Positions 1 through 64,000 of a stretch of DNA of 64,000 nt are shown here, in pieces. Position numbers and translations under genes: made by a program. Source of the DNA: Actinomadura sp. CNU-125. GTDB taxonomy: Bacteria > Actinomycetota > Actinomycetes > Streptosporangiales > Streptosporangiaceae. Below the pieces are notes generated by a model. That model had not been told where the DNA came from. It saw only the letters and a program-made list of their open reading frames with translations, and searched no databases. The stretch lies in contig NZ_MKJY01000088.1 in the NCBI RefSeq assembly GCF_001942465.1, positions 1 to 64,000 of the forward strand. Direction: 5' to 3'. Position 1 is the first letter of the stretch. Every line of letters begins with the position of its first letter.

Positions 1-1472
1 GCCGCCGCGGCGGGCGGTGCGGCGGACTTCGCGGCGCGGCGGCGGGGCGGCGGGTCGGCGACGAGCGGGCGCTGCTTGCCGTGCTTGGGGCCGAGCCAGC
101 CGCGCCGGCTGGGCAGGGTGAAACCGCCGATGAGGCCGCCGACCAGCACCAGCGCGGCGCCGAGGATCAGCCCGGACGACGTGCCCTCGCGGAACACCTC
201 CAGTTCGGCGGCGCTCGCGCCCTCGTCGGGGACGTTGTGGATGAGCAGCCCGACGATCGCGATGCCGAACGCGCCGGACGCCTCCCGGATGACGTTGATG
301 ACGCCGCTGGCGACGCCCGCCTGCTGCTCGGGGACGGCCTTCAGCACGTACATCACCAGCGGCATGCCGAGGGCGGCGCCGACGCCGACGAGCATGACGC
401 CGGGCATGAGGTCGGCGTAGCCGTCGCCGCGCTGGATCGTCGAGAACAGGAACATGCCGAGCGCCATCAGCGCCATCCCGCCGCCGATCGCGGGGCGCGG
501 GCCGAGTTTGGTGGCGAGCAGGAACGCGACGGGCGTCAGCAGCATGATCGTGATGGCGGGGGGCAGCATGACCAGCCCGGCCTGGGGCGGCGAGAAGTCC
601 AGGAAGCGCTGCAGGAACGTCGCGGAGTAGAACATCATGCCGTTGAAGCCGATGCCGTAGAGCATCTGCGACAGCAGCCCGCCGGTGAAGACGCGGTTGC
701 GGAAGAACCGCATGTCGATCATCGGGTCGGGGGCCCAGCTCTCGACCATGATGAAGCAGACGAGCGCGATCAGGCCGAGCGCGAAGACGCTGAGCACGGA
801 CGGGTCGGTCCAGCCGTGCTTGTTGCCGGATTCCAGCCCGTAGGTGAACGCGAACAGCATCGTCGCGGAGATGAGCACGCCGGGCAGGTCGACGCGGGCG
901 TCCTTGTTGTCGCCGTGCCCGGTGAGGACGAACATGCCGAGCAGGATCACCAGGATCCCGGGCACGATGTTGATCAGGAAGATCCAGCCCCAGTCCCAGT
1001 GCTGGACGATGATGCCGCCGATCGTCGGGCCGAGGGCGGTGGCGCTGGACGCAGCGCCGATCCAGACGATGTTGCCGATCGAGCGCTGCTTGTCGTTGCG
1101 GCCGACGGTGACCATGACCTGCGTGGCGGGCAGCGCGAGCGCGGCCCCGGCGCCCTGCACGATGCGGGCCAGGATCAGGACGTCGGTCGACTGCGCGAAT
1201 CCGCAGACGGCGGACGCCGCGGTGAACACGATCATCCCGGACGTGAACGTGAGGCGCGGCCCGTAGACGTCGGTGAGCCGACCGCCCGCGATCATGAGGC
1301 ACGAGAACATCAGGATGTACCCGGTGGCGACCCAGTCCTTGGCCGAATCCGACATGTCGAGATCGGCCATGATCGTGGGCAGCGCGTTGAAGACCACCGT
1401 GTTGTCCATGGTGATCATGAATGCGCTGACGGCGACGACCGCCAGCGCCCATCGGTATCGGCCCCGGGTCAA
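1..1472 (-). CDS. MFS exporter, DHA2 (14-TM) drug:H+ antiporter family, C-terminus cut by window edge
   Basis: The minus-strand frame runs open to the window edge and encodes a polytopic membrane protein of about 490 residues so far. Near the N-terminus it reads AFMITMDNTVVFNALP, the helix-1 signature of the EmrB/QacA group. MIAGGRLTDVYGPR follows in the loop after helix 2 (MFS motif A), and the repeated long hydrophobic stretches fit a 14-helix DHA2 carrier. The family exports drugs or secondary metabolites by proton antiport at the plasma membrane. The C-terminus is Arg/Ala/Pro rich and continues outside the window. The only start codon between an in-frame stop (TAG near 1522) and the first helix is TTG at 1472, with GGGGGAG rather far upstream, so the exact start is uncertain. 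The gene diverges from the polyketide synthase and could export its product, which is inference from position only. Confidence 0.85.
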   Translation of the reverse strand, partial: MTRGRYRWALAVVAVSAFMITMDNTVVFNALPTIMADLDMSDSAKDWVATGYILMFSCLMIAGGRLTDVYGPRLTFTSGMIVFTAASAVCGFAQSTDVLILARIVQGAGAALALPATQVMVTVGRNDKQRSIGNIVWIGAASSATALGPTIGGIIVQHWDWGWIFLINIVPGILVILLGMFVLTGHGDNKDARVDLPGVLISATMLFAFTYGLESGNKHGWTDPSVLSVFALGLIALVCFIMVESWAPDPMIDMRFFRNRVFTGGLLSQMLYGIGFNGMMFYSATFLQRFLDFSPPQAGLVMLPPAITIMLLTPVAFLLATKLGPRPAIGGGMALMALGMFLFSTIQRGDGYADLMPGVMLVGVGAALGMPLVMYVLKAVPEQQAGVASGVINVIREASGAFGIAIVGLLIHNVPDEGASAAELEVFREGTSSGLILGAALVLVGGLIGGFTLPSRRGWLGPKHGKQRPLVADPPPRRRAAKSAAPPAAA

Positions 1473-1584
1473 CGGTGCACGCGGCGTGATCTCCCCCGCG
1501 CGCGGGAAATCCGCCGCTACCCCCTAAAATGTCTCGTCGAACTATTGTTACTTTTGGTTCATTACCGGTTACCCATCACAACTG

Positions 1585-1609
1585 TGGGATGGCTGTCTCA
1601 ACTATCCCA
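1585..1609. promoter_or_regulatory. Inverted repeat, possible operator
   Basis: Arms TGGGAT (1585-1590) and ATCCCA (1604-1609) are perfect complements around 13 bases. CCCATCA occurs twice close by (1572-1578 and 1606-1612). The site lies in the 290-bp gap between the MFS exporter and the polyketide synthase, which is the most AT-rich stretch in the area and should hold both divergent promoters. No regulator gene is adjacent. Confidence 0.4.
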
Positions 1610-1635
1610 TCAGGCCACATTGGTTACTACCGAGT

Positions 1636-1655
1636 CTTGTCATCACCGTGACAAG
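1636..1655. promoter_or_regulatory. Inverted repeat, possible operator upstream of the PKS
   Basis: CTTGTCA (1636-1642) and TGACAAG (1649-1655) are perfect 7-bp inverted arms around 6 bases. The site is 107 bp upstream of the chosen PKS start, a position suited to an operator or a leader hairpin. There is no T-run, so a terminator is unlikely. The binding protein is unknown. Confidence 0.45.
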
Positions 1656-1761
1656 TGACTTCGGAGAAAAGTGGTCTGGATGCGCATCCCGTGCCGGTCA
1701 TCGTGGGACAAAGTGGGTCCCTGCTTCGATGAACGATCCCGTCATGGGGGGAACCCACCGC

Positions 1762-4700
1762 ATGCAGAGCAACGATCGTTCCGGAGCCGCGCGGGACATC
1801 CCGCAGGATCGGGCTCGGATCAGCGAGGATTCGATTCGCCGGCACCTGATCGAGCAGATCGCGCGTCGCTCCCGGACCACCGCAGACCAGATCGATTCCG
1901 ACCGTCCGCTCGAAGAGTTCGGGCTCGCCTCCCGCGACGCCGTCGCGATCGCGGGCGAGCTGGAGCAGATGCTCGGCCGGTCGCTCCCCGCCACTCTCGT
2001 CTGGGAGCACCCGACGATCGACAAGCTCTCGGTCGCCCTCGCCTCCGGCGCCGACCTCGCACCCGCCGCGAGCGCCGCACCGGCGGCGCCGTCCGTCCCG
2101 TCCGCCGCCCCGTCCGCCGACGAGCCGATCGCGGTCGTCGGGATCGGCTGCCGCTTCCCCGGCGGCGACCGCGACCTGACCGGGCCCGCCGACTACTGGC
2201 GGTTCCTCACCGGCCGCGGCGACGCGATCCGGGAGGTTCCGGACGGACGCTGGGACCCGTTCGACGACGGTTCCCCCGAGGTCGGCGACCTGCTCGCCAA
2301 GACCACCCGCCTCGGCGGCTTCCTGGACGACGTCGCCGAGTTCGACGCCCAGTTCTTCGGCATCACCCCCCGCGAAGCAGCGGTCATGGACCCGCAGCAG
2401 CGGCTCGTGCTGGAGGTCGCCTGGGAGGCGTTCGAGCACGCCGGGATCGGCCCGGCGTCGCTGCGCGGCAGCCGCACCGGCGTGTTCGTCGGCGTGTCCG
2501 CCCCCGAGTACGGCGCGTTCACCGCGTCCGACCCGGCCGCCCTGGAGCCGTTCACCGCCACCGGCGCCGCGCTCAGCATCATCGCGAACCGGCTGTCGTA
2601 CCTGCTGGACCTGCGCGGCCCCAGCATGATCGTCGACACGGCCTGCAGTTCGTCCCTCGTCTCGACGCACCTCGCGGTGCAGGCGCTGCGGCGCGCGAGG
2701 CCGACGTGGCGCTCGCGGGCGGCGTGAACCTGCTGCTGTCCCCGACGGTCACCATGACGTTCGACCTCGCCGGGGGCACCGCCGCCGACGGGCACTGCAA
2801 GGCGTTCGACGCGTCCGCCGACGGCATGGTCCGCGCGGAGGGCTGCGGCGCGGTCGTCCTGAAGCGCCTCTCGGACGCGCGGCGCGACGGCGACCGGATC
2901 CTCGCGGTCGTCCGGGGCAGCGGCGTCAACTCCGACGGCCGCTCCAACGGGCTCGTCGCCCCGAACTCCGACGCGCAGCGGGCGCTGCTCCGCGACGTGT
3001 ACGCGTCCGCCGGGATCGACACCCGCGAGGTCGACTACCTGGAGGCGCACGGCACCGGCACGTTCCTCGGCGACCCGATCGAGGCGAAGGCCGTCGGCGA
3101 GGTCCTCGGCGCGGGCCGCGCCCCGGACGAGCCGCTCCTGCTCGGTTCGGCGAAGTCGAACCTCGGGCACATGGAATCGGCCGCGGGCGTCGCGGGCCTG
3201 ATCAAGGCCGTCCTCGCGCTGCACCACCGCGTCATCCCGCCGAGCGCGCACTACCGCGAGCCGAACCCGCACATCCCGTTCGACGACCTGCGGCTGTCGG
3301 TCGTCGCCGCGGAGACGCCGTGGCCCGAACGCGGGCATCCGGCCCGCGCGGGCGTGTCCGGTTTCGGCTTCGGCGGGACGAACGCGCACGTGATCCTCGA
3401 AGCCGCACCGGCGCCCGAACCGCGCGTCCAGCCCGCGGTCGTCCGGACGTTCCCCCTCTCCGACACCGCCGACGACCGGATCCGCGACCACGCGTCCGTC
3501 CTCGCCGCCTGGCTGCGGGACGCCGACGCGACCTGCCCGACCTGCCCGACCTGCCCGACCTGCCCGATCTCGCCCGCACCCTGCACGGGCGCGCCGGGCG
3601 CGGCCGGGCCCGCGCCGCCGTCGCCGCCCGCGACCGCGCCGGGCTGGTCGACGGGCTCACCGCCCTCGCCGAGGGACGCCCCCACCCGGGCGCGTCACCG
3701 GCTCGGCGATCGGCACGCCCGGCCGTCCCGTCTGGGTGTTCTCCGGGTACGGGGCGCAGCGCGCGGGCATGGCGCAGCGGCTCCTCGAAGAGGAGCCCGC
3801 GTTCGCCGAGGCCATCGACGACCTCGACGGGCTGTTCGCCGAGGAGGGCGGCCCCGCCCTGTGGGACCTCCTCGAATCCGGGGCGAAACCGGACGGACCG
3901 GCCGAAACGATGCCCGTCCTGTTCGCGATCCAGCTCGGCCTCGCCCGCATGTGGAAGGCGTACGGCGTCACGCCCGGCGCGGTGGTCGGCCACTCGATGG
4001 GCGAGGTCGCCGCCGCCGTCGTCGCCGGGGCCCTCACCCCGCAGGACGGCGTCCGCGTCATCTGCCGCCGCTCCCGGCTGCTCACCCGCCTCGTCGCGGC
4101 GGCGCGATGGCCGTGCTCGGCGCGTCCGCCGCCGAAGTCGAGGACCTGGCGCACGACCTGCCGGAGCTGTACGCGGCCGTCCACTCCTCGCCGAAGCAGA
4201 CGGTCGTCACCGGCGACGCGGACCAGGTCGCCGAGGTCGTCCGGCGCGCCGAGGCCGAAGGCCGGCTCGCCCGCATGGTCCAGGCCGAGGGCGCCGGCCA
4301 CTCCCCGCAGGTCGACCCGCTCCTCCCCGAACTGCGGGAGCGGCTCGCGGGCGTCGGAGCCGAACCGGGCACGCCGCTCGCGGACGGGATCGTCCTCTAC
4401 ACCACGGCCCTGGACGACCCGCGCGCCTTCGCCGCCGGGACGGCGGCGACCCTCGACGCCGAATACTGGGCGTCGAACCTGCGCAACCCCGTCCGGCTCA
4501 CCGACGCGATCGCCGCCGCGTCCGAGGACGGCCACCGCACGTTCGTCGAGGTCAACGCGCACCCGATCCTCGCGCACGCCGTCGGCGAGACCCTCGACGG
4601 CTCGGGCGCGCTCGTCACGCACACGCTGAAGCGCGCGCGGAAGGGCGAGGAGACCGACGACACCCTCACCTTCCACGCGCAGCTCGCCCGCCTCGCCGCG

Positions 4701-7700
4701 CACGGCCTCGCGGTCGCCGCGCCCGCGGGCGGCGCGATCGTCGACGTCCCGTTCTCCCCGTGGCGGCACGAACGCCACTGGGTCGACCTCTCCGCGCGCG
4801 CCGACCGCGGCCGCGACGAGCACCCGCTGCTCGGCGCGCACGTCGAACTGCCCGGCGAGCAACGGCACGCGTGGCGCGCCGACGTGGGCCTCGCCGCCCG
4901 CCCGTGGCTCGCCGACCTCGCCGTCCACGGCCTGCCCGTCCTGCCGGTCGCCGCGTACGCCGAGATGGCCCTCGCCGCCGGGGCGAGCGTCCTCGGCACC
5001 GCCGACGTCCGCGTCAACAGCCTGTGGATGGAGCGGCCGCTCGCGCTCGCCGACCACACGACCGTCACCACGACCTGCACCGAGGACGAGCAGCGCGTCG
5101 AGATCCACGGCCGCACCCCCGCGGGCACCTGGACCCGGCTCACGCGGACGTCGGCGAGGACGGCCGCGCCCCCGCCACCGGCCCCGCCGAGGGCCTGGAC
5201 GGCCTCGCCGAGATCGCCCCCGCCGAGCGCGGCAGCCGCCACTACCGCCTGCACCCCGAGGTCCTCGACCGCTGCCTCGCCGTCCTGTCCGCCGAGGCCG
5301 CCGCGGTCGCCGGGGACGACCACGTCTGGCTCGCCGAGACCATCGGCGGCCTGCGCGTCCACGGCCCGACCCACCGCGGCGGCCGCGCCCGCGCGACCGT
5401 CCTGCAGGGCGCGGGCGCCATGACCGGCACGGTCGTCCTGCTGGACGCCGACGGCCGAGTCCTCCTCGAAGCCACCGGCATCACGCTCCGCCGCACCGAC
5501 CGCCCCGACGTCCCTGTCCCACTGCACGACAAGCTCGTCGAACTCGTCTGGGACGAGTCCCCGCTCGCCGGAGACACCGCCCCCGAATCCACCCCGAGCA
5601 GCGGGGACGCCTCGGACGGCTCGTCCGGCGGTGCGTGGCTCGTGTTGGCGGAGGCGGACGACGTGCTGGCCGGGGCGGTCGCCGACGGTCTCGCCGAGCG
5701 CGGGCGTCCGGTGATCCGGCACCTGCTCACCGCGACGCCGCCCGACGACCATCCGATGGACGGCGGGGCGGTCGCGGGCGTCGTGCTCGTGCCGTCCGCC
5801 GGGCTCGTCGACGAGGAACTCGTGCTCACGGTCGCGCGGGTCAGCCGGACGCTGCCCGACGGGCCCCGGCTGTACGTCGCGACCCGCACCGCCGTGCCCG
5901 TCCTGGACGGGGAGGCGGGGGAGCCCGCGCACGGGTTCGTCAGCGCGCTCACCCGGGTCCTGGCGTTCGAGCGGACGGTCCAGCGCGCGACGCACGCGGA
6001 CGTCGACCGGCCCGCGGACCTCGTCGCCGAACTGCTGGCCGGCGCGGACGCGCGGGAGGTCGCGTGGCGCGGCGGCGTCCGGTACACGGCGCGGCTCGCG
6101 CCCGGTGCGGCGCTCGCGCCGCCCGCGAAGCCGGCGCGGCTCGTGCGGCGCGGCGGCGCGTACGTGGTCACCGGCGGGTACGGCGGGATCGGCCTGGTCA
6201 CCGCGCGGCTGCTCGCCGAACGGGGCGCGGCGCGGATCGTGCTGTCGGGCCGCCGGGGTCCGGACGCGGCGGCCGAGAAGGTCATCGCGCGGCTGCGGGA
6301 GAGCGGCGTCGACGTGGGGATCGTCCTCGGCGACATCGCGGCGCCCGGCACCGCCGAGCGGCTGGTGCGGGTCGCGCAGGAGGGCGGCGTGAAGCTGCGG
6401 GGCGTCGTGCACGGCGCGGGCGCCATCGACGACCGGCTGATCGCCGACCTCGGCGCGGAGGATCTCCACAGGGTGTGGACGGCGAAGGTCGAGGGTGCGC
6501 GGCGGCTCAGCGAAGCCACGTGGGACCTCGACCTCGACTGGCTCGTCATGCACTCGTCGGCGGCGGCCCTGCTCGGCTCGCCGGGGCAAGGCGCGTACGC
6601 CGCGGCGAGCGCCGCGATCGACGCGCTGATGGCGTACCGGCGGGCGCACGGCCGTCCGGGCACGACCGTCAACTGGGGCACCTGGTCGCGGGTCGGCGGC
6701 GCGCCGCGACCTCGCGGTCGCGGTGATCGAGCCGATCAGCCCGGAAGAAGGCGCCGAAGCCCTCGAAGCGCTGCTGGTGCACGGGCGTCCCGCGACGGGC
6801 GTCCTGCGGTTCGACCCGGCGACCGCGGTCGGGCTGTTCCCCGAGATCCGCGACATGCCGTACTTCGCGGCGCTCACCGAGGCGGCCGGGGCCGACCGGG
6901 GCGAGGCCGCCGACTGGCCCGGCGTCGACGCGGTCAGGGAGCTGCCGGCCGCGGAGGCGCGCAAGGCGATCGCCGCGCAGGTCAGGTACCGGATCGCGTC
7001 CGTCCTCGGGTTCGAGCCGCAGCGCCTCGACCCGGCGGTGCCGCTGACCGACCTCGGCCTCGACTCGCTCGTCGCCGTCCGGATCAAGAGCGGCGTCGAG
7101 CACGACCTCGGGCTGACCGTGCCCGCGTCGGTGCTGCTGCAGGGCGCGAGCGTGAACGTGTTCGAGGAGTGGGCGGCCGGTGAGCTGGGCCTCGCCGACG
7201 CGCCCGCCCCCGCGCAGGCCGCGTCGAACGCCGAGGCCGGGTACGTGATGCCGCGCGACGCCGCCGAACGCCTCGCCGTCCGGATCTTCGAGGACGTCCT
7301 GGAGATCGACCGCGTCGGCGCCACCGCGGACTTCTTCGCCGACCTCGGCGGGACGGACGCGCAGGCCGACCGGCTCGTCGCGACGCTCGTCAACGAACTC
7401 GGCACCGAAGCCACGCGGGGCGAACTGCTCGCGACGCCGACGGCCGAGCACGTCGCGGAGTTCATCCGCGCGGCCGACGAGGAGGCGGCGCGGCAGACCG
7501 TCCGTCCGCTGAAGGCCACCGGGACGCGCCGCCCGATCTTCATCGCGCACCCGGCGGGCGGCACGACCGCCTGCTACCGGCAGCTCGTCGAGCTGCTCGG
7601 CGACGATCAGCCGGTGTACGGCCTCGAACGGTTCGAGGACGCGCCGCCGGTCGAGGAACGCGCCGCCCGGTACGTCCGGCATCTGCTGGAGGCGCAGCCC

Positions 7701-8375
7701 GAGGGCGCGTTCCGGCTCGGCGGCTGGTCGTTCGGCGGCGTCCTCGCCTACGAGACGGCCCGGCAGTTGCGGGCGGCCGGACGCGAGGTCGAGTTCGTCG
7801 CGCTGTTCGACGCGGGCCTTCCGCTCGCCGTGGACGACGAGTCCGACACGCTCGCGCGCCGGTTCTCCGCGTTCGCCGACTACATCAACGAAACGTACGG
7901 CCTGGACGTCGCGCTCACCTACGAGGAGCTGTCCGGGCTGACCGAGGAGGCGCAGTTCGCGCTGGTCATGGAGCGGGCGGCCCCGCTGGTGGACCACATT
8001 CCGCCGGCGGCGCTGACCCACCAGCTCACGTCCCACCAGGACACCCGATCCCTGGAGGCGTACCGGCCCGAGCCGTACGACGGCCGCGTCATCCTCTACT
8101 ACGCGCCCGAGGAGACGCCTTGGGCGGTCCGGGACGCACGTTACGTGCTCGACGGGACCAACGGTTTCGGCGGTCTCTGCTCCGACCTGGAGAAGGTGAC
8201 GATCCCGGACGTGCACCACCTCAATCTGCTCGACCCGCCCGGCGTGCGGACGCTCGCCGCGCACCTGGAAGACCGGCTCGCCGGACGCGCGCCCGCGCCC
8301 GGCACGGCCGCAGGCAGTGCACCGCCGGAGGCCGCGGGCGCGGCCGCGCGCGTCCGGCCGACCCCGGCCCGCTGA
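1762..8375 (+). CDS. Single-module type I polyketide synthase: ACP-KS-AT-DH(degenerate)-KR-ACP-carrier-like-TE (broken by six frameshifts)
   Basis: Translating across the breaks gives about 2200 residues. In order: ACP (GLASRDAV, nt 1830-2060); ketosynthase (DTACSSS, EAHGTG, NLGH; 2125-3410); acyltransferase (GHSMGE, then GAGHSPQVD; 3725-4600); dehydratase-like (4820-5520); ketoreductase with its structural half (TGGYGGIG, HSSAAALLG, GQGAYAAAS; 5530-6690); ACP (LGLDSLVAV, near 7060); a carrier-like domain without the usual Ser (7240-7470); and thioesterase (GWSFGG, HHLNLL; 7530-8270). Breaks lie near 2697, 3528, 3690, 4098, 5138 and 6700. The first five shift the frame by minus one and the last by plus one or minus two. 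Conserved text resumes after each break, so sequence error is likelier than decay. The ATG at 1762 has GGGGGGAA nine bases upstream. An intact KR with IDD suggests a B-type hydroxyl. The enzyme probably builds a hydroxylated or branched acyl chain released by the TE. ccr follows 37 bp downstream. Confidence 0.85.
3530..3565 (+). repeat. Four tandem copies of a 9-bp unit in the KS-AT linker
   Basis: GACCTGCCC is repeated four times without interruption, followed by the related GATCTCGCC. In the corrected frame it encodes Asp-Leu-Pro repeated, in the linker just before the DLARTLHGRAGRG segment that precedes the AT. One of the frameshifts lies immediately before it, near 3528. Such a run could expand or contract without changing the frame. 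Confidence 0.8.
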
Positions 8376-8412
8376 GGGCTCGCCCCACCCCGTCGTTCCA
8401 CGGAGGACACCC

Positions 8413-9747
8413 ATGGCTCAGCCCGGCTCGTCCCACCCGCTTCTCGACGCCGTCCGCAACGGCGCGAGCGGTCCCGAGCTGCAGGAGATCGACCTCCCGA
8501 CCCGGTTCCGCGCCGCCTTCACGCGTAAGGACGAGGTCGGGATCTTCGAGGGGCAGACCGACAAGGACGTGCGCCGCTCGCTGCACGTGGACGAGGTCGA
8601 CATGCCCGAGCTCGCCCCCGACGAGTGCGTGGTCGCGGTGATGTCCGCGGCGATCAACTTCAACACCGTCTGGTCGGCGATCTTCGAGCCGGTCCCGACG
8701 TTCGCGTTCCTGGAGAAGTTCGGTCGGCAGGGCTGGTACGGCGCCCGGCACGACCTGCCGTACCACATCCTCGGGTCGGACGGTTCGGGCGTGGTCGTCC
8801 GCACCGGCGAGGGCGTGCGGAACTGGAAGGCCGGCGACAAGGTCGTCCTGTCCCCGTTCTTCGTGGACGAGGAGGACCACGGCTCCTACGACGACGGCAT
8901 GATGAGCGAGAGCCAGCTCGCGTGGGGCTTCGAGACGAACTTCGGGTCGCTCGGCGAGTACTGCATCGTCAAGGCGAACCAGCTCATCCGCAAGCCGAAG
9001 CACCTGTCGTGGGAGGAGGCGGGCTCGAACACGCTGTGCGCGGCGACCGCGTACCGGATGCTCGTCGGCCCGCACGGGGCCCGGATGAAGCAGGGCGACG
9101 TCGTCCTGATCTGGGGCGCGACGGGCGGGCTCGGCTCGTACGCGACGCAGCTCGTCCGCAACGGCGGCGGCATCCCGGTCGCGGTCGTGTCGTCGCCGGA
9201 GAAGGCGGAGATCGTCCGCTCGCAGGGCTGCGACAACATCATCAACCGCAGCGAGCTGAACCTCGGTGAGCAGGGCCTGCGCAACCCGAAGGCCGGACGG
9301 GTGCTGGGCGAGGCCATCCGCGGCCTCGTCGGCGAGGACCCGGGGATCGTGTTCGAGTACCTCGGCCGCGAGACGTTCGGCGCGTCGGTGTACGTCGCCC
9401 GCCGCGGCGGCAAGGTCGTCACGTGCGGTTCGTCGACCGGCTACAAGCACGAGTACGACAACCGCTTCCTGTGGATGCGGCTGAAGAGCATCATCGGTTC
9501 GCACGGCTTCAACTACCACGAGGCCGTCGAGGTCAACCGGCTGATCTCCCTCGGCATGATCCACCCGACCCTGTCGCGCGTCTACGACCTGGACGACGCG
9601 GGCGAGGCGACCCGCGCCGTCCAGACGAACCAGCACACGGGCAAGGTCGCGGTCCTGTGCGGCGCGACCGGCGAGGGCCAGGGCATCGACGACCCGGCGA
9701 TGCGCGAGCGCATCGGCGAGGAGAACCTGAACCGCTTCCGCAACTGA
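8413..9747 (+). CDS. ccr: Crotonyl-CoA carboxylase/reductase
   Basis: This 444-residue medium-chain dehydrogenase has the long N-terminal region and the segment AAINFNTVWSAIFEPVPTF that are typical of crotonyl-CoA carboxylase/reductases, together with the dinucleotide site IWGATGGLGSYATQL. The family reductively carboxylates crotonyl-CoA with NADPH and CO2 to ethylmalonyl-CoA, or longer enoyl-CoAs to alkylmalonyl-CoAs. These serve as polyketide extender units or feed the ethylmalonyl-CoA pathway. The ATG at 8413 has GGAGGA seven bases upstream. The frame is unbroken, in contrast to the PKS 37 bp before it. Being the only other gene of this transcript, it probably supplies a branched extender to that PKS. 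A role in primary C2 assimilation cannot be excluded, but no other ethylmalonyl-CoA pathway gene is in the window. Confidence 0.95.
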   Translation: MAQPGSSHPLLDAVRNGASGPELQEIDLPTRFRAAFTRKDEVGIFEGQTDKDVRRSLHVDEVDMPELAPDECVVAVMSAAINFNTVWSAIFEPVPTFAFLEKFGRQGWYGARHDLPYHILGSDGSGVVVRTGEGVRNWKAGDKVVLSPFFVDEEDHGSYDDGMMSESQLAWGFETNFGSLGEYCIVKANQLIRKPKHLSWEEAGSNTLCAATAYRMLVGPHGARMKQGDVVLIWGATGGLGSYATQLVRNGGGIPVAVVSSPEKAEIVRSQGCDNIINRSELNLGEQGLRNPKAGRVLGEAIRGLVGEDPGIVFEYLGRETFGASVYVARRGGKVVTCGSSTGYKHEYDNRFLWMRLKSIIGSHGFNYHEAVEVNRLISLGMIHPTLSRVYDLDDAGEATRAVQTNQHTGKVAVLCGATGEGQGIDDPAMRERIGEENLNRFRN

Positions 9748-9760
9748 ACGATCCCCCCGC

Positions 9761-9811
9761 AAGGTCCGGGCGGCGCCGCCTCCACCCACCCCCAGGCGCC
9801 GCCCGGACCTT
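9761..9811 (+). terminator. Hairpin terminator after ccr
   Basis: A perfect 17-bp stem (9761-9777 with 9795-9811, starting AAGGTCCGGG) encloses a 17-base loop, 13 bp after the ccr stop. There is no U-tract, as is usual for actinomycete hairpin terminators. It marks the end of the PKS-ccr transcript. Confidence 0.85.
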
Positions 9812-9998
9812 CACCTGCGTGATCACCGTGTGGAGGGGTGGGTGGGTGGGGCGGCCGGTTCTGGTCTGTTACCGACCTAGACTTTCGCCCTGGACGGTCA
9901 ACGGGTCATGATTTGCCTCACATGGGTCTCATAAGTAGTTAATTACCCCCGGTGTGCGGCGCGGAACGCAGGGGAACCGAGCGGCGGGGAGGGTATAC

Positions 9999-11273
9999 GT
10001 GTCGGACGACGGTTCGAGCGCCACCGGGCGGCCCTGGGCGGATCTGCCCACGGAGCTGGCCGATCACATGAGGCCGCACCTCGACGAGGTGGCGGACGAC
10101 ATGATGCAGGAGATCCAGACGAGGGTCCGCGAGTACGACCGTCCGGGCGACGGGGCCTACTCCGGGACCCTGCGGCAGGCCGTCGAGCGCGTGCTGCACT
10201 ACTTCGTGGACCGGGTGGCCGATCCGGAGCACGAGCCCGCGAACGTCACCGATTTCTTCCGCGCCATCGGACGGGGCGAGGCCGGGGAGGGCCGCAGCCT
10301 CGACGCGATGCAGACCGCGATGCGGGTCGGCGGGATGATCGCGTGGCGGCGGATCACCGAGGGCGCCGACGCGCTGGCCGTCCCGTCCCGCACGCTGGGC
10401 GCGGTCGGCGAGGCGCTGATGCTGTTCCAGGACGAGCTGGCGCACGCGGCGGCGGAGGGCTTCTCCCAGGCCAAGGCCGAGGTGGCCGGGGAGATGCAGC
10501 GGCGCCGCAAGCGGCTGCTGGACCTGCTGTTCGCCGACCCGCCCGCCGGGGCGGAGGCCGTCGCGGACCTCGCGGCGGCGGCGCACTGGCCGCTGCCCCG
10601 GACGGTCGCGGCGGTCGCGCTCGGCCGCCAGGTCCGCGACGACCGCGGGACGGCGTTCCCGCCGGACGTGCTGGCCGACCTCACCCGCCGCACCCCGAGC
10701 CTGATCATCCCCGACCCGGACGGTCCGGGCCGTGCGAAGCTCGTGGACCGGGCGCTCGCCGGGACCCCGGCCGTCGTCGGCCCGACCGTCCCGGTGATGG
10801 AGGCGGGCCGCTCGTTCCAGTGGGCGCGCAAGACGCTGTGCCTGGTGCAGCGCGGCGTCATCGAGGCGGACGGCGTGGTGCGCAGCGTGGAGCACATGTC
10901 CACGCTGATCCTGTTCCAGGACGAGGGGCTCACGACGGCGCTCGCGGACCTGCGGCTCGCGCCGCTGTCGCACCTGCGGCCGTCCCAGCAGGACCGGCTC
11001 GCCGAGACGCTGCTGGCGTGGCTGCAGTCGGGCCGCAACGCCAACGAGGTCGCGATGCGGTTGCACGTGCACCCGCAGACCGTCCGGTACCGGCTGCGGC
11101 AGCTGGAGGAGCTGTTCGGCGACCAGCTGCTGGACCCGGACCTGCGGTTCGACCTGGAGATCGTGCTGCGGGCGCGGGCGCTGCTGGCGGCCGGGCCGGG
11201 CGAGCACCTGATCCCGCCCGCGCGGCCCGCCGCCGGGGAGAGCGGCGAGGTGGTCAGTTTCCGGCGCTCCTGA
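9999..11273 (+). CDS. PucR/CdaR-type transcriptional regulator
   Basis: The 424-residue protein ends in a PucR-type helix-turn-helix: RNANEVAMRLHVHPQTVRYR followed by LRQLEELFG. The N-terminal 300 residues are a helical sensory region (LADHMRPHLDEVADDMMQEI at the start) as in actinobacterial PucR-like regulators. These proteins usually activate or repress a neighbouring catabolic or secondary pathway, but no target is evident here. GTG at 9999 is preferred over the longer frame from 9954 because GGGGAGGG lies just upstream. The gene sits behind the ccr terminator with its own AT-richer leader (9890-9960), so it is probably transcribed independently. Its 3' end overlaps the convergent 75-residue gene by 20 bp. 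Confidence 0.85.
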   Translation: MSDDGSSATGRPWADLPTELADHMRPHLDEVADDMMQEIQTRVREYDRPGDGAYSGTLRQAVERVLHYFVDRVADPEHEPANVTDFFRAIGRGEAGEGRSLDAMQTAMRVGGMIAWRRITEGADALAVPSRTLGAVGEALMLFQDELAHAAAEGFSQAKAEVAGEMQRRRKRLLDLLFADPPAGAEAVADLAAAAHWPLPRTVAAVALGRQVRDDRGTAFPPDVLADLTRRTPSLIIPDPDGPGRAKLVDRALAGTPAVVGPTVPVMEAGRSFQWARKTLCLVQRGVIEADGVVRSVEHMSTLILFQDEGLTTALADLRLAPLSHLRPSQQDRLAETLLAWLQSGRNANEVAMRLHVHPQTVRYRLRQLEELFGDQLLDPDLRFDLEIVLRARALLAAGPGEHLIPPARPAAGESGEVVSFRRS

Positions 11274-11481
11274 AGCGGAGCCGCTCGGCGGTGGCGACCC
11301 GCTCCGCCAGCCGGGTCTGCGCGTCGCACAGCAGCCACAGCTCGCCCTCGTCGAGCGCGACGATCTCTTCGAGGCAGCCGTTGAGCAGCTGGTAGTCCGA
11401 CAACGGCGTCACCCGGGTGGCGCGCAGGCCACCGTCCGAGCGCTCGCTGTGCCAGCCGGGCATGCACATGGACACAGACAT
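11254..11481 (-). CDS. Small hypothetical protein, 75 aa
   Basis: The ATG at 11481 is preceded by AAGGAG with nine bases of spacing. The product begins MSVSMCMPGWHSERSDGG and ends RLAERVATAERLRFRSAGN. The middle (DYQLLNGCLEEIVALDEGEL) looks amphipathic and helical, with no membrane segment. I do not recognise the family. The good ribosome site, and the divergent promoter gap shared with the GntR gene, support a real gene. It overlaps the end of the PucR gene tail to tail. A regulatory partner role is possible but unsupported. Confidence 0.6.
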   Translation of the reverse strand: MSVSMCMPGWHSERSDGGLRATRVTPLSDYQLLNGCLEEIVALDEGELWLLCDAQTRLAERVATAERLRFRSAGN

Positions 11482-11688
11482 CACCGCGGACTCCTTGGTC
11501 GGCCTATGGTAGGCCCACCGTAAGGCGCCGGGCGTGGTGTCACAACGTGTTCGGCAGAACACGGACGGAGATTGTCGCGGTGCCCAACGTGGCGCCGGGG
11601 CAAGGTGGGCCTGACGGTACTCGCCACCTGTCCGGACGCGGTGTGAGATCGTGAGATCGACGCACCGCAGTTCGGAGCAGGATCTGGT

Positions 11689-12438
11689 ATGCCGCGACCC
11701 CCCACGAAGGCGCAAGCGATCACCAGTGCGCTGGCCGCCCGGATCGTCGAGGGCGAGCTCGACCCGGGCGCGTGGCTGCCGTCCGAGCGGGACCTCGCCC
11801 GCGAGTTCGGCGCCGACCGCTCCACCGTCCGGCGCGCCCTGCGGATGCTCGCCGCGCAGGACCTCGTCCACGTCGAGCACGGCTCCGGGGTGCGGGTCCA
11901 CGCCGCCGGACGGATCCGCCGTGCGGCGTCCGACGTCACCCGGCAGGTCGGCGGCTGGCGCGGGTTCCACGTGTCGGCGCAGCGGTCCGGCCGCACCCCG
12001 TTCACCCGGACGGCCGTCGCCGAGGTCGTCGCGGACGAGCGGCTCGCGCGGCGCCTCGCCGTGCCCGCCGGGACGCGGTTGCTGCGGCGCGCGCGCGTCC
12101 AGGGCGTCGAGGGCGACCCGCCCGTGCAGACCGCGACGACCTGGGTGCTGCTCGACGTCGTCGAGCGGGTCCCGGTCCTGCGGGAGGTCGACACCGGGCC
12201 CGGCGGGATCTACTCGCGGCTGGAGGAGGCGGGGCTCGCGATCGTGTTCGAGGAGACGGTGACCTGCCGGCTGCCGCGGGCGGAGGAGCAGGAGGTGCTG
12301 GAGATCGGCCCGGAGCAGCCGGTGCTGACGCTGTGGCGCCGCGCGTACGACCAGGACGACCGGGTCGTCGAGGTGACCCACCGGGTGGTGGCGGGGCACC
12401 GGCACGAACTCATCTACCGATACGGGGTGGGAGCCTGA
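11689..12438 (+). CDS. GntR family regulator with UTRA domain
   Basis: The protein has 249 residues. The first 70 form a winged helix (GAWLPSERDLAREFGADRST, then VRRALRMLAAQDLV), the standard GntR signature. The remainder is a UTRA ligand domain of the HutC subfamily, recognisable from RLLRRARVQG, the PPVQTATTWV segment and the final RRAYDQDDRVVEVTHRVV strand. UTRA regulators bind a small metabolite to release DNA. The stop lies one base before the ATG of the Nudix gene, so the two are translationally coupled and probably form one unit. The Nudix product is a candidate source or sink of the ligand (inference). Confidence 0.9.
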   Translation: MPRPPTKAQAITSALAARIVEGELDPGAWLPSERDLAREFGADRSTVRRALRMLAAQDLVHVEHGSGVRVHAAGRIRRAASDVTRQVGGWRGFHVSAQRSGRTPFTRTAVAEVVADERLARRLAVPAGTRLLRRARVQGVEGDPPVQTATTWVLLDVVERVPVLREVDTGPGGIYSRLEEAGLAIVFEETVTCRLPRAEEQEVLEIGPEQPVLTLWRRAYDQDDRVVEVTHRVVAGHRHELIYRYGVGA

Positions 12439-12439
12439 C

Positions 12440-13014
12440 ATGTCCGACCTGGATAGGGACGCGGGCGAGCGGCCCGCCGTCCGGCGGATCGCGTCGCGCG
12501 TCGTCTACGAGAACCCGTGGATGGTGGTCCGCGAGGACGAGGTCGAGCGGCTCGACGGCTCGCGCGGCATCTACGGCGTCATCGACAAGCCCGACTTCGT
12601 GCTCGTGATCCCCGAGGAGGACGGCGGCTTCCACATGGTGGAGGAGTTCCGCTACCCGATCGGCCGCCGCACGTGGAACTTCCCGCAGGGCGCCGCGCCC
12701 GGCCGCGCGGTGGTGGAGCCGACGGAGCTGGCCCGCCGCGAGCTGGCCGAGGAGACCGGGTTCACCGCCGGACGCTGCGCCGCATCGGCTACCTGAACTG
12801 CTCGCACGGGACGAGCGGCCAGGGCTTCACGATCTTCCACGCGACGGCGCTGACGCCCGGCGAGCCCGACCGGGAGGCCGAGGAGCAGGACATGCGGCAG
12901 CGGTGGGTGTCGCGGGCCGAGTTCCGCGAGCTGGTCGCGAAGGGCCTGATCACCGACGACTCCACCCTCGCCGCGTTCGCCCTCCTCGCGATGGACGGCC
13001 TCCCGGCGGACTAG
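12440..13014 (+). CDS. Nudix hydrolase, ADP-ribose pyrophosphatase-like (one frameshift)
   Basis: The N-terminal part (MSDLDRDAGERP, VVYENPWMVVREDEV, GVIDKPDFVLVIP) and the Nudix core PTELARRELAEETGF read in one frame. After GFTAGR the family sequence continues one base back as LRRIGYLNCSHGTSGQGF and runs to the stop at 13014. Adding one C near 12777 (giving GRLRRIGYL) restores a 192-residue protein of normal length, so a missing base is likely. YENPW and the hydrophobic lead-in resemble ADP-sugar pyrophosphatases, which hydrolyse ADP-ribose or nucleoside diphosphate sugars. The gene is coupled to the GntR gene upstream. Confidence 0.85.
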
Positions 13015-13025
13015 AGCCGGGCGGG

Positions 13026-14696
13026 CTAGTACCGGGTGGAACCGCCCGTGCCGTAGACCAGGGCGCTGCAGGTCTCGTAGCCGGAGCCCTGCGCGGGCGG
13101 GGCGTCGGCCAGCAGGTCCCGGGCACGGGCGCGGCCGAGGTTGGCGGACATGGCCGGTTCGTCCTCGGTCAGCTTCCGGTCGATCAACCAGAGCGCGCAC
13201 GACCGCTGCGGCTCCGGCAGCCGGTCCAGCACCGGGACGGCGTCGGCGGACAGGTCCTGCAGATACAGCAGGTCGATCTTGCCGGTGGCCTCGAACCGGT
13301 CGACGTTGCGTTCGGCGATGAAGGCGTCCGGGTTGATCGCGGCGAGCGCGAGCAGCGCGGCCGCGCCGCTACCGGCGATCGCGCGCGGCAGCAGGTCGCG
13401 GCGGAACCCGAACACCGCGCCGACCGCGCCGAGCACCACGACGAGCCCGAGCCACATCTCGAACGCGTGCACCCACAGCCGCAGCCGCGTCCAGCCGAAC
13501 GCCTCCTCGTACAGGAACAGGCGCCGCAGCGCGACCGCGACGACCACCAGCGTCAGCGCGCACAGCAGCCCGAGCAGCGCCCGGACGGTCGCGCGGTCGC
13601 GCGCGTGGCGGAGGCGCCCACGTCTTCGCCAGCGCGATGACGGCGATCACCAGCAGCGTCACCACCACGAGCTGGAAGAAGCCCTGCCGCGCGTACTCGG
13701 CGTAGGTGAGGCCGGTCTCGGCGAGCAGCGCGTCCCGGTCGGCGGCGAGGAACACCCGGGCCTGGACGGCGCAGAACGCGAGGAACAGCAGGTCGAGTGC
13801 GGCGATCGGGACGATCCACGACCAGCGTCCGGCCGGTGCGGGGCGCGGCCGGGCGAGCAGGTGCAGCGGCGGCGGCGCCTGCGCGAGATTGACGCCGGCG
13901 AGCGCGGCGAGCATCGTCGCGACGAACGCGAACCCGTACACGAAGACGTTGCCGCCCGAGACGTCCGGGATGAGTCCCGCGGCCAGGTCGCCGAACGCCG
14001 CGTCCGCCCCCGCGAAGAGCGCGCCGAACACCAGCAGCAACCCGGCCGCGATGAGCGCGGTGCGGATGACGGGCCAGGTCACGCCGCGTCCCGAGGACGC
14101 CGCGCCGCCCACGCCGCGCGCCGCCCACGGCAGCATCCGCAGGCCGTTCAGCGGGTAGGCGAGCCCGCCGCCGATCAGCTCGACCCACGACCGTCCGCCC
14201 GCGGCCGCGTACGAGGCGATCGGCATGGCGAGCAGGAACGCGAGCGCGACGACCCAGTCGGCGTCGCGCACCGCGACCGTCCCCACCAGGGCCAGCGCGA
14301 GCAGCGTGAACGCGACGGCGGTCAGGTTGACACGGCGGACGCCCCGGCGCCTGCGCGTCGGGGGCGCCACCACCCGTCCGGCCCGCTGCCCGGCGCGCCC
14401 GCGACGGCCCGACGGCGGCCGCGACGATCGGCAGGCCGATACCGAAGGAGCCCTCCCGCAGCATCGGGCCGAGGGCGATCGCGCCGACGAGCCCGGCGCC
14501 CGCCGTGGCGGCCACGAACGCGGGCCGGAGCGGCTCCGGGTGCGGCCACCGCCGGTACATCCGGTTCAGCTTGGACGGCTTGATGAAGTAGGGCGGCGGC
14601 ATGGGCCCGTACACGAGCGGCCGCCCGCCCGGGGCGGGCGGCGCCGGGGCGTTTCCGGGCGGTTTCTTCTGCGACGACACCGGCGTATCGGTCAAG
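13026..14696 (-). CDS. DUF4173-type polytopic membrane protein (two frameshifts)
   Basis: Three consecutive frames give one protein of about 555 residues. The cytoplasmic N-terminus is Pro-rich (VYGPMPPPYFIKPSKLNRMY), followed by roughly ten hydrophobic segments, and TYAEYARQGFFQLVVVTLL is diagnostic for DUF4173. The C-terminus reads FGWTRLRLWVHAFEMWLG. Breaks fall near 14420 and 13612, and reading one frame into the next restores continuous membrane segments. The start is a TTG at 14696 with GGAGG six bases upstream. It overlaps the stop of the histidine kinase (TTGA), so the gene is the third member of the regulator-kinase operon. Its biochemical role is unknown. The context suggests an envelope function linked to that two-component system. 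Confidence 0.75.
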
Positions 14697-15744
14697 GTGA
14701 ACCTCCGGGGTTCGGGGGGATGACGACGCGGATGCGGCAGCCGGCGGGGACGTCGAGGACGGTGATCTCGCCGCCGTGCAGGTCGGTCGCCCAGCGGGCG
14801 ATGGCGAGACCCAGCCCGGTGCCGCCACCGGGCGTGCCGGCGCGCGGGCCGGACGCGGCGCCGCGCGAGAAGCGTTCGAACACCCGCACCCGTTCTTCGG
14901 GCGGGATGCCGGGCCCCTGGTCGGCGACCTCCACGACGAGGCCGCCGGACGGGCCCGCGGGCCGTGCGGCCAGCGTGACGGGCGTCCCCGCCGGGCCGTG
15001 CCGGACGGCGTTGTCCAGCAGGTTCGCGACGATCTGGTGCAGCCGGTCGCGGTCGGCGACGGCCTGCAGCCCGGACGGGACGTCGGTGTCGAACAGCGCG
15101 TCCGGGTGCCCCGCGGCGGACTCGGCGACGACGTCGTCGACGAACGCGGCGACGTCCATCCGCGCGGGGTCGAGAGGCGTCGCGCCCGCCTCCATCCGGG
15201 ACAGTTCCAGTAACTGCGTGACGAGCCGGCCGAGGCGTTCGGTCTGGTCGAGCGCCGACTCCAGCACGTCCGCCGACGCCGGGGTGACGCCGTCGGCGAC
15301 GTTCTCCAGGACGGCCCGCAGCGCGCTGATCGGGGTGCGCAGCTCGTGCGAGACGTTCGCGACGAACTCGCGGCGCTGCCGCTCCACCTCGGCGAGGTCG
15401 GCGGCCATCCGGTTGAACGCCTCCGCCAGCTCCCCGACCTCGTCGCGGGACGTGGTGCGGACCCGCCGGCTGTAGTCGCCGCGCGCCATCGCGGTGGCCG
15501 CCGCCGTCATGGCGCGCAGCGGCGCGGTCATGCCGTGCGCGATCAGCTGGATGACGCCGAGGGAGATCAGCACGGTGACCGGCAGCGTCTCCCGCGCCCG
15601 GAAACCCAACCGGTATCCCCACAGAACGGTCAGTACCGCCACGCTCGTGGTGACGACGACCACGACGCCGAACTTGACCCGGATGGAGCGCAGCGGGTCC
15701 AGCGGCCGCGGCAGCAGCGCCCACAGCCTGCCCACCGTCCTCAC
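14692..15744 (-). CDS. Sensor histidine kinase with HAMP domain
   Basis: The 350-residue membrane kinase has two N-terminal hydrophobic segments (VKFGVVVVVTTSVAVLTVLW and LPVTVLISLGVIQLIAHG), a HAMP linker (AMARGDYSRRVRTTSRDEVG), the H-box FVANVSHELRTPISALRAV, the N-box QIVANLLDNAVRHG, and G-boxes VADQGPGIPPEERVRVFERF and GGGTGLGLAIARWATDLHGG. The periplasmic loop between the two helices is very short, so the stimulus is probably sensed in or near the membrane. The GTG start overlaps the stop of the response regulator gene (GTGA), which makes the pair cognate. The DUF4173 gene is coupled downstream. Confidence 0.93.
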   Translation of the reverse strand: MRTVGRLWALLPRPLDPLRSIRVKFGVVVVVTTSVAVLTVLWGYRLGFRARETLPVTVLISLGVIQLIAHGMTAPLRAMTAAATAMARGDYSRRVRTTSRDEVGELAEAFNRMAADLAEVERQRREFVANVSHELRTPISALRAVLENVADGVTPASADVLESALDQTERLGRLVTQLLELSRMEAGATPLDPARMDVAAFVDDVVAESAAGHPDALFDTDVPSGLQAVADRDRLHQIVANLLDNAVRHGPAGTPVTLAARPAGPSGGLVVEVADQGPGIPPEERVRVFERFSRGAASGPRAGTPGGGTGLGLAIARWATDLHGGEITVLDVPAGCRIRVVIPPNPGGSP

Positions 15745-16490
15745 GTCTCGTCCTCCAGGCTGTAGCCGACGCCGTGGACGGTTCGGATGAGGCCCTGCCC
15801 GAGCTTGCGGCGCAGCGCTTTGACGTGGCTGTCGACGACCCTGGTTCCGGACGCGTCCGTCCAGTCCCACACCTGCTCCAGCAGGACGGCGCGGGTCAGG
15901 ACGGTGCCGCGGTTGCGCAGCAGGCACGCGAGCAGGTCGAACTCGATCGGCGTGAGGTGCACCTCGCGCCCGTCCCGGCGGACCCGCCGCGCCTCCGGAT
16001 CGACCTCCAGGTCCCCGGCGCGCAGCGGCTCGGGGCGCGGCTCCCGTGCCTCCGCCCGCGCGTCCGCCCGCGGTTCCGGCGCCGGACGCCCGACGCGGCG
16101 CAGCACCGCGCGGATGCGGGCGACCAGCTCGCGCATGCTGAACGGCTTGGTCACGTAGTCGTCGGCGCCGACGCCGAGCCCCACCAGCAGGTCGGTCTCG
16201 TCGTCGCGGGCCGTCAGCATCAGCACCGGGACGGGACGTTCGGCCTGCACGCGGCGGCACACCTCGATGCCGTCGAAGCCGGGCAGCATCACGTCGAGGA
16301 CGATCAGGTCCGGTTCCCACGCGCGGGCGCGTTCGACCGCGGCGGGGCCGTCGGCGGCGATCTCCGCCGCGAACCCCTCCGCCGCGAGCCGGTCGGCGAC
16401 CGCGCGGGCGATCGTCGGCTCGTCCTCGACGACGAGGACGCGCTGCGCCGGCACGTTCGTGCCGGGGATGCCGTGTTCGTTGACCGTCAC
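15741..16490 (-). CDS. OmpR/PhoB-type response regulator
   Basis: The 249-residue protein has a receiver domain (VLVVEDEPTIARAV, phospho-acceptor in DLIVLDVMLPGFDG, Thr in MLTARDD, Lys in YVTKPFS). A charged linker rich in Ala, Arg, Pro and Glu (about residues 133-153) leads to a winged-helix output domain with HLTPIEFDLLACLLRNRG and VDSHVKALRRKLG. It is the first gene of the regulator-kinase-DUF4173 operon. The linker is longer than usual. Targets are not visible. Confidence 0.94.
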   Translation of the reverse strand: MTVNEHGIPGTNVPAQRVLVVEDEPTIARAVADRLAAEGFAAEIAADGPAAVERARAWEPDLIVLDVMLPGFDGIEVCRRVQAERPVPVLMLTARDDETDLLVGLGVGADDYVTKPFSMRELVARIRAVLRRVGRPAPEPRADARAEAREPRPEPLRAGDLEVDPEARRVRRDGREVHLTPIEFDLLACLLRNRGTVLTRAVLLEQVWDWTDASGTRVVDSHVKALRRKLGQGLIRTVHGVGYSLEDET

Positions 16491-16562
16491 GGCACCCGAC
16501 TCTAGAAGCCCGCTATGGAGCCCCTGGGGGTGAAATGTGCGGATCTTGTGAAGAAGACCGGT

Positions 16563-18041
16563 TCACACTCCGATCGGCCACGTGTGGACCGGCTCGTTGC
16601 CCCGCATGTGCGCCGCGTACGCGCGCGTCATCATCCGCAGCGCGTCGTGCCGGGACGCCCCGGACCGTTCGAGCTCCGCGACCGTCTCGATCTGCCACGC
16701 GGCGCCCGTCCGCCCGGTCACGCAGCGGCGCTCGATGATGCCGAGCAGCCGGTCGCGGCGGGCCGGGTCGACGCCCCACCGGTCGAGCCCCTCGTACGCC
16801 AGCGGCAGCAGCTTGCGCAGCACCAGTTCCGCCGCCGGGACGTTCCCCATGCCAGGCCAGTACATCGTCGCGTCGATCCCGTCGCGGGCCGCGCGGTGCA
16901 GGTTCTCCTCGGCGGTGTTGAACGACATCCGCGTCCAGACCGGCCGGTCCTCCTCCGCCAGCGCGCGCACCACGCCGTAGTAGAACGCGCCGTTCGCGAC
17001 CACGTCCGCCGCCGACGGCCCCGCGGGCAGCACCCGGTTCTCCACCCGCAGGTGCGGGCGGCCCTTGAACACCGCGTAGATCGGACGGTTCCAGCGGTAG
17101 ACGGTCCCGTTGTGCAAGGTCAGCTCGCCGAGCTGCGGCACGCCGCCCGCGTCCAGGACCTCCCGCGGATCCTCCTCGTCGCACAGCGGCAGCAGCGCCG
17201 GGAAATACCGGGTGTTCTCCTCGAACAGGTCGAACACCGACGTGATCCAGCGTTCCCCGAACCACACCCGCGGCCGGACGCCCTGCGCCTTCAGCTCGTC
17301 CGGACGGGTGTCGGTCGACTGCTCGAACAACCGGATCCGCGACTCCTGCCACAACCGGTGCCCGAACAGGAACGGCGAGTTCGCCGCCGTCGCCACCTGC
17401 GGGCCCGCCACCGCCTGCGCCGCGTTCCAGTACGCGCCGAACTGGTCCGGGCTCACCTGCAGATGGAACTGGACGCTCGTGCAGGCCGCCTCCGGGGTGA
17501 TGTTGTCGGCGTGCATCCGCAGCGGCTCCGCGCCGTCGATCGAGATGTGGAACTCCTCGCCGCGCGCCGCGAAGATCTGGTCGTTCAGCATCTTGTACCG
17601 CGCGTTCGCCGACAGCGTCTCCTCCCCGATGTCGCCGCGCCGCAGCGTCGGCAGGATCCCGATCATCACCAGCCGTCCGCCGACCTCCTGCGCGCGCCCG
17701 TCCGCGTGCAGCAGGTGATCGCGGACCTCCGACTCCAACTCCCCGGCGCCCTCCCCGCCCAGCTCGCGCGGCGGGATGTTGATCTCCAGGTTGAACTGCC
17801 CCAGCTCGGTCGCCCACGCGGGGTCGGCGATCGCCTTCAGCACGTCCGCGTTGCGCATCAGCGGGTCGCCGACCGCGTCGATCAGGTTCAGCTCGATCTC
17901 CAGGCCGATGTGCGGGCGCCGGAAGTCGAACTGGGATTCGCCGAGCATGCGCGCCAGGACGTCCAGGCACCTGCGCACTTTCTCCCTGTACCGCCGCCGA
18001 TCCTCGCCGCTGATGTTGGCCGAGGCCACGTCCCTGCCCAT
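16563..18041 (-). CDS. Glutamate-cysteine ligase family protein (GCS2)
   Basis: The 492-residue protein has the GCS2 features: IGLEIELNLIDAVGDPL near residue 45, GQFNLEINIPPREL near 85, CTSVQFHLQVSPDQF in the substrate region and GRPHLRVENRVLPAGPSAAD toward the C-terminus. The fold makes an ATP-dependent gamma-glutamyl bond. Relatives form gamma-glutamylcysteine (ergothioneine or glutathione routes) or other gamma-glutamyl amides, and at this length the substrate cannot be assigned. The ATG at 18041 stands alone. No thiol-pathway gene is adjacent, so the gene appears monocistronic. A divergent histidine kinase gene begins 170 bp away. Confidence 0.85.
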   Translation of the reverse strand: MGRDVASANISGEDRRRYREKVRRCLDVLARMLGESQFDFRRPHIGLEIELNLIDAVGDPLMRNADVLKAIADPAWATELGQFNLEINIPPRELGGEGAGELESEVRDHLLHADGRAQEVGGRLVMIGILPTLRRGDIGEETLSANARYKMLNDQIFAARGEEFHISIDGAEPLRMHADNITPEAACTSVQFHLQVSPDQFGAYWNAAQAVAGPQVATAANSPFLFGHRLWQESRIRLFEQSTDTRPDELKAQGVRPRVWFGERWITSVFDLFEENTRYFPALLPLCDEEDPREVLDAGGVPQLGELTLHNGTVYRWNRPIYAVFKGRPHLRVENRVLPAGPSAADVVANGAFYYGVVRALAEEDRPVWTRMSFNTAEENLHRAARDGIDATMYWPGMGNVPAAELVLRKLLPLAYEGLDRWGVDPARRDRLLGIIERRCVTGRTGAAWQIETVAELERSGASRHDALRMMTRAYAAHMRGNEPVHTWPIGV

Positions 18042-18210
18042 GTGTCCGTCCCTGGTGCTCTGGGGGGAACCGTCATAAAACGGGATGTCCCGCTGAGCAG
18101 GGCTGAAAACCCGGCGCCTGGTTTCGGGCCGCCGATTTGTGACCGATCGGTAGCATGCGGGTCAAGCCCCGGTCACGTGACACTCTGTGATGGACCCAAC
18201 GGGAGGGCCC

Positions 18211-19553
18211 ATGCGGATCCGCCCCCGGTCGATCAGGACCCGGGACACGCTCGTCGCCGCCGTCATCGCCGCCCTCGTCTTCGGTGCGACCGCCACCGGC
18301 GCGGACGTCGCGGTGCGCGCCACGGTCGAAGCCGACATGCTCCGGCAGGCCCAGGCGGACGCCCGGCGCGTCAGCGGCGGTGTCCGCGACGGCACCCTCC
18401 GCACCCCCATCCCGGACACTCGGGGCGACATAACCCTCCAAGTGGTCGAACCGGGCGGCCGTGTCCTAAACGCCAACCTTCCGGCTACGGACGGTCTCCC
18501 GGTGAGCACACTCTGGCCCTCCAGCCACATGCGCGTCCGCGACTACACCGAATGCCGCGGCACCTGGCCGGGCCGCCACTGCTCCGTCGTCGAAGCCATC
18601 CGGGTCAGCACCGCCCCCGACTCGCCCGTCGTCTACGCCGCCAAACCACTGCCCCCGTACCTCACCACCGGCCTCCTCGAAGGCATCCTCCTCCTGTGCG
18701 TCCTCGCCTTCGCCGCCCTCGCCGCGTGGGTGACCTGGCGCGTCGTCGGCCGCACCCTCGGCCCCGTCGAGGCCATCCGCGCCCAGCTCGCCGAGATCAC
18801 CGCCACCGACCTGGCCCGCCGCGTCCCCCAGCCGCCCGGCGACGACGAGATCGCCCAGCTCGCCCGCACCGCCAACGCCACCCTCGACCGCCTCGAGAAG
18901 TCCGTCGCCCGCCAGCGCCAGTTCGCCTCCGACGCCTCCCACGAACTGCGCACCCCCATCACCGGGCTGCGCGCCAACCTCGAAGACGCCGCCATGCACC
19001 CCGACGACAACGACCTCCCCGCCGTCGTCGCCTCCGCCCTCCGCGACACCGACCGCCTCGAATCGATCGTCACCGATCTCCTGCTCCTGGCCCGCATCGG
19101 CACCGGCGGGACCGTCGCACACGAACCGGTCGACCTGTCCGCTCTCGCGGCGGCCGAACTCCGCCGCCGAACCTCCGCGCACGAACTCGTCACCGAACTC
19201 GAACCGGACGTCACGGTGTGGGCCGTCCGGATGCAGCTCGTCCGGTTGCTGGGCAACCTCCTCGACAACGCCGAACGGTACGCGGAGTCGACCGTCCGCA
19301 TCGAGGTCGCCCGCGCGGGCTCGTGGGCCTGCCTCACGGTCGCCGACGACGGCCCCGGGATCCCCCCGTCCGACCGCGAACGCGTCTTCGAACGCTTCAC
19401 CCGCCTCGACACCGCCCGCAGCCGCGCGCCGGGGGCACCGGGCTCGGCCTCGCCATCGCCCGCGAGATCGCCCACGCCCACCGCGGCACCCTCACGATCG
19501 CCGCCACCGGCACCGGCGCCCACCTCACCCTCCGCCTCCCCCTGTGCACCTGA
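18211..19553 (+). CDS. Orphan sensor histidine kinase with HAMP (one frameshift near the C-terminus)
   Basis: An N-terminal membrane segment (VAAVIAALVFGATATGADVA) is followed by about 130 extracellular residues containing a Cys pair (DYTECRGTWPGRHCSVVEAI), a second helix (LLEGILLLCVLAFAALAAWV), HAMP, H-box FASDASHELRTPITGLRAN, N-box LLGNLLDNAERYAES and G1 box DDGPGIPPSDRERVFERF. The last G-box, GGTGLGLAIAREIAHAH, lies one base out of frame. One G missing from the G-run near 19432 explains it. The ATG at 18211 has GGGAGG four to five bases upstream. No response regulator is adjacent, so its partner is elsewhere. Its end overlaps the convergent monooxygenase gene by 29 bp. Confidence 0.85.
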
Positions 19554-20976
19554 CGACCGCGGCCGCCGTCGCGTCCCCGTCGGCGGCGTCGGTCGCCCAC
19601 GCGACGTGCCCGTCCGGACGGACCAGGACGGCCCGCGCGTCCGCCCATCTCCCGCGCGGTGCGGCGAGCGGACCTCGGTGATACGTCACGCCGTCCACCG
19701 GTGGCCCCGCGTCGCCCGCCAGATCCAGCAGGACGTGCCGTCCGGCGTGCAGGAGCGTGAACAGGGTCGTGTCGGCGAAGGCCAGGTCGGGCGCGCGGCG
19801 TCCGACCAGCGGATGCGCTCCGGGCCCGGCGGGATAGGCCACGCCCAGACCCGTCAGCCGGTGCGCCAGCTCCGCCGACAGGTCCGGCACGGTGGCGATG
19901 AGACGGCCGAACAGGGTGCGCAGCGCCTGCCCGTCGGAGCCGAACGCGGTCATGAGCGCGGTCTGCGCGCGGGTGGCGAGGAGCAGGTCGGCGCCGACGG
20001 GGTGCCGTTCGCCGTGGTAGCCGTCCAGCAGCCGCGCGTCGGCGCCCCGGACGGTCGCGGCGAGCCGCCAGCCGAGGTTCGCGGCGTCCTGCAGGCCGAC
20101 GTTCAGGCCGACGCCGCCCGCCGGGAAGTGCATGTGCGCGGCGTCGCCCGCGAGCAGCACGCGGCCCGCGCGGTACCGCTCGGCCTGCCGCGCCGCGTTG
20201 CCGAAGCGCGAGAGCCAGCGCGGATCGCGCATGCCGAAGTCGCTCCCGGCGATCCGCCGGACGGTCGCGCGCAGTTCGTCCAGCGTGAGCTCGCCCGGCC
20301 GGTCCGTCCGGACGTTGCCCGGGTCCGTACCGACGAGCCGGTGCGGCCCGTCCGGCAGCGGAACCACCATCAGGCCGCCCGCCGGGCCGGAGACGCTCAG
20401 CGCCCCGCCCGGCGGCGGATCGTCCAGGACCACATCGGCGAGCCAGCCCCACACCGTGTCGTCGGTGCCGGGGAAGCCGATGCCCGCCGCCTCCCGCACC
20501 GTGCTGCGCGTCCCGTCGCAGCCGACGACGTACGCGGCCCGACGCACGTACGGCCCGTCCGGTCCCTCGACCTCGACGCGCACCCCTTCGCCGTCCTGGC
20601 GGAGGCCGACCGCCCGGTGGCGTCGCAGTACCCGCGCGCCCATCGCCACGGCGTGCTCTTCGAGCAGCTCTTCCGTGCGGGCCTGCGGGAGGGCCAGCGT
20701 GAACGGGAACGGCGTGTCCAGGCCGCCGAAGTCGAGCCGCTCGTCCAGGGAGCCGAAATGGCCGCTCGGGATGCGGCGCCCGTCCGCCAGGAACCGGTCT
20801 ACGACGCCCCGGCAGGCCAGGATCTCCAGTGTTCGCGGGTGGACGGTCAGCGCCTTGGACCGCGCGTCGCGTTCGGCCCGCGCCTCCAGCACCGTGACCC
20901 GCGCTCCCCCGAGCCGCGCTTCGGCGGCCAGCCACAGCCCGACCGGCCCGCCCCCGACGACCACGACCTCTTCCAC
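19525..20976 (-). CDS. FAD-dependent aromatic hydroxylase (group A flavin monooxygenase)
   Basis: The 483-residue protein has the FAD-binding GxGxxG (VVVVGGGPVGLWLAAEARLGG), the DG motif (AYVVGCDGTRSTVREAAG) and the GD motif (RVLLAGDAAHMHFPAGGVG) of the PheA/TfdB family. A thioredoxin-like C-terminal extension ends RPDGHVAWATDAADG. Such enzymes hydroxylate aromatic rings or oxidise polyketides and antibiotics (Rox-type) with NAD(P)H and O2. The gene is divergent from a TetR regulator, with two operator-like palindromes between them. This is the classic arrangement of a substrate-inducible detoxification gene. The C-terminus ends in a run of glycines. Confidence 0.9.
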   Translation of the reverse strand: MEEVVVVGGGPVGLWLAAEARLGGARVTVLEARAERDARSKALTVHPRTLEILACRGVVDRFLADGRRIPSGHFGSLDERLDFGGLDTPFPFTLALPQARTEELLEEHAVAMGARVLRRHRAVGLRQDGEGVRVEVEGPDGPYVRRAAYVVGCDGTRSTVREAAGIGFPGTDDTVWGWLADVVLDDPPPGGALSVSGPAGGLMVVPLPDGPHRLVGTDPGNVRTDRPGELTLDELRATVRRIAGSDFGMRDPRWLSRFGNAARQAERYRAGRVLLAGDAAHMHFPAGGVGLNVGLQDAANLGWRLAATVRGADARLLDGYHGERHPVGADLLLATRAQTALMTAFGSDGQALRTLFGRLIATVPDLSAELAHRLTGLGVAYPAGPGAHPLVGRRAPDLAFADTTLFTLLHAGRHVLLDLAGDAGPPVDGVTYHRGPLAAPRGRWADARAVLVRPDGHVAWATDAADGDATAAAVVRCTGGGGG

Positions 20977-20986
20977 GACACCCTCC

Positions 20987-21032
20987 TTGGTCGGTGACCA
21001 ACAACGCTCGCCAGTACACTAGGTCAGTGACC
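20987..21032. promoter_or_regulatory. Two operator-like palindromes between monooxygenase and TetR genes
   Basis: TTGGTC-GGT-GACCAA (20987-21001) is a perfect 6-bp-arm dyad. GGTCA-G-TGACC (21022-21032) is a second one sharing the half-site TGACC. The first sits just upstream of the monooxygenase start and the second covers the TetR GTG start. This position suits autoregulation plus repression of the divergent gene by the TetR protein. Confidence 0.65.
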
Positions 21033-21638
21033 AATAAGCAAGGGCTCGACCCCGCGGAAGTGGTCCGCGCCGCGCTGCGGCTGCTGGACGACAAGGGGGC
21101 CGCCGCCGTGTCCGTCCGCGGCGTCGCCGAACTCCTCGGCGTCCGGATGAACACCGTCCTCTGGCACGTCCGGAACAAGGCCCGCCTGCTGGAGTTGATG
21201 GCGGACGCGATCACCGCCGGAGCGTCCCTCGACGACCTGCCCGCCCGCCCGGACGAACGCGCCCGGGACCTCGCGTACCGCTACCGCCGCGCGCTGCTCG
21301 CCCACCGGGACGGCGCGGTCATCGTCGCCGGAACCTACGCCGCCGAACCCGCCACGCTCCGCTTCGCGGACGCCCTGATCGCCGCCCTCCTCGACACCGG
21401 CCTACCGGAACGGGACGCGGCCTGGACGGCTTGGAGCGTCATCTACTTCACCCTGGGCCTGACCCAAGAGGAACAAGCCGCCCCGGACGCCGTGTCCGCC
21501 CGCCTCACCGAACGCCTCGACCCGTCCCGCCACCCCGCTCTGGCCCGGGTGGCGACCCACTTCGTCTCGGGCACCTTCGACGACCGCTTCGAGCACGGCC
21601 TCTCCCTCCTCCTCCGCAACCATGTCCCACCCCCGTGA
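21027..21638 (+). CDS. TetR family repressor
   Basis: The protein has about 203 residues. The N-terminal HTH reads VSVRGVAELLGVRMNTVLWH followed by VRNKARLLELMAD, close to the TetR/class A type with its WHV-NK pattern, followed by a helical ligand domain typical of the TetR_C1 group (WTAWSVIYFTLGLTQEEQA). GTG at 21027 begins VTNKQGLDP. A GTG at 20994 would extend it by 11 residues. The gene diverges from the flavin monooxygenase and palindromes lie between them, so it probably represses that gene until an aromatic ligand appears. A DUF6461 gene begins 38 bp downstream in the same direction. Confidence 0.88.
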   Translation: MTNKQGLDPAEVVRAALRLLDDKGAAAVSVRGVAELLGVRMNTVLWHVRNKARLLELMADAITAGASLDDLPARPDERARDLAYRYRRALLAHRDGAVIVAGTYAAEPATLRFADALIAALLDTGLPERDAAWTAWSVIYFTLGLTQEEQAAPDAVSARLTERLDPSRHPALARVATHFVSGTFDDRFEHGLSLLLRNHVPPP

Positions 21639-21676
21639 GACGCTGCGGCTCTCTCCCCGAAGGAGGACGAAGTTCC

Positions 21677-22261
21677 GTGAGCGAGATCTCCTGCGTGTCG
21701 TTCTTCCGCGGCCTCACACCAGCGGACGTCCTTTACCGCTTCTTCCCGCATAAGGGCCCGGCAGAGCAGATGTCCATCGGAGAACTCTGGGTCGAAGCCG
21801 AAGAGTTCGCCCACGAGACCGGTGGCGCGGACGGTGGCGGATACGTTGGCGCGGTACAGGCGGACGGCTGGACCGTGGCCCTCGAACCGCTGGGCTGGTG
21901 CGCGGTACTGGAGGAGTACTACACCGTCTTCTCGCGAGGCTGCGAGATGGTCGCCATCTCTCGCCACGACTACGCGGAGGACAGATTCGTGTACGCCGCC
22001 GAGGGGGAAGCGATCACCGTGTTCGACCCGTTCTGGCCGCCCCGCAGATGGGGGAGCGATCCGGACCGCCTGTGCCGGGCCATGCGCGGTGTCGGCCTGC
22101 CCACCGAACCCACGGACGAACGGGTGTCCGCCCGCAGCCGCGTAGACCCGGACCGGCTCACGTCCTCGTTCGCGCTCGCGGCCGAGATCACCGGTGTCCC
22201 CTTTACTCGCGACCTCTGGAACTCCCCGCTCCATGTCGCCCCCGTCGCCGAGCGCCCTTAG
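21677..22261 (+). CDS. DUF6461 family protein, copy A
   Basis: The 194-residue soluble protein begins VSEISCVSFFRGLTPADVLY and contains GYVGAVQADGWTVALEPLG, SRGCEMVAISRHDYAEDRFV and ALAAEITGVPFTRDLWNSP. These conserved blocks identify actinobacterial DUF6461, whose function is unknown. A paralogue lies at 26800-27417 and shares all three blocks. GTG at 21677 is supported by AAGGAGGA upstream and by the alignment with the paralogue. Both copies directly follow a TetR gene. No signal peptide or membrane segment is seen. Confidence 0.8.
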   Translation: MSEISCVSFFRGLTPADVLYRFFPHKGPAEQMSIGELWVEAEEFAHETGGADGGGYVGAVQADGWTVALEPLGWCAVLEEYYTVFSRGCEMVAISRHDYAEDRFVYAAEGEAITVFDPFWPPRRWGSDPDRLCRAMRGVGLPTEPTDERVSARSRVDPDRLTSSFALAAEITGVPFTRDLWNSPLHVAPVAERP

Positions 22262-22272
22262 AGGCGGGGGCG

Positions 22273-23319
22273 TCACTTCGCGGGGACGATGACGACCTTG
22301 CCGGCCACAGTGCGGGACTCGGCGAGCTTCAGCGCCGCGACGGCGTCGGTCAGGGGGAAGCGCGCGGCGACCTGCGGGACGAGGGCGCCGTCGGCGACCA
22401 GCCGCAGGACCTGGGCGAGGTCCTCGCTCATCCGCCGCTGCCAGGACGCGCGGCACCGGCGCTTGCCGCCCCAGAGGTTGTAGAAGTGGGCGCTCTTGCC
22501 GTTGGGCAGCGTGTTCCACGCGGCGAGCTGCCCGAACAGCTTCAGCACGGGCGCCTGCGAGTTGCCCTCGTCGTCCTTCGTCGCGGCGGTGCCGTACGAG
22601 ACGAGGGTGCCGCCTCGGCGCAGCAGCCGCCACGACTGCTCCAGTCCCGCGCCGCCGACGTGGTCGAAGACCGCGTCGACGCCGTCCGGGGCGAGTTCGC
22701 GGATCCGGGCGTACATGTCCGGGTCGCGGTATTCGACCGGCTGCACGCCCATTTCCCGCAGGGCCGCGTGGTGGCGTTCCGATGCCGTCCCGATCACCGT
22801 GATGCCCGCGTGCCGGGCGAGCCGGGCGAGCGTGGAGCCGACGCCGCCGTTCGCGCCCAGCACCACGATCGTGCCGCCCGCGCGGACCTTCGCGGTCCGG
22901 TGCAGCATCTGCCAGGCGGTGATCCCGTTGACGACCACGGCCTCCGCGGCGGCCGCGTCCACGTCGTCCGGGACGGGCATCAGGCCGTCGGCGTCGAGCA
23001 CCAGGTGGCTGGCCCACGCGCCGACCTTGGTGACCGCGGCGAACCGGCGGCCGGCCAGGTCGGGGTCCACGCCGGGGCCGGTGGCGACGACGGTGCCCAC
23101 CACGTCGTAGCCGGGGACGAAGGGGAAGGGCGGCTGGTCGAAGTACTTGCCGCGGCGCATCTGCTGTTCCGCGAACGAGACGCCCGTCGCCTCCATCCGC
23201 AGGACGACCTGGCCCTTCGCCGGGTCCGGCAGGTCGCGGGCCCGCAGTTCGAGACCGTCCGGCTCGACCTTCCCGGGGAGGACGATCTCGGTGGCGGTGA
23301 TGGTCGCGGTGCTGATCAT
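22273..23319 (-). CDS. Quinone oxidoreductase-like medium-chain dehydrogenase
   Basis: The 348-residue zinc-free MDR protein has the N-terminal GroES-like fold (VVLRMEATGVSFAEQQMRRG, PFVPGYDVVGTVVATG) and the NADPH site VVLGANGGVGSTLARLARHA. No zinc-ligand Cys cluster is present, as in the zeta-crystallin/quinone oxidoreductase branch, which reduces quinones or enones. The ATG at 23319 lies 30 bp from a long dyad (23349-23376). A repeat identical in 24 of 26 positions to one upstream of the TetR gene at 26118 lies at 23402-23427. This links the gene to that regulator. Confidence 0.9.
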   Translation of the reverse strand: MISTATITATEIVLPGKVEPDGLELRARDLPDPAKGQVVLRMEATGVSFAEQQMRRGKYFDQPPFPFVPGYDVVGTVVATGPGVDPDLAGRRFAAVTKVGAWASHLVLDADGLMPVPDDVDAAAAEAVVVNGITAWQMLHRTAKVRAGGTIVVLGANGGVGSTLARLARHAGITVIGTASERHHAALREMGVQPVEYRDPDMYARIRELAPDGVDAVFDHVGGAGLEQSWRLLRRGGTLVSYGTAATKDDEGNSQAPVLKLFGQLAAWNTLPNGKSAHFYNLWGGKRRCRASWQRRMSEDLAQVLRLVADGALVPQVAARFPLTDAVAALKLAESRTVAGKVVIVPAK

Positions 23320-23348
23320 GGCGTGTCTCCCGGCTCCTCGCTCTTTTG

Positions 23349-23376
23349 CTTACCTCCGTAACGTTACAACCGTAAG
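23349..23376. promoter_or_regulatory. 28-bp three-part dyad operator upstream of the oxidoreductase
   Basis: The perfect palindrome GTAACGTTAC (23358-23367) is flanked by four-base spacers and then CTTAC (23349) and GTAAG (23372), which also pair. The whole site is therefore symmetric except for the spacers. It lies 30 bp upstream of the oxidoreductase start, where it would cover the promoter. Confidence 0.65.
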
Positions 23377-23401
23377 TACAAGTCGGCAAGGGCTACACCC
23401 A

Positions 23402-23427
23402 TAAACTTCGCGGTGTAAGTTAACGGC
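23402..23427. repeat. 26-bp dispersed repeat, copy 1
   Basis: The core CTTCGCGGTGTAAGTT is preceded by TAAA and followed by AACGGC. The second copy at 26092-26117 differs at only two positions. Arms AACTT and AAGTT form a dyad with an 8-base centre, so the unit may be a TetR-type operator as well as a marker of rearrangement. Confidence 0.75.
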
Positions 23428-23499
23428 CGCTTCGCGATCTCGTTCTGCGGTGGGCGGAACGCCTACTCCACACGGGGACGGCCGACTTACGATGTGCGC

Positions 23500-23853
23500 A
23501 TGGCCGAGACCGATCGCCCGCTCAAGCCCGCCGACGAGCCGACCGCGCCGCGCCCGCCGGCGGAACCGCTGTGGCGCGACGCGCTCGGCGACTGCCTGCG
23601 GCGGCTGCGCCTGGAGCGCGGCGAGATCCTGGTGGAGACCGCCCGGCGCGCCGGGGTGTCGCCGCAGTACCTCTCCGAGATGGAACGCGGGGTGAAGGAG
23701 CCGTCGAGCGAGATGATCGCCGCGGTCGCCGGCGCCCTGGACGTGACGCTCGGCGACCTGACCCTCGCGGTCGCGACGACCCTGCTGGCCGTGCCGGCCC
23801 GGCCCGCCCCGGCGAGCCCGACCTGCAGCGTCGCCTACGCGCTGGCCGCCTAG
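23500..23853 (+). CDS. XRE-type regulator of the ClgR/PopR kind with ssrA-like C-terminus
   Basis: This 117-residue protein has one helix-turn-helix: VETARRAGVSPQYLSEMERG followed by VKEPSSEMIAAVAGALDV. GVSxxYLSEMERGxKEPSSE is the hallmark of ClgR and PopR, activators of actinobacterial clp genes. The last five residues are YALAA, the same as the end of the ssrA degradation tag. In Streptomyces PopR controls clpP3-clpP4 and is itself degraded by ClpP through its C-terminal alanines (established). The gene is tail to tail with the two clpP genes here, and its TAG shares CTAG with the clpP stop. ATG 23500 is preferred over GTG 23494. I infer a PopR-like activator of these clpP genes that is removed by Clp proteolysis. 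Confidence 0.85.
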   Translation: MAETDRPLKPADEPTAPRPPAEPLWRDALGDCLRRLRLERGEILVETARRAGVSPQYLSEMERGVKEPSSEMIAAVAGALDVTLGDLTLAVATTLLAVPARPAPASPTCSVAYALAA

Positions 23854-24461
23854 GCGGTCAACGCGGAGAGCGGCACCCGTTCCTCGATGACGTGGTCGAT
23901 GAGGCCGTAGTCCAGTGCGGTCCGCGCGGTGAACACCCGGTCCCGGTCGGTGTCGGCGCGCAGCGTCGCGGTGTCCTGCCCGGTGTGCCGGGAGAGGATC
24001 TGCTCGATGTCCGCCCGCACGCGCACGACCTCGTCCGCCTGGAGGATGAGGTCCGGGATCGCGCCGCGGCCCTGCCCCATGGGCTGGTGCAGGACGACGC
24101 GGGTGTGCGGCAGCGCGGCACGCTTGCCGGGGGCGCCCGCGGCGAGGAGCACCGCGCCGACGGCGACCGCCTGCCCCACGCACGTCGTCGCCACCTGCGG
24201 GCGGATGTAGCGCAGCGTGTCGTACACGGCGAGCATCGCGCTCGGGTCCCCGCCCTCGCAGTTGATGTACAGCTGGATGTCGTTCTCGGGGTTGTCGGCT
24301 TCCAGGTGGAGCAGCTGCGCGACGAGCGCGTTCGCGACGCCCGCGTCGATGCCGGTGCCGAGGTAGATGATCCGCTCGGTCAGCAGGTGCGAGTAGACGT
24401 CCATGATGCGTTCGCCGTGCGGGGTCCGCGCGATGACGTTCGGGATTGTGTAGGTGCTCAT
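23850..24461 (-). CDS. ClpP-like protein with catalytic Ser replaced by Ala
   Basis: The 203-residue protein is clearly a ClpP fold: IYLGTGIDAGVANALVAQLL, RVVLHQPMGQGRG and DTDRDRVFTARTALDYGLID are all in place. The serine motif, normally GxAASMGA, reads GQAVAVGA, so the nucleophile position (residue 100) is Ala. His125 and Asp174 are kept. The strand normally reading SPGG is CEGG. The protein is therefore probably catalytically dead and may form mixed rings with the intact ClpP encoded upstream, as inactive ClpR subunits do in cyanobacteria and plastids (established analogue). Its ATG overlaps the upstream clpP stop (ATGA), so the two are made together. Confidence 0.9.
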   Translation of the reverse strand: MSTYTIPNVIARTPHGERIMDVYSHLLTERIIYLGTGIDAGVANALVAQLLHLEADNPENDIQLYINCEGGDPSAMLAVYDTLRYIRPQVATTCVGQAVAVGAVLLAAGAPGKRAALPHTRVVLHQPMGQGRGAIPDLILQADEVVRVRADIEQILSRHTGQDTATLRADTDRDRVFTARTALDYGLIDHVIEERVPLSALTA

Positions 24462-25096
24462 CGGACGGCTCCTTCGGCTCGTTCGTCGGACGCACGCAGC
24501 CCGATCGGGCGGTGCCGGGGCGGTGCGACCTCGTCGAAGGTGTCGACGATCGTGTCGATGAACCCGTATTCGAGCGCTTCGCGCGCCGTGTACCAGCGGT
24601 CGTGCAGCGAGTCCTCGAAGACGCGGTCGAGGGGTTGGCCGGTGTCCTGCGCGATGAGGCCGAGCACCGTGTCGCGGGTGTGCCGCAGGTCGCCGGCCTG
24701 CAGCTCGATGTCGACGGCGGCGCCCCCGATCCCGGCGGAGCCCTGGTGCATCAGCACGCGGGCGTGCGGCATGGCGCGGCGCTTGCCCGGGGTCCCGGAC
24801 GACAGCAGGAACTGCCCGGCGCTGTAGGCGATGCCGAGGACGAGCGTGGACACGTCGCACGGGACGAGCCGCATCACGTCGCGGATCGCGAGCATCGACG
24901 GCACGGACCCGCCGGGGGAATGGATCCACAGCGCGATGTCGGCCGACGCGTTCTCCGCCGCGAGGCTGATCAGCTGCGTCGCGAGGAGCGTGCCGTTGTC
25001 GTCGTCGAGGGGCCCGTCGAGCACCAGCACGCGCTGCCGGTAAAGCTCGCGCCGCGCGTGTTCGTCGAACAGCGGCGCTTTCTGGTCTTCGCTCAT
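24458..25096 (-). CDS. clpP: ATP-dependent Clp protease proteolytic subunit
   Basis: The 212-residue ClpP has all catalytic residues: Ser92 in GIAYSAGQFLLSSG, His117 in RVLMHQGSAGIGG and Asp166 in DSLHDRWYTAREALEYGFID. HSPGGSV forms the oxyanion strand. It would degrade unfolded or tagged proteins with a Clp ATPase in the cytoplasm. No clpX or clpC is nearby and the pairing resembles the accessory clpP3-clpP4 operon of Streptomyces, so this is probably not the housekeeping pair. Downstream and overlapping is the serine-less paralogue. A 7-bp-arm palindrome lies 25 bp upstream of the start. Confidence 0.93.
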   Translation of the reverse strand: MSEDQKAPLFDEHARRELYRQRVLVLDGPLDDDNGTLLATQLISLAAENASADIALWIHSPGGSVPSMLAIRDVMRLVPCDVSTLVLGIAYSAGQFLLSSGTPGKRRAMPHARVLMHQGSAGIGGAAVDIELQAGDLRHTRDTVLGLIAQDTGQPLDRVFEDSLHDRWYTAREALEYGFIDTIVDTFDEVAPPRHRPIGLRASDERAEGAVR

Positions 25097-25120
25097 GACT
25101 TCACTCTGCGCCGCCGCCCG

Positions 25121-25138
25121 CACCGGCCATAGCCGGTG
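25121..25138. promoter_or_regulatory. Palindrome upstream of the clpP operon
   Basis: CACCGGC (25121-25127) and GCCGGTG (25132-25138) are perfect arms around CATA. The site is 25 bp from the clpP start and could be a regulator site. It could alternatively be a hairpin, although it is too short for a convincing terminator. Confidence 0.45.
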
Positions 25139-25212
25139 TGCCCACGGCGGATCCGCTCAGAGCAGCGAGCCCCGGCCCGGCGAGACCGGGCGACGCCTTC
25201 CGCGACTGCCGG

Positions 25213-26004
25213 TCAGGGCTTGCGCGCCACCGCGCCCGCGCACGCGACCTCGGGCGGCGTGCCCCACGGGCTGGGCTCGGGCCGCCACTGCGTGACGGTC
25301 ACGACTCCCGGATCGAGCAGTTCCAGGCCGTCGAAGTAGCGGGCGATCCGCTCGTGGCTTCGGGGGGTGTAGGGGTTGGCGCCGCTGTTGGCGTTGTGGT
25401 GCCGGATGGCGTCCACGTAGGACTGGACGGTGTCGGTCCCGTCGTAGAGCGCCAGGTAGCTGCCGGACGGCAGCGGCTCCATCAGCCGCTTCACGATCGA
25501 CCGCGCCTCGTCGTCGTCCGGCACCAGGCCCAGGATGCCCATCAGCATGAGCCCGACGGGACGGGAGAAGTCGAGGGTCTCGGCGGCCTCGGCCAGGATC
25601 GCGTCGGGGTCGCGCACGTCCGCCTCGATGTAGGCGGTCGCTCCGCCGGGGGCGCTGGTGAGGAGCGCCTTGGCGTGCAGCAGGACGAGCGGGTCGTTGT
25701 CGACGTAGACGATGCGCGACTCGGGCGCGAGCCGCTGCGCGACCTCGTGGGTGTTGTCCATGGTGGGCAGCCCGGTGCCGATGTCGAGGAACTGGCGGAT
25801 CCCCGCCTCGCCGGCGAGGTACCGGACGACCCTGGTGAGCATGTACCGCGAGTGGCGGGTCATGTCCGCCATCCCGGGGAAGGTCTGGATCACCTGGTCG
25901 CCGGCCCGCCGGTCGACGGGGTAGTTGTCCTTGCCGCCCAAGAGGTAGTTCCAGATCCGGGCCGAGTGCGGCACGGACGTGTCGATCTCGGGCTTTCCGT
26001 TCAT
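25213..26004 (-). CDS. SAM-dependent methyltransferase, actinobacterial S-adenosyl methyltransferase family (DUF574 type)
   Basis: The 263-residue protein begins MNGKPEIDTSVPHSARIWNY and continues LLGGKDNYPVDR, the signature of this family, which is greatly expanded in actinomycetes. FLDIGTGLPTMDNTHEVAQ is the SAM-binding loop and VYVDNDPLVLLHAKALL is the acidic strand. The methyl acceptor is unknown. AGGAG lies nine bases before the ATG at 26004, and longer frames lack such a site. The gene lies between the clpP pair and the TetR gene, inside the block bounded by the 26-bp repeats. Confidence 0.9.
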   Translation of the reverse strand: MNGKPEIDTSVPHSARIWNYLLGGKDNYPVDRRAGDQVIQTFPGMADMTRHSRYMLTRVVRYLAGEAGIRQFLDIGTGLPTMDNTHEVAQRLAPESRIVYVDNDPLVLLHAKALLTSAPGGATAYIEADVRDPDAILAEAAETLDFSRPVGLMLMGILGLVPDDDEARSIVKRLMEPLPSGSYLALYDGTDTVQSYVDAIRHHNANSGANPYTPRSHERIARYFDGLELLDPGVVTVTQWRPEPSPWGTPPEVACAGAVARKP

Positions 26005-26091
26005 CGCGGCTCCTGCCCCTCGGTGCCTGACGTGCCGCGTCACCGCGCGGCCGTCCGGAATGAATCCTACGTCGGCGGCCCGGCCCAACAG

Positions 26092-26117
26092 TAAGCTTCG
26101 CGGTGTAAGTTGACGGC
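26092..26117. repeat. 26-bp dispersed repeat, copy 2, abutting the TetR start codon
   Basis: Same unit as 23402-23427 with G for A at two positions (TAAGCTT and GTTGACGGC). It ends exactly one base before the ATG of the TetR gene, where an autoregulatory operator is expected. Confidence 0.75.
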
Positions 26118-26768
26118 ATGAAGGATACTGAGAAGGCCGCCGCGGCCAAACCGGCCCGCGTACGCAACCGCCGCGGCGAGGGCGGCCGCCTGCGCGAGGA
26201 CATCGTCGCCGCGGCGATGGAACTGCTCGACGAGAAGGGCGACGAGCGCGCCATCACCCTGCGGTCGGTCGCACGCCGCGTCGGGATCGCCGCCCCCTCG
26301 ATCTACCCGCACTTCCCCGACCAGCCCGCGATCATGTTCGCCGTCGTCGAGCGGGAGTTCGCCCGCCTGACCGACGACCTGCGCGCCGCGACGGACGGAG
26401 CCGGCGACGACCCGCGGCGGCGGCTGTACGCCCTCTGCAACGCCTACCTCGAATACGCCCGGCTCCATCCCGAGCGGTACCGCACCATGTTCGGCGGGCT
26501 GTGGATACCGAACCTGGACGAAAGCTCCCTGACCGAACAGGACATGGCCACGCTCGGCACCGAGACCCTGCAGCTCATCATCGACGCCCTCGCCGACTGC
26601 GTCGGCGCCGGACTGACCACCAGCACCGACGTGCCCGCCGACGCCGTCGCGCTCTGGCTGGGCCTGCACGGGCTCGCCCACCAGCGCGCCGTCAGCCCGT
26701 CCTTCCCCTGGCCGAAGGACATCTCCGACCGCGTCATCACCGCGCTCTCCCGTCTCGACGGCGGGTGA
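26118..26768 (+). CDS. TetR family regulator
   Basis: The 216-residue protein has a basic N-terminal extension (KPARVRNRRGEGGRLREDIV), an HTH (TLRSVARRVGIAAPSIYPHF) and a C-terminal ligand domain with LYALCNAYLEYARLHPERYR and MFGGLWIP, typical of the TetR/AcrR WHG group. Copy 2 of the 26-bp repeat touches its start codon, and copy 1 lies in front of the quinone oxidoreductase at 22273-23319. I infer that both promoters are bound by this protein. A DUF6461 gene follows 32 bp downstream. Confidence 0.9.
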   Translation: MKDTEKAAAAKPARVRNRRGEGGRLREDIVAAAMELLDEKGDERAITLRSVARRVGIAAPSIYPHFPDQPAIMFAVVEREFARLTDDLRAATDGAGDDPRRRLYALCNAYLEYARLHPERYRTMFGGLWIPNLDESSLTEQDMATLGTETLQLIIDALADCVGAGLTTSTDVPADAVALWLGLHGLAHQRAVSPSFPWPKDISDRVITALSRLDGG

Positions 26769-26799
26769 ACCCGCGTCCGGCGGGCTCCGTCGAACCGCC

Positions 26800-27417
26800 A
26801 TGGACCTCGCCCCCTTCCGCTGGCTCGACCATCCCGAGAACGCCCTCGACGAGATCTTCTGCGTGTCGTTCTTCCGCGGCCTCACCCCCACGGACGTCGT
26901 GCGCCGCTTCGCCCGATCCGACGAACCGGGCGAGGAGGTGGCCTTCGCGGAACTCTGGGACATCGGCGGCGAGCCCGCGCTGGAAGCCGAAGGCGGCCAT
27001 ATCGGCGTCGTCCAGGCGAACGGGTGGAGCGTCGCCGTCGAACTGGGCGGCTGGACGGCCGTCCTGACCGACTACGCCGCCGACCTCTCGCGCGGATGCG
27101 AGATGGTCGCGGTCTCCCGCCACGATTACGCGCAGGACGGTTTCGTGTACGCCGTCGACGGCGAACTGATCACCGGCTTCGTCCCGCCCCTGCCGTTCAC
27201 CGGATGGGGAAGTGATCTGCACAGGCTCGATCGGGCCATGCGGAGCCTCGGCATCCCCACCGAACCCATGGGCGACGAGTGGGAGATCGCCTTCGAGCGC
27301 CTGCACCCCGACAAGCTGCCCCGCACGTTCGCCCTCGCGGCCGAGGTCACCGGCGTCTCCTTCACCAGGGACTTCCTCGACTTCCCGTTCCTGGCGGGCC
27401 CCGTCACTCCGCGCTGA
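26800..27417 (+). CDS. DUF6461 family protein, copy B
   Basis: The 205-residue paralogue of the protein at 21677-22261 shares FCVSFFRGLTPTDVVRRFAR, IGVVQANGWSVAVELGGW, SRGCEMVAVSRHDYAQDGFV and ALAAEVTGVSFTRDFLDFP. It has about 13 extra N-terminal residues (MDLAPFRWLDHPEN). Function is unknown and no catalytic motif is evident. It follows a TetR gene like copy A, so the TetR-DUF6461 pairing recurs in this window. Its last 14 bp overlap the convergent nitroreductase-like gene. Confidence 0.82.
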   Translation: MDLAPFRWLDHPENALDEIFCVSFFRGLTPTDVVRRFARSDEPGEEVAFAELWDIGGEPALEAEGGHIGVVQANGWSVAVELGGWTAVLTDYAADLSRGCEMVAVSRHDYAQDGFVYAVDGELITGFVPPLPFTGWGSDLHRLDRAMRSLGIPTEPMGDEWEIAFERLHPDKLPRTFALAAEVTGVSFTRDFLDFPFLAGPVTPR

Positions 27418-28225
27418 TGACGTCCTCGACGGGACGGCGGACCGAGCGCGGCTCCGCACCGCCGGCCACACCGAGGCGCAGCATCATCTGCGGATGGGCA
27501 CCGCCGCAGAACTGAAGGCGGAGGACCGTGCGCAGTTCGGGCACCTGGAGCGCCTGGGTGTGGAACGCGGCGGCCGCACCGTGTTCGGCCGCGCGCAGCA
27601 ACAACCGCTGGAGCGCCTGCCCCGCGCACAACCGGGCGGCGGGCGTGTCGTCGCGCGTGACGAGCAGAACCGCGGCCCCGGCCGAAGCCGTCCCGTCGTC
27701 GGCCGGTCCGGTGCCCCGGTCCGCCGCGTTCGACAGGGCCGCGAGCGCGTCCTGCTCGTGCACGTCCCCGAACCGGACGAGCGAGGCGTCCTCGTACGGC
27801 AGCGCCGCGAACACCTCGTCCGGTACCTCCCCCGGACCGAACCCGCCGCGGTGGCTGCGGCGCCGCCGGATCTGCGCGTGCTCCCGCACCAGCTCCTCGC
27901 CCGCGGGTCCCGCACCCGGCGCCACGTCGATCTCGGCCAGCAGAGACGGACGGCCCGGGACGGGCAGCAGCCGCAACAGGAATCCGTAGCCCCGCATCCG
28001 CAGCGACAACCGCAGGTTGTACAGGGCGGCGCCGCAACTGATCAGCAGCTCCCGCCCCGCCGGATCGACGACGTCCGAGCGGCGGTCCGCGTCCGCGTGC
28101 AGGCTGATCCGCGTGCCGCTCACCGCGAAGCGCCACGGCCGGGTGTTGTGCACGGACGGAGCCCACGCCGCGTCCTCGATGGCGTGCCGGGCATCGTCCG
28201 ACGCGAGCGTGTTCCTGGTCTGCAT
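27404..28225 (-). CDS. Acg-type nitroreductase-fold protein
   Basis: The 273-residue protein has IEDAAWAPSVHNTRPWRFAV near the N-terminus, the FMN-binding opening of nitroreductases, plus LISCGAALYNLRLSLRMRGY and QALQRLLLRAAEHGAAAAFH, which match the Acg family (the mycobacterial Rv2032/Acg type, a nitroreductase relative linked to dormancy and nitrosative stress). Acg proteins are around 330 residues, so this one is on the short side. AGAGGGGAA precedes the ATG at 28225. The flavin reaction and substrate are not established for the family. Confidence 0.82.
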   Translation of the reverse strand: MQTRNTLASDDARHAIEDAAWAPSVHNTRPWRFAVSGTRISLHADADRRSDVVDPAGRELLISCGAALYNLRLSLRMRGYGFLLRLLPVPGRPSLLAEIDVAPGAGPAGEELVREHAQIRRRRSHRGGFGPGEVPDEVFAALPYEDASLVRFGDVHEQDALAALSNAADRGTGPADDGTASAGAAVLLVTRDDTPAARLCAGQALQRLLLRAAEHGAAAAFHTQALQVPELRTVLRLQFCGGAHPQMMLRLGVAGGAEPRSVRRPVEDVISAE

Positions 28226-28330
28226 GATTCCCCTCTCCGAGGGCAGCCCACCATCCGGCGCCGTCCCGCGTTAGGGCCGAAGGTCCGCAACGCGAGGGAC
28301 GTCCGACACATAGCGGGGAAGAGGCAGAGC

Positions 28331-28977
28331 ATGTCGGAGAACCCTCCAGCGATCGAGTGGGAGCAGGTGTACCGGGACGGCCCGATCCCCTGGGACATCG
28401 GCGAGCCCCAACCGGCGCTCGGCGAACTGGTCGACGCGGGCTGGTGCGAAGGAAACGTGCTGGACGCCGGGTGCGGCACCGGAGAACTGTCCCTCGCCGT
28501 CGCGGCTCGCGGCCTGCGCGTGACGGGCGTCGACCTCGCCTCCGGCGCCGTCGAACGCGCCGCGCGCAAGGCGTCCGAGCGCGGCCTGACCGCGACCTTC
28601 CGCGCCGCCGACATCACCGGGTTCCACGACTACGACGCCTTCGACACCGTGCTCGACAGCGGTCTCCTGCACTGCCTCTCCCCGTCGGACAGGAGCGCTA
28701 CGTCGACGTCCTGCGCCGCGTCTTGCGGGACGGCGCACGCGTCGCCGTGCTCTGCTTCGCCGACCGGCCGGGCGCGCGGACCCCGAACACCGGCCGTCTC
28801 ACCGAGGACCGCCTCCGCGGGCTGTTCGCCGAAGGCTGGCGGATCGACGAGCTCGTCCCCGCCGACATCCTCGGCGTCGTCCCCGACGGGCTCGGCGACA
28901 TGAGCACCTGGCCCCGCGACGCCGAGGGCCGCACCCCGATGACCGGCTGGCGCCTCCGCGCCCACCGGGCCGTGTAG
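28331..28977 (+). CDS. Class I SAM-dependent methyltransferase (one frameshift)
   Basis: The N-terminal half reads MSENPPAIEWEQVYRDGPIP, then WDIGEPQPALGELVDAG, the SAM loop VLDAGCGTGELSLAVAARGL, VTGVDLASGAVERAARKA, and FDTVLDSGLLHCLSPSD. It continues one base back as GQERYVDVLRRVLRDGARVA and then VLCFADRPGARTPNTGRLTE to the stop at 28977. One base is missing near 28688, and restoring it gives about 215 residues, normal for the thiopurine/tellurite-type family. The substrate is unknown. It starts 105 bp from the divergent Acg-type gene. Confidence 0.85.
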
Positions 28978-29077
28978 CGGAGATCCGCCTTGCGCGGGGT
29001 TCGGCACCCGGACACCGAAACGGCCGACCGCGGCATCGAGGTGCTCGCGATCGGCCTCCGGCTCAGGGGGCTCACGG

Positions 29078-29851
29078 TCAGGTCTTGTTGAAGGTGCGCT
29101 TGGCCCAGAGGTAGGAGAGGGCGGCGATGCCCGCGCACCAGGCGGTGGCGATGGCGGCGTTGTCGCCGATGGGGGTGCCGAGCAGGAGTCCGCGGACGGT
29201 TTCCATGATGGGGGTGAAGGGCTGGTAGTCGGCGAACCAGCGCAGGGCGGTGGGCATGTCGTCGGTGGGGACGAAGCCGCTGCCCAGGAAGGGCAGGATG
29301 ACCAGGGGCATGGGGGCGTTGCTGGCGGCTTCGGGGGTGGAGGACTTCAGGCCGAGGGCGACCGCCAGCCAGGTGACGGCCAGGACGAACAGGGTGAGCA
29401 GCCCGACGGCGGCGAGCCATTCGAGGGTGGTGGCGTTCGGCCGGAAGCCGATCGCCAGGGCGATGCCGATGAGGACGGCCATGCCCAGGAGCTGCTGGAC
29501 GACGCTTCCGACGACGTGTCCGGTGAGGACGGAGGCGCGGGAGATGCGCATGGTGCGGAAGCGGGCGATGATGCCTTCGGTCATGTCGGTGGCGACCATG
29601 ACGGCGGTTCCGGTGGCGGCGGTGGCGGCGGCCATGAGCAGGATGCCGGGCAGGACGTAGTCGATGTAGGCGTCGCGTCCGCCGCCGATGCCGGCGCCCA
29701 GGGTGCCGCCGAGGACGTACACGAACAGCAGCAGCAGGATCACCGGCGTGATGATCAGCTGGATGGTCATGGACGGGTAGCGGATCAGGCGCTTGAGCTG
29801 GCGCCGGACCATCGTGGAAGAGTCGCGCGCGGCGAGGGCGAGGGAGCTCAT
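29078..29851 (-). CDS. ABC-2 type transporter permease, DrrB family
   Basis: The 257-residue membrane protein has six predicted helices. These include MTIQLIITPVILLLLFVYVL, YIDYVLPGILLMAAATAATG and LLTLFVLAVTWLAVALGL, followed by LKSSTPEAASNAPMPLVILP, the conserved DrrB region. It forms the membrane part of a drug or lipid exporter with the ATPase encoded upstream; its ATG overlaps that gene's stop (ATGA). It is the last gene of the DUF4097-ATPase-permease operon. Confidence 0.93.
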   Translation of the reverse strand: MSSLALAARDSSTMVRRQLKRLIRYPSMTIQLIITPVILLLLFVYVLGGTLGAGIGGGRDAYIDYVLPGILLMAAATAATGTAVMVATDMTEGIIARFRTMRISRASVLTGHVVGSVVQQLLGMAVLIGIALAIGFRPNATTLEWLAAVGLLTLFVLAVTWLAVALGLKSSTPEAASNAPMPLVILPFLGSGFVPTDDMPTALRWFADYQPFTPIMETVRGLLLGTPIGDNAAIATAWCAGIAALSYLWAKRTFNKT

Positions 29852-30816
29852 CGGGTTGCCTCCTGCTTCTGGTCCTGCCGGCCGGTGAGGGTGAGGAAGA
29901 CGTCGTCGAGGTCGGGGGTGTGGACCGCCAGGTCGGCCGGTTCGGCACCGGCCGCGTCCAGCCGGGACAGCAGGTCGCGCAGTGCCGCGACACCGCCGTC
30001 GGACGGGACGTGCAGCGTGAGCCGGTCGTCGTCGGACGGGTCCACGAAACCGGTGCCCAGCGCGCCGAGCGCGGCGGCGAGGGCGGTCTCGTCGGTGAAC
30101 CGCAGTGACAGGTGGCCGCCGGGGATGAGGCGCTTGAGTTCGTCGGCGGTGCCTTCGGCGATCAGGCGTCCGTGGTCGAGCAGGGCGATGTGGTCGGCGA
30201 GCTGGTCGGCTTCCTCCAGGTACTGGGTGGTGAGGAAGATCGTGACGCCGCCCGCGACGAGTTCGCGGACGATGCCCCACATCGTGCGGCGGCTGCGGGG
30301 GTCCAGGCCGGTGGTGGGCTCGTCCAGGAAGATCACGCCGGGGTCGCCGACCAGGGTCATCGCCAGGTCGAGTCGGCGCTGCATGCCGCCGGAGTAGGTG
30401 GAGGCGGGCTTGCGGGCCGCCTCCACCAGGTCGAACCGCTCCAGCAGTTCGGCGGTCTTGCGCTTGCCGTTCTTGCGGGACAGGTGGTGCAGGTCGGCCA
30501 TGAGGAGCAGGTTCTCCTCGCCGGTGAGCAGCTTGTCGACCGCCGAGTACTGGCCGGTGACGCCGATCGCCCCGCGCACGTCGTCGGGCTCGCGCGCCAG
30601 GTCGTACCCGGCCACCCGCACCTCGCCGCCGTCCGCCCGCGCCAGCGTCGACAGGATCTGCACGGTCGTGGTCTTGCCCGCACCGTTCGGGCCGAGCAGG
30701 GAGAAGATCGTCCCTTCGGGGACCGCCAGGTCGATGCCGTCGAGCACGACCTTGTCGCCGTCCTTGCCGGGGTAGGACTTGCGCAGCCCCTCGGCTGCGA
30801 TGGCCAGGTTCGTCAT
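29848..30816 (-). CDS. ABC transporter ATP-binding protein, DrrA family
   Basis: The 322-residue ATPase has Walker A in LLGPNGAGKTTTVQIL, the signature YSGGMQRRLDLAMTLVG, Walker B GVIFLDEPTTGLDPRS and the His switch in FLTTQYLEEAD. A C-terminal domain of about 100 residues is typical of DrrA daunorubicin-resistance ATPases. AAGGAA lies six bases before the ATG at 30816. It couples ATP hydrolysis to export through the downstream permease. The upstream DUF4097 gene belongs to the same operon. Confidence 0.95.
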   Translation of the reverse strand: MTNLAIAAEGLRKSYPGKDGDKVVLDGIDLAVPEGTIFSLLGPNGAGKTTTVQILSTLARADGGEVRVAGYDLAREPDDVRGAIGVTGQYSAVDKLLTGEENLLLMADLHHLSRKNGKRKTAELLERFDLVEAARKPASTYSGGMQRRLDLAMTLVGDPGVIFLDEPTTGLDPRSRRTMWGIVRELVAGGVTIFLTTQYLEEADQLADHIALLDHGRLIAEGTADELKRLIPGGHLSLRFTDETALAAALGALGTGFVDPSDDDRLTLHVPSDGGVAALRDLLSRLDAAGAEPADLAVHTPDLDDVFLTLTGRQDQKQEATR

Positions 30817-30843
30817 GGGGGGTTCCTTCGTTCGTGCGGGAGG

Positions 30844-31509
30844 TCAGAGGCTGCGGGCGGTGATGTCGCCGTAGGAGGTGGTGGCCGTGATGGCGAGTTC
30901 GGCGGTGCCGTCGTTCTTGAGCGAGTTGTCGACGCGGCCGTGGCCGGTGCCCGCGTCCAGGGAGGCCGAGACGCCCGCCGCGGCGTCGACCGTGATGTCG
31001 CCGGACTCGGTGCGCAGCACGACCGTGCCGCCGAGGGCCTCGGCGATCCGGATGTCACCCCGCTGCGTGCTGATCTCCGCGGAGCCGCCCAGCCGGCCGA
31101 TCTCCACGTCGCCGTCGGTGGCGGTGAGGCGGACGGCCGCGGCCTCGTCCACGTCGATCCGGCGGTAGGCGCCGTCGAAGGCGACGTCGCCGAGCCGTCC
31201 GACGCCCCGGAACTCGGTGGCGGCGGCCGTGACCTCGACCCGGGATCCGGCGGGCAGCCGGACCGTCACCTCGACGGCGCCCGACCGGCCGACCACCCGG
31301 TTCTCGGCCGCCGGAGCCTGGACGCGCAGGACGCCGTCGACGTAGTCGACCGTGGTCTGCTCGGCGGCCTTGACGTCGCGGCCCTTGGCGGCGTCGGCCG
31401 GCCGGACCTCGACGGTGGTGTCGGTCCGGTCCGCGGCGATGAACTGCACGCGCCCGGCGGGAACGTCCAGGACGGCGGCGATCGGGGCGGGGGTGGCGTA
31501 CTCGTTCAT
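30844..31509 (-). CDS. DUF4097 beta-strand repeat protein
   Basis: The 221-residue protein is built of short repeated beta strands: AAVLDVPAGRVQFIAADRTD, VRLTATDGDVEIGRLGGSAE, STQRGDIRIAEALGGTVVLR and TESGDITVDAAAGVSASLD. This is the DUF4097 (adhesin-like, putative polymer-binding) fold. No signal peptide is present, so it should be cytoplasmic. The start is ATG 31509 with AAGGAGAG. It heads the DrrAB-type export operon. Its role may be ligand sensing or scaffolding, which is speculative. A second DUF4097 protein, a lipoprotein, lies at 57051. Confidence 0.85.
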   Translation of the reverse strand: MNEYATPAPIAAVLDVPAGRVQFIAADRTDTTVEVRPADAAKGRDVKAAEQTTVDYVDGVLRVQAPAAENRVVGRSGAVEVTVRLPAGSRVEVTAAATEFRGVGRLGDVAFDGAYRRIDVDEAAAVRLTATDGDVEIGRLGGSAEISTQRGDIRIAEALGGTVVLRTESGDITVDAAAGVSASLDAGTGHGRVDNSLKNDGTAELAITATTSYGDITARSL

Positions 31510-31540
31510 CGTGCTCTCCTTGCGCTTCGTTCTTTCTGAC

Positions 31541-31680
31541 ATCGCAAACGCTACGTTGCCTTTCTCTATCTAGCAACATCCACGTTGCACTAAAAGCTCA
31601 ACTGTGCAGCTCACAGGCCGAATATCGTTGCAACGATCTGACGGACAACGCAACGTCTCTCGCTAGAAGCGTTGCAATGG
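31541..31680. promoter_or_regulatory. Cluster of CGTTGC motifs with a 14-bp perfect palindrome
   Basis: Five CGTTGC or GCAACG elements occur in 140 bp upstream of the DUF4097-DrrAB operon. ATCGTTGCAACGAT (31624-31637) is a perfect palindrome containing two of the half-sites. The region is unusually AT-rich for this genome and has no open frame of note. It probably carries the operon promoter under a trans-acting regulator that is not encoded next to it. Confidence 0.6.
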
Positions 31681-31741
31681 ATGGGAGTGAAGGTCATGCG
31701 GACAGGCGTCCGGGGGCATGGGACGGCCACGGGGAGCCGCG

Positions 31742-32650
31742 CTACGGACGGCCTTCGGGCCGGACGTCGAGGCGGTACTCGTTGGTGCGCCGGTGCAGCC
31801 GGAACCCGAGTCGGCGGTTGACGTCCAGCAGGGCGGCGTCGTTCCCGGCGGTGTCGGTGACGACCTGCGTGACCTGCGGGTAATCGTCGTACAGCAGGCG
31901 CAGCATCATCGCCTTCACCCAGAGGTCCAGCCCCAGGCCGTGATGGTCGTCGGCAGACGGACGGTCGTGCTGGGTCGCCCGGGGCCCGTCTCCTCCGGGG
32001 ACGACGACCTCGGTGCAGCCGACGACCTTGCGGCCGTGCTCGGCGGCGACCGTCAGCAGCACATCGCCCGGGACGGTGTCCGCGCGGCCCGGCGGAGCGA
32101 CCCGCGCCGTCGTCGTCAGCCGGTAGCCCGGATGCTCGACCGCGACCATCTCGTCCAGCCAGCCCGGATGCACGTCCCGCAGCGACAGCAGCAGATGGTG
32201 CAGTGTGCGCAGGCGCCGCAGGCCGCGCCGCAGGCAGAAGGCGTCGCCGGTCCCGCCCACGGGCACGGCCACGATGACGCCGCGCAGGCCGTGGACGCGC
32301 GCCTGCGCGGTCAGCGCGGTCACCAGCGCCTCGCCGACGCCGCGGCGCCGATGCGCCGGGTGAACGTGCACGTGCGCGCGTCCCGTCGCCGTGGCGGACG
32401 GCAGGCGCAGGACCGCCAGTCCCACGACGTGGCCGGCGCGGACGGCCGTCCAGACGGCCGTCGCCTCGGCGGTCAGGTGAGCGTGGAACCGGCCGGGCGG
32501 CGCGGGCGCCCGTGCCGGGCTCGTCCGCGGCCATGGACGCGGCGACCACCGCGTGCCAGGCCCGCAGGCGCGGCCCGTCCGGCTCCTCCCGCGCCGGGTC
32601 GGCCCGGGCGACGTGCACCCGGGCGCGCGGCGGCCTTCGTCATCGATCAC
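31742..32650 (-). CDS. Tandem GNAT acetyltransferase (frameshift in the N-terminal part)
   Basis: Two GNAT-like halves are visible. The first has ATAVWTAVRAGHVVGLAVL and the acetyl-CoA loop VHPAHRRRGVGEALVTAL. The second has VVGCTEVVVPGGDGP and TDTAGNDAALLDVNRRLGFR. The N-terminal 45 residues make sense only in another frame (VHVARADPAREEPDGP, then RLRAWHAVVAASMAADEPG), with the switch near 32510. A start at ATG near 32643 (MTKAAARP) would need a second shift. The acceptor substrate is unknown. Tandem GNATs of this kind include mycothiol-synthase-like enzymes, but no specific match is claimed. The gene diverges from a LysR regulator. Confidence 0.75.
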   Translation of the reverse strand: MIDDEGRRAPGCTSPGPTRRGRSRTGRACGPGTRWSPRPWPRTSPARAPAPPGRFHAHLTAEATAVWTAVRAGHVVGLAVLRLPSATATGRAHVHVHPAHRRRGVGEALVTALTAQARVHGLRGVIVAVPVGGTGDAFCLRRGLRRLRTLHHLLLSLRDVHPGWLDEMVAVEHPGYRLTTTARVAPPGRADTVPGDVLLTVAAEHGRKVVGCTEVVVPGGDGPRATQHDRPSADDHHGLGLDLWVKAMMLRLLYDDYPQVTQVVTDTAGNDAALLDVNRRLGFRLHRRTNEYRLDVRPEGRP

Positions 32651-32772
32651 GTCCGTTCCCTGGTCGCCCGCGGGCGGTCCCGCCCGGTCGGCGCGCCGAG
32701 GCGCACGTCAACAGGCTGGCGGGACGGCCGCCGCCGAACAACGGCGATGTCGGCAAGGCAGCGTTGCCCGAA

Positions 32773-32826
32773 CGGTCAACGATGCGAATACGGTCAACGA
32801 TGCGATTAGTGTCAACGCGGCGATGA
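32773..32826 (+). repeat. Three tandem 18-bp repeats upstream of the LysR gene
   Basis: CGGTCAACGATGCGAATA, CGGTCAACGATGCGATTA and the more diverged GTGTCAACGCGGCGATGA follow head to tail, ending 30 bp before the LysR start. A helically phased array like this suits binding of a multimeric regulator, most simply LysR autoregulation. Confidence 0.7.
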
Positions 32827-32856
32827 GGGCCGGGTCGACGATCGGTAGGGGGGTCC

Positions 32857-33759
32857 GTGGAGCTTCGGGACATCGAGATCTTCCTGGTGCTGGCGCAGGA
32901 GTTGCACTTCGGACGTACCGCCGAGCGGCTGCGCATCACCCCGTCCCGCGTCAGCCACGTCATCAAGAAGACCGAACGCCGCGTCGGCGCGCCGCTGTTC
33001 GCCCGCACCTCCCGCACCGTCCGCCTCACCCCGCTGGGCGAACGGCTCCGCGACGACCTGCTGCCGGCGCACCGGCAGATCCAGCAGGCCGTGGACCGGG
33101 CCGTCGCCGAGGCGCGCGGCATCACCGGCACCCTGCGGGTCGGCTACTCCACCCCCTGGTGCGCCGACCTGCTCCTCAAGGCGGCCCGGACGTTCCGCGA
33201 CCGCTATGCCGACTGCACCGTCCAGATCCAGGAGATCCAGCTCAGCGACCCGCACGGCTCGCTGCGCCGGGGCGACCTCGACCTGCAGCTCAGCGAACTC
33301 CCCGTCGCCGAGCCCGGCATCACCGTCGGCCCCACCATCCTGTCCGAGCAGCGGGCCCTGCTCGTCCCCGCCGACCACCCCCTCGCCCGGCGGGAGAACA
33401 TGTCGATGGAGGACCTCGTCGACGTCCCGCTGATGACCCCGGGCGGGAGCTTCCCGGACTACATGGCGGCCGTCCACCTGCCCACCCACACCCCGTCCGG
33501 CCGCGCCATCCGCCGCGGGCCGGTCTTCACCTACTGGGCCGAGGTGCTCTCCCTGGTCGCCGCCGGTCTCGGCGCCTTCCCGGTCTCCGCGCGCGGAGCG
33601 CGCTACTTCGGCTGGCCCGGCATCGCCTTCGTCCCCTTCCGGGACGCGCCGCCCATCGAGTACGGGCTCCTGTGGCCCACCAGCGGGCACACCCCCCGCG
33701 CCATGGCGTTCGCAGACCTCCTCGGCGACCTCACCGACACCGCCGCCTCGGACGAATGA
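32857..33759 (+). CDS. LysR family transcriptional regulator
   Basis: The 300-residue protein has an N-terminal winged HTH (ELRDIEIFLVLAQELHFG, then RTAERLRITPSRVSHVIKKT) and a periplasmic-binding-like effector domain (GTLRVGYSTPWCADLLLKAA, ILSEQRALLVPADHPLARRE). GTG at 32857 is preceded by AGGGGGG. The gene is tail to tail with the terpenoid-NRPS operon (38 bp apart), which makes it the nearest candidate regulator of that cluster, but the operon's promoter is 7 kb away. The 18-bp tandem repeats lie in front of it. Confidence 0.92.
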   Translation: MELRDIEIFLVLAQELHFGRTAERLRITPSRVSHVIKKTERRVGAPLFARTSRTVRLTPLGERLRDDLLPAHRQIQQAVDRAVAEARGITGTLRVGYSTPWCADLLLKAARTFRDRYADCTVQIQEIQLSDPHGSLRRGDLDLQLSELPVAEPGITVGPTILSEQRALLVPADHPLARRENMSMEDLVDVPLMTPGGSFPDYMAAVHLPTHTPSGRAIRRGPVFTYWAEVLSLVAAGLGAFPVSARGARYFGWPGIAFVPFRDAPPIEYGLLWPTSGHTPRAMAFADLLGDLTDTAASDE

Positions 33760-33797
33760 CCGTGGAACCCGGGGACGGCGCGGGGCGCGGCGAGGGG

Positions 33798-35108
33798 TCA
33801 GCGGTGTGCGGGCCGCTCGCTGTTCGTGGCGGCGTACAGGTCGGTCACCGCCCGCTGCCAGGCGGTGTGCAGCGCCGGTAGGTCGGGCACACCGGCGTCG
33901 GCCAGGACCGAGGCGGTGACCCCGCCGCCGTACTGCGTCATGGCCACCATCAGGCGCTGCCGGGGGACCAGGTTCGGATAGGGGATCATTTCGACGACCG
34001 GCGCCCCGCCCACGGCCAGTCCCGGCGCGACCCGGACGGTGGTGACGGTGGTGGCCAAGCGGCGAGGATCGGCGCCCCAGGAGCACATCGCGCGGAGCAG
34101 CGGGTACGGGACGCGGTGGAAGTGGGCCCGGCCGCGGTCGCGGTGACGCAGCATGCGCCGGGCGGCGGTCTGCTCGGTCACGCCGCGCAACTGCCGCAGC
34201 GGGTCGGGATCGCCGCACGGCAGGCCGATGGGCAGCCCCCCGAGATGGTTGCCCAGGGCGCCCGCGCGGTCGGCCGGGCGCAGGTTCACCGGGATGCCGA
34301 CGGGCAGCGTCCGGCCCCGGCGGCCGGTCGCGGTTCCCGCGGTGGGCGACGTCCAGTCCGGCAAGGACCAGGTTCGCAGTGCCGCGGTGAGGGCCGCCAG
34401 GCACACCTGGTTGAGGCTGGCGCCGGTGGCGGACGTCGTGGCCCGCAGCAGGTCCGCGTCCAGAGCGACGGCGTGCAGCACCCGGCGGCCGGTGAGCGGC
34501 CCGCTGACGGGCGTCCACGCGGGGGCGCGGCGCAGCGACACCCCCGGGTCCCAGCGCGGCTCGCCGGGCGCCCGCGTGCTCCGTGCGCGTTGCGCGGCTT
34601 GGTAGGGGACGTGACGCGGTGTCCCCAGCCGCCGTCGGCCGAACAGCGCCTCCAGGGTGGCGGTCATGGCCATCCCGTCCTGGAAGGCGTGGTGGTTGCG
34701 GTAGAGGAGGAGGTGCTCGTCCGGCCGGTGGCCGTGCAGGAGCGTCAGGTCCCATAGCGGGCGCCGGTCCGGCAGCGGGCGCCGCATCCGCGCCGTGGCG
34801 GCCGCGAGGACGTCGGCGCCTTCGGGCAGTTTCCGCTCGTGCAGGTGGGCCGCGATGTCGAAGCCCGGATCGGGCGTCCAGCGCCGCTCGCGCCAGTCGG
34901 GCCGGTAGGCCAGGACGGGCGCGGACGCGGCCCGCGCGGCCAGCAGTTCGCGCAGCTCCGGCGGCGTCGGCGCCGGGCCCCGCAGCCGCAGCAGCATCCC
35001 GATGTGCATGTGCGACTCGTCGGGGCCCTGCCCGGCCAGCCACTGCTGGACCCGGTCGTGCACCGAGAACGCCACCGTCGGCGCGACGTCCTGATCTTCC
35101 CCCGTCAT
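33798..35108 (-). CDS. WS/DGAT-type acyltransferase
   Basis: The 436-residue protein has the HHxxxDG motif as NHHAFQDGMAMTATLEALF, the wax-ester-synthase family start FSVHDRVQQWLAGQGPDESH and the later GNHLGGLPIGLPCGD block near residue 300. The family transfers acyl groups from acyl-CoA to alcohols (wax esters, triacylglycerol) and shares its fold with NRPS condensation domains. It is the last gene of a four-gene operon with an NRPS, a P450 and a prenyl diphosphate synthase, so the acceptor may be a hydroxylated terpenoid or the NRPS product rather than a storage lipid (inference). AAGGA precedes ATG 35108, 41 bp after the NRPS stop. Confidence 0.88.
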   Translation of the reverse strand: MTGEDQDVAPTVAFSVHDRVQQWLAGQGPDESHMHIGMLLRLRGPAPTPPELRELLAARAASAPVLAYRPDWRERRWTPDPGFDIAAHLHERKLPEGADVLAAATARMRRPLPDRRPLWDLTLLHGHRPDEHLLLYRNHHAFQDGMAMTATLEALFGRRRLGTPRHVPYQAAQRARSTRAPGEPRWDPGVSLRRAPAWTPVSGPLTGRRVLHAVALDADLLRATTSATGASLNQVCLAALTAALRTWSLPDWTSPTAGTATGRRGRTLPVGIPVNLRPADRAGALGNHLGGLPIGLPCGDPDPLRQLRGVTEQTAARRMLRHRDRGRAHFHRVPYPLLRAMCSWGADPRRLATTVTTVRVAPGLAVGGAPVVEMIPYPNLVPRQRLMVAMTQYGGGVTASVLADAGVPDLPALHTAWQRAVTDLYAATNSERPAHR

Positions 35109-35149
35109 GAGTTCCGTCCTTCGGCGTGGCGAGAGGGCGAGGCCGCGGC

Positions 35150-38100
35150 TCAGCCCCGCGGGGCGGAGCCGCTGGTCTCCTGGGCGGCGAACGGCCAGGG
35201 CTCGGTGAGCTCGTCGAGCGGCGGGGAACCGGGCCGCCCGCAGGCCGCGACGATGTGCCGCAGCCGCTCCAGCAGGCCGCGCACGTAGGAGTCGGGGGCG
35301 AAGGAGGAGTCGTACGCGGCGATCAGCCGGATCCGGTCGTCCTCCTGCCTGGCCATGACGATGAGCTGGCCGGGGAAGTCGTAGGTTCCCTGGAACCCCT
35401 CGGTGTGCATGTCCTGGCGCAGGATCGAGCATCCGTCCAGGTTCAGCCCGGTCACGGGCGGCAGGACGTCGAAGGTGACGAACTGTGAACGAGCCAGTAG
35501 AAGGCCCATCTCGGGCGGCAGCGTGCCGGGACGGAACAGCGACACGCTGTCGTGCCGCAGCGCCTCGTGCAGGTCCCGGTGGGCGTCGTCGAGCGCCTGC
35601 GGCACCGGCCGTCCGGGGCGCGTCCGGTGGCGGACCAGCACCAGATCGGTCACCCAGCCGATGGTGTGCGCCAGCGGCTCGGAACGCAGGGACGTCGCGA
35701 CCAGCAGCCGGGTGTCCGGATCGCCGGTGTCGGCGGCGACGATCGCGCACAGCGGCGCGTACAGGGCACTGGCGAAGGTGAGCCGCCGGGCCCGCGCCAT
35801 GCGCAGGAACGCCCGGGCCGGTTCGGCCGGGACCAGCACGCTCCGCACCCGCCTGCCGGAATCGGCGGTCCCGCCTTGCACCTCGGCGGGAATGAGCGCG
35901 ACCGGCCCGCATCCGGCGACCCGCTCGCTCCAGAACCGCGTGTCCTCCGGCCGGGGGACGGACGGTGCGGGGGCGACCAGCGCGGCGTAGTCCGACGGCG
36001 GGACGACGGGCCGTTTCCCCGCGCGGACGGCGGCGTAGCGGCGGCCGATCTCCTGTTCGAGGATGCCGACCGAGACCGCGTCGCCGACGAGGTGGTGCAG
36101 GCGCAGCGCCAGCAGATGTTCGTCGTCGGTCACGCGCACCAGGTCGGCGGCGAAGACCCTGCCGTCCGGCACGTTCAGCGGTTCGGCCGACTGGTGCGCG
36201 GCGAGCACCGAAGCGGGGTCGCTCCCCCGCGCTTCGAGTACCCGCAGAACCCCGGTGGGCGGCGGGCAGACGACCTGGTGGGCGTCCTGCGGGGTTCCGG
36301 TCAGGCGCACGCCGACGCGCAGCCCGGCCTGCGCGGCCACCGTCTGGTCCACGGCCTCGGCCAGCGCGGCGCGGTCCAGCGGCCCGCGGACGAGGTGGCG
36401 CGTCTCCAGGAGGAACAGCGGCCCGGAACTGCGGGCGGGGTCGTTCGCCTGAGCGAACACCTGCGCGGGGCTGAGCGGCAGCCTGCCCGCACCCGGCGGC
36501 GCCTGGACGCCGCCGGGTGCGGCGGTCGCGGGCCGGTGCCGCGGGCCCCGGGCGGTGATCAGGGCGGCCAGCCGCGCCGCCGTCGGCGCGTCGAACACCG
36601 CCCGGGTCCCGAGGTCGGCGCCGAACCGTTCGCTCAGCCGCCCGGCGAGCCACACCGCCCGCAGCGAGTCCCCGCCCAGCTCGACGAAGTCGTCGTGCGC
36701 CCCGACCTCGTCGATCCGCAGGAGTTCGGCGATCACCAGCGCCACGGCCCGCTCCGTCTCCGACACCGGACGCACGTAGGGGGTGCTCAGTTCGGGACGG
36801 GCGGCGGGCGGCGCGGGCAGCGCCGACGCGTCGAGTTTGCCGTGCCGGGTGACCGGCAGGTCCGCGACGATGACGCAGGCGGCGGGACGTTCGTGGGCGG
36901 GCAGCCGCTCCGCCGCCCGTTCGCGCAGCGCGGGCAGCAGCCGCGCGGCCGCGTCCTGCTCGTCCCGCTCGTCCCGCTCGGGCACCACGTAGGCGATCAG
37001 CCGTCCGGTGCGCTGCACGACCACGGCGTCGCGGACTCCGGCGACGTCGCGCAGCACCGCGGCGACGCCCTCCGGCTCGACCCGAAGGCCCCGGACCTTG
37101 ACCTGCTGATCGATCCGGCCGTGCAGTTCCAGCCGCCCGTCGGGGCGCCATCGGCCGAGGTCGCCGGTCCGGTAGACGCGCCCGCCCGCGGCGGACGGGT
37201 GCGGGACGAAGCGGTCGCGGGTGAGTTCGGGGTCGCCGAGATAGCCCTCGCCGAGATTCGGTCCCGCCACGCACACCTCGCCGGGCCGGCCGTCGGGTAC
37301 GGCGGCGCCCCCGTCGTCCAGCACGAGCAGCTCGGTGTTGGCGATCGCCGTCCCGACCGTCACCTCGTCGCCCGGGCCCAGCGTCGCCGACGTGCACCAC
37401 ACGGCGGCTTCGGCGGGACCGTACTGGCTGATCAGCTCGACGCCGGGCATGCGCAGATGGTGATCGGCGACCAGTTCACGGCCGCACGCCTCGCCCACCA
37501 GGATCACCTGCCGCAGGGTCGGTGAGGGGGCGCCGACCGCGGGCAGGACGGTGCGGTACAGGGACGGGGTCAGACAGGCTTGGGCGACGTCCTCGACCGA
37601 CAGCGCCGAGATCAGCTCCTCGATCGCCGCGCCCGGGGCGGGCGGCAGCAGCCGCACCGTGCCTCCGGCCAGCAGCGTCCACCACAGCGAGCCGATGAAG
37701 GCGTCGAAGGTCGGCGGGGCGCTGGTGACCGAGGTGCCGACCGGACCGGGATAGCGGTGCCCGAACGCCTGCATCGAGTTGCTGTAGGCGGCGTGGGAGA
37801 GCGCCACCGCCTTGGGACGGCCGGAGGTCCCGGACGTGTGCAGCACGAAGGCCGTGGCGTCGAGCGGCGGGTCCCGGTCGGGGGGCGTCGCGGGCAGTGC
37901 CGCGATCCTCGCCGCCGACTCCGGATCGTCGAGATCGATCCGGTGCGGTCCGGCGGGCAGGTCCTGCTCCCGTAGCCCGAGCACGCAGCGGACGCCGAGC
38001 GCGGACGTCATCCGGTGCAGCAGCCCCGCCGGGTATTCGGCGTCGACCGGCACGTGGACGGCGCCCGCGGCGAGGACCGCCACCTGCGCCAGCACCCCGG

Positions 38101-38347
38101 GCACGCCGCGGGGCAGGGCGGACATGACGCGGTCGCCCGGCGCCACCCCCGCGTCGCCCAGACGGGCGGCGAGGCGATGGGCCCCGTCGACGAGTTCGGC
38201 GTAGGTGAGCCGCGTTTCGGCGTCCCGCACCGCGACATCGGCGGGGCATTCCCGCGCGCGCCGCCGCAGCAGCGCCGGCAGCGGCAACGCCGGGAACCGC
38301 ACCGATTCGCCCCGATGGGCGCCCACGTCCGGGCGCAGCTCACTCAT
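35150..38347 (-). CDS. Nonribosomal peptide synthetase, adenylation-carrier-condensation (A-PCP-C)
   Basis: The protein has 1065 residues. Adenylation domain (about 20-520): TSGTSGRPKA at 171, FDAFIGSLWW at 214, ISQYGPAEAAVW at 306, YRTGDLGRW at 392 and the catalytic Lys504 in TRHGKLDASAL. Carrier: LGGDSLRAV with Ser561. Condensation domain (about 620-1050): HHLVGDAVSV at 751, where the usual Gly after Asp is Ala. There is no thioesterase or reductase, so the aminoacyl thioester is probably passed to an acceptor by the C domain itself. The amino acid cannot be predicted safely. The ATG overlaps the P450 stop by eight bases, giving coupled translation. The neighbours suggest that a terpene alcohol or amine is the acceptor (inference). 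Confidence 0.93.
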   Translation of the reverse strand: MSELRPDVGAHRGESVRFPALPLPALLRRRARECPADVAVRDAETRLTYAELVDGAHRLAARLGDAGVAPGDRVMSALPRGVPGVLAQVAVLAAGAVHVPVDAEYPAGLLHRMTSALGVRCVLGLREQDLPAGPHRIDLDDPESAARIAALPATPPDRDPPLDATAFVLHTSGTSGRPKAVALSHAAYSNSMQAFGHRYPGPVGTSVTSAPPTFDAFIGSLWWTLLAGGTVRLLPPAPGAAIEELISALSVEDVAQACLTPSLYRTVLPAVGAPSPTLRQVILVGEACGRELVADHHLRMPGVELISQYGPAEAAVWCTSATLGPGDEVTVGTAIANTELLVLDDGGAAVPDGRPGEVCVAGPNLGEGYLGDPELTRDRFVPHPSAAGGRVYRTGDLGRWRPDGRLELHGRIDQQVKVRGLRVEPEGVAAVLRDVAGVRDAVVVQRTGRLIAYVVPERDERDEQDAAARLLPALRERAAERLPAHERPAACVIVADLPVTRHGKLDASALPAPPAARPELSTPYVRPVSETERAVALVIAELLRIDEVGAHDDFVELGGDSLRAVWLAGRLSERFGADLGTRAVFDAPTAARLAALITARGPRHRPATAAPGGVQAPPGAGRLPLSPAQVFAQANDPARSSGPLFLLETRHLVRGPLDRAALAEAVDQTVAAQAGLRVGVRLTGTPQDAHQVVCPPPTGVLRVLEARGSDPASVLAAHQSAEPLNVPDGRVFAADLVRVTDDEHLLALRLHHLVGDAVSVGILEQEIGRRYAAVRAGKRPVVPPSDYAALVAPAPSVPRPEDTRFWSERVAGCGPVALIPAEVQGGTADSGRRVRSVLVPAEPARAFLRMARARRLTFASALYAPLCAIVAADTGDPDTRLLVATSLRSEPLAHTIGWVTDLVLVRHRTRPGRPVPQALDDAHRDLHEALRHDSVSLFRPGTLPPEMGLLLARSQFVTFDVLPPVTGLNLDGCSILRQDMHTEGFQGTYDFPGQLIVMARQEDDRIRLIAAYDSSFAPDSYVRGLLERLRHIVAACGRPGSPPLDELTEPWPFAAQETSGSAPRG

Positions 38348-39764
38348 GGCTCTCCTCGCTGGGGTTCGTCGACCGGCTCAGGACACGCATCGGGAGGCGG
38401 CCCGGCCGCATCGCGACGGCCCGCACGGGCCGCACCGTCCGGTGGACGGGTTCCAGCCGCCAGCGGGCGGTGATCGTGGCGAGAAAGATGGACGCCTGGT
38501 GGAGGGCGAACTGGTCGCCGATGCATTTGCGGGCGCCCATGCCGAAGGGGATGAACGCCTGCCGGGGGATGGCGGCGGATCGTTCGGGCAGCCACCGGTC
38601 GGGGTCGAAGCGGTCCGGGCGCGGGAACAGGTCGCTCCGGTGATGGATCAGGTAGGGGCTGAAGACGACGGTGGTACCGGCGGGCAGCACGTGCGTCCCC
38701 AGCCGGGCGTCGGCGGTGACGCTGCGGGTCAGCAGCCACGCGGGCGACTTCAGCCGCAGGGTTTCGGTGATGACGCGGCCGGTCAGGTCGAGAGCGGGCA
38801 GGTCTTCGTGGGTCGCCGTCCGGCCGTCCAGGACGGCGTCGACCTCGGCGCGCAGCCGCCGTGCGACCTCGGGATGCCCCCCGAGCAGGTGCAGCGCCCA
38901 GGCGAGCGTGGCCGCGGTCGTCTCGACACCGGCGCCGAAGAAGGTGACGGCGTGGTCGACGATCTCGTCGTCGGACAGGCCGCTGCCGTCGCCTTCGGTG
39001 TCGCGCGCGGCCAGCAGCGCCGCGAGCAGGTCCTTGCGCTCGTCCGCGACCGGACGGCCGGGGCCGGGGCCGTGCGCGGTCCGGCGCTGCGCGATCACCG
39101 TGCCGAGGGTGCGGCGCAGCCGGTCGCGGGCCCGGGCGTAGCGGCGGGCGCCTCCGGCGGGCAGCCAGCCCAGCGCCCGGTCCACGGGCGGCGGTATCAC
39201 CGTGCGGCGCAGGACGCCCTGGAGAATGGTGGTGACGTCGTCCAGCGCCTGCTGCATCACCGTGGGCGGGAGGGAGTCGGAGAACAGCGTCCTCATCACG
39301 ATGGTGGACGCGGCTTGCATCGTCTCCGCCACCAGGTCGATGACCTGGCCGTGCCGCCAGGAGGCGGTGACCTCGTCGATGGTGGCGGTCATGGTGCCCG
39401 TGTAACCGGGGAGCATGTCGCGGTGGAAGGCGGGCTGCGCCAGCCGCCGCTGCCGCCGATGCTCGGCGTGGACGCAGCTCCCCAGCCCGTTGCCGCCGAC
39501 CTCGCGGCCGCGCTCGAACAGCAGGCCGCCCTTGTCGAAGGTGGCGTCGTTGACGAGCACCTGGCGGGTCAGGTACGGATCGCAGACGACCACCGCCGTG
39601 AGCGGCCCGGCCTTGATGTGCACCAGATCGCCGTGCGCGGGCAGCGACTTCAGGAACGCCCAGGGGTCGCGCAGCGCGGGCAGCAGGTGCCCCAGCACCG
39701 GCAGCGCCCCGGGCGCCACCGGAATGTTGGGGACGGCTCCGGCCGCCGTCGGCTCCGCGCTCAC
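38340..39764 (-). CDS. Cytochrome P450
   Basis: The 474-residue P450 has the I-helix FFGAGVETTAATLAWAL, the K-helix ITETLRLKS and the heme loop FIPFGMGARKCIGDQFAL, with Cys as the iron ligand. The N-terminus (PGALPVLGHLLPALRDPW) has no membrane anchor. Its length and the KCIGDQFA heme region recall bacterial P450s that oxidise terpenes, such as pentalenene oxygenase (resemblance by eye only). It lies between the prenyl diphosphate synthase and the NRPS on one transcript, and a hydroxyl it installs could be the attachment point for the aminoacyl or acyl unit. Electron partners are not encoded nearby. Confidence 0.94.
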   Translation of the reverse strand: MSAEPTAAGAVPNIPVAPGALPVLGHLLPALRDPWAFLKSLPAHGDLVHIKAGPLTAVVVCDPYLTRQVLVNDATFDKGGLLFERGREVGGNGLGSCVHAEHRRQRRLAQPAFHRDMLPGYTGTMTATIDEVTASWRHGQVIDLVAETMQAASTIVMRTLFSDSLPPTVMQQALDDVTTILQGVLRRTVIPPPVDRALGWLPAGGARRYARARDRLRRTLGTVIAQRRTAHGPGPGRPVADERKDLLAALLAARDTEGDGSGLSDDEIVDHAVTFFGAGVETTAATLAWALHLLGGHPEVARRLRAEVDAVLDGRTATHEDLPALDLTGRVITETLRLKSPAWLLTRSVTADARLGTHVLPAGTTVVFSPYLIHHRSDLFPRPDRFDPDRWLPERSAAIPRQAFIPFGMGARKCIGDQFALHQASIFLATITARWRLEPVHRTVRPVRAVAMRPGRLPMRVLSRSTNPSEESHE

Positions 39765-39849
39765 CGGGCTCTCCCGGCACCGACCGTCCGGCGGATCGTG
39801 GCCTGCTGCATCGTGCTCCTTCCCATCGGGTCGAGGTGTGCGGGGCCGG

Positions 39850-40889
39850 TCAGCGGGTGCGGGCGACGACCTGCCGGGCCAGCGTGGTCAGGGCCTGTTC
39901 GGCGGCGTGGTCCGGCGTGACCAGCCGCAGGTGCTCCAGCGCCACGCCGATGTGGTGTTCGGCGTTCGCCGCCGCCCAGCTGCGGCCGCCCGCCTCCTGC
40001 ACCAGACCGGCGGCCCGGACGAGGTCGTCGCCGGTGACGTCCGCGGCGTCTCGTACAGTTCGGCCAGCGCCCGTCCGGCGGGCGTCGGGGAGGCCAGCGC
40101 GTACACGACCGGCAGCGACTTCTTCCGGGACGCCAGGTCGGATCCGACCGGCTTCCCGGTCCGGGCCGGATCGCCCCAGATGCCCAGCAGGTCATCGATG
40201 AACTGGAACGCCAGGCCCAGATGCAGGCCGTAGGCCCGCATCCCCTCGATCCGGTCGGCCTCGGCACCGGCGGCGAGCGCGCCCAGCGCACCCGCCGCCG
40301 CGGTCAGCGCGGCGGTTTTGGCCGCGGCCCGCTCTTCGGCCTCCAGCAGCGTGCCGCCGGGCCGCTCCTCGGCCTCGCTGTCGGAGTGCTCGCCCTCGAT
40401 GAGCTGCTGGATCGCCCCCGCGAGCACGCACACGCCCGCGCCGCCCAATGGCGGCGGCCGCTCGGCCAGCACCTCGGTGGCCAGGAAGAACAGCGCGTCC
40501 CCGGCGAGGATCGCCGCCGGGACGCCGAACACCGCCCACACCGCCGGACGCCCACGGCGCAGTTCGTCACCGTCGATCACGTCGTCATGGACCAGGGACG
40601 CGTTGTGCGCCAGCTCCACCGCCACCGCGGCCGGTACCGCCTGCTCCGCCGTCCCGCCCACCGCCTCGCACGCCAGCCGCACCAGGCGGGCCCGTATGCC
40701 CTTTCCGCCGTCCGCCGTCACCGGGTGCCCGGCCACGTCCTGCCACCCCAGGTGGTAGGCCACTATTCCGCGCACTCGCGGAGCCAACCGGTCCACCGCC
40801 GTCCGCACCCCGGACGTCACGAGATCGTCAGGTACCTGCGGACGCCGAGCCGGGCGCTCCTCTTCGCCTACCGTCGCAGGAAAAGTCAC
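39850..40889 (-). CDS. Polyprenyl diphosphate synthase, GGPP/FPP-synthase-like (one frameshift)
   Basis: The first Asp-rich motif is LVHDDVIDGDELRRGRP and the second FQFIDDLLGIWGDPARTGKP, with KGIRARLV upstream and SRKKSLPVVYAL downstream. This is the actinobacterial trans-prenyltransferase pattern. Near 40055 one G appears to be lost, and after correction the C-terminus reads AADVTGDDLVRAAGLVQEAG and ends LARQVVARTR at the stop 39850. The product is about 345 residues. GTG 40889 has GAGGAA upstream. The enzyme condenses IPP with allylic diphosphates. Chain length is not determined by sight, although the DDLLGIWGD form is common in GGPP synthases. It supplies the divergent terpene synthase. 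Confidence 0.88.
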
Positions 40890-40968
40890 TGGCGTTCCTC
40901 TCTCATGCCCGCCAGGCCACCCGCACTCGGTTTCGGACCCGACGCGTCGGACACGACTCAGCATTCCA

Positions 40969-41154
40969 TGACTGAGAGTAGTTGAATCGAAACGGAGAGT
41001 AATAGACCTGTATCAGCGCGACAGTGCACGACCACCTGCCGGGTAAGTGCATCTGCTCCGTCTTGGCTGGTCAGGGCAGGGTTGGGTCGGTATCTGGGGG
41101 ACGGTGACATGCGTCAATACACGCTGTAGTATTTGTTGACTGTAAGTAGTCGAC
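40969..41154. promoter_or_regulatory. Divergent promoter region with two related operator-like elements
   Basis: The 293-bp gap between the prenyl synthase operon and the terpene synthase contains TGACTGAGAGTAGTTGA (40969-40985) and TGACTGTAAGTAGTCGA (41137-41153), identical at 14 of 17 positions. The second is part of a dyad, GTTGACT-GTAAGT-AGTCGAC (41135-41154). One copy lies in front of each transcript, so one regulator may control both. No other open frame is seen in the gap. Confidence 0.6.
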
Positions 41155-41182
41155 CCGCGGATCGCCGAGGGGGCGAATTGCG

Positions 41183-42262
41183 ATGGGCGAGATTAAAGTG
41201 TTTTGTCCGGTGGCATTGAAAATGCACCCGGCGGGCGCCGAACCGGTGGACGCCTTCGGGGTTGAATGGGCCGTCCGGCACGATCTGTTCACGGGCGACA
41301 GCGCGGCCGCGCGGATGAACGTCGGGCTGGCCATCGCCGCCGCCATGCCGTTCACGTCCGAAGAGTTCGTCAAGGCGTTCACCGCCTACTGCTACTGGAC
41401 GTTCGCCTGGGACGACCACCTGGACACCCTCGCGGACGACCCCGCGGCGCTGGCCGCCCACATCGCCGAGGTCGCGTTCGCCCTGAACGCCTCCACCGAA
41501 GCGCCCATCGCCGAGGACCGATGGGTCCGGGGCGCCCGGGCCTCCCGCGACCTGCTGAGCCGCTGCATGTCACCGGCGGGGCGGGCGGCCTTCGTGGAGA
41601 CCAACAACTACTGGATCACCGGTGAGCTCTGGAAACGGGTGATGCAGCACCGGCAGGCGCGGCCCGGCGTCGGGGAGTTCATCCGGATGCGGAAGGCCAA
41701 GATGGGCATGACGGTCCTGGCCGCGATGACCGGCCCGGGCGGCGGCTACCCGATGGGCTCCCGGCAGCTGAGCGAACCGCCGGTACAGGCATTCAGCGAG
41801 GCGGTGCTGCTGGCGTGCTCGTTCTTCAACGACATGGTCAGCGCGCTGAAAGAAGCGCCCGTCCAGAAGCACATCAACATCATGGCCGCGCTCGGCCGCG
41901 ACGACGGCCTGCCGGACGACCGGACCAATGCCGCGGCCTACGAGCTGTACGAGCGCACGGTGTGCCTGGCGCTGCGCCTGCAGCGGCGGCTGCTCGCGGA
42001 TCCGCGGCCCGAAGTCGTCCGGTACGCCGCCGAGCTCCCGCAGTGGATCCCCGCGACGCTGCACTTCACCGCCACCAGCGCCCGCTACCACCTGCCCGAC
42101 CTGCCCGGCGACATCCTGGAGCTTAGCGACACGCCCCTGGTGTGGGACTCCGACGACCACACCCCGCCGCCCCACCCGCAGATCGCCTGGTGGTGGGATC
42201 ACGCCCTGCCCCACGTGGCGTCCGCGCCGCACCCGCGAACGACCGCATCGGTACGAAGCTAG
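41183..42262 (+). CDS. Class I terpene synthase
   Basis: The 359-residue protein has the Asp-rich motif DDHLD at 77-81 (FAWDDHLDTLADD), the complete NSE triad NDMVSALKE with Asn216, Ser220 and Glu224, and the C-terminal Arg-Tyr pair (ARYHLPD at 300). These residues bind three Mg ions and the substrate diphosphate in bacterial cyclases. The single alpha domain indicates ionisation-initiated cyclisation. FPP or GGPP are both possible; the neighbouring prenyl synthase makes a diterpene product plausible. A G-rich Shine-Dalgarno (near 41169) lies before the ATG. The gene diverges from the prenyl synthase-P450-NRPS-acyltransferase operon. The product is not predictable. Confidence 0.93.
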   Translation: MGEIKVFCPVALKMHPAGAEPVDAFGVEWAVRHDLFTGDSAAARMNVGLAIAAAMPFTSEEFVKAFTAYCYWTFAWDDHLDTLADDPAALAAHIAEVAFALNASTEAPIAEDRWVRGARASRDLLSRCMSPAGRAAFVETNNYWITGELWKRVMQHRQARPGVGEFIRMRKAKMGMTVLAAMTGPGGGYPMGSRQLSEPPVQAFSEAVLLACSFFNDMVSALKEAPVQKHINIMAALGRDDGLPDDRTNAAAYELYERTVCLALRLQRRLLADPRPEVVRYAAELPQWIPATLHFTATSARYHLPDLPGDILELSDTPLVWDSDDHTPPPHPQIAWWWDHALPHVASAPHPRTTASVRS

Positions 42263-42275
42263 TCGCCACCGGTCG

Positions 42276-42462
42276 CTACCGGTCGCTCAGGAACGGCAGT
42301 ACTCGGGGGAGCACCGCGTCGGGGCGTCGGACGGCGACGACGTACTCGGCCCGCCGCTCGACCGCGTAGGCCGCGCGGTCATGGGGCGCGTCACTGGCGC
42401 CCAGCCCCAGCGGATCGATGGCGATCACCGTGTGGGACGCCGCCAGCACGTTGTGGTGCATC
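42276..42462 (-). pseudogene. Remnant of an alpha/beta hydrolase
   Basis: On the minus strand the text ASHTVIAIDPLGLGASDAP, then HDRAAYAVERRAEYVVAV, reads like the early part of an alpha/beta hydrolase (first strands and the region before the nucleophile). It then runs into unrelated sequence and a stop at 42276. The nucleophile elbow and everything after it are absent, and the upstream side runs into the HxlR gene on the other strand. It looks like a leftover fragment from recombination. Confidence 0.55.
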
Positions 42463-42744
42463 CAGATCCTCGTCGAGCTGGGTGAGGGGCCTCGAAGATT
42501 CACCCAGCTCGAACGTGCCATCGCGGGCGTCAGCCGCCGGATGCTGACCCTCAACCTCCGCAACCTCGAACGCAACGGCCTGATCACCCGAACCGTTCAC
42601 CCGACCGCGCCGCCGAGCGTGGAGTACGCGCTCACCCCGCTGGCCGACCAGATCCGCGATCCCTTGGAGGCGCTCGCGGACTGGGCCCGCCGAGCCGTCC
42701 CCGATCTGCTGGCGGCTCGGCGCGCCTACGACGCCCGCACCTGA
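42418..42744 (+). CDS. HxlR family regulator, perhaps with a replaced N-terminus
   Basis: The 108-residue protein has the HxlR winged helix: LWCIQILVELGEGPRRFTQL, VSRRMLTLNLRNLERNGLIT and VEYALTPLADQIRDPLEALA. HxlR proteins usually begin with a conserved Cys about 15-20 residues before the W-IL segment. Here the preceding MAITVWDAAST lies in DNA that, on the other strand, looks like a hydrolase fragment, so the native N-terminus may be lost. It follows the terpene synthase by 155 bp in the same direction and could regulate the cluster, but this is not shown. Confidence 0.75.
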   Translation: MAITVWDAASTLWCIQILVELGEGPRRFTQLERAIAGVSRRMLTLNLRNLERNGLITRTVHPTAPPSVEYALTPLADQIRDPLEALADWARRAVPDLLAARRAYDART

Positions 42745-42769
42745 CGAGCGGCCGCCAGGCGTCCGGATC

Positions 42770-43010
42770 GGTGTCCGGTGGTGTCCGGCCAGGTCAGGGG
42801 TGGTTCATGGGGGCGGCGGGGAGGGCGGGGGTCAGGAGCGTCCGGGGAAGGGTGACCGGAACCCTTGGAACGGGCCGGGGCTCTCCCCGGAGGCCCCTCT
42901 GGGTGGCGGTCGGGGCGACGCCAGGTGACGCGACGGTGAACGGGAGCCCGGCGTGGGATGACATCTGGCCGCAGAGGGTGTCCGGAGTGTTCGGTTCGTT
43001 GCCGGACACC
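42770..43010. promoter_or_regulatory. Four copies of GGTGTCCGG upstream of the secreted protein
   Basis: GGTGTCCGG occurs as a direct pair (42770-42778, 42780-42788) and as an inverted pair (42977-42985 with CCGGACACC at 43002-43010). The last lies 25 bp before the start of the large secreted protein. The rest of the 291-bp gap between 42745 and 43035 shows no gene. The motif may be a regulator site. The inverted pair could also form an mRNA hairpin near the ribosome site. Confidence 0.5.
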
Positions 43011-43035
43011 TCGCCGGACGGCTGGTGTCGAAGGC

Positions 43036-46000
43036 ATGAAGCACTCGATGCGAGCGGGTCTCACCCTGGCGGGGGGACTCCTCTTCGCCACCGCGGGCGG
43101 CCTCGCCTACGACGCCCTGACGGCCGCGCCCGCCCACGCGGCGGTGCCGGGCACGGAGCCGTGGCAGCGGTGCCCGCCCTACAGCACCGACTACAACCGG
43201 TTGGACTGCGACCCGAACGACACCGGGACGACGGTGCCCGGATTCGATCCGACGGACATCCGGCGACAGGTCCAGGAGATGCGGGAGCGGTTCGGCGGGC
43301 AGTACGCCCAGCCGCGGCGCCCCGCTCCGGAGGCCCGGCCCGAGACGCCGAAGCAGCGCCCGGAGAGCCGGCGGACCGAGCCGCGCCGACGGAGCGAGCC
43401 GCGGCCGTCGGCGGAGCGGCCGGACGAGAGCACCCCCGACCAGCCCCCGATCGTGCCACCGGACCGGGTCGTCCGGCCGCCGACGGACCGCCGCCCGGCA
43501 CCGGACCCTAAGCCGAACCCGACGGCGCCGAAGCCGAACCCGGCGCCGCCGTCCAGGACCGGCCCCGGCGCGCCGTCGAGCCCCGGCACCGGTCAGGCCC
43601 CGCCGTCCGGTCCAGGCGCTCCGGCGAACCCGGGCGGGCCCGGGAATCCGCCCGGGCAGGTGCCGAACACGCCGGGGACGCCGCAGCCGACGCGTCCGTC
43701 CAGGCCGGACGTCCCGCAGCCGGGCACCAACCCGCCGCCGTCGGGACCGCCCGGCGGGCCGGCCACCCCAGAGGACGAGGGAGACGGCCGGGCGCGACGG
43801 CTCGGTCCGGTGTGGAACCCGGGCGTCTGGGCCCGGTACTTGAACACTCGCTTCCAGATGTGGCTCTCCTCCAGCCAAGCTCCGACCGAGCCCGGCTATG
43901 TCTGGAAGAAGACGGCCGAGAAGACGCTCGAACGTTCGTGGGACAAGAACCAGAAAAGCGGTTGGAACACCTTTCCCGACCCTCAGTGGTACACCGCCCC
44001 CGGCTACGCCAAGCTCGCCGCTGAGCTCAGCTACGCGGCTTGGCAGGCATGGCTCGAGACACCGGGTGGCAACCGGAATGAAGTGAAGAAGATCGCGCAA
44101 CGTGTCGAGGAGCTTCGAGGGAAGCTGGACGAGGCCAGGGCGCGCGGCGATGCGGCCGCGGCCGCCAAGCTGGAACGCCTCCTGGCCAAGGCGGAGCTTC
44201 GCTTGGCGCAGGCGAAGGAGATCGAGACGGGCCTCTGGCCCGGCTTGGAGGAGTTGGAGAACGGCAACGGGCAGGAAGGACAGCAGGGGCAGGGCGAAGA
44301 CGGCGGCGAGGCCGGTACCGAGGGGCAAGGCGGCGAGGCCGGTACCGAGGGGCAAGGCGGCGAGGCGGGTAGCGAAGGCCAGGGCGGCCAGAGTGCGCCG
44401 AACCAGATCGAGGCCGGGCGGACGATCGAGCCGCCGAACTCTCCGGTCGCCCCCCAGCCAGAGGTTCCCCAGTCCGAGGGTTCCCAGCGCGATCTTCCCC
44501 GCCCCGAGGTTCCGCAGCGCGACCTTCCCCGGCCGGATGTCCCCGGGGGTGAGGAGCCGGTGGACCCGCCCGCGCAGCCGGACGGCCCGGGTGGGCCCGC
44601 CACGCCAGGCCACCCGTTCCCGGTTCCGTTGCCTGAGCCGGTGACGCCCGAGGGGCCCGAGCAGCCCGAGACGCCGAACCTGCCGGGTGATCCCACAGCG
44701 CCCGAGACTCCGCGGACTCCTGAAGGTCCCGGCCTACCGGCCGATCCCGAGCCGAACCTGCCCGGGGAACCCGAGGGTCCCGAGGGGCCCGGTCTACCGG
44801 GCGACCCCGAGCAGCCTGACGCGCCGGTTCTGCCCGGCGACCCCGAAGCGCCCGAGAGTCCGGGGACGCCCGAGGGGCCGGGTGAGGAGCCGTCCGACGA
44901 TGCCGAGGATGACCCGTTCCGTGTTCCTCCGGCGTTCCCGGCGGTTCGTCCGGGGCCGACCGTGCCCGGGACGCCCACGCCTCGGGAGCAGCCGCGCGTG
45001 CGGCCCGTGCCGGGCCGTCCGTCCGGTCCTGACCTGCCCGGACGGGTGCTGGAGCGTCCCCGGACGCCTGCCCCGGCCGGACAGTCGCGCCCGTCCGGTG
45101 GCCGGTCCGAGCCCTCGCGCCCGTCGGACACCCGTCCCGGGACCGGACGTCCGTCGGGCACCCGTCCGGGCGGAGGCGGTCGCCGACCGCGGCCGCGGCC
45201 CGCGCCCTCGCCCGTGCCCGCGACCGGCGGGCCGGTGCGTACCCTGCCCGCGCCCGTCCCGTCCCGCCCGCCGCTCGGAACCCCCAAGCCGGGACCGGCT
45301 CCCGAGTGGGACGAGACGGGACCGATCGTGAAGCGGGAACCGCCGATGCCGGATCGTCCGCCGCAGCAGCCGGTGAAGCCGAAGGTGGAGACGCCGAAGT
45401 TCACGCCGGACAAGGTTCCGGGGGTGACGGGCAAGTCGCCGTTGCGGGGTCGCAACATCGCGGCCGAGGTCGCGACTCTGGGGTTGGAGGAGTTGTACGG
45501 CAGAGCGCTCTCTCAGAACTTGAACTGGGCGGCGCAGAAGATCGCGGAGGATCCGGAGTTCGCGCGCCAGTTCGCCGAGGAGTACGACCGGTTCCAGGAG
45601 CTGTCGTGGGTCGAGCGGCGCAAGCGTGACTTCGGGCAGTTCCTGGGGTTCAACTCCGAGCGGTTCATCGAGGACTACTTCGTCCCCGAGTTGAGGGACC
45701 TTGCGGAGGAGGTCTTGAATCCGCCGCTGCCGCAGCAGACGACGCCGCCCGCTCCGGATGACGGCAGGACCAGGTTCGGGGTGATGACCCCGCAGGACTG
45801 GGCCAACACCCATACGACCGACGCGCTCTACCGCTACAAGGTGGGCGAGGAAGGCCAGAACCTCGACCTGCTGCTGCGCGACGAGCCGCGCCGTGCCCCG
45901 GCGTCCGCCCCTGCTCCGGCGGAGGAACCGGATCGGGAGGAGGAGGAAAAGGAGGACGACGACGGGCCGAGCGGGCACGAGAAGCGCATGGAGATGATCG

Positions 46001-46317
46001 AGGAGGGCCGGGAGTACCGGCGCCAGAAGGAGGCGGAAGAGAACTCCGGGAACGAGCGGCCGGATAACCACGACGGTGGTCACGGGCTGAGCGACGGCGG
46101 TGGTGACGCCCCGGCGCCCAGCGCGCCAGCGCCCGCGCCGAGCGCTCCGCCTTCGGGCGGGTCGTCCAACACCATCGACGGGGGCGGCTCCGGCGGAGCG
46201 CCGCCGCAGGGCGGCGGCCCCGCACCGGCGCCCACGGCCCCAAGCTCGCCAGGGAACGCGGATTCCGATCCCGCACATTCGATGAACAAGCTCGACGATC
46301 CGTCCATCAAGGCCTGA
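43036..46317 (+). CDS. Large secreted proline-rich repetitive protein of unknown function
   Basis: The 1093-residue protein has a signal peptide: MKHSMRAGLTLAGGLLFATA, a second short hydrophobic stretch, and a likely cleavage after APAHA. Residues 50-250 are Pro/Arg rich. A short folded-looking domain follows near 270-400 (GYVWKKTAEKTLERSWDKNQ, then a charged coiled-coil-like ELRGKLDEARARGDAAAAAK). Next come GEAGTEGQG repeats, VPQRDLPRP repeats and long GDPEAPE/GPEGPGLPG-type repeats. A second helical domain lies near 810-900 (LEELYGRALSQNLNWAAQKI). The tail is Glu and Pro rich. No sortase motif, C-terminal membrane helix or lipobox is seen, so it is probably released or wall-associated. I do not recognise the family. 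The 3.3-kb frame is intact. GGC before the ATG is a weak ribosome site. Confidence 0.75.
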   Translation: MKHSMRAGLTLAGGLLFATAGGLAYDALTAAPAHAAVPGTEPWQRCPPYSTDYNRLDCDPNDTGTTVPGFDPTDIRRQVQEMRERFGGQYAQPRRPAPEARPETPKQRPESRRTEPRRRSEPRPSAERPDESTPDQPPIVPPDRVVRPPTDRRPAPDPKPNPTAPKPNPAPPSRTGPGAPSSPGTGQAPPSGPGAPANPGGPGNPPGQVPNTPGTPQPTRPSRPDVPQPGTNPPPSGPPGGPATPEDEGDGRARRLGPVWNPGVWARYLNTRFQMWLSSSQAPTEPGYVWKKTAEKTLERSWDKNQKSGWNTFPDPQWYTAPGYAKLAAELSYAAWQAWLETPGGNRNEVKKIAQRVEELRGKLDEARARGDAAAAAKLERLLAKAELRLAQAKEIETGLWPGLEELENGNGQEGQQGQGEDGGEAGTEGQGGEAGTEGQGGEAGSEGQGGQSAPNQIEAGRTIEPPNSPVAPQPEVPQSEGSQRDLPRPEVPQRDLPRPDVPGGEEPVDPPAQPDGPGGPATPGHPFPVPLPEPVTPEGPEQPETPNLPGDPTAPETPRTPEGPGLPADPEPNLPGEPEGPEGPGLPGDPEQPDAPVLPGDPEAPESPGTPEGPGEEPSDDAEDDPFRVPPAFPAVRPGPTVPGTPTPREQPRVRPVPGRPSGPDLPGRVLERPRTPAPAGQSRPSGGRSEPSRPSDTRPGTGRPSGTRPGGGGRRPRPRPAPSPVPATGGPVRTLPAPVPSRPPLGTPKPGPAPEWDETGPIVKREPPMPDRPPQQPVKPKVETPKFTPDKVPGVTGKSPLRGRNIAAEVATLGLEELYGRALSQNLNWAAQKIAEDPEFARQFAEEYDRFQELSWVERRKRDFGQFLGFNSERFIEDYFVPELRDLAEEVLNPPLPQQTTPPAPDDGRTRFGVMTPQDWANTHTTDALYRYKVGEEGQNLDLLLRDEPRRAPASAPAPAEEPDREEEEKEDDDGPSGHEKRMEMIEEGREYRRQKEAEENSGNERPDNHDGGHGLSDGGGDAPAPSAPAPAPSAPPSGGSSNTIDGGGSGGAPPQGGGPAPAPTAPSSPGNADSDPAHSMNKLDDPSIKA

Positions 46318-46386
46318 CCCTTCGCTGAGCCGAGGCCCGCACCGAGCCGGTGCGGGCCTCACGCGTGCCTGCTCGTCGGCGCGGCC

Positions 46387-47019
46387 TTATGTCACGTTGC
46401 CGAGGTTGGCCAAGGCGTCGTGGACGTGCTGTTGGGGCGGTTCGCTCGCGGGCAGGGGGCGGCGGGCGGCCTCGGTGCGCAGGCCGTCGAGGAGGAAGGC
46501 GGCTTGGCGGCGCCAGGCGTCCGGGGCGGCCTCGGCGGTCGCGCGGGCCAGCAGGGCGTTGGAGGCGAAGGCGAACACCAGGTCCGCGTTGGTGAAGTCG
46601 GGGCGCAGGGCGCCGGACTCCCGGGCCCGCCGGACGATGCGTTGTGCGGCGTCCATGGTCCGTTCGCATACGGTCATGAGGCGCTCCGCGCCCGGATAAC
46701 GGCCGCCGACCACGTCGGCGACGGCGGGGTCGGTGGCCTGGAGTTCGCAGAGTCTCTCGACGTAGAAGGCGAATCCCTCCCAGGGGTCCTCGAAGGACAG
46801 GGCGTGCCGTGCGACCTCGTCCAGGCGGCTCGCCGCACGATCGGTCACGACCTCGTCGATGAGCGCTTCGCGCGTGCCGAAGAGGTTGTAGAGGGTGCCG
46901 TGGCTCACGCCCGCCCGCCGGGCGATCTCCTTCAGCGGTACTTGCAGGCCGCGCTCCTGGAAGAGCTCGGCGGCGGCTGCTCGCAGCTTCTCCGCGTTCC
47001 GCTGCGCGTCGGCCCGCAT
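46387..47019 (-). CDS. TetR family repressor
   Basis: The 210-residue protein has an N-terminal HTH (VPLKEIARRAGVSHGTLYNL, then FGTREALIDEVV) and a helical effector domain with FEDPWEGFAFYVERLCELQA and LMTVCERTMDAAQRIVRRAR, which resembles the TetR_C_7/SbtR-like group. AAGGAGG precedes the ATG at 47019. It diverges from an SDR gene with two nearly identical palindromes in between, so it most likely represses itself and the SDR. Confidence 0.92.
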   Translation of the reverse strand: MRADAQRNAEKLRAAAAELFQERGLQVPLKEIARRAGVSHGTLYNLFGTREALIDEVVTDRAASRLDEVARHALSFEDPWEGFAFYVERLCELQATDPAVADVVGGRYPGAERLMTVCERTMDAAQRIVRRARESGALRPDFTNADLVFAFASNALLARATAEAAPDAWRRQAAFLLDGLRTEAARRPLPASEPPQQHVHDALANLGNVT

Positions 47020-47083
47020 CGGCTGGTTCCTCCTTGGTTTCGGCTGGGCGTCCGGCCCGGCGCGTCCCGTCCGTCCACAGAAC

Positions 47084-47141
47084 TTGACCCCACGGTCAAT
47101 CTGCATGCTACCGTCGAAATGTAAGTTGACCCCATGGTCAA
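47084..47141. promoter_or_regulatory. Twin TetR operators
   Basis: TTGACC-CCAC-GGTCAA (47084-47099) and TTGACC-CCAT-GGTCAA (47126-47141) are two perfect 6-bp-arm palindromes differing at one centre base, spaced 42 bp apart (four helical turns). They lie between the divergent TetR and SDR genes. Confidence 0.8.
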
Positions 47142-47167
47142 GTTGAGTGAGTGAGGAGCATCCCCGC

Positions 47168-47878
47168 ATGTCGAAAGTGATCGCCGTCTTCGGTGCCGGG
47201 ACCGGTCTCGGGGCGTCCGTCGCCCGCCGCTTCGGCCGTGAAGGCTTCCGTGTCGCGCTGGTCGCGCGCCGACGAGAGCGCTTGGACGCCCTCGTCGAGC
47301 GACTGGCGGAGGACGGCGTCGAGGCGGCCGGTTTCACCGCCGACCTGTCCCGGCCCGCCGAGGTGCCGGCGCTGATCGCGAGCATCCGCGACCGTTTCGG
47401 CCGCATCGACGTGATCGAGTACGGGCCGTTCGGCACCGAGCAGAACTTCACCCCGGCCGCCGAGACGGACGCCGCCGTCCTGGAGGAGGGCCTCCCGATG
47501 TTCTTGCTGACGCCCGTGGAGGTGGTTCGGGCGGTCCTGCCGGAGTGGACCGAGCGGGGAGACGGCGCGTTCCTGCTGACCACCGGCGTCACGGCCGTCC
47601 ACCCCATGCCCCGGCTCAGCGGCCTGGCGCCCCTCGGAGCCGCCGCCCGCAACTACCTGTACTCACTTCACGGTGAGCTGGCCGACGCGGGCATCTACGC
47701 CGGGACTCTCTCCGTCGGGGCGATGATCGCCCGCAGCGAGTTGAGCGCACTCGTCGCTCAAGCCGGAACCGGCGAGGGGACGGCCTCGGAGTTTCCCGTC
47801 GTCGACCCCGACGACCTCGCCGAGCACTACTGGGACATGTACACCAAGCGCGACCGGATCGAGCAGATTTACCCGTAG
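47168..47878 (+). CDS. Short-chain dehydrogenase/reductase family protein, atypical active site
   Basis: The 236-residue protein has the Rossmann start VIAVFGAGTGLGASVARRFG and VALVARRRERLDALVERLAE. The usual NNAG segment reads EYGPFG, and the catalytic Ser/Tyr-xxx-Lys region is altered (LLTTGVTAVHPMPRLSGLAP, then LGAAARNYLYSLHGEL), with no canonical YxxxK. It may bind NAD(P) without standard SDR catalysis. The ATG at 47168 has GAGGAG 11 bases upstream. It is controlled, by inference, by the divergent TetR repressor through the twin operators. Confidence 0.85.
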   Translation: MSKVIAVFGAGTGLGASVARRFGREGFRVALVARRRERLDALVERLAEDGVEAAGFTADLSRPAEVPALIASIRDRFGRIDVIEYGPFGTEQNFTPAAETDAAVLEEGLPMFLLTPVEVVRAVLPEWTERGDGAFLLTTGVTAVHPMPRLSGLAPLGAAARNYLYSLHGELADAGIYAGTLSVGAMIARSELSALVAQAGTGEGTASEFPVVDPDDLAEHYWDMYTKRDRIEQIYP

Positions 47879-47914
47879 CGCGGAGCGCGGAGGCGTTAGG
47901 GCGAGGGGAGCCGC

Positions 47915-48070
47915 CTAAAGCAGCATCGCGGCGACGGCGAGGATCATGAAGATGATGCACATTCCGGTTCCGATGAACGCGCCGTGCACGATGCCGAGCG
48001 CGTATCGGTCGGACGGTCCCCGGTGGCTTCGCGGCGATTGCCTCGGTGGTGTGTGCGTGTGGGTGTTCAC
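47915..48070 (-). CDS. Small membrane protein, 51 aa
   Basis: The GTG start at 48070 overlaps the stop of the HATPase gene (GTGA). The product begins VNTHTHTPPRQSPRSHRGPS and ends in one hydrophobic helix, GTGMCIIFMILAVAAMLL. Translation coupled to an anti-sigma-type ATPase and a clear single-span topology support a real gene. The function is unknown. It may anchor or modulate the ATPase (speculative). Confidence 0.55.
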   Translation of the reverse strand: MNTHTHTPPRQSPRSHRGPSDRYALGIVHGAFIGTGMCIIFMILAVAAMLL

Positions 48071-48552
48071 GGGAGCTTCACCTCGAACCACACCTTGACC
48101 TCGGTGTCGGACGTCGCGGTTCCCCACCGGTCGCTGAACGCTTCCACGAGGTCGAGCCCGCGACCGCTCTCGGCGTCCGGTGCCGCAGGCCCCCGGCGTT
48201 GAGGTTCCGCACCGTCCCGGATGCCGTTGACGACGGACACCCTTGCCGAATCCCCGTTGACCTCGTACTCGATGCCGACGTGCAGCCCGTCCCCGTAGAG
48301 GATCGCGTTCGTGAGCGCTTCCGAGAGCGACTGGAGCAGATCCGCGATGGCCGATTGGCCGACGCCGTCGTTCTCGAGTCTGCCTTGCAGCCATCGCCGT
48401 CCGACCGCGACGTTCTCCAGTTCCGCCGCGAGCCGCACGGTCCCGTGTGGTGGACGTCTTGCGGTGCTTGCAGCGGACGATCCTTCGCGTGCGTTCACCG
48501 GGCCCGTCCGTCCGCTCGTCCCGGCCGGGCGACGCCTGCCTGCCAGCCCCAT
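48067..48552 (-). CDS. HATPase-domain regulatory protein (RsbW/anti-sigma-factor-like)
   Basis: The protein of about 161 residues carries a GHKL ATPase fold: the N-box LLQSLSEALTNAILYG, DSARVSVVNGIRDG and GRGLDLVEAFSDRWGTATSD. The H-box of histidine kinases is absent. Such stand-alone ATPases in actinomycetes are often encoded with XRE-DUF5753 and DUF397 genes, as here, and act in developmental or sigma-factor control. ATG 48552 with GAGGGGAG upstream is preferred over the GTG at 48588. The small membrane protein gene is coupled downstream. Confidence 0.82.
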   Translation of the reverse strand: MGLAGRRRPAGTSGRTGPVNAREGSSAASTARRPPHGTVRLAAELENVAVGRRWLQGRLENDGVGQSAIADLLQSLSEALTNAILYGDGLHVGIEYEVNGDSARVSVVNGIRDGAEPQRRGPAAPDAESGRGLDLVEAFSDRWGTATSDTEVKVWFEVKLP

Positions 48553-48733
48553 GTCCCCGCTCCCCTCGTTCGGGCACGGCGTGTCCACCTGATCCCCAAA
48601 GCGCCGGACACGCCGCGTATACCGTCGCTAAACTCAGAGTGTGCGTGACCGGCAATGCACTGGCAAGCGATTCGAGTGACCTAGTTCAAAAAATCGATGG
48701 TCAGTTGGCGGACAAATCCCTCGGGAGGTTGCG

Positions 48734-49588
48734 ATGGCGACAAGGCGGACGAGCCCCACGGTGCGGCGTCGGCGCCTGGCGGCGATCCTGCGCCAACTCC
48801 GCAAGGAGGCGAAGAAGACGAGGGAGGAGGCTGCGAAGTTCGCGAGCATCAGCCCCGTCACCATCAGCCGAATCGAGGCCGCCGCGCACAACCCCAAGCC
48901 CGGCGACATCGCGATGCTCTGCAAGTTCTACGAGCTTGGAGACAAGGAGACGGACGAGTTGGTGGCGCTCGCCCGTCAGTGCAGGATCAAGGGCTGGTGG
49001 CAGCATTACGACCTTCCGGACGCCATCAGCTCCTACACGGGCCTGGAGGAGGAGGTCGCCACGGTCCAGCAATACAGTCTCGATGTGGTCCCCGGGCTCC
49101 TGCAGACAAGTCCCTACGTTCGCGCCCTTATCGATGCCGAACTGAAGGCTTATTCCGAAGAAGAGGCCGAGCGCATGCTGGAGGTGCGCAAGAAGAGATG
49201 GGTGCGTCTGGAGGGAGACGACCCGCTGAAGACTTGGTGCGTTCTCAACGAGGACGTACTCCGGCGGCGGGTGGGCGGTTCCAAGGTGATGCGCGAGCAA
49301 CTGCATCACCTGGTCGCTCTGTCTCGTAGAGAGAACGTAGAGATTCAGGTCCTGGCCTTCGAGGCGGGAGCCCATCCGGCGATCGCCAACGGCGGGTTCA
49401 CCATCCTTGGCTTCCCGGAACAACTCGACCCGGACGTTGTCTATGTGGAACTGCCTCTGGGTAATATCTACTTGGAAAAACCAACAGAGATTGCGACATA
49501 CACTCAGTTGTTCAACCAACTACGTGCTCGGGCGCTGGGTCCCAATGAGTCACGTTCGTTGATCGCAGAGATAGCTGACCAGATATAA
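48734..49588 (+). CDS. XRE-type regulator with DUF5753 domain
   Basis: In this 284-residue protein residues 10-75 form an XRE HTH (REEAAKFASISPVTISRIEA, then AAHNPKPGDIAMLCKFYELG). The remainder is DUF5753: EEEVATVQQYSLDVVPGLLQ, then TSPYVRAL, VRKKRWVRLEGDDPLKTWCV, and FTILGFPEQLDPDVVYVE. This is the WhiJ/AbaA-like architecture of actinomycete differentiation regulators, which work with a DUF397 partner. The DUF397 gene follows 15 bp downstream and the HATPase gene is divergent, completing the usual trio. GGGAGG is five bases before the ATG. Confidence 0.93.
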   Translation: MATRRTSPTVRRRRLAAILRQLRKEAKKTREEAAKFASISPVTISRIEAAAHNPKPGDIAMLCKFYELGDKETDELVALARQCRIKGWWQHYDLPDAISSYTGLEEEVATVQQYSLDVVPGLLQTSPYVRALIDAELKAYSEEEAERMLEVRKKRWVRLEGDDPLKTWCVLNEDVLRRRVGGSKVMREQLHHLVALSRRENVEIQVLAFEAGAHPAIANGGFTILGFPEQLDPDVVYVELPLGNIYLEKPTEIATYTQLFNQLRARALGPNESRSLIAEIADQI

Positions 49589-49603
49589 CGGAGGTGTTTT
49601 GTC

Positions 49604-49900
49604 GTGGAACTGAACAATGAGTTGAGTTGGCGGAGCGATGCAACGTGCGTTGCAGTGGGCATTTGGCGTAAAAGTGCGCACAGCGGTCAGGGTGGTGTTG
49701 ACTGTGTCGAGGTCGCGGGTTGGCGTAAGAGTCGCCACAGCAACAACGGCGGAGCGTGCGTTGAGGTGGGGGCGTGCGGGTGTTGCGGGACGGCCGTGCG
49801 TGACAGCAAGGACCCGGACGGGCCGAAGCTCGCGTTCGGTGTCGCGGCGTGGCGGTCGTTCCACGCCGACGTCGTCGCCGGTCGGTACGACCTGACCTGA
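49604..49900 (+). CDS. DUF397 protein with duplicated N-terminal motif
   Basis: The 98-residue protein has the DUF397 core WRKSRHSNNGGACVEVGACG and RDSKDPDGPKLAFGVAAWRS. The WRKSxxSxxGGxxCVEV unit occurs twice in tandem (first as WRKSAHSGQGGVDCVEV), which makes the protein about 25-30 residues longer than typical DUF397 proteins. GTG 49604 is preceded by GGAGGTG. It is the usual partner of the XRE-DUF5753 protein encoded just upstream. Six GACCT repeats cross its stop codon. Confidence 0.88.
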   Translation: MELNNELSWRSDATCVAVGIWRKSAHSGQGGVDCVEVAGWRKSRHSNNGGACVEVGACGCCGTAVRDSKDPDGPKLAFGVAAWRSFHADVVAGRYDLT

Positions 49901-49918
49901 CCTGACCTGACCTGACCT
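49889..49918 (+). repeat. GACCT pentanucleotide microsatellite, six copies
   Basis: (GACCT)x6 spans the last codons and the stop of the DUF397 gene. A change in copy number after the stop would be silent. A change before it could alter the last residues. Confidence 0.85.
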
Positions 49919-49991
49919 GGCGACGCGTCGACGAGGATCTGTGGGGGCTGCTCGCCGGTCGTCGGGCTGCCTGCGGGGATACGTTCGGCGG

Positions 49992-50429
49992 GTGAACGTT
50001 CGTGTGACCGGGGTCGTGATCGAGGACGCCGGATTCTGCTGCTCGATCAAGACACCGACACCGGCCGGTCCTGGTCTCTGCCGGGCGGGAAGGCCGAGGA
50101 GGGCGAGTCCCTCGCCGAGGCCCTGGTCCGGGAGATGCGTGAGGAGACCGGCGTCGACGTCATCGTCGGTCGGCTGCTGTATGTCTGCGATCACCCTGCC
50201 CGGCGGGGGTACGCACGTTGTGCACATCACCTTCGAGGCCCGCCGCGTCGGCGGCACCGTCGGGGAGGTCGTGGCCGGGGCCGATACCCGGCCGATCCGT
50301 GGCGTGGAGTTCGTAAAGCTTTCGGACCTGGTGGGGGTGGGATTCACTGAGCGGTTCGTGGAGCTTGCCCGGGCGGGCTTCCCCGGCGCCGGGTCCTATA
50401 TGGGCGCCAAGAACAACATCGGCCTGTGA
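49992..50429 (+). CDS. Nudix hydrolase (two frameshifts)
   Basis: The start VNVRVTGVVIEDAG is followed, one base back, by RILLLDQDTDTGRSWSLPGG and then KAEEGESLAEALVREMREET (a complete Nudix box) and VGRLLYVCDHPA. The first frame resumes with THVVHITFEARRVGG and runs to GSYMGAKNNIGL. Breaks fall near 50028 and 50205. The joined product of about 146 residues has the size of MutT-like hydrolases acting on nucleoside triphosphates or sugar nucleotides. The GTG start at 49992 has only a weak ribosome site. Confidence 0.8.
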   Translation: MNVRVTGVVIEDAGFCCSIKTPTPAGPGLCRAGRPRRASPSPRPWSGRCVRRPASTSSSVGCCMSAITLPGGGTHVVHITFEARRVGGTVGEVVAGADTRPIRGVEFVKLSDLVGVGFTERFVELARAGFPGAGSYMGAKNNIGL

Positions 50430-50474
50430 CCGGGCGGCGCCGTTCGACACCTCGATGAGGCGCCTGTCCCCGCA

Positions 50475-51226
50475 CTACGGTCGGCGGCCGAGGGTGGTTA
50501 CCGGGGGCGCATCCGGGCGCGTCCACTGCGGGACGGGACGGCTCGTGGGGCCCCACGTCGCGTCGCCGTTCGCGTCCGTGCGCCACGACCAGCACGGGAC
50601 GTCGCCTTCGGGGCGGCCCTCGGGGTTGTCCTCCCACGCTTCGCCGCGCCCGTAGGGCGTCATGTCGAGCAGGCCGAGGGACGGGTTGACGCGCTCGTTG
50701 CCGCGGCCCGTCGTGGAGTAGGTGAGGAACGTGCGGTCGCCGTCGCGCAGGAAGCAGGTGATGTAGCCCATGTCGCCGCCGACCGGCTCGTCCAGGTCGC
50801 GTACCGAGTACCAGGGCTGGGTGTATCCCATGAACTCGACGAAGGCGGCCACCTCGTCCCACGCGCCCGTGGTCAGGACGGCGTACGAGACGCCGCGGGC
50901 GTGAGGTAGGACGCGTCGTGCACGTGCCAGGCCGTGGTGGTGCAGCCCTCGCACTGCCCCTGGTGGGGTGCCCCGTCGTGCCACATGTGCTTGTAGACGA
51001 CGAGTTCGTCGCGGCCCTCGAACAGGTCGAGGAACGGGACGGGGCCGTCGGGGCCGACGACCTCGACCGTCCCGTCGAACTCCACCATCGGCAGGCGGCG
51101 GCGGGCGGCGGCGATGGCGTCGCCCTCGCGGGTGTGGGCCTTCTCGCGGGCGAGGAGTTCGTCGCGCGCCGCCTGCCAGGCGGACATGTCGACGACGGGC
51201 GGGCGGCCGGACGGCGCGGTGGTCAT
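50475..51226 (-). CDS. DUF899 family thioredoxin-like protein (one frameshift)
   Basis: The first part reads MTTAPSGRPPVVDMSAWQAA, PFLDLFEGRDELVVYKHMWH and GQCEGCTTTAWHVHDASYL. The second, one base out of frame, reads ARGVSYAVLTTGAWDEVAAF, VEFMGYTQPWYSVRD and RTFLTYSTTGRGNERVN. Adding one C near 50900 (giving YLHARGV) joins them into a protein of about 250 residues. DUF899 proteins have a thioredoxin fold with CxxC (here CEGC), and their substrate is unknown. GGAGGA precedes the ATG at 51226. It follows an alpha/beta hydrolase gene on the same strand. Confidence 0.85.
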
Positions 51227-51287
51227 GGTGTCCTCCGTGGTTTCTCGTGCCGGGTTCAACGGGACAGACACGTCACCCGGCCGGAAC

Positions 51288-52123
51288 TCATCGCCCGAGG
51301 AGGACGGTAAGGATTCGTTCGGCGTTCGTCCAGAGGACGGCGCGCCGATGTCGGGGACCACGTGGCGGTGGGCGCCGGGGATCCGGGTGGCGAGGAAGGC
51401 GCCGTTGTCGGGCGAGTGGCTCGTGTCCTCCGCGCCGTACCAGAGGTCGACGGGGACGGTGATCTCCGAGAGGGCGATCGGCCAGCGGCCCATGGCGAGG
51501 ACGGTGTCGCGGGCGTAGCCGTCCGCGCCCTGGGCGAAGCCTTCGTCGAGGGCCCGCCGGTAGGCGTCCGCGAACACGGGGTGCCGGTAGACGGCCAGGT
51601 CGGAGGCGGGGCTTCCGGCCATCACCATGTTCCACATCGCGTCCGCGTCGAGGGTCGCGAAGTGTTTCTCGGCGGCGGACGGGTCGGACGCGGTCTTCTC
51701 CACGAGGCGCCGCAGGTCGGCGGGGAGCACGGGGGCGAACTCGGGGGCGGCGACCTCGTCCGCGCCGGAGACCACGGCCAGCGCGGAGACGACGCCCGCC
51801 GCGGCGCACGCGAGGGCGAAGGGGGCGCCCTGCGAGTTCCCGACCATGCGCGGACGGTCCGGCACGACCCGGCGGACGTCGTCGGCGAAGCGGCGAACGT
51901 CCGCGGCGGGCGTCGAGACGCCGAGTCCCGGACGGTCGACGGAGATCAGGCGCACGCCCAGCGCGTCCACGACGTCCGTGCCGAAACCGAGACGGCGGCT
52001 CGTGGCGGCGCCGGGGCACAGCAGGACCGGGACGCCGTCCGGCGGGCCCCACTCGGCCCAGCCGAGGACGCGTCCGTCGGGCAGGCGGGTTTCGCCGAGG
52101 CGAGCTGGGGTGTCGACGCGCAT
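51288..52123 (-). CDS. Alpha/beta hydrolase (one frameshift)
   Basis: The sequence MRVDTPARLGETRLPDGRVL, PVLLCPGAATSRRLGFG, LISVDRPGLGVSTPAADVRR and the nucleophile elbow MVGNSQGAPFALACAAAG (Ser in GNSQG) define an alpha/beta hydrolase of about 278 residues, with WYGAEDTSHSPDNGAFLATR carrying the acid. One G lost near 51348 separates VVPDIG from AVLWTNAERILTVLLGR, which ends the protein at 51288. Without the correction the frame runs on into the DUF899 gene, an artefact. The substrate is unknown. It lies 8 bp downstream of the WYL regulator gene. Confidence 0.85.
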
Positions 52124-52130
52124 GGCACCA

Positions 52131-53087
52131 TCATGCCCTGGCGAGCGCGGCGAGGCGGCGGGCGAGCTGCGCGGCGGCGTCGCGCAGCTCCGGGGGATCG
52201 AGGATCTCCGCCGCGAAGCCCAGCCGGACGATGTGGACGGCGAGCCAGTCGAGGTCGTCGCCGCCCGCGACGAGCACGCACCGGCCGTCGCCGTCGTCCT
52301 CGATCCGTCCGACCTGCGGCGGGATCAGCTCCCGCACCCGGCCGGGCGGGGCGTGCACCCGGACGCGGGCGAGGTGCCGGTACGGGGCCTCGGCCGTCGA
52401 CCGCTGCACGTGGGCGACGGGGTCCGGGTGCTCGCGCGGCCGGAAGTGCCAGGTCGTCGCGGTGACGTCGCGCATCCGGTCGAGCCGGAAGACGCGCCAG
52501 TCGTCGCGGTCGACGTCCCAGGCCATCAGGTACCAGCGGTGGCTGGTGGCGACCATCCGCACCGGCTCGACCGTGCGTTCGCGCTCGTCGCCGTGGCGGC
52601 CCGCGTACCGGAACCGCACCCGGACGGTGTCGCGGCGGGCCCGCGCGAGGGTGACGAGCAGTTCGGGGTCGACCTCGACGCCGGGGCCGACGAGCGTGTC
52701 GGTGGCGCCGCGCACGGCGCGGACCTCGGCGCGCAGCCGGGGCGGCATCACCTGGTCGAGTTTCGTGAGGGCGCGCAGCGCCGCCTCGCCCGCACCGGCG
52801 ACCGTCCCGCCCGCCGCGAGGCGGAGCGAGACCGCCGTCGCGATCGCCTCCCCGTCGTCGAGGAGGAGGGGCGGGAGCCGGGTGCCCGCGCCGAGCCGGT
52901 AGCCGCCGCCGACGCCCGCCGTCGCGTGGACGGGGTAGCCGAGCGCGCGCAGCCGTTCGACGTCGCGGCGGACGCAGCGGTCGGTGACGTCCAGTTCGGC
53001 GGCGAGTTCGGCGGCGGTCCAGGACGGCCGGCGCTGCAGCAGTTCGAGGAGCCGCAGCACCCGCTCGGTCGTTCCCTCCACGGTCAT
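52131..53087 (-). CDS. WYL-domain HTH transcriptional regulator
   Basis: The 318-residue protein has an N-terminal HTH_11 (TAAELAAELDVTDRCVRRDV, then ERLRALGYPV), a WYL domain (SHRWYLMAWDVDRDDWRVFR, then LDRM) and a C-terminal WCX region (DGDGRCVLVAGGDDLDWLAV). WYL regulators sense nucleic acid or nucleotide ligands and control nearby genes. The hydrolase and DUF899 genes follow on the same strand (8 bp to the hydrolase), so it may autoregulate this operon. It diverges from the DinB gene. Confidence 0.92.
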   Translation of the reverse strand: MTVEGTTERVLRLLELLQRRPSWTAAELAAELDVTDRCVRRDVERLRALGYPVHATAGVGGGYRLGAGTRLPPLLLDDGEAIATAVSLRLAAGGTVAGAGEAALRALTKLDQVMPPRLRAEVRAVRGATDTLVGPGVEVDPELLVTLARARRDTVRVRFRYAGRHGDERERTVEPVRMVATSHRWYLMAWDVDRDDWRVFRLDRMRDVTATTWHFRPREHPDPVAHVQRSTAEAPYRHLARVRVHAPPGRVRELIPPQVGRIEDDGDGRCVLVAGGDDLDWLAVHIVRLGFAAEILDPPELRDAAAQLARRLAALARA

Positions 53088-53149
53088 ATCTCCATCGTTC
53101 CACCGATCGCGGAACGATACTGTCCGCTATTGGGGGCAGAGTCTTCTCC

Positions 53150-53722
53150 ATGACGGACCTGACATGGAATTCCCTGCTCACCGATCAACTCACCTGGCAC
53201 TGGACGAACCAGTTGCGCGATCGCCTGGCGGACCTCACCGACGACGAGTACTTCTGGGAGCCGGTCCCGGACTGCTGGAACGTGCGTCCGCGGGGCACGG
53301 GAACGGCACCGGTCCAGGCGGGGGGCGGCGCGATGACCATCGACTTCGCGTTCCCGGCCCCCGAACCCGAGCCGGTCACGACGATCGCGTGGCGGCTCGG
53401 GCACGTGCTCGTCGGCGTGCTCGGGGCCCGCAACGCCACGCACTTCGGCGGGAAGCCGGTCGACTACGAGTCGTACGAGTACCCGGAGACGGCGGCCGGG
53501 GCGCTGGCCCGGCTCGACGCGGAGTACGCCGCGTGGACGGCCGGGGTCGAGTCCCTCGGCGAAGCCGGCCTCGCCCGTCCGTGCGGGGAGGGGGAGGGCC
53601 CGTACGCGGCGGACCCGATGGCGCGGCTCGTCCTGCACATCAACCGCGAGATGATCCACCACCTGTCCGAGGTGTGCCTGCTCCGCGACCTGTACGCGCA
53701 CACGCACCGGGAGGCGAGCTGA
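53150..53722 (+). CDS. DinB family protein
   Basis: The 190-residue helical protein contains LLTDQLTWHWTNQLRDRLAD, the aromatic DEYFWEPVPDCWNVRP and HINREMIHHLSEVCLLRDLY. The conserved His residues are consistent with the metal-binding DinB four-helix bundle, here of the DinB_2 (mycothiol-dependent-enzyme-like) type, often found in small-molecule detoxification. The ATG lies 62 bp from the divergent WYL regulator. The VOC gene starts at its stop codon, so the two are cotranscribed. Confidence 0.88.
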   Translation: MTDLTWNSLLTDQLTWHWTNQLRDRLADLTDDEYFWEPVPDCWNVRPRGTGTAPVQAGGGAMTIDFAFPAPEPEPVTTIAWRLGHVLVGVLGARNATHFGGKPVDYESYEYPETAAGALARLDAEYAAWTAGVESLGEAGLARPCGEGEGPYAADPMARLVLHINREMIHHLSEVCLLRDLYAHTHREAS

Positions 53723-54155
53723 ATGGACGTCCAGATCACGTTCGACTGCGCCGACCCGGCCGCGCTCGCGGCGTTCTGGGCCGAGGCCCTCGAATACCGG
53801 GTGCAGGAGCCGCCCAAGGGGTTCGACACCTGGGAGCAGGCCCTCGAAGCGTGGGGCGTGCCGCCGGAGAACCGCAACGACGCGTCCGCGGCGGTCGACC
53901 CGGCGGGGGCCGGGCCGCGGCTGTTCTTCCAGCGGGTACCGGAGGGCAAGCAGGCCAAGAACCGCGTGCACCTGGACGTGCGGGCCGCGCCGGGGCTGGC
54001 GGGCGACGCGCGGATGGCGGCGCTGGAGGCGGCGGCCGAGCGGCTCGTCGACCCGCGGCGCGACCCGGCTGGGACGGCACGAGCCCGCGCCGCCGCTCGG
54101 CGCCGGGCACATCGTGATGGCCGACCCGGAAGGCAACGAGTTCTGCCTTGATTGA
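53723..54155 (+). CDS. VOC family (glyoxalase-like) protein (one frameshift)
   Basis: The N-terminal VQITFDCADPAALAAFWAEA, then LEYRVQEPP, and RLFFQRVPEGKQAKNRVHLD match the actinobacterial glyoxalase-like domain. The C-terminal block GATRLGRHEPAPP, LGAGHIVMADPEGNEFCLD lies in another frame, with the switch near 54054, and ends at the stop 54155. Joined, the protein has about 144 residues and keeps the final metal-ligand Glu (GNEFC). The substrate is unknown. It is directly adjacent to the DinB gene (no gap), suggesting a joint function. Confidence 0.85.
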
Positions 54156-54164
54156 CGCGGTGCA

Positions 54165-56354
54165 TCAGGTCGCCGGTTCCGTGACGTGCTCGGCGCCTTC
54201 GGCGTCCGGGGAGCCGGGCTGCTCCAGGCCTGCGCCTTCGATGTCGAGGTCGGGAAGGAGCCGGTCGAGCCATCGGGGCAGCCACCAGGCGCCGCGGCCG
54301 GTCAGCGCGAGGACGGCCGGGACGAGCGTCATCCGGACGAGGAAGGCGTCGGCCAGGATCCCGGCGGCCAGGCCGAGGGCGATGGGTTTGAGGGTGAGGT
54401 CGTCGGTGGTGGCGAAACCGGCGAACACGGCGAACATGATCAGCGCGGCGGCGGTGATGACCCGGGTGGTGTGCCGGGAGCCGGTCAGGACGGCCTCGTG
54501 CGGCCGTCCCGTCCGGACGTGCTCCTCGCGGACCCGCGACACCAGGAACACCTGGTAGTCCATGGCCAGGCCGAACAGTACGGCGATCACGACGATCGGC
54601 ATGAAGCTGAAGACCGGTCCGGTGGTGGCGACGCCGAACAGTTCGGCGAGCCACCCCCACTGGAAGACGGCGACGACCGCGCCGAACGCGGCTCCGGCCG
54701 ACAGCAGGAACCCGGCGGCGGCCTTGACCGGGACGAGGATCGAGCGGAAGACCAGCAGCAACAGCAGCAGCGAGAGCCCCACCACGACGGCGGTGAACGG
54801 CGGCAGCGAGCCGCGGAGCCGGTCGGACACGTCGATCGCGGCGGGGGTGGAGCCGGTGACCAGCACCTCCGCGCCCGCGGCCGCACCGAGGGCGGGGGTG
54901 CGGGCGCGGACGTCCCGGACGAGCCGGTGGGTCGCCGGGGTGCGCGGCCCCTCCGCGGGAACGAGCTGGACGACCGCGGTGCGGCCGTCCGTGCCGGGTT
55001 CGGGGTCGCCGATCGACACCACGCCGGGCAGGTCGAGCCCGGACGCGACGCGCGCGGCGGCCCTCATCGGGTCGCCGTCTGCGTCGCGCGTCCGCACCAG
55101 GACCAGCAGCCGTCCGTTGCTGCCGGGACCGAAGGCGCCGGAGATCAGGTCGTACGCCTTGCGCTGCGTGGAAGCGGGGTCGGCGGTCCCGTTGTCGGGC
55201 ATCGCCAGGTCGAGCTTGAGCGCCGGGACCGCCATCGCGCCCAACGCCAGCAGGACGACCGGGACGGTGAGCAGCGGGCGGCGCGTGACGAGCCGCGCCC
55301 AGCGCAGCCCGGCGCCGTCGCGTCGCGTGCGCGCGGCGCGCGAACCCGGCCGGGGGCGCAGCCGTTCTCCGGCCAGGCCGAGCAGGGCGGGCAGCAGGGT
55401 GATCGCGGCGGCCACCGCCATCAGGACGGTCAGCGCGGCGGCCAGGCCCATGACGGTGAGGAACGGGATGCCGACCACCGACAGCCCGGCCAGCGCGATG
55501 ACCACGGTGAGACCGGCGAAGACGACGGCGCCCCCGGCGGTCGCGACGGCGCGCGCCGCCGACTCCTCGGCCGCCATGCCGTCCGCGAGCTGGGCCCGGT
55601 GCCGGGAGCCGATGAACAGCGCGTAGTCGATGCCGACGGCCAGCCCGACCATCAGCGCCAGGCTCGGCGCGGTGTCGGAGACGGTGGCGAGGTTGGAGAC
55701 CAGCAGCAACCCGAGCAACCCGATCGCCAGCCCGGCCAGCGCGGTGGCCAGGGTAAGCCCGGCGGCCAGGAGCGAGCCGAGGGTGCCCACCAGCACGATC
55801 ACGGCGACGACGAGGCCGATCACCTCGCCGATGCCCACGTGCATCCCGGCGGTGCTGTAGACGGATCCGCCGACCTCGGCGCGCAGGCCGTCCGAGCGGG
55901 CCGCGGCGGCGATGTCCTCCAGGGCGGTGACGCTGGAATCCTCCAGCACGTCCCGCTTGATCGGATAGAGCACCTTGGCGAGCGCGGTGCGCCGGTCGGC
56001 GGAGACGGAACCGCTCTCGAACGGGTCGGTCGCCTCGGCGACCTGCGGCGCCGCGGCCGCGTCCCGTACCGCGCTCTGGATGCGGGCCCGGTGCGCCGGG
56101 TCGTCGACGGTGCTGCCGGGCGGGGCGGCGAACACCAGTTGCGCGGTCACCCCGGTCGCCTCCGGCAGGGACCGTTCCAGCAGGTCGATGCCCCGCTGGG
56201 ATTGCGAGCCGGGGATGGTGGCCTCGCTGTCCAGGTGGGAGCCGAAGGCGGCCAGGCCGCCCCCGGTCAGGAACAGCAGCACCAGCCAGCCGGCCAGGAA
56301 CCGGAATCGGTGGCGGAACGCGGTCCGGCCGAGCCGGTAGAGGAGGGTCGCCAA
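54165..56354 (-). CDS. MMPL/RND family exporter
   Basis: The 729-residue protein has two repeats of six membrane helices with large extracytoplasmic loops: an N-terminal helix (RFRFLAGWLVLLFLTGGGLA), a first porter loop (residues 35-170), helices around DTAPSLALMVGLAVGIDYAL, then FIGSRHRAQL, and a matching second half with MPIVVIAVLFGLAMDYQVFL, then VSRVREEHV. The conserved Asp-Tyr pairs (GIDYALF, AMDYQVF) carry the proton relay of MMPL proteins, which export lipids or drugs. TTG 56354 with GAGAGG upstream is the start. The frame is otherwise continuous with part of the TetR gene, which is an artefact. The TetR gene lies 11 bp upstream. Confidence 0.92.
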   Translation of the reverse strand: MATLLYRLGRTAFRHRFRFLAGWLVLLFLTGGGLAAFGSHLDSEATIPGSQSQRGIDLLERSLPEATGVTAQLVFAAPPGSTVDDPAHRARIQSAVRDAAAAPQVAEATDPFESGSVSADRRTALAKVLYPIKRDVLEDSSVTALEDIAAAARSDGLRAEVGGSVYSTAGMHVGIGEVIGLVVAVIVLVGTLGSLLAAGLTLATALAGLAIGLLGLLLVSNLATVSDTAPSLALMVGLAVGIDYALFIGSRHRAQLADGMAAEESAARAVATAGGAVVFAGLTVVIALAGLSVVGIPFLTVMGLAAALTVLMAVAAAITLLPALLGLAGERLRPRPGSRAARTRRDGAGLRWARLVTRRPLLTVPVVLLALGAMAVPALKLDLAMPDNGTADPASTQRKAYDLISGAFGPGSNGRLLVLVRTRDADGDPMRAAARVASGLDLPGVVSIGDPEPGTDGRTAVVQLVPAEGPRTPATHRLVRDVRARTPALGAAAGAEVLVTGSTPAAIDVSDRLRGSLPPFTAVVVGLSLLLLLLVFRSILVPVKAAAGFLLSAGAAFGAVVAVFQWGWLAELFGVATTGPVFSFMPIVVIAVLFGLAMDYQVFLVSRVREEHVRTGRPHEAVLTGSRHTTRVITAAALIMFAVFAGFATTDDLTLKPIALGLAAGILADAFLVRMTLVPAVLALTGRGAWWLPRWLDRLLPDLDIEGAGLEQPGSPDAEGAEHVTEPAT

Positions 56355-56365
56355 CGGAGGACCTC

Positions 56366-56990
56366 TCAGGAGTTCGCGGCCGGGGGGAGCAGGGCGGTCA
56401 GCACGGCGGTGAACGCCTGCCTGATCACGTCCGCGGTGACGTTCTCGGGGTCGGCGAGGTGCTCGTTGACCAGGCCGTTGGTGAGGCAGTGGAGGATCAG
56501 CCCGGCCAGCTCCGGCGGGACGGCCGCACCGGTGCCGGTGCGTTCGGTCACCTCCGCGACGGAGCGGGCGGCGGTGTCGCGCTGCGCGCGGCGCAGCGGG
56601 GCCAGCACGGCCCGGGTCTCCTCGTCGCGGGCGGCGCGGGCGGCGAACTCCAGCCCGAGCTGCCCGTGCCGGGTGTCGCCGGTGATCCGGTCGGTGATCA
56701 GCTCGGCGACCCGTTCGATCAGCGCGCCCGTGTCGTCGTGCCGTCGATCTCGGCGGTGACGGCGGCCAGTTCGTCCTGCGCCCCCTGGCCGAGGACGGCA
56801 CCGAACAGTTCCTGCTTGCCGCCGAAGTTGGAGTAGACGGCGCCCTTGGTGAATCCGGCGGCATGGGCGATGTCCTCGATGCGGGCGCGGCGTAGCCGCG
56901 TTCGGTGAACACCCGAACGGCCTCGGCCAGCAGCCTCCGCCGCACCTCCTCGCGTGGGACCCGCCGGGCGGGCCCTGGGTTGTCGGTCAT
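56366..56990 (-). CDS. TetR family regulator (two frameshifts)
   Basis: The start MTDNPGPARRVPREEVRRRL, then LAEAVRVFTERGYAA, continues in a second frame as ARIEDIAHAAGFTKGAVYSN, then FGGKQELFGAVL (a complete TetR HTH), and in a third as ALIERVAELITDRI, ARAARDEETRAVLAPLRRAQ and VRQAFTAVL-like text near the stop 56366. Breaks fall near 56890 and 56748, each explained by one missing base. The joined length of about 208 residues is normal. It heads the MMPL exporter operon and faces a 29-bp palindrome, so it should repress that exporter and the divergent lipoprotein gene. Confidence 0.85.
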
Positions 56991-57004
56991 GACCGGACCG
57001 TAGC

Positions 57005-57033
57005 ATACTCAAAGTATTCAGTACTTTCGGTAT
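57005..57033. promoter_or_regulatory. 29-bp near-palindrome, probable TetR operator
   Basis: The site begins ATACTCAAAGTATTCAG and ends TACTTTCGGTAT. Only two or three positions per half deviate from perfect symmetry, and ATACT-CAA-AGTAT inside it is itself a dyad. It fills the 60-bp gap between the divergent TetR-MMPL operon and the lipoprotein gene. Confidence 0.7.
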
Positions 57034-57050
57034 CGAACTTGGAGGCCCTC

Positions 57051-57815
57051 TTGCTCCCCTCACCGCGCCGCTCGCTGCCCCTGGCCACGGGAGCGCTGCT
57101 CCTGCTCGCGCCCCTCACCGGGTGCGGAGCCTCGGCCGACGACGCCGCCCCCGAACGGCGCGACTTCGGCCCTGTCGGCTCCCGCCTCACCATCGCCAAG
57201 GACCGGGGCGACCTGGACGTAAGGCCCGCAGACGTCGAGAACGTCCAGGTGACCCGCCGGTTCGACCGGTGGAACGTGATCGGCACCGACCCGTCCGTGA
57301 CCTGGGACCTCACCGGCGACCGGCTCACCCTGTCCACCGACTGCGGCACCCTGGTCGGCGGCTGCGCCGTGCGCTACGAGGTGCTGGTCCCCCGCGGCGT
57401 CGCGGTCGGCGTCCAGGGACAGAACGGGACGATCTCGGCCGCCGGCTTCGCGGCCGCGCTGAGCATCCGCAGCACCAACGGCGCGATCAGGGTCGACGGC
57501 GCCACCGGCCCGCTCGACCTGCGCACCGAGAGCGGCGAAGTGCGCTCCACCGCGACCGGGTCGCAGCGCCTCTCGGCCACCACCCAGAACGGCACGGTCG
57601 ACCTGTCGTTCGCCGCCGCGCCGACGCAGGCGACTGTGACCACCGAGAACGGCGAGGTGAACATGACGGTGCCCCGCACCCCCTACAAGGTCACCACCAC
57701 GACCGACAGCGGCGACGTCCGCGCCGACGTCCCCACGGACGCGTCCGCCCCCCGCTCGATCACCGTCCGCACCGAGAGCGGAGCGATCGCCTTGAACACC
57801 GCCGCCGACGGCTGA
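57051..57815 (+). CDS. DUF4097 family lipoprotein
   Basis: The 254-residue protein has a signal peptide with lipobox (LLLLAPLTGCGAS, Cys at about 26) followed by short beta repeats: VQGQNGTISAAGFAAALSIR, STNGAIRVDGATGPLDLRTE, TTQNGTVDLSFAAAPTQATV and TTENGEVNMTVPRTPYKVTT. It should be anchored on the outer face of the membrane. TTG 57051 is chosen because GGAGG lies five bases upstream; a TTG at 57039 lacks such a site. It diverges from the TetR-MMPL operon across the palindrome and is probably co-regulated with the exporter. Confidence 0.85.
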   Translation: MLPSPRRSLPLATGALLLLAPLTGCGASADDAAPERRDFGPVGSRLTIAKDRGDLDVRPADVENVQVTRRFDRWNVIGTDPSVTWDLTGDRLTLSTDCGTLVGGCAVRYEVLVPRGVAVGVQGQNGTISAAGFAAALSIRSTNGAIRVDGATGPLDLRTESGEVRSTATGSQRLSATTQNGTVDLSFAAAPTQATVTTENGEVNMTVPRTPYKVTTTTDSGDVRADVPTDASAPRSITVRTESGAIALNTAADG

Positions 57816-57849
57816 CGCCGCCCGGCCCGTCCCGTTCGGTCCATGCCGC

Positions 57850-58539
57850 TCAGTCCATGCCGCGTCGTCCCGGGGTCCAGAACGGCTTCACGACGACGTC
57901 CCGGCGCGACCAGCCGCGCTCGTCCACGAGGTGGCGGCGCACCGCCTGGCAGGCGCGCGCCTCACCGGCGAGGTAGGCGACGCCCGGGACGTCCGGCAGG
58001 TCCAGCGAGCGGACGGCGTCCGGCAGTTCGGCGGGCCGGTAGACCCAGGTCGGCCGGTCGCCGCCGGGGAGGGGGAGCCGGTCGCCCGGCCCGTCGGCCA
58101 CGAGCACGCCGTGGACGTCGGCCCCGGCCGGCAGGGCGCGAAGCATCGCGCCGAACGCGACGGCCGCGGTCTCGTCCCCGGCGAACAGGTGGTACCGCGC
58201 GCCGTCGCGCAGCACGAGCCGTCCCTTCGGCCCCATGAGGGCGGCGGTGTCGCCGATCCGGACCCGGCGCGCCCAGAGGGCGCCCGGTCCGGCCGACGGG
58301 TGGTCGAGTACGCACAGGTCGAGATGGCCCTCCGGCGAGTGATCCCAGATCGAGTAGGTGCGCAGGACGCCGTCCAGCCATGCCCGGGGCCGCAGCGGAT
58401 CGCCGACGCGGACGCGGACGTGCGTGCCCGGCACCCACTCCAGCCCGCGCAGCCGGGGACCCGCGATGCGGATGCGGCGCATGCGTTCGGCGATCCGCTC
58501 GACCTCGGTGACGGTGCCGTGCAGGAACGGGTTCAGCAC
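57850..58539 (-). CDS. Siderophore-interacting protein, FAD-dependent ferric-siderophore reductase
   Basis: The 229-residue protein has an FAD-binding barrel (RTYSIWDHSPEGHLDLCVLD, an RxYS motif, with HPSAGPGALWARRVRIGDT) and a NAD(P)H-binding half (YHLFAGDETAAVAFGAMLRA, then VAYLAGEARACQAVRRHLVD). It matches the SIP family that reduces ferric siderophores in the cytoplasm. GTG 58539 is set by GGGAGG upstream. The C-terminal KPFWTPGRRGMD resembles the family's KGYWRPGR motif. It diverges from a MerR regulator. No siderophore biosynthesis or transporter gene is nearby. Confidence 0.92.
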   Translation of the reverse strand: MLNPFLHGTVTEVERIAERMRRIRIAGPRLRGLEWVPGTHVRVRVGDPLRPRAWLDGVLRTYSIWDHSPEGHLDLCVLDHPSAGPGALWARRVRIGDTAALMGPKGRLVLRDGARYHLFAGDETAAVAFGAMLRALPAGADVHGVLVADGPGDRLPLPGGDRPTWVYRPAELPDAVRSLDLPDVPGVAYLAGEARACQAVRRHLVDERGWSRRDVVVKPFWTPGRRGMD

Positions 58540-58679
58540 GGGGCCTCCCGGCGTTCGGCGAACCACGGGTCGGTGAGCGCGGCATGGCCGTCCGGCTTCA
58601 GTGGCACGCGGGAGTCGACCACGCGGGTGATCGCGATCGGGGGCTTGATCATGCCGTGAGCGTGCCGGTTAATGTGCAC

Positions 58680-59105
58680 ATGAAGTCAAGCGGGCGGATG
58701 ACGATCGGCGAGCTGGCGGAACGGTTCGGGCTCGCCACGCACGTGCTGCGGTACTGGGAGGACAAGGGGCTGCTGGAACCCGCGCGCGGGACGAGCGGTC
58801 AGCGCACGTACGGGCCCGACGACCTGGGGCGGGTGGCGCTGATCCTCATGGGCAAGGAGGCCGGTTTCCGGCTGGAGGACCTGCGTACGCTCCTGACCGC
58901 CGCCAGCCCGATGGACCACCGTGACCTGCTGCGAGGTCACGTCGAGGAGCTGGAGCGGCGGATGGCGCGGGCGCGGGCCGCCAAGGAGCTGATCGAGCAC
59001 GCGCTCGACTGCCCGTACAGCTTCGCCGAGTGCGAGCACGCGCGCGAGCAGATCGCCGCCCGCATCCCGGCCGCGCCCGGGCGGACGGCGGCGGGCCCGG
59101 CCTGA
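58680..59105 (+). CDS. MerR family regulator
   Basis: The protein of about 141 residues has an N-terminal MerR HTH (MTIGELAERFGLATHVLRYW, then EDKGLLEPARG), a recognition wing (QRTYGPDDLGRVALILMGKE) and a dimerisation coil (LLRGHVEELERRMARARAAK). Two C-terminal Cys (DCPYSFAECEHAREQ) could bind a metal or sense redox state. ATG 58680 is used; ATG 58698 (MTIGELAERF) is an equally plausible start. It diverges from the siderophore-interacting protein gene and may control it. Confidence 0.88.
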   Translation: MKSSGRMTIGELAERFGLATHVLRYWEDKGLLEPARGTSGQRTYGPDDLGRVALILMGKEAGFRLEDLRTLLTAASPMDHRDLLRGHVEELERRMARARAAKELIEHALDCPYSFAECEHAREQIAARIPAAPGRTAAGPA

Positions 59106-59109
59106 CGGC

Positions 59110-59850
59110 CTACCGGTTGGAATCCGGGGGCGGCAGCGGGGTTTCCTTCGTGGGACGTTCCAGCCATTCGTGCGCGACGGCGGCGATCGCGCCGCCGATG
59201 AGCGGGGCGACGATGAACAGCCACACCTGCGACAGGGCCGACCCGCCCGCGATGAGGGCGGGGCCCAGGCTGCGGGCGGGGTTGACGGACGTGCCCGTGA
59301 TCGGGATGCCGACGAGATGGACGGTCGTGAGCGCCAGGCCGATCGCGACGCCGCTGACGGACGCGATGGCGGTCGGGCCCGTCATGGCGAGGACCGCGAA
59401 CACGAACAGCGCGGTCAGGATGATCTCGGCGAGGAACGCGCCGCCCATGCCGATGTGGATGAGGCTCGCGTCGCCCCAGCCGTCCGCGCCGAGTCCGGTC
59501 ACGGACCGCTCGTAGTCCGGCGAGTTGGTGAACGTCGCCCACAGCAGGAGCGCGCCGAGGATGCCGCCGACGAACTGGGCGGCCCAGTAGCCGACCGCCT
59601 CGACGGGGGTCATCCGGCGGGCGAGGAGCACACCGAGCGTGACGGCCGGGTTGACGTGGCAGCCGGAGACCGGGCCGATCGCGTACACCAGGACGAGGAG
59701 CACCAGCCCGAACGCGAGCGCCGTCGCCACCACGCCCGCCGCCGGGCTGCCGCCCGCCAGCTCGAACCCGAACGACAGCGTCGCCACGCCCACCGCGAAG
59801 TAGACCAGCAGCAGCGTCCCGACGAGTTCCGCCGCGTACTTACGCACCAT
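59110..59850 (-). CDS. aqpZ: Aquaporin (MIP family water channel)
   Basis: The 246-residue membrane protein has six helices and both pore loops, SGCHVNPAVTLGVLLARRMT and GTSVNPARSLGPALIAGGSA, each with NPA. The start VRKYAAELVGTLLLVYFAVG and the Cys-His-Val before the first NPA and Ser-Val before the second are AqpZ-like, favouring water over glycerol. It stands alone, tail to tail with the MerR gene (4 bp between stops). Confidence 0.93.
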   Translation of the reverse strand: MVRKYAAELVGTLLLVYFAVGVATLSFGFELAGGSPAAGVVATALAFGLVLLVLVYAIGPVSGCHVNPAVTLGVLLARRMTPVEAVGYWAAQFVGGILGALLLWATFTNSPDYERSVTGLGADGWGDASLIHIGMGGAFLAEIILTALFVFAVLAMTGPTAIASVSGVAIGLALTTVHLVGIPITGTSVNPARSLGPALIAGGSALSQVWLFIVAPLIGGAIAAVAHEWLERPTKETPLPPPDSNR

Positions 59851-60050
59851 GTTCCGACCTCCCCGATCGGGCTACCCGGATCATTCGCAAGATCAACTCG
59901 GGGCGGGCGCACATGGGCGAGGTTTGGCCGCGGCTTGGACGGCCGGTGACGCCAGTGTCGGCAGTCCGCGACGCGGGAACCTGCGGGCGTCGCGGGGCGC
60001 CTAAGCGGTCGTCGCCGGAAGCATCCCCCGCAACCTGGAGAGCGCACGCC

Positions 60051-61174
60051 ATGACATCGGAGATCGTCACCAGCAACTTCCCCCGGAACCACATCGTCGA
60101 GTTCGGCGGGCTGCCCGTACTGGACGCGGTTCGTCGCGGGGGAGCTGGGACCTGCGGGAGAACGCGGCGAAGGTGCCTGCCGGGCGGGGCGAGCCCGTCC
60201 CGGACGTGCTCGTGCCCGCCGTGGAGACGGACGCCGCGCGCCTGCGGGCCGCGCTCCGCGAGCCGGGCTCGGTGGCCTGGTGGCTGCCGCTCGTGTCGTG
60301 GACGGACGACGGGTTCCGCCACGCCGACGACCACCTGCGAGACCTCGTGGAGCGGGTCGACGGCGCGGACGTCACGGCGCTCGTCCTCGGCGGGACGTTC
60401 GACCACGCGCGGGTGGAGACCGACGCGGCGCGGCCGATCACCACGGCCCGTCCGCAGATCTTCGTCGGCCCGGCCGGGGACCCGTACGTGCAGGACGACA
60501 ACGTCGTGCTGCCCGACGCCGTCGAGGCGCTGACGCGGCGGGCCGCGGACTTCCCGAACCTGCGGGCGCTGTTCGTCGGGGAGATCGACGACTCCCAGAT
60601 CTTCGCGTGCGCGGAGGTCGACGCGGCGCCGCTGCTGGAGGCGCTGCCCGGCCTCACCGAATTCGTGGTGTGCCTCCAGTACGCGTTGCGGTTCCGGCTT
60701 CCGGAACACGCCGGGCTGCGTCGGCTGGAGTTCCATGGTGTCCTGCTCCCGGACGAGGTCGAGGGGGTCGCCGCGTGCCGGCTGCCCGCGCTGGAGCGCC
60801 TGGAGATGTGGTCGTCGGAGGACTTCGGCGACGAGCAGCTCCCGGAGGAGCGGGACGCCTTCGACGTGCTCTTCCACAGCGACACGATGCCCCGCCTCCG
60901 GCATCTGGGGCTCCGCGAGTTCACCTTCGTCGGCGAGATGCTCGCGCAGCTCGCGGCCTCGCCGCTGCTCGCCCGGCTGGAGAGCCTCGACGTGTCCCGC
61001 GGCGTCCTCACCGATGAGGGGGCGCGGGTGCTGCTGGAGGACGCGGGGTTCCGCGGGCTCGCCCGGCTCGACCTGCGGCACCACTACATGTCCGCGGGCA
61101 TGGCCGAGCGGGTCCGCGCGACGCTCGCCGAGGCGGGCGTGGACGTCGACGTCAGCGACGGGCGGCGAGCCTGA
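60051..61174 (+). CDS. STM4015-like leucine-rich-repeat protein (one frameshift)
   Basis: The N-terminus MTSEIVTSNFPRNHIVEFGG, then LPVLDA, is followed in the frame one base back by SSRGSWDLRENAAKVPAGRG and then about 330 residues with leucine-rich repeats: LRHLGLREFTFVGEMLAQLA, LLARLESLDVSRGVLTDEGA and FRGLARLDLRHHYMSAGMAE. The break lies near 60130. The start, WDLRE and the LRR C-terminus match the STM4015 family, usually found with STM4011-4014 genes, but none of those are here. GGAGAG lies before the ATG at 60051. The function is unknown. Confidence 0.82.
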
Positions 61175-61183
61175 CGGCGTCCG

Positions 61184-61819
61184 TCATTTCTTGCCGAGCG
61201 CGAGCGCTTTCAGTTCGGCGAGTTCGCCGCGGTAGGCGTTGACGTCGCAATGGCCCGAGATGCCGGTGACCTTGCCGCTGGAGGAGAACTGCAGGATCGA
61301 GATCGGCTCCCCGCCGAACTTCTTCCACCACGAGTCCTTGACCTTCTGGTAGAGCGACTCCGGTTTTCCCGACCCGGACACGTAGTGGGACTGCCAGATC
61401 GTGTCGAAGAAGTCGAGGTCGGGGCGTCCGGTCTTCTTCCAGTACCAGCGGGGGTAGTAGCCGATCACCGGGTGATCATCGGTGCGCTGCTTGAACTCGT
61501 TCACCCAGGCGCGGGCGGTCTCGCCGTCCGCGCCGGACGCCTCCACGTCCAGCGCGACGGCCAGGTGCGACACGTCGCCGGCCTTGTCGAGGAAGTAGCG
61601 GGCCTGGTCGCCGCCGTTCCCGCCGTGCAGGAAGTGGTACGCGCCGGGCAGGAAGTCGTCGCCGAGGTCCTTCATGCCGTCGAGGTTGTGGTCCCATGTC
61701 GGGTTCGTGTAGTCGGTGGACTCGGTCACCTTGGAGAAGCCGAAGCGGACGCCGTCGCGGTGGATGTCCTTCCAGTCGGGCTTTCCCTGGTAACTCGCGA
61801 CATCGACTCCGAAGATCAA
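61184..61819 (-). CDS. Glycoside hydrolase family 25 muramidase-like protein
   Basis: The 211-residue protein begins FGVDVASYQGKPDWKDIHRD (catalytic-barrel strand with Asp), continues FGFSKVTESTDYTNPTWDHN and AVALDVEASGADGETARAWV (the acidic pair DVE), then HPVIGYYPRWYWKKTGRP, and ends ILQFSSSGKVTGISGHCDVN. This is the GH25 pattern of N-acetylmuramidases that cleave peptidoglycan. There is no signal peptide. TTG 61819 has GGGAGG upstream. Export by another route or by lysis would be needed for wall access. A phage origin is possible but no phage genes are adjacent. Confidence 0.9.
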   Translation of the reverse strand: MIFGVDVASYQGKPDWKDIHRDGVRFGFSKVTESTDYTNPTWDHNLDGMKDLGDDFLPGAYHFLHGGNGGDQARYFLDKAGDVSHLAVALDVEASGADGETARAWVNEFKQRTDDHPVIGYYPRWYWKKTGRPDLDFFDTIWQSHYVSGSGKPESLYQKVKDSWWKKFGGEPISILQFSSSGKVTGISGHCDVNAYRGELAELKALALGKK

Positions 61820-61942
61820 CGTGCCTCCCGGGGGATGAGGGCGGGTCGTTCTTTTGGCTGCCGTTTTGGCTACGTTAAGTAGCTACCCGTGTTCTCCGTG
61901 TCGCTATCGTGATGTTTCTGTGTCGCCGCCCGGCGGGAGCCG

Positions 61943-62935
61943 TCAGACGGTCACGACGATCTTGCCCACCTGCCCGCCCGCCTCCATGTGCCGGTGGGCG
62001 GCGGCGATCTCGTCGAGGGGGAACACCCGGTCGACGACCGGACGGAACGCGCCCGTGCGCAGCCCGGACGCGACGAACGCCTCGGCCCGGCGCAGCCGTC
62101 CGGGATCGGTCGTGACCTCGAACAGGGTGTAGACGCGCATGTTCAGCGCGGGCATGCCGAGGTCGAACCCCGGGTACGGGGTCGGTTCGCCGCTGAGCGC
62201 CCCGTAGAGCAGGAGCGTGCCGCCGGGCGCGACGGCCCGGCCGAGGTCCAGCACGCCGGGGCCCGCGACGGCGTCGAAGACCAGCTCGGCGCCGCGTCCG
62301 CCGGTCAGGCCGAGCACCCGGTCGGCGACGTCCTCCCGCCCGGTGACGATCACCTCGGACGCCCCGGCGCGCAGGAGCGCGTCCCGTTTGGCGTCCGTGC
62401 GGGTGGTGGCGACGGGCGTCGCGCCGATCCGGTTCGCGATCTGGACGGCGGCGAGGCCCACGCTGCTGGACGCGGCGGTGATCACGACCGTGTCGCCGGG
62501 GCGCACGCCGCCGACCTCGATCAACGCCCCGTAGGCCGTCACGTACGGCATCCACACCGCGGCGCCCCGCACCGCGTCGAGCCCGTCCGGCCGGCGCAGC
62601 ACCGCGGCCGCCGGGACGATCGCCTGCTCGGCGTAGACGGTGTGGTCGTTCATCGAGAACGCGGGGACGACGCCGACCGCCTCGCCGACGGCGACGTTCG
62701 TGACGTCCGGGCCGACGGCCTCGACGATCCCGGCGGCCTCGGCGCCGAGTCCGGCGGGGAACCGCCGCACCGCTTCGATGTAGTCGCCGCTGCGGAAGAG
62801 GAGTTCGGCGCGGTTGATCCCGATGGCCTCCACCCGGATGCGCACTTCGCCTGGGCCGGGCTCGCCGACCTCGACGTCCTCCAGGCGGAGCACGTCCGGG
62901 CCGCCGTACTCGTGGAAACGCACCGTCCTGGCCAT
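61943..62935 (-). CDS. Zinc-independent alcohol dehydrogenase/quinone oxidoreductase (MDR family)
   Basis: The 330-residue protein has VRFHEYGGPDVLRLEDVEVG, VRIRVEAIGINRAELLFRSG, GLGAEAAGIVEAVG and the NADPH site DTVVITAASSSVGLAAVQIA. No zinc-ligand cluster is seen. ATG 62935 with AAGGGA upstream is chosen over the ATG at 62974. It diverges from an ArsR-type regulator with a TCAAA/TTTGA palindrome between them, so it is probably induced by a small electrophile or solvent sensed by that regulator. Confidence 0.9.
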   Translation of the reverse strand: MARTVRFHEYGGPDVLRLEDVEVGEPGPGEVRIRVEAIGINRAELLFRSGDYIEAVRRFPAGLGAEAAGIVEAVGPDVTNVAVGEAVGVVPAFSMNDHTVYAEQAIVPAAAVLRRPDGLDAVRGAAVWMPYVTAYGALIEVGGVRPGDTVVITAASSSVGLAAVQIANRIGATPVATTRTDAKRDALLRAGASEVIVTGREDVADRVLGLTGGRGAELVFDAVAGPGVLDLGRAVAPGGTLLLYGALSGEPTPYPGFDLGMPALNMRVYTLFEVTTDPGRLRRAEAFVASGLRTGAFRPVVDRVFPLDEIAAAHRHMEAGGQVGKIVVTV

Positions 62936-62995
62936 CGCGCATCGTCCCTTCGGGGGTCTCGGGGGGCTCAGCAAAGCGCACTGGTACGATCGCTG

Positions 62996-63006
62996 TCAAA
63001 CTTTGA
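62996..63006. promoter_or_regulatory. ArsR-type operator between oxidoreductase and regulator
   Basis: TCAAACTTTGA (62996-63006) is a perfect dyad around one base, and AGTTTGAT recurs at 63017-63024. The region GATAGTCGTCGTAGTTTGAT between the divergent genes is the most AT-rich part of the gap and should hold both promoters. Confidence 0.55.
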
Positions 63007-63044
63007 TAGTCGTCGTAGTTTGATCAGTGTCGTACGATGGGCGG

Positions 63045-63392
63045 ATGCCGACACGACGCAGCGAGCGGGAGCGCGTGCCGCCCCACCCGGACGTCCGGAC
63101 GGTCCCGCTGCAGCGGGTCCTCGACGCGCTCGTCGACCCGGTGCGGCGCCTGATCGTCGGCGAACTGGACGCGGCGGGCCGCGACCTGGCGTGCGGCGCG
63201 ATCGACCTGCCGGTCAGCAGGTCGACGGCGACGCACCACTTCCACGTGCTGCGCGAGGCGGGCCTGATCCGGCAGTACTACGTCGGCACGTCCCGCATGA
63301 ACGCGCTGCGCCGCGACGAGTTCGACGAGGCGTTCCCCGGGCTGCTCGCGGCACTGATCGCCGCCGACCGGCGAGCGGCGGACCGAACGTGA
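63045..63392 (+). CDS. ArsR family winged-helix regulator
   Basis: The 115-residue protein has the ArsR HTH: LDALVDPVRRLIVGELDAAG, DLPVSRSTATHHFHVLREAG and LIRQYYVGTSRMNALRRDEF. No metal-binding Cys motif is present, so it probably senses an organic ligand or redox state like other regulators paired with MDR oxidoreductases. ATG 63045 follows GGGCGG; a frame from 63027 lacks a better site. It likely represses itself and the divergent oxidoreductase. Confidence 0.9.
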   Translation: MPTRRSERERVPPHPDVRTVPLQRVLDALVDPVRRLIVGELDAAGRDLACGAIDLPVSRSTATHHFHVLREAGLIRQYYVGTSRMNALRRDEFDEAFPGLLAALIAADRRAADRT

Positions 63393-63416
63393 GCCGCACG
63401 TGAGCCGCACGTGAAA

Positions 63417-63447
63417 GGGGCCGTCCACCCGGTGGGTGGACGGCCCC
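63417..63447. terminator. Bidirectional hairpin terminator between ArsR and YceI genes
   Basis: A perfect 14-bp stem (GGGGCCGTCCACCC pairing with GGGTGGACGGCCCC) with a 3-base loop lies 24 bp after the ArsR stop and 21 bp after the convergent YceI stop. It has AAA on the left but no long T-run. Confidence 0.88.
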
Positions 63448-63468
63448 TCGTCGCGCGGGAGGCGCGGG

Positions 63469-64000
63469 TCAGGCCCGGACGGCCTGGATCTCGAGCTGGA
63501 TGTCGACCTTGTCGCCGAGCAGGGCCTTGTCACCGCTCAGCGGAACGTTGAACTCGACGCCCCAGTCGCGGCGGTTGATCTGCGTGCTGGCGGAGAAGCC
63601 GACGCGGGTGCCGCCCCACGGGTCCTCGCCGACGCCGTGGTACTCGACTTCGAGGGTGACCGGGCGGGTGACGCCGCGGATCGTCAGCTCGCCGTCGACG
63701 TAGTGGTCGCCGCCCTCGGAGCGGACGCCCTTGGTGGCGAACGTCATCGTGGGGTGGTTCTCGACGTCGAGCACGTCCGAGGACCGGACGTGGCCGTCCC
63801 GGTCGGCGTTGCGGGTGTCGATCGACGCCATCTTGATCTCGGCGGTCGCGGTCGTGTCGGCCAGCTCCTCGGCCACCTGCACGGCGCCGGAGAAGTCGGT
63901 GAACGAGCCCCGCACCTTCGTCATCAGGTGGCGGATCGAGAACGTGACCTCGGAGTGGGACGGGTCGATGTTCCAGGTTCCGGCGGTCAGTTCGGGCGCG
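63469..64000 (-). CDS. YceI family protein, N-terminus cut by window edge
   Basis: About 177 residues are visible, from TAGTWNIDPSHSEVTFSIRH through VRGSFTDFSGAVQVAEELAD, IDTRNADRDGHVRSSDVLDV and ELTIRGVTRPVTLEVEYHGV to ALLGDKVDIQLEIQAVRA. These are the strands of the YceI lipocalin-like barrel, which binds polyisoprenoids or similar amphiphiles. WNIDPSHSEVTFSIRH is near the N-terminus of family members, so only a few residues are missing. No signal peptide is seen in the part present. Confidence 0.93.
   Translation of the reverse strand, partial: APELTAGTWNIDPSHSEVTFSIRHLMTKVRGSFTDFSGAVQVAEELADTTATAEIKMASIDTRNADRDGHVRSSDVLDVENHPTMTFATKGVRSEGGDHYVDGELTIRGVTRPVTLEVEYHGVGEDPWGGTRVGFSASTQINRRDWGVEFNVPLSGDKALLGDKVDIQLEIQAVRA

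Follow-up and report, generated by a model that had tools for sequence, protein, structure and literature searches.

A candidate terpene-aminoacylating gene cluster pairing a single-module NRPS with a WS/DGAT acyltransferase in an actinobacterial draft genome

Gene content of the locus

The window, by which we mean the whole stretch of 64,000 nucleotides analyzed here, belongs to contig 88 of a draft assembly of 9.96 Mb (603 contigs, 88% complete). Within it lie genes for a terpene synthase, a prenyl diphosphate synthase, a cytochrome P450, an NRPS, and a WS/DGAT-like acyltransferase (Table 1). All five proteins passed their Pfam cut-offs, and Pfam together with a motif search placed the five genes where the original prediction had put them, with their motifs intact. 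The predicted overlap of the P450 and NRPS genes was borne out at 8 bases, as was the divergent orientation of a terpene synthase carrying both DDxxD and NSE motifs; 41 bases separate the NRPS and WS/DGAT genes. The intergenic region between the two divergent genes is likely to hold the promoters for both strands. Five Pfam-supported proteins, whose partners were also found together at other loci, argue that the cluster is not a chance assembly.

Table 1. Features of the window and of three other loci that encode a relative of its NRPS
Feature	Position	Strand	Basis or remark
WS/DGAT-like acyltransferase, 436 aa	33798..35108	-	PF03007 48.2 bits, PF06974 27.6 bits; HHAFQDG
Single-module NRPS, A-PCP-C, 1065 aa	35150..38347	-	Pfam domains; GGDSL at residue 558, HHLVGD at residue 751
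Cytochrome P450, 474 aa	38340..39764	-	PF00067 258 bits; ETLR, FGMGARKCIG
Prenyl diphosphate synthase, frame broken at ~40044-40050, start codon uncertain	39850..40964	-	PF00348 189.7 bits; alignment of relatives
Divergent intergenic region, 218 bases	40965..41182	.	computed gap
Class I terpene synthase, 359 aa	41183..42262	+	PF19086 60.3 bits; DDHLD at residue 77, NDMVSALKE at residue 216
PKS genes: ACP-KS, KS-AT-DH, ACP-TE, zinc dehydrogenase	1729-9747	+	ketosynthase split near 2706-2727
DrrA-type ABC transporter ATPase and probable membrane partner (by eye)	29078-30816	-	ATPase above NCBIfam cut-off; 3 kb from cluster
LysR-type regulator	32857-33759	+	flanks cluster
HxlR-type regulator	42418-42744	+	flanks cluster
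Protein of 1093 aa, signal-like N-terminus (by eye)	43036-46317	+	adjoins terpene synthase
Locus L098, NRPS	7539-11675		beside it: methyltransferase, P450, terpene synthase
Locus L099, NRPS	7591-11958		beside it: terpene synthase, P450
Locus L107, NRPS	9450-13778		beside it: 248-aa protein, terpene synthase, P450 (P450 by BLAST, 43% to that of the window)

When aligned with relatives from three other loci (L022, L023, and L032), the prenyl synthase could be followed in one frame to ~40050 and in another from ~40044 to the stop at 39850, and the GC content by codon position shifted across the stretch of the break. The operon does contain the prenyl synthase assigned to it, as PF00348 confirmed; what had gone unnoticed is that its frame is broken in the draft assembly. 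A PKS gene of the window (1729-5423) is likewise split inside its ketosynthase, likely by another assembly indel. Finding two frame breaks in 64 kb, in a draft this fragmented, suggests that the break in the prenyl synthase is also an assembly indel; a real mutation is conceivable. Two observations bear on the product of this enzyme. The residues that precede its first Asp-rich motif (AHNASLVHDDVID) are small, which we take to be a sign of GGPP formation, and it matched the GGPP synthase model IdsB (NF045549) at 262 bits, below the curated cut-off of 475 and with the frame of the query broken. GGPP is thus the probable product, with FPP as a conceivable one.

The NCBIfam models nearest to the P450 were pentalenene oxygenase and albaflavenone monooxygenase. 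It scored 436.7 bits against NF045812 (pentalenene oxygenase), where the cut-off is 800, 348.9 bits against NF051859 (cut-off 700), and 266.6 bits against the structure 3dbg. Below the first of these cut-offs, it is only related to pentalenene oxygenase. Among the neighboring genes, the transporter could possibly export the cluster product, and the 1093-aa protein beside the terpene synthase gave no Pfam or NCBIfam match.

Relatives of the terpene synthase and the acyltransferase

The terpene synthase is a class I enzyme by the PF19086 cut-off and its DDxxD and NSE motifs, and its start codon lies at the position seen in a relative (P0007). In eight of 10 other loci of its clade, a related prenyl synthase (at least 46% identity) was encoded within 3 kb, and two (L023 and L044) contained a P450 related to that of the window. 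None of these 10 fetched loci had an NRPS of the family under study or a WS/DGAT enzyme of the window's type; a generic NRPS-like match (34%) was present in L025. At E ≤ 1e-60, a profile of the clade matched only the source genome among 341 genomes of its family (five best candidates scored per genome), 2 of 296 genomes of its class including its own (six candidates scored), and 7 of 150 genomes from G099's genus, which we infer to be Nocardia (thirteen candidates scored). Within the source genus, E ≤ 1e-40 was reached in 5 of 65 genomes, one being the source genome and the other four giving weak matches. These counts come from few candidates per genome, and a weak or lower-ranked match could therefore have escaped. 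The closest relative of the terpene synthase was found in Spirillospora sp. NPDC127200, where a WS/DGAT relative lies on a contig of the same size (1013877), putatively the same one. At the inferred Nocardia loci (L032 and L042-L047; L045 and L024 were counted as one locus), a prenyl synthase lay within 3 kb in six of seven, and the stretches covered encoded no NRPS or WS/DGAT enzyme of the window's families.

The acyltransferase falls within the WS/DGAT superfamily, with PF03007 and PF06974 both above cut-off and an HHxxxDG motif, and scored 147.2 bits against the wax ester/triacylglycerol synthase model TIGR02946, below its cut-off of 309.95. Both Pfam domains and the motif are shared with the enzymes of known structure 7nxg and 6chj, to which the window's enzyme is only remotely similar (31.4 and 29.2 bits); its own subfamily occurs near terpene synthase genes. 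That subfamily was matched in 10 of the 65 genomes of the genus, the source genome included. We fetched the loci of nine of the eleven other matches, leaving out the two weakest (G013 and G024); one of the nine, L083, spans only 5.4 kb. A terpene synthase and a P450 were encoded near the WS/DGAT gene in five of these nine same-genus loci (L081, L082, L084, L086, and L087). The layouts of L084 and L086 are near copies, as are those of L081 and L082, and the five therefore represent about three independent cases. This recurrence supports the earlier proposal that the WS/DGAT enzyme acts as the acyltransferase of a terpene cluster, and it associates the subfamily with terpene clusters, often together with a carrier-bound acyl source.

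The composition of these neighborhoods bears on which enzyme of the window transfers the acyl group. Conceivably the WS/DGAT enzyme, and not the C domain of the NRPS, moves a PCP-bound acyl group to the terpene, with A-PCP serving as a loading station. Such a division of labor would fit L084, where an AMP-ligase and a small carrier protein accompany the terpene synthase and P450 (all by Pfam), L086 and L087, where the ligase and carrier were found by BLAST and the terpene synthase and P450 by Pfam, and L088, where the WS/DGAT gene adjoins a polyketide synthase. We nevertheless regard it as unlikely. The WS/DGAT enzymes of L084 (9317-10567), L086 (9316-10563), and L087 (9293-10489) retain the first His of HHxxxDG and lack the second; in L081 and L082 the WS/DGAT, P450, and terpene synthase genes are consecutive without an NRPS; the NRPS of the window has an intact C domain of its own; and the terpene-linked NRPS loci L098, L099, and L107 gave no WS/DGAT match.

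The NRPS and its terpene-linked relatives

As predicted, the NRPS has the order A-PCP-C, no release domain was found in it by Pfam, and it ends in a condensation domain whose HHxxxD motif (HHLVGD) is intact. An AlphaFold model of the C domain gave a complete fold with a mean pLDDT of 84.4. SgcC5 was the top row in a fold comparison, with a Z score tied with ordinary condensation-type domains, and the modeled fold would thus be consistent with ester formation without singling it out. A check of A-domain specificity yielded the code DAGCIVQVWK, aligned by hand at what we take to be the GrsA positions, which matched no known code. In a search of eight genomes, the source genome included, the best match outside the window among those listed (at most 98 candidates scored) was a generic NRPS, 36% identical over most of its length.

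Its closest relatives, also built of one module, measure 1378-1494 aa. In every one of the 14 that were aligned, a methyltransferase domain separates the A core from the PCP; the NRPS of the window lacks this domain. A tree, flagged for its long outgroup branches, nested the window's enzyme within the methyltransferase-bearing group, adjoining P0021-P0023, and a second tree grouped it likewise. With the window nested among such enzymes, the domain would most simply have been lost there. The three closest relatives, P0021, P0022, and P0023, have HN in place of HH, with Asn for the second, catalytic His, which may leave these C domains inactive or atypical. This raises a question about the role of the C domain in that branch and counts against the function we propose below.

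Loss of the methyltransferase domain, absent against 14 of 14 relatives among which the window is nested, combined with the frame break at ~40044-40050 in the prenyl synthase, might mean that the cluster is decaying and yields no working product. This we hold to be very unlikely: no other frame or motif of the cluster is damaged, the terpene synthase could draw on GGPP or FPP of the host regardless, and a 603-contig, 88%-complete draft with a split PKS gene in the same window points to assembly indels.

Relatives of the NRPS were sought by their methyltransferase part at a threshold of E ≤ 1e-50. Matches came from 9 of 390 genomes in Lentzea's family and from 1 of 392 Streptomyces genomes (group names inferred), and nine of the 10 loci were fetched, leaving out G875, the weakest of the nine matches in Lentzea's family. 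A PF19086 terpene synthase and a P450 adjoin the NRPS in three of nine (L098, L099, and L107; two from Lentzea's family and one from Streptomyces), an adjacency expected by chance with P of ~1e-4 to 7e-4 if 5-10 terpene synthases are assumed per genome. No terpene synthase was found within the 17-20 kb covered at the remaining six. The terpene synthases of the three loci are ~22-31% identical to the reference used and distant from that of the window; either the terpene acceptors differ or the link between NRPS and terpene synthase is loose.

The second tree was built from 589 columns with the methyltransferase insert excluded. It omits L103, L104, and L105, which are partial or not complete A-MT-PCP-C, and P0032 is absent from both trees. 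A branch with support of 99/98 separated the window, L098, L099, and L107 from L100, L101, and L102, three loci that lacked a terpene synthase within 17-20 kb. When context labels were shuffled over the seven rows with known context, 26 of 500 shuffles were as clustered as the real labels, and the argument from this clade therefore rests on few rows. Two further genomes, those of Actinomadura sp. 21ATH and Spirillospora sp. NPDC029432, putatively encode a protein of the terpene synthase clade and an NRPS relative on a single contig, since the contigs that carry them agree in size (166423 and 203677, respectively). The original prediction depended on NRPS and terpene genes being conserved together at least somewhere, and the three loci and the supported branch indicate that they are.

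Most C domains form amides. The C domain of the window could accordingly join its amino acid to an amine or to a carrier-bound partner encoded elsewhere, with the terpene genes belonging to a separate, neighboring pathway. The six of nine family loci that gave no terpene synthase, and the other NRPS genes that adjoin the NRPS in L100 and L103, would be explained in this way. We think it improbable, in view of the overlapping or closely spaced same-strand genes in the window, the supported branch that sets the terpene-linked NRPSs apart, and the genes called in L098, L099, and L107, which gave no further NRPS match.

The NRPS group without a terpene synthase may make another product. Side by side with NRPS relatives we noted an FMO-like flavoprotein in L098 and L101 (by Pfam) and in L102 (by eye), and a small methyltransferase gene lies nearby in L098 (by Pfam) and in L101 and L102 (by eye). 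L101 also has a reductase gene of the NAD_binding_4 (male sterility) type.

Proposed function and characterized counterparts

We consider it somewhat probable that the cluster makes an aminoacylated and possibly also fatty-acylated terpene, with all chemical steps, their order, and the substrates read from the genes. The prenyl synthase would supply an isoprenoid chain, presumably GGPP, the terpene synthase would cyclize it, probably to a diterpene, and the P450 would introduce one or more hydroxyls. The A domain would activate an amino acid and load it onto the PCP. At the His/Asp motif of the C domain, a terpene hydroxyl would then attack the thioester, freeing an aminoacyl-terpene ester without a thioesterase, and the WS/DGAT enzyme could subsequently acylate a second position. 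Direct delivery onto the terpene, as the original prediction had it, is the best reading of an NRPS that has an intact C motif, no release domain, and no partner module nearby, and whose family recurs with terpene synthase and P450 genes; the chemistry itself is deduced.

Mining for the five-gene neighborhood returned no second copy of the exact set among the genomes and loci searched, and only its parts recurred at other loci. The set looks like the pair of prenyl synthase and terpene synthase common in the terpene synthase clade, joined by two cassettes that are found separately at other loci. More broadly, there may be an actinobacterial family of terpene-aminoacylating NRPSs, mostly A-MT-PCP-C, that work with varied terpene synthases and P450s; in the window the methyltransferase would have been lost and a WS/DGAT enzyme gained, and the terpene core would be decorated twice, with an amino acid and with an acyl group that is fatty or comes from a carrier. 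Our confidence in this wider picture is evenly balanced.

The suggestion that the system was undescribed did not hold in general, since fungal A-T-C NRPSs that esterify terpenes have already been characterized (PMC5024094, PMC10720950). Purified AstA from the astellolide pathway of Aspergillus oryzae formed an ester from a sesquiterpene and aryl acids in vitro (PMC5024094). Compared by its description, AstA resembles the NRPS of the window in consisting of one A, T, C module and in being clustered with terpene cyclase and P450 genes; it differs in being fungal, in using aryl acids, and in being accompanied by a HAD-like cyclase (PMC5024094). AneB (aculenes) and ThmA (CJ-12662) are also single-module A-T-C enzymes, whose reaction is the formation of an ester between an amino acid and an alcohol; AneB was assayed in vitro, and mutants in yeast showed that it depends on the serine of its PCP and on both His and Asp of the C motif (PMC10720950). 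The AneB motif starts with QH where that of the window starts with HH, and AneB and ThmA are fungal and act on sesquiterpenes (PMC10720950). Other ester-forming examples are FlvI of flavunoidine biosynthesis, likewise a fungal single-module A-T-C enzyme, which is described as esterifying dimethylpipecolate to dimethylcadaverine (PMC10720950), and SgcC5, the free-standing condensation enzyme of C-1027 (PMC5024094).

The NRPS of the window has the A-T-C order without a release domain, the C-motif His and Asp (HHLVGD), and the PCP Ser (GGDSL) of the AstA, AneB, and ThmA type, and its gene, like those of its relatives in L098, L099, and L107, is clustered with terpene cyclase and P450 genes. By analogy, we infer that it may work like these fungal enzymes, a resemblance of kind with no claim of descent. 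Genome announcements mention "NRPS-terpene" or "terpene-NRPS" clusters in Streptomyces and Actinokineospora; among the matches listed, the open-license literature contained no bacterial single-module NRPS that joins terpenes and amino acids. What looks new is the NRPS family in bacteria, together with its methyltransferase, and the combination of such an NRPS with a WS/DGAT enzyme.

If our reading is true, hybrids of terpenes and amino acids made by single-module NRPSs, described for fungi, would extend to bacteria, the family would offer a natural collection of C domains that may form esters with different terpene skeletons, and a WS/DGAT subfamily would be tied to terpenes. An A-MT-PCP-C NRPS beside a terpene synthase and a P450 is a genetic signature open to mining, and the short operons ease expression.

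As a separate observation, L087 holds a second odd terpene-acyl cluster (6529-17507), comprising an AMP-ligase, a carrier protein, a WS/DGAT enzyme, a polyprenyl synthase (by BLAST), a squalene-hopene cyclase family protein, a class I terpene synthase, and a P450.
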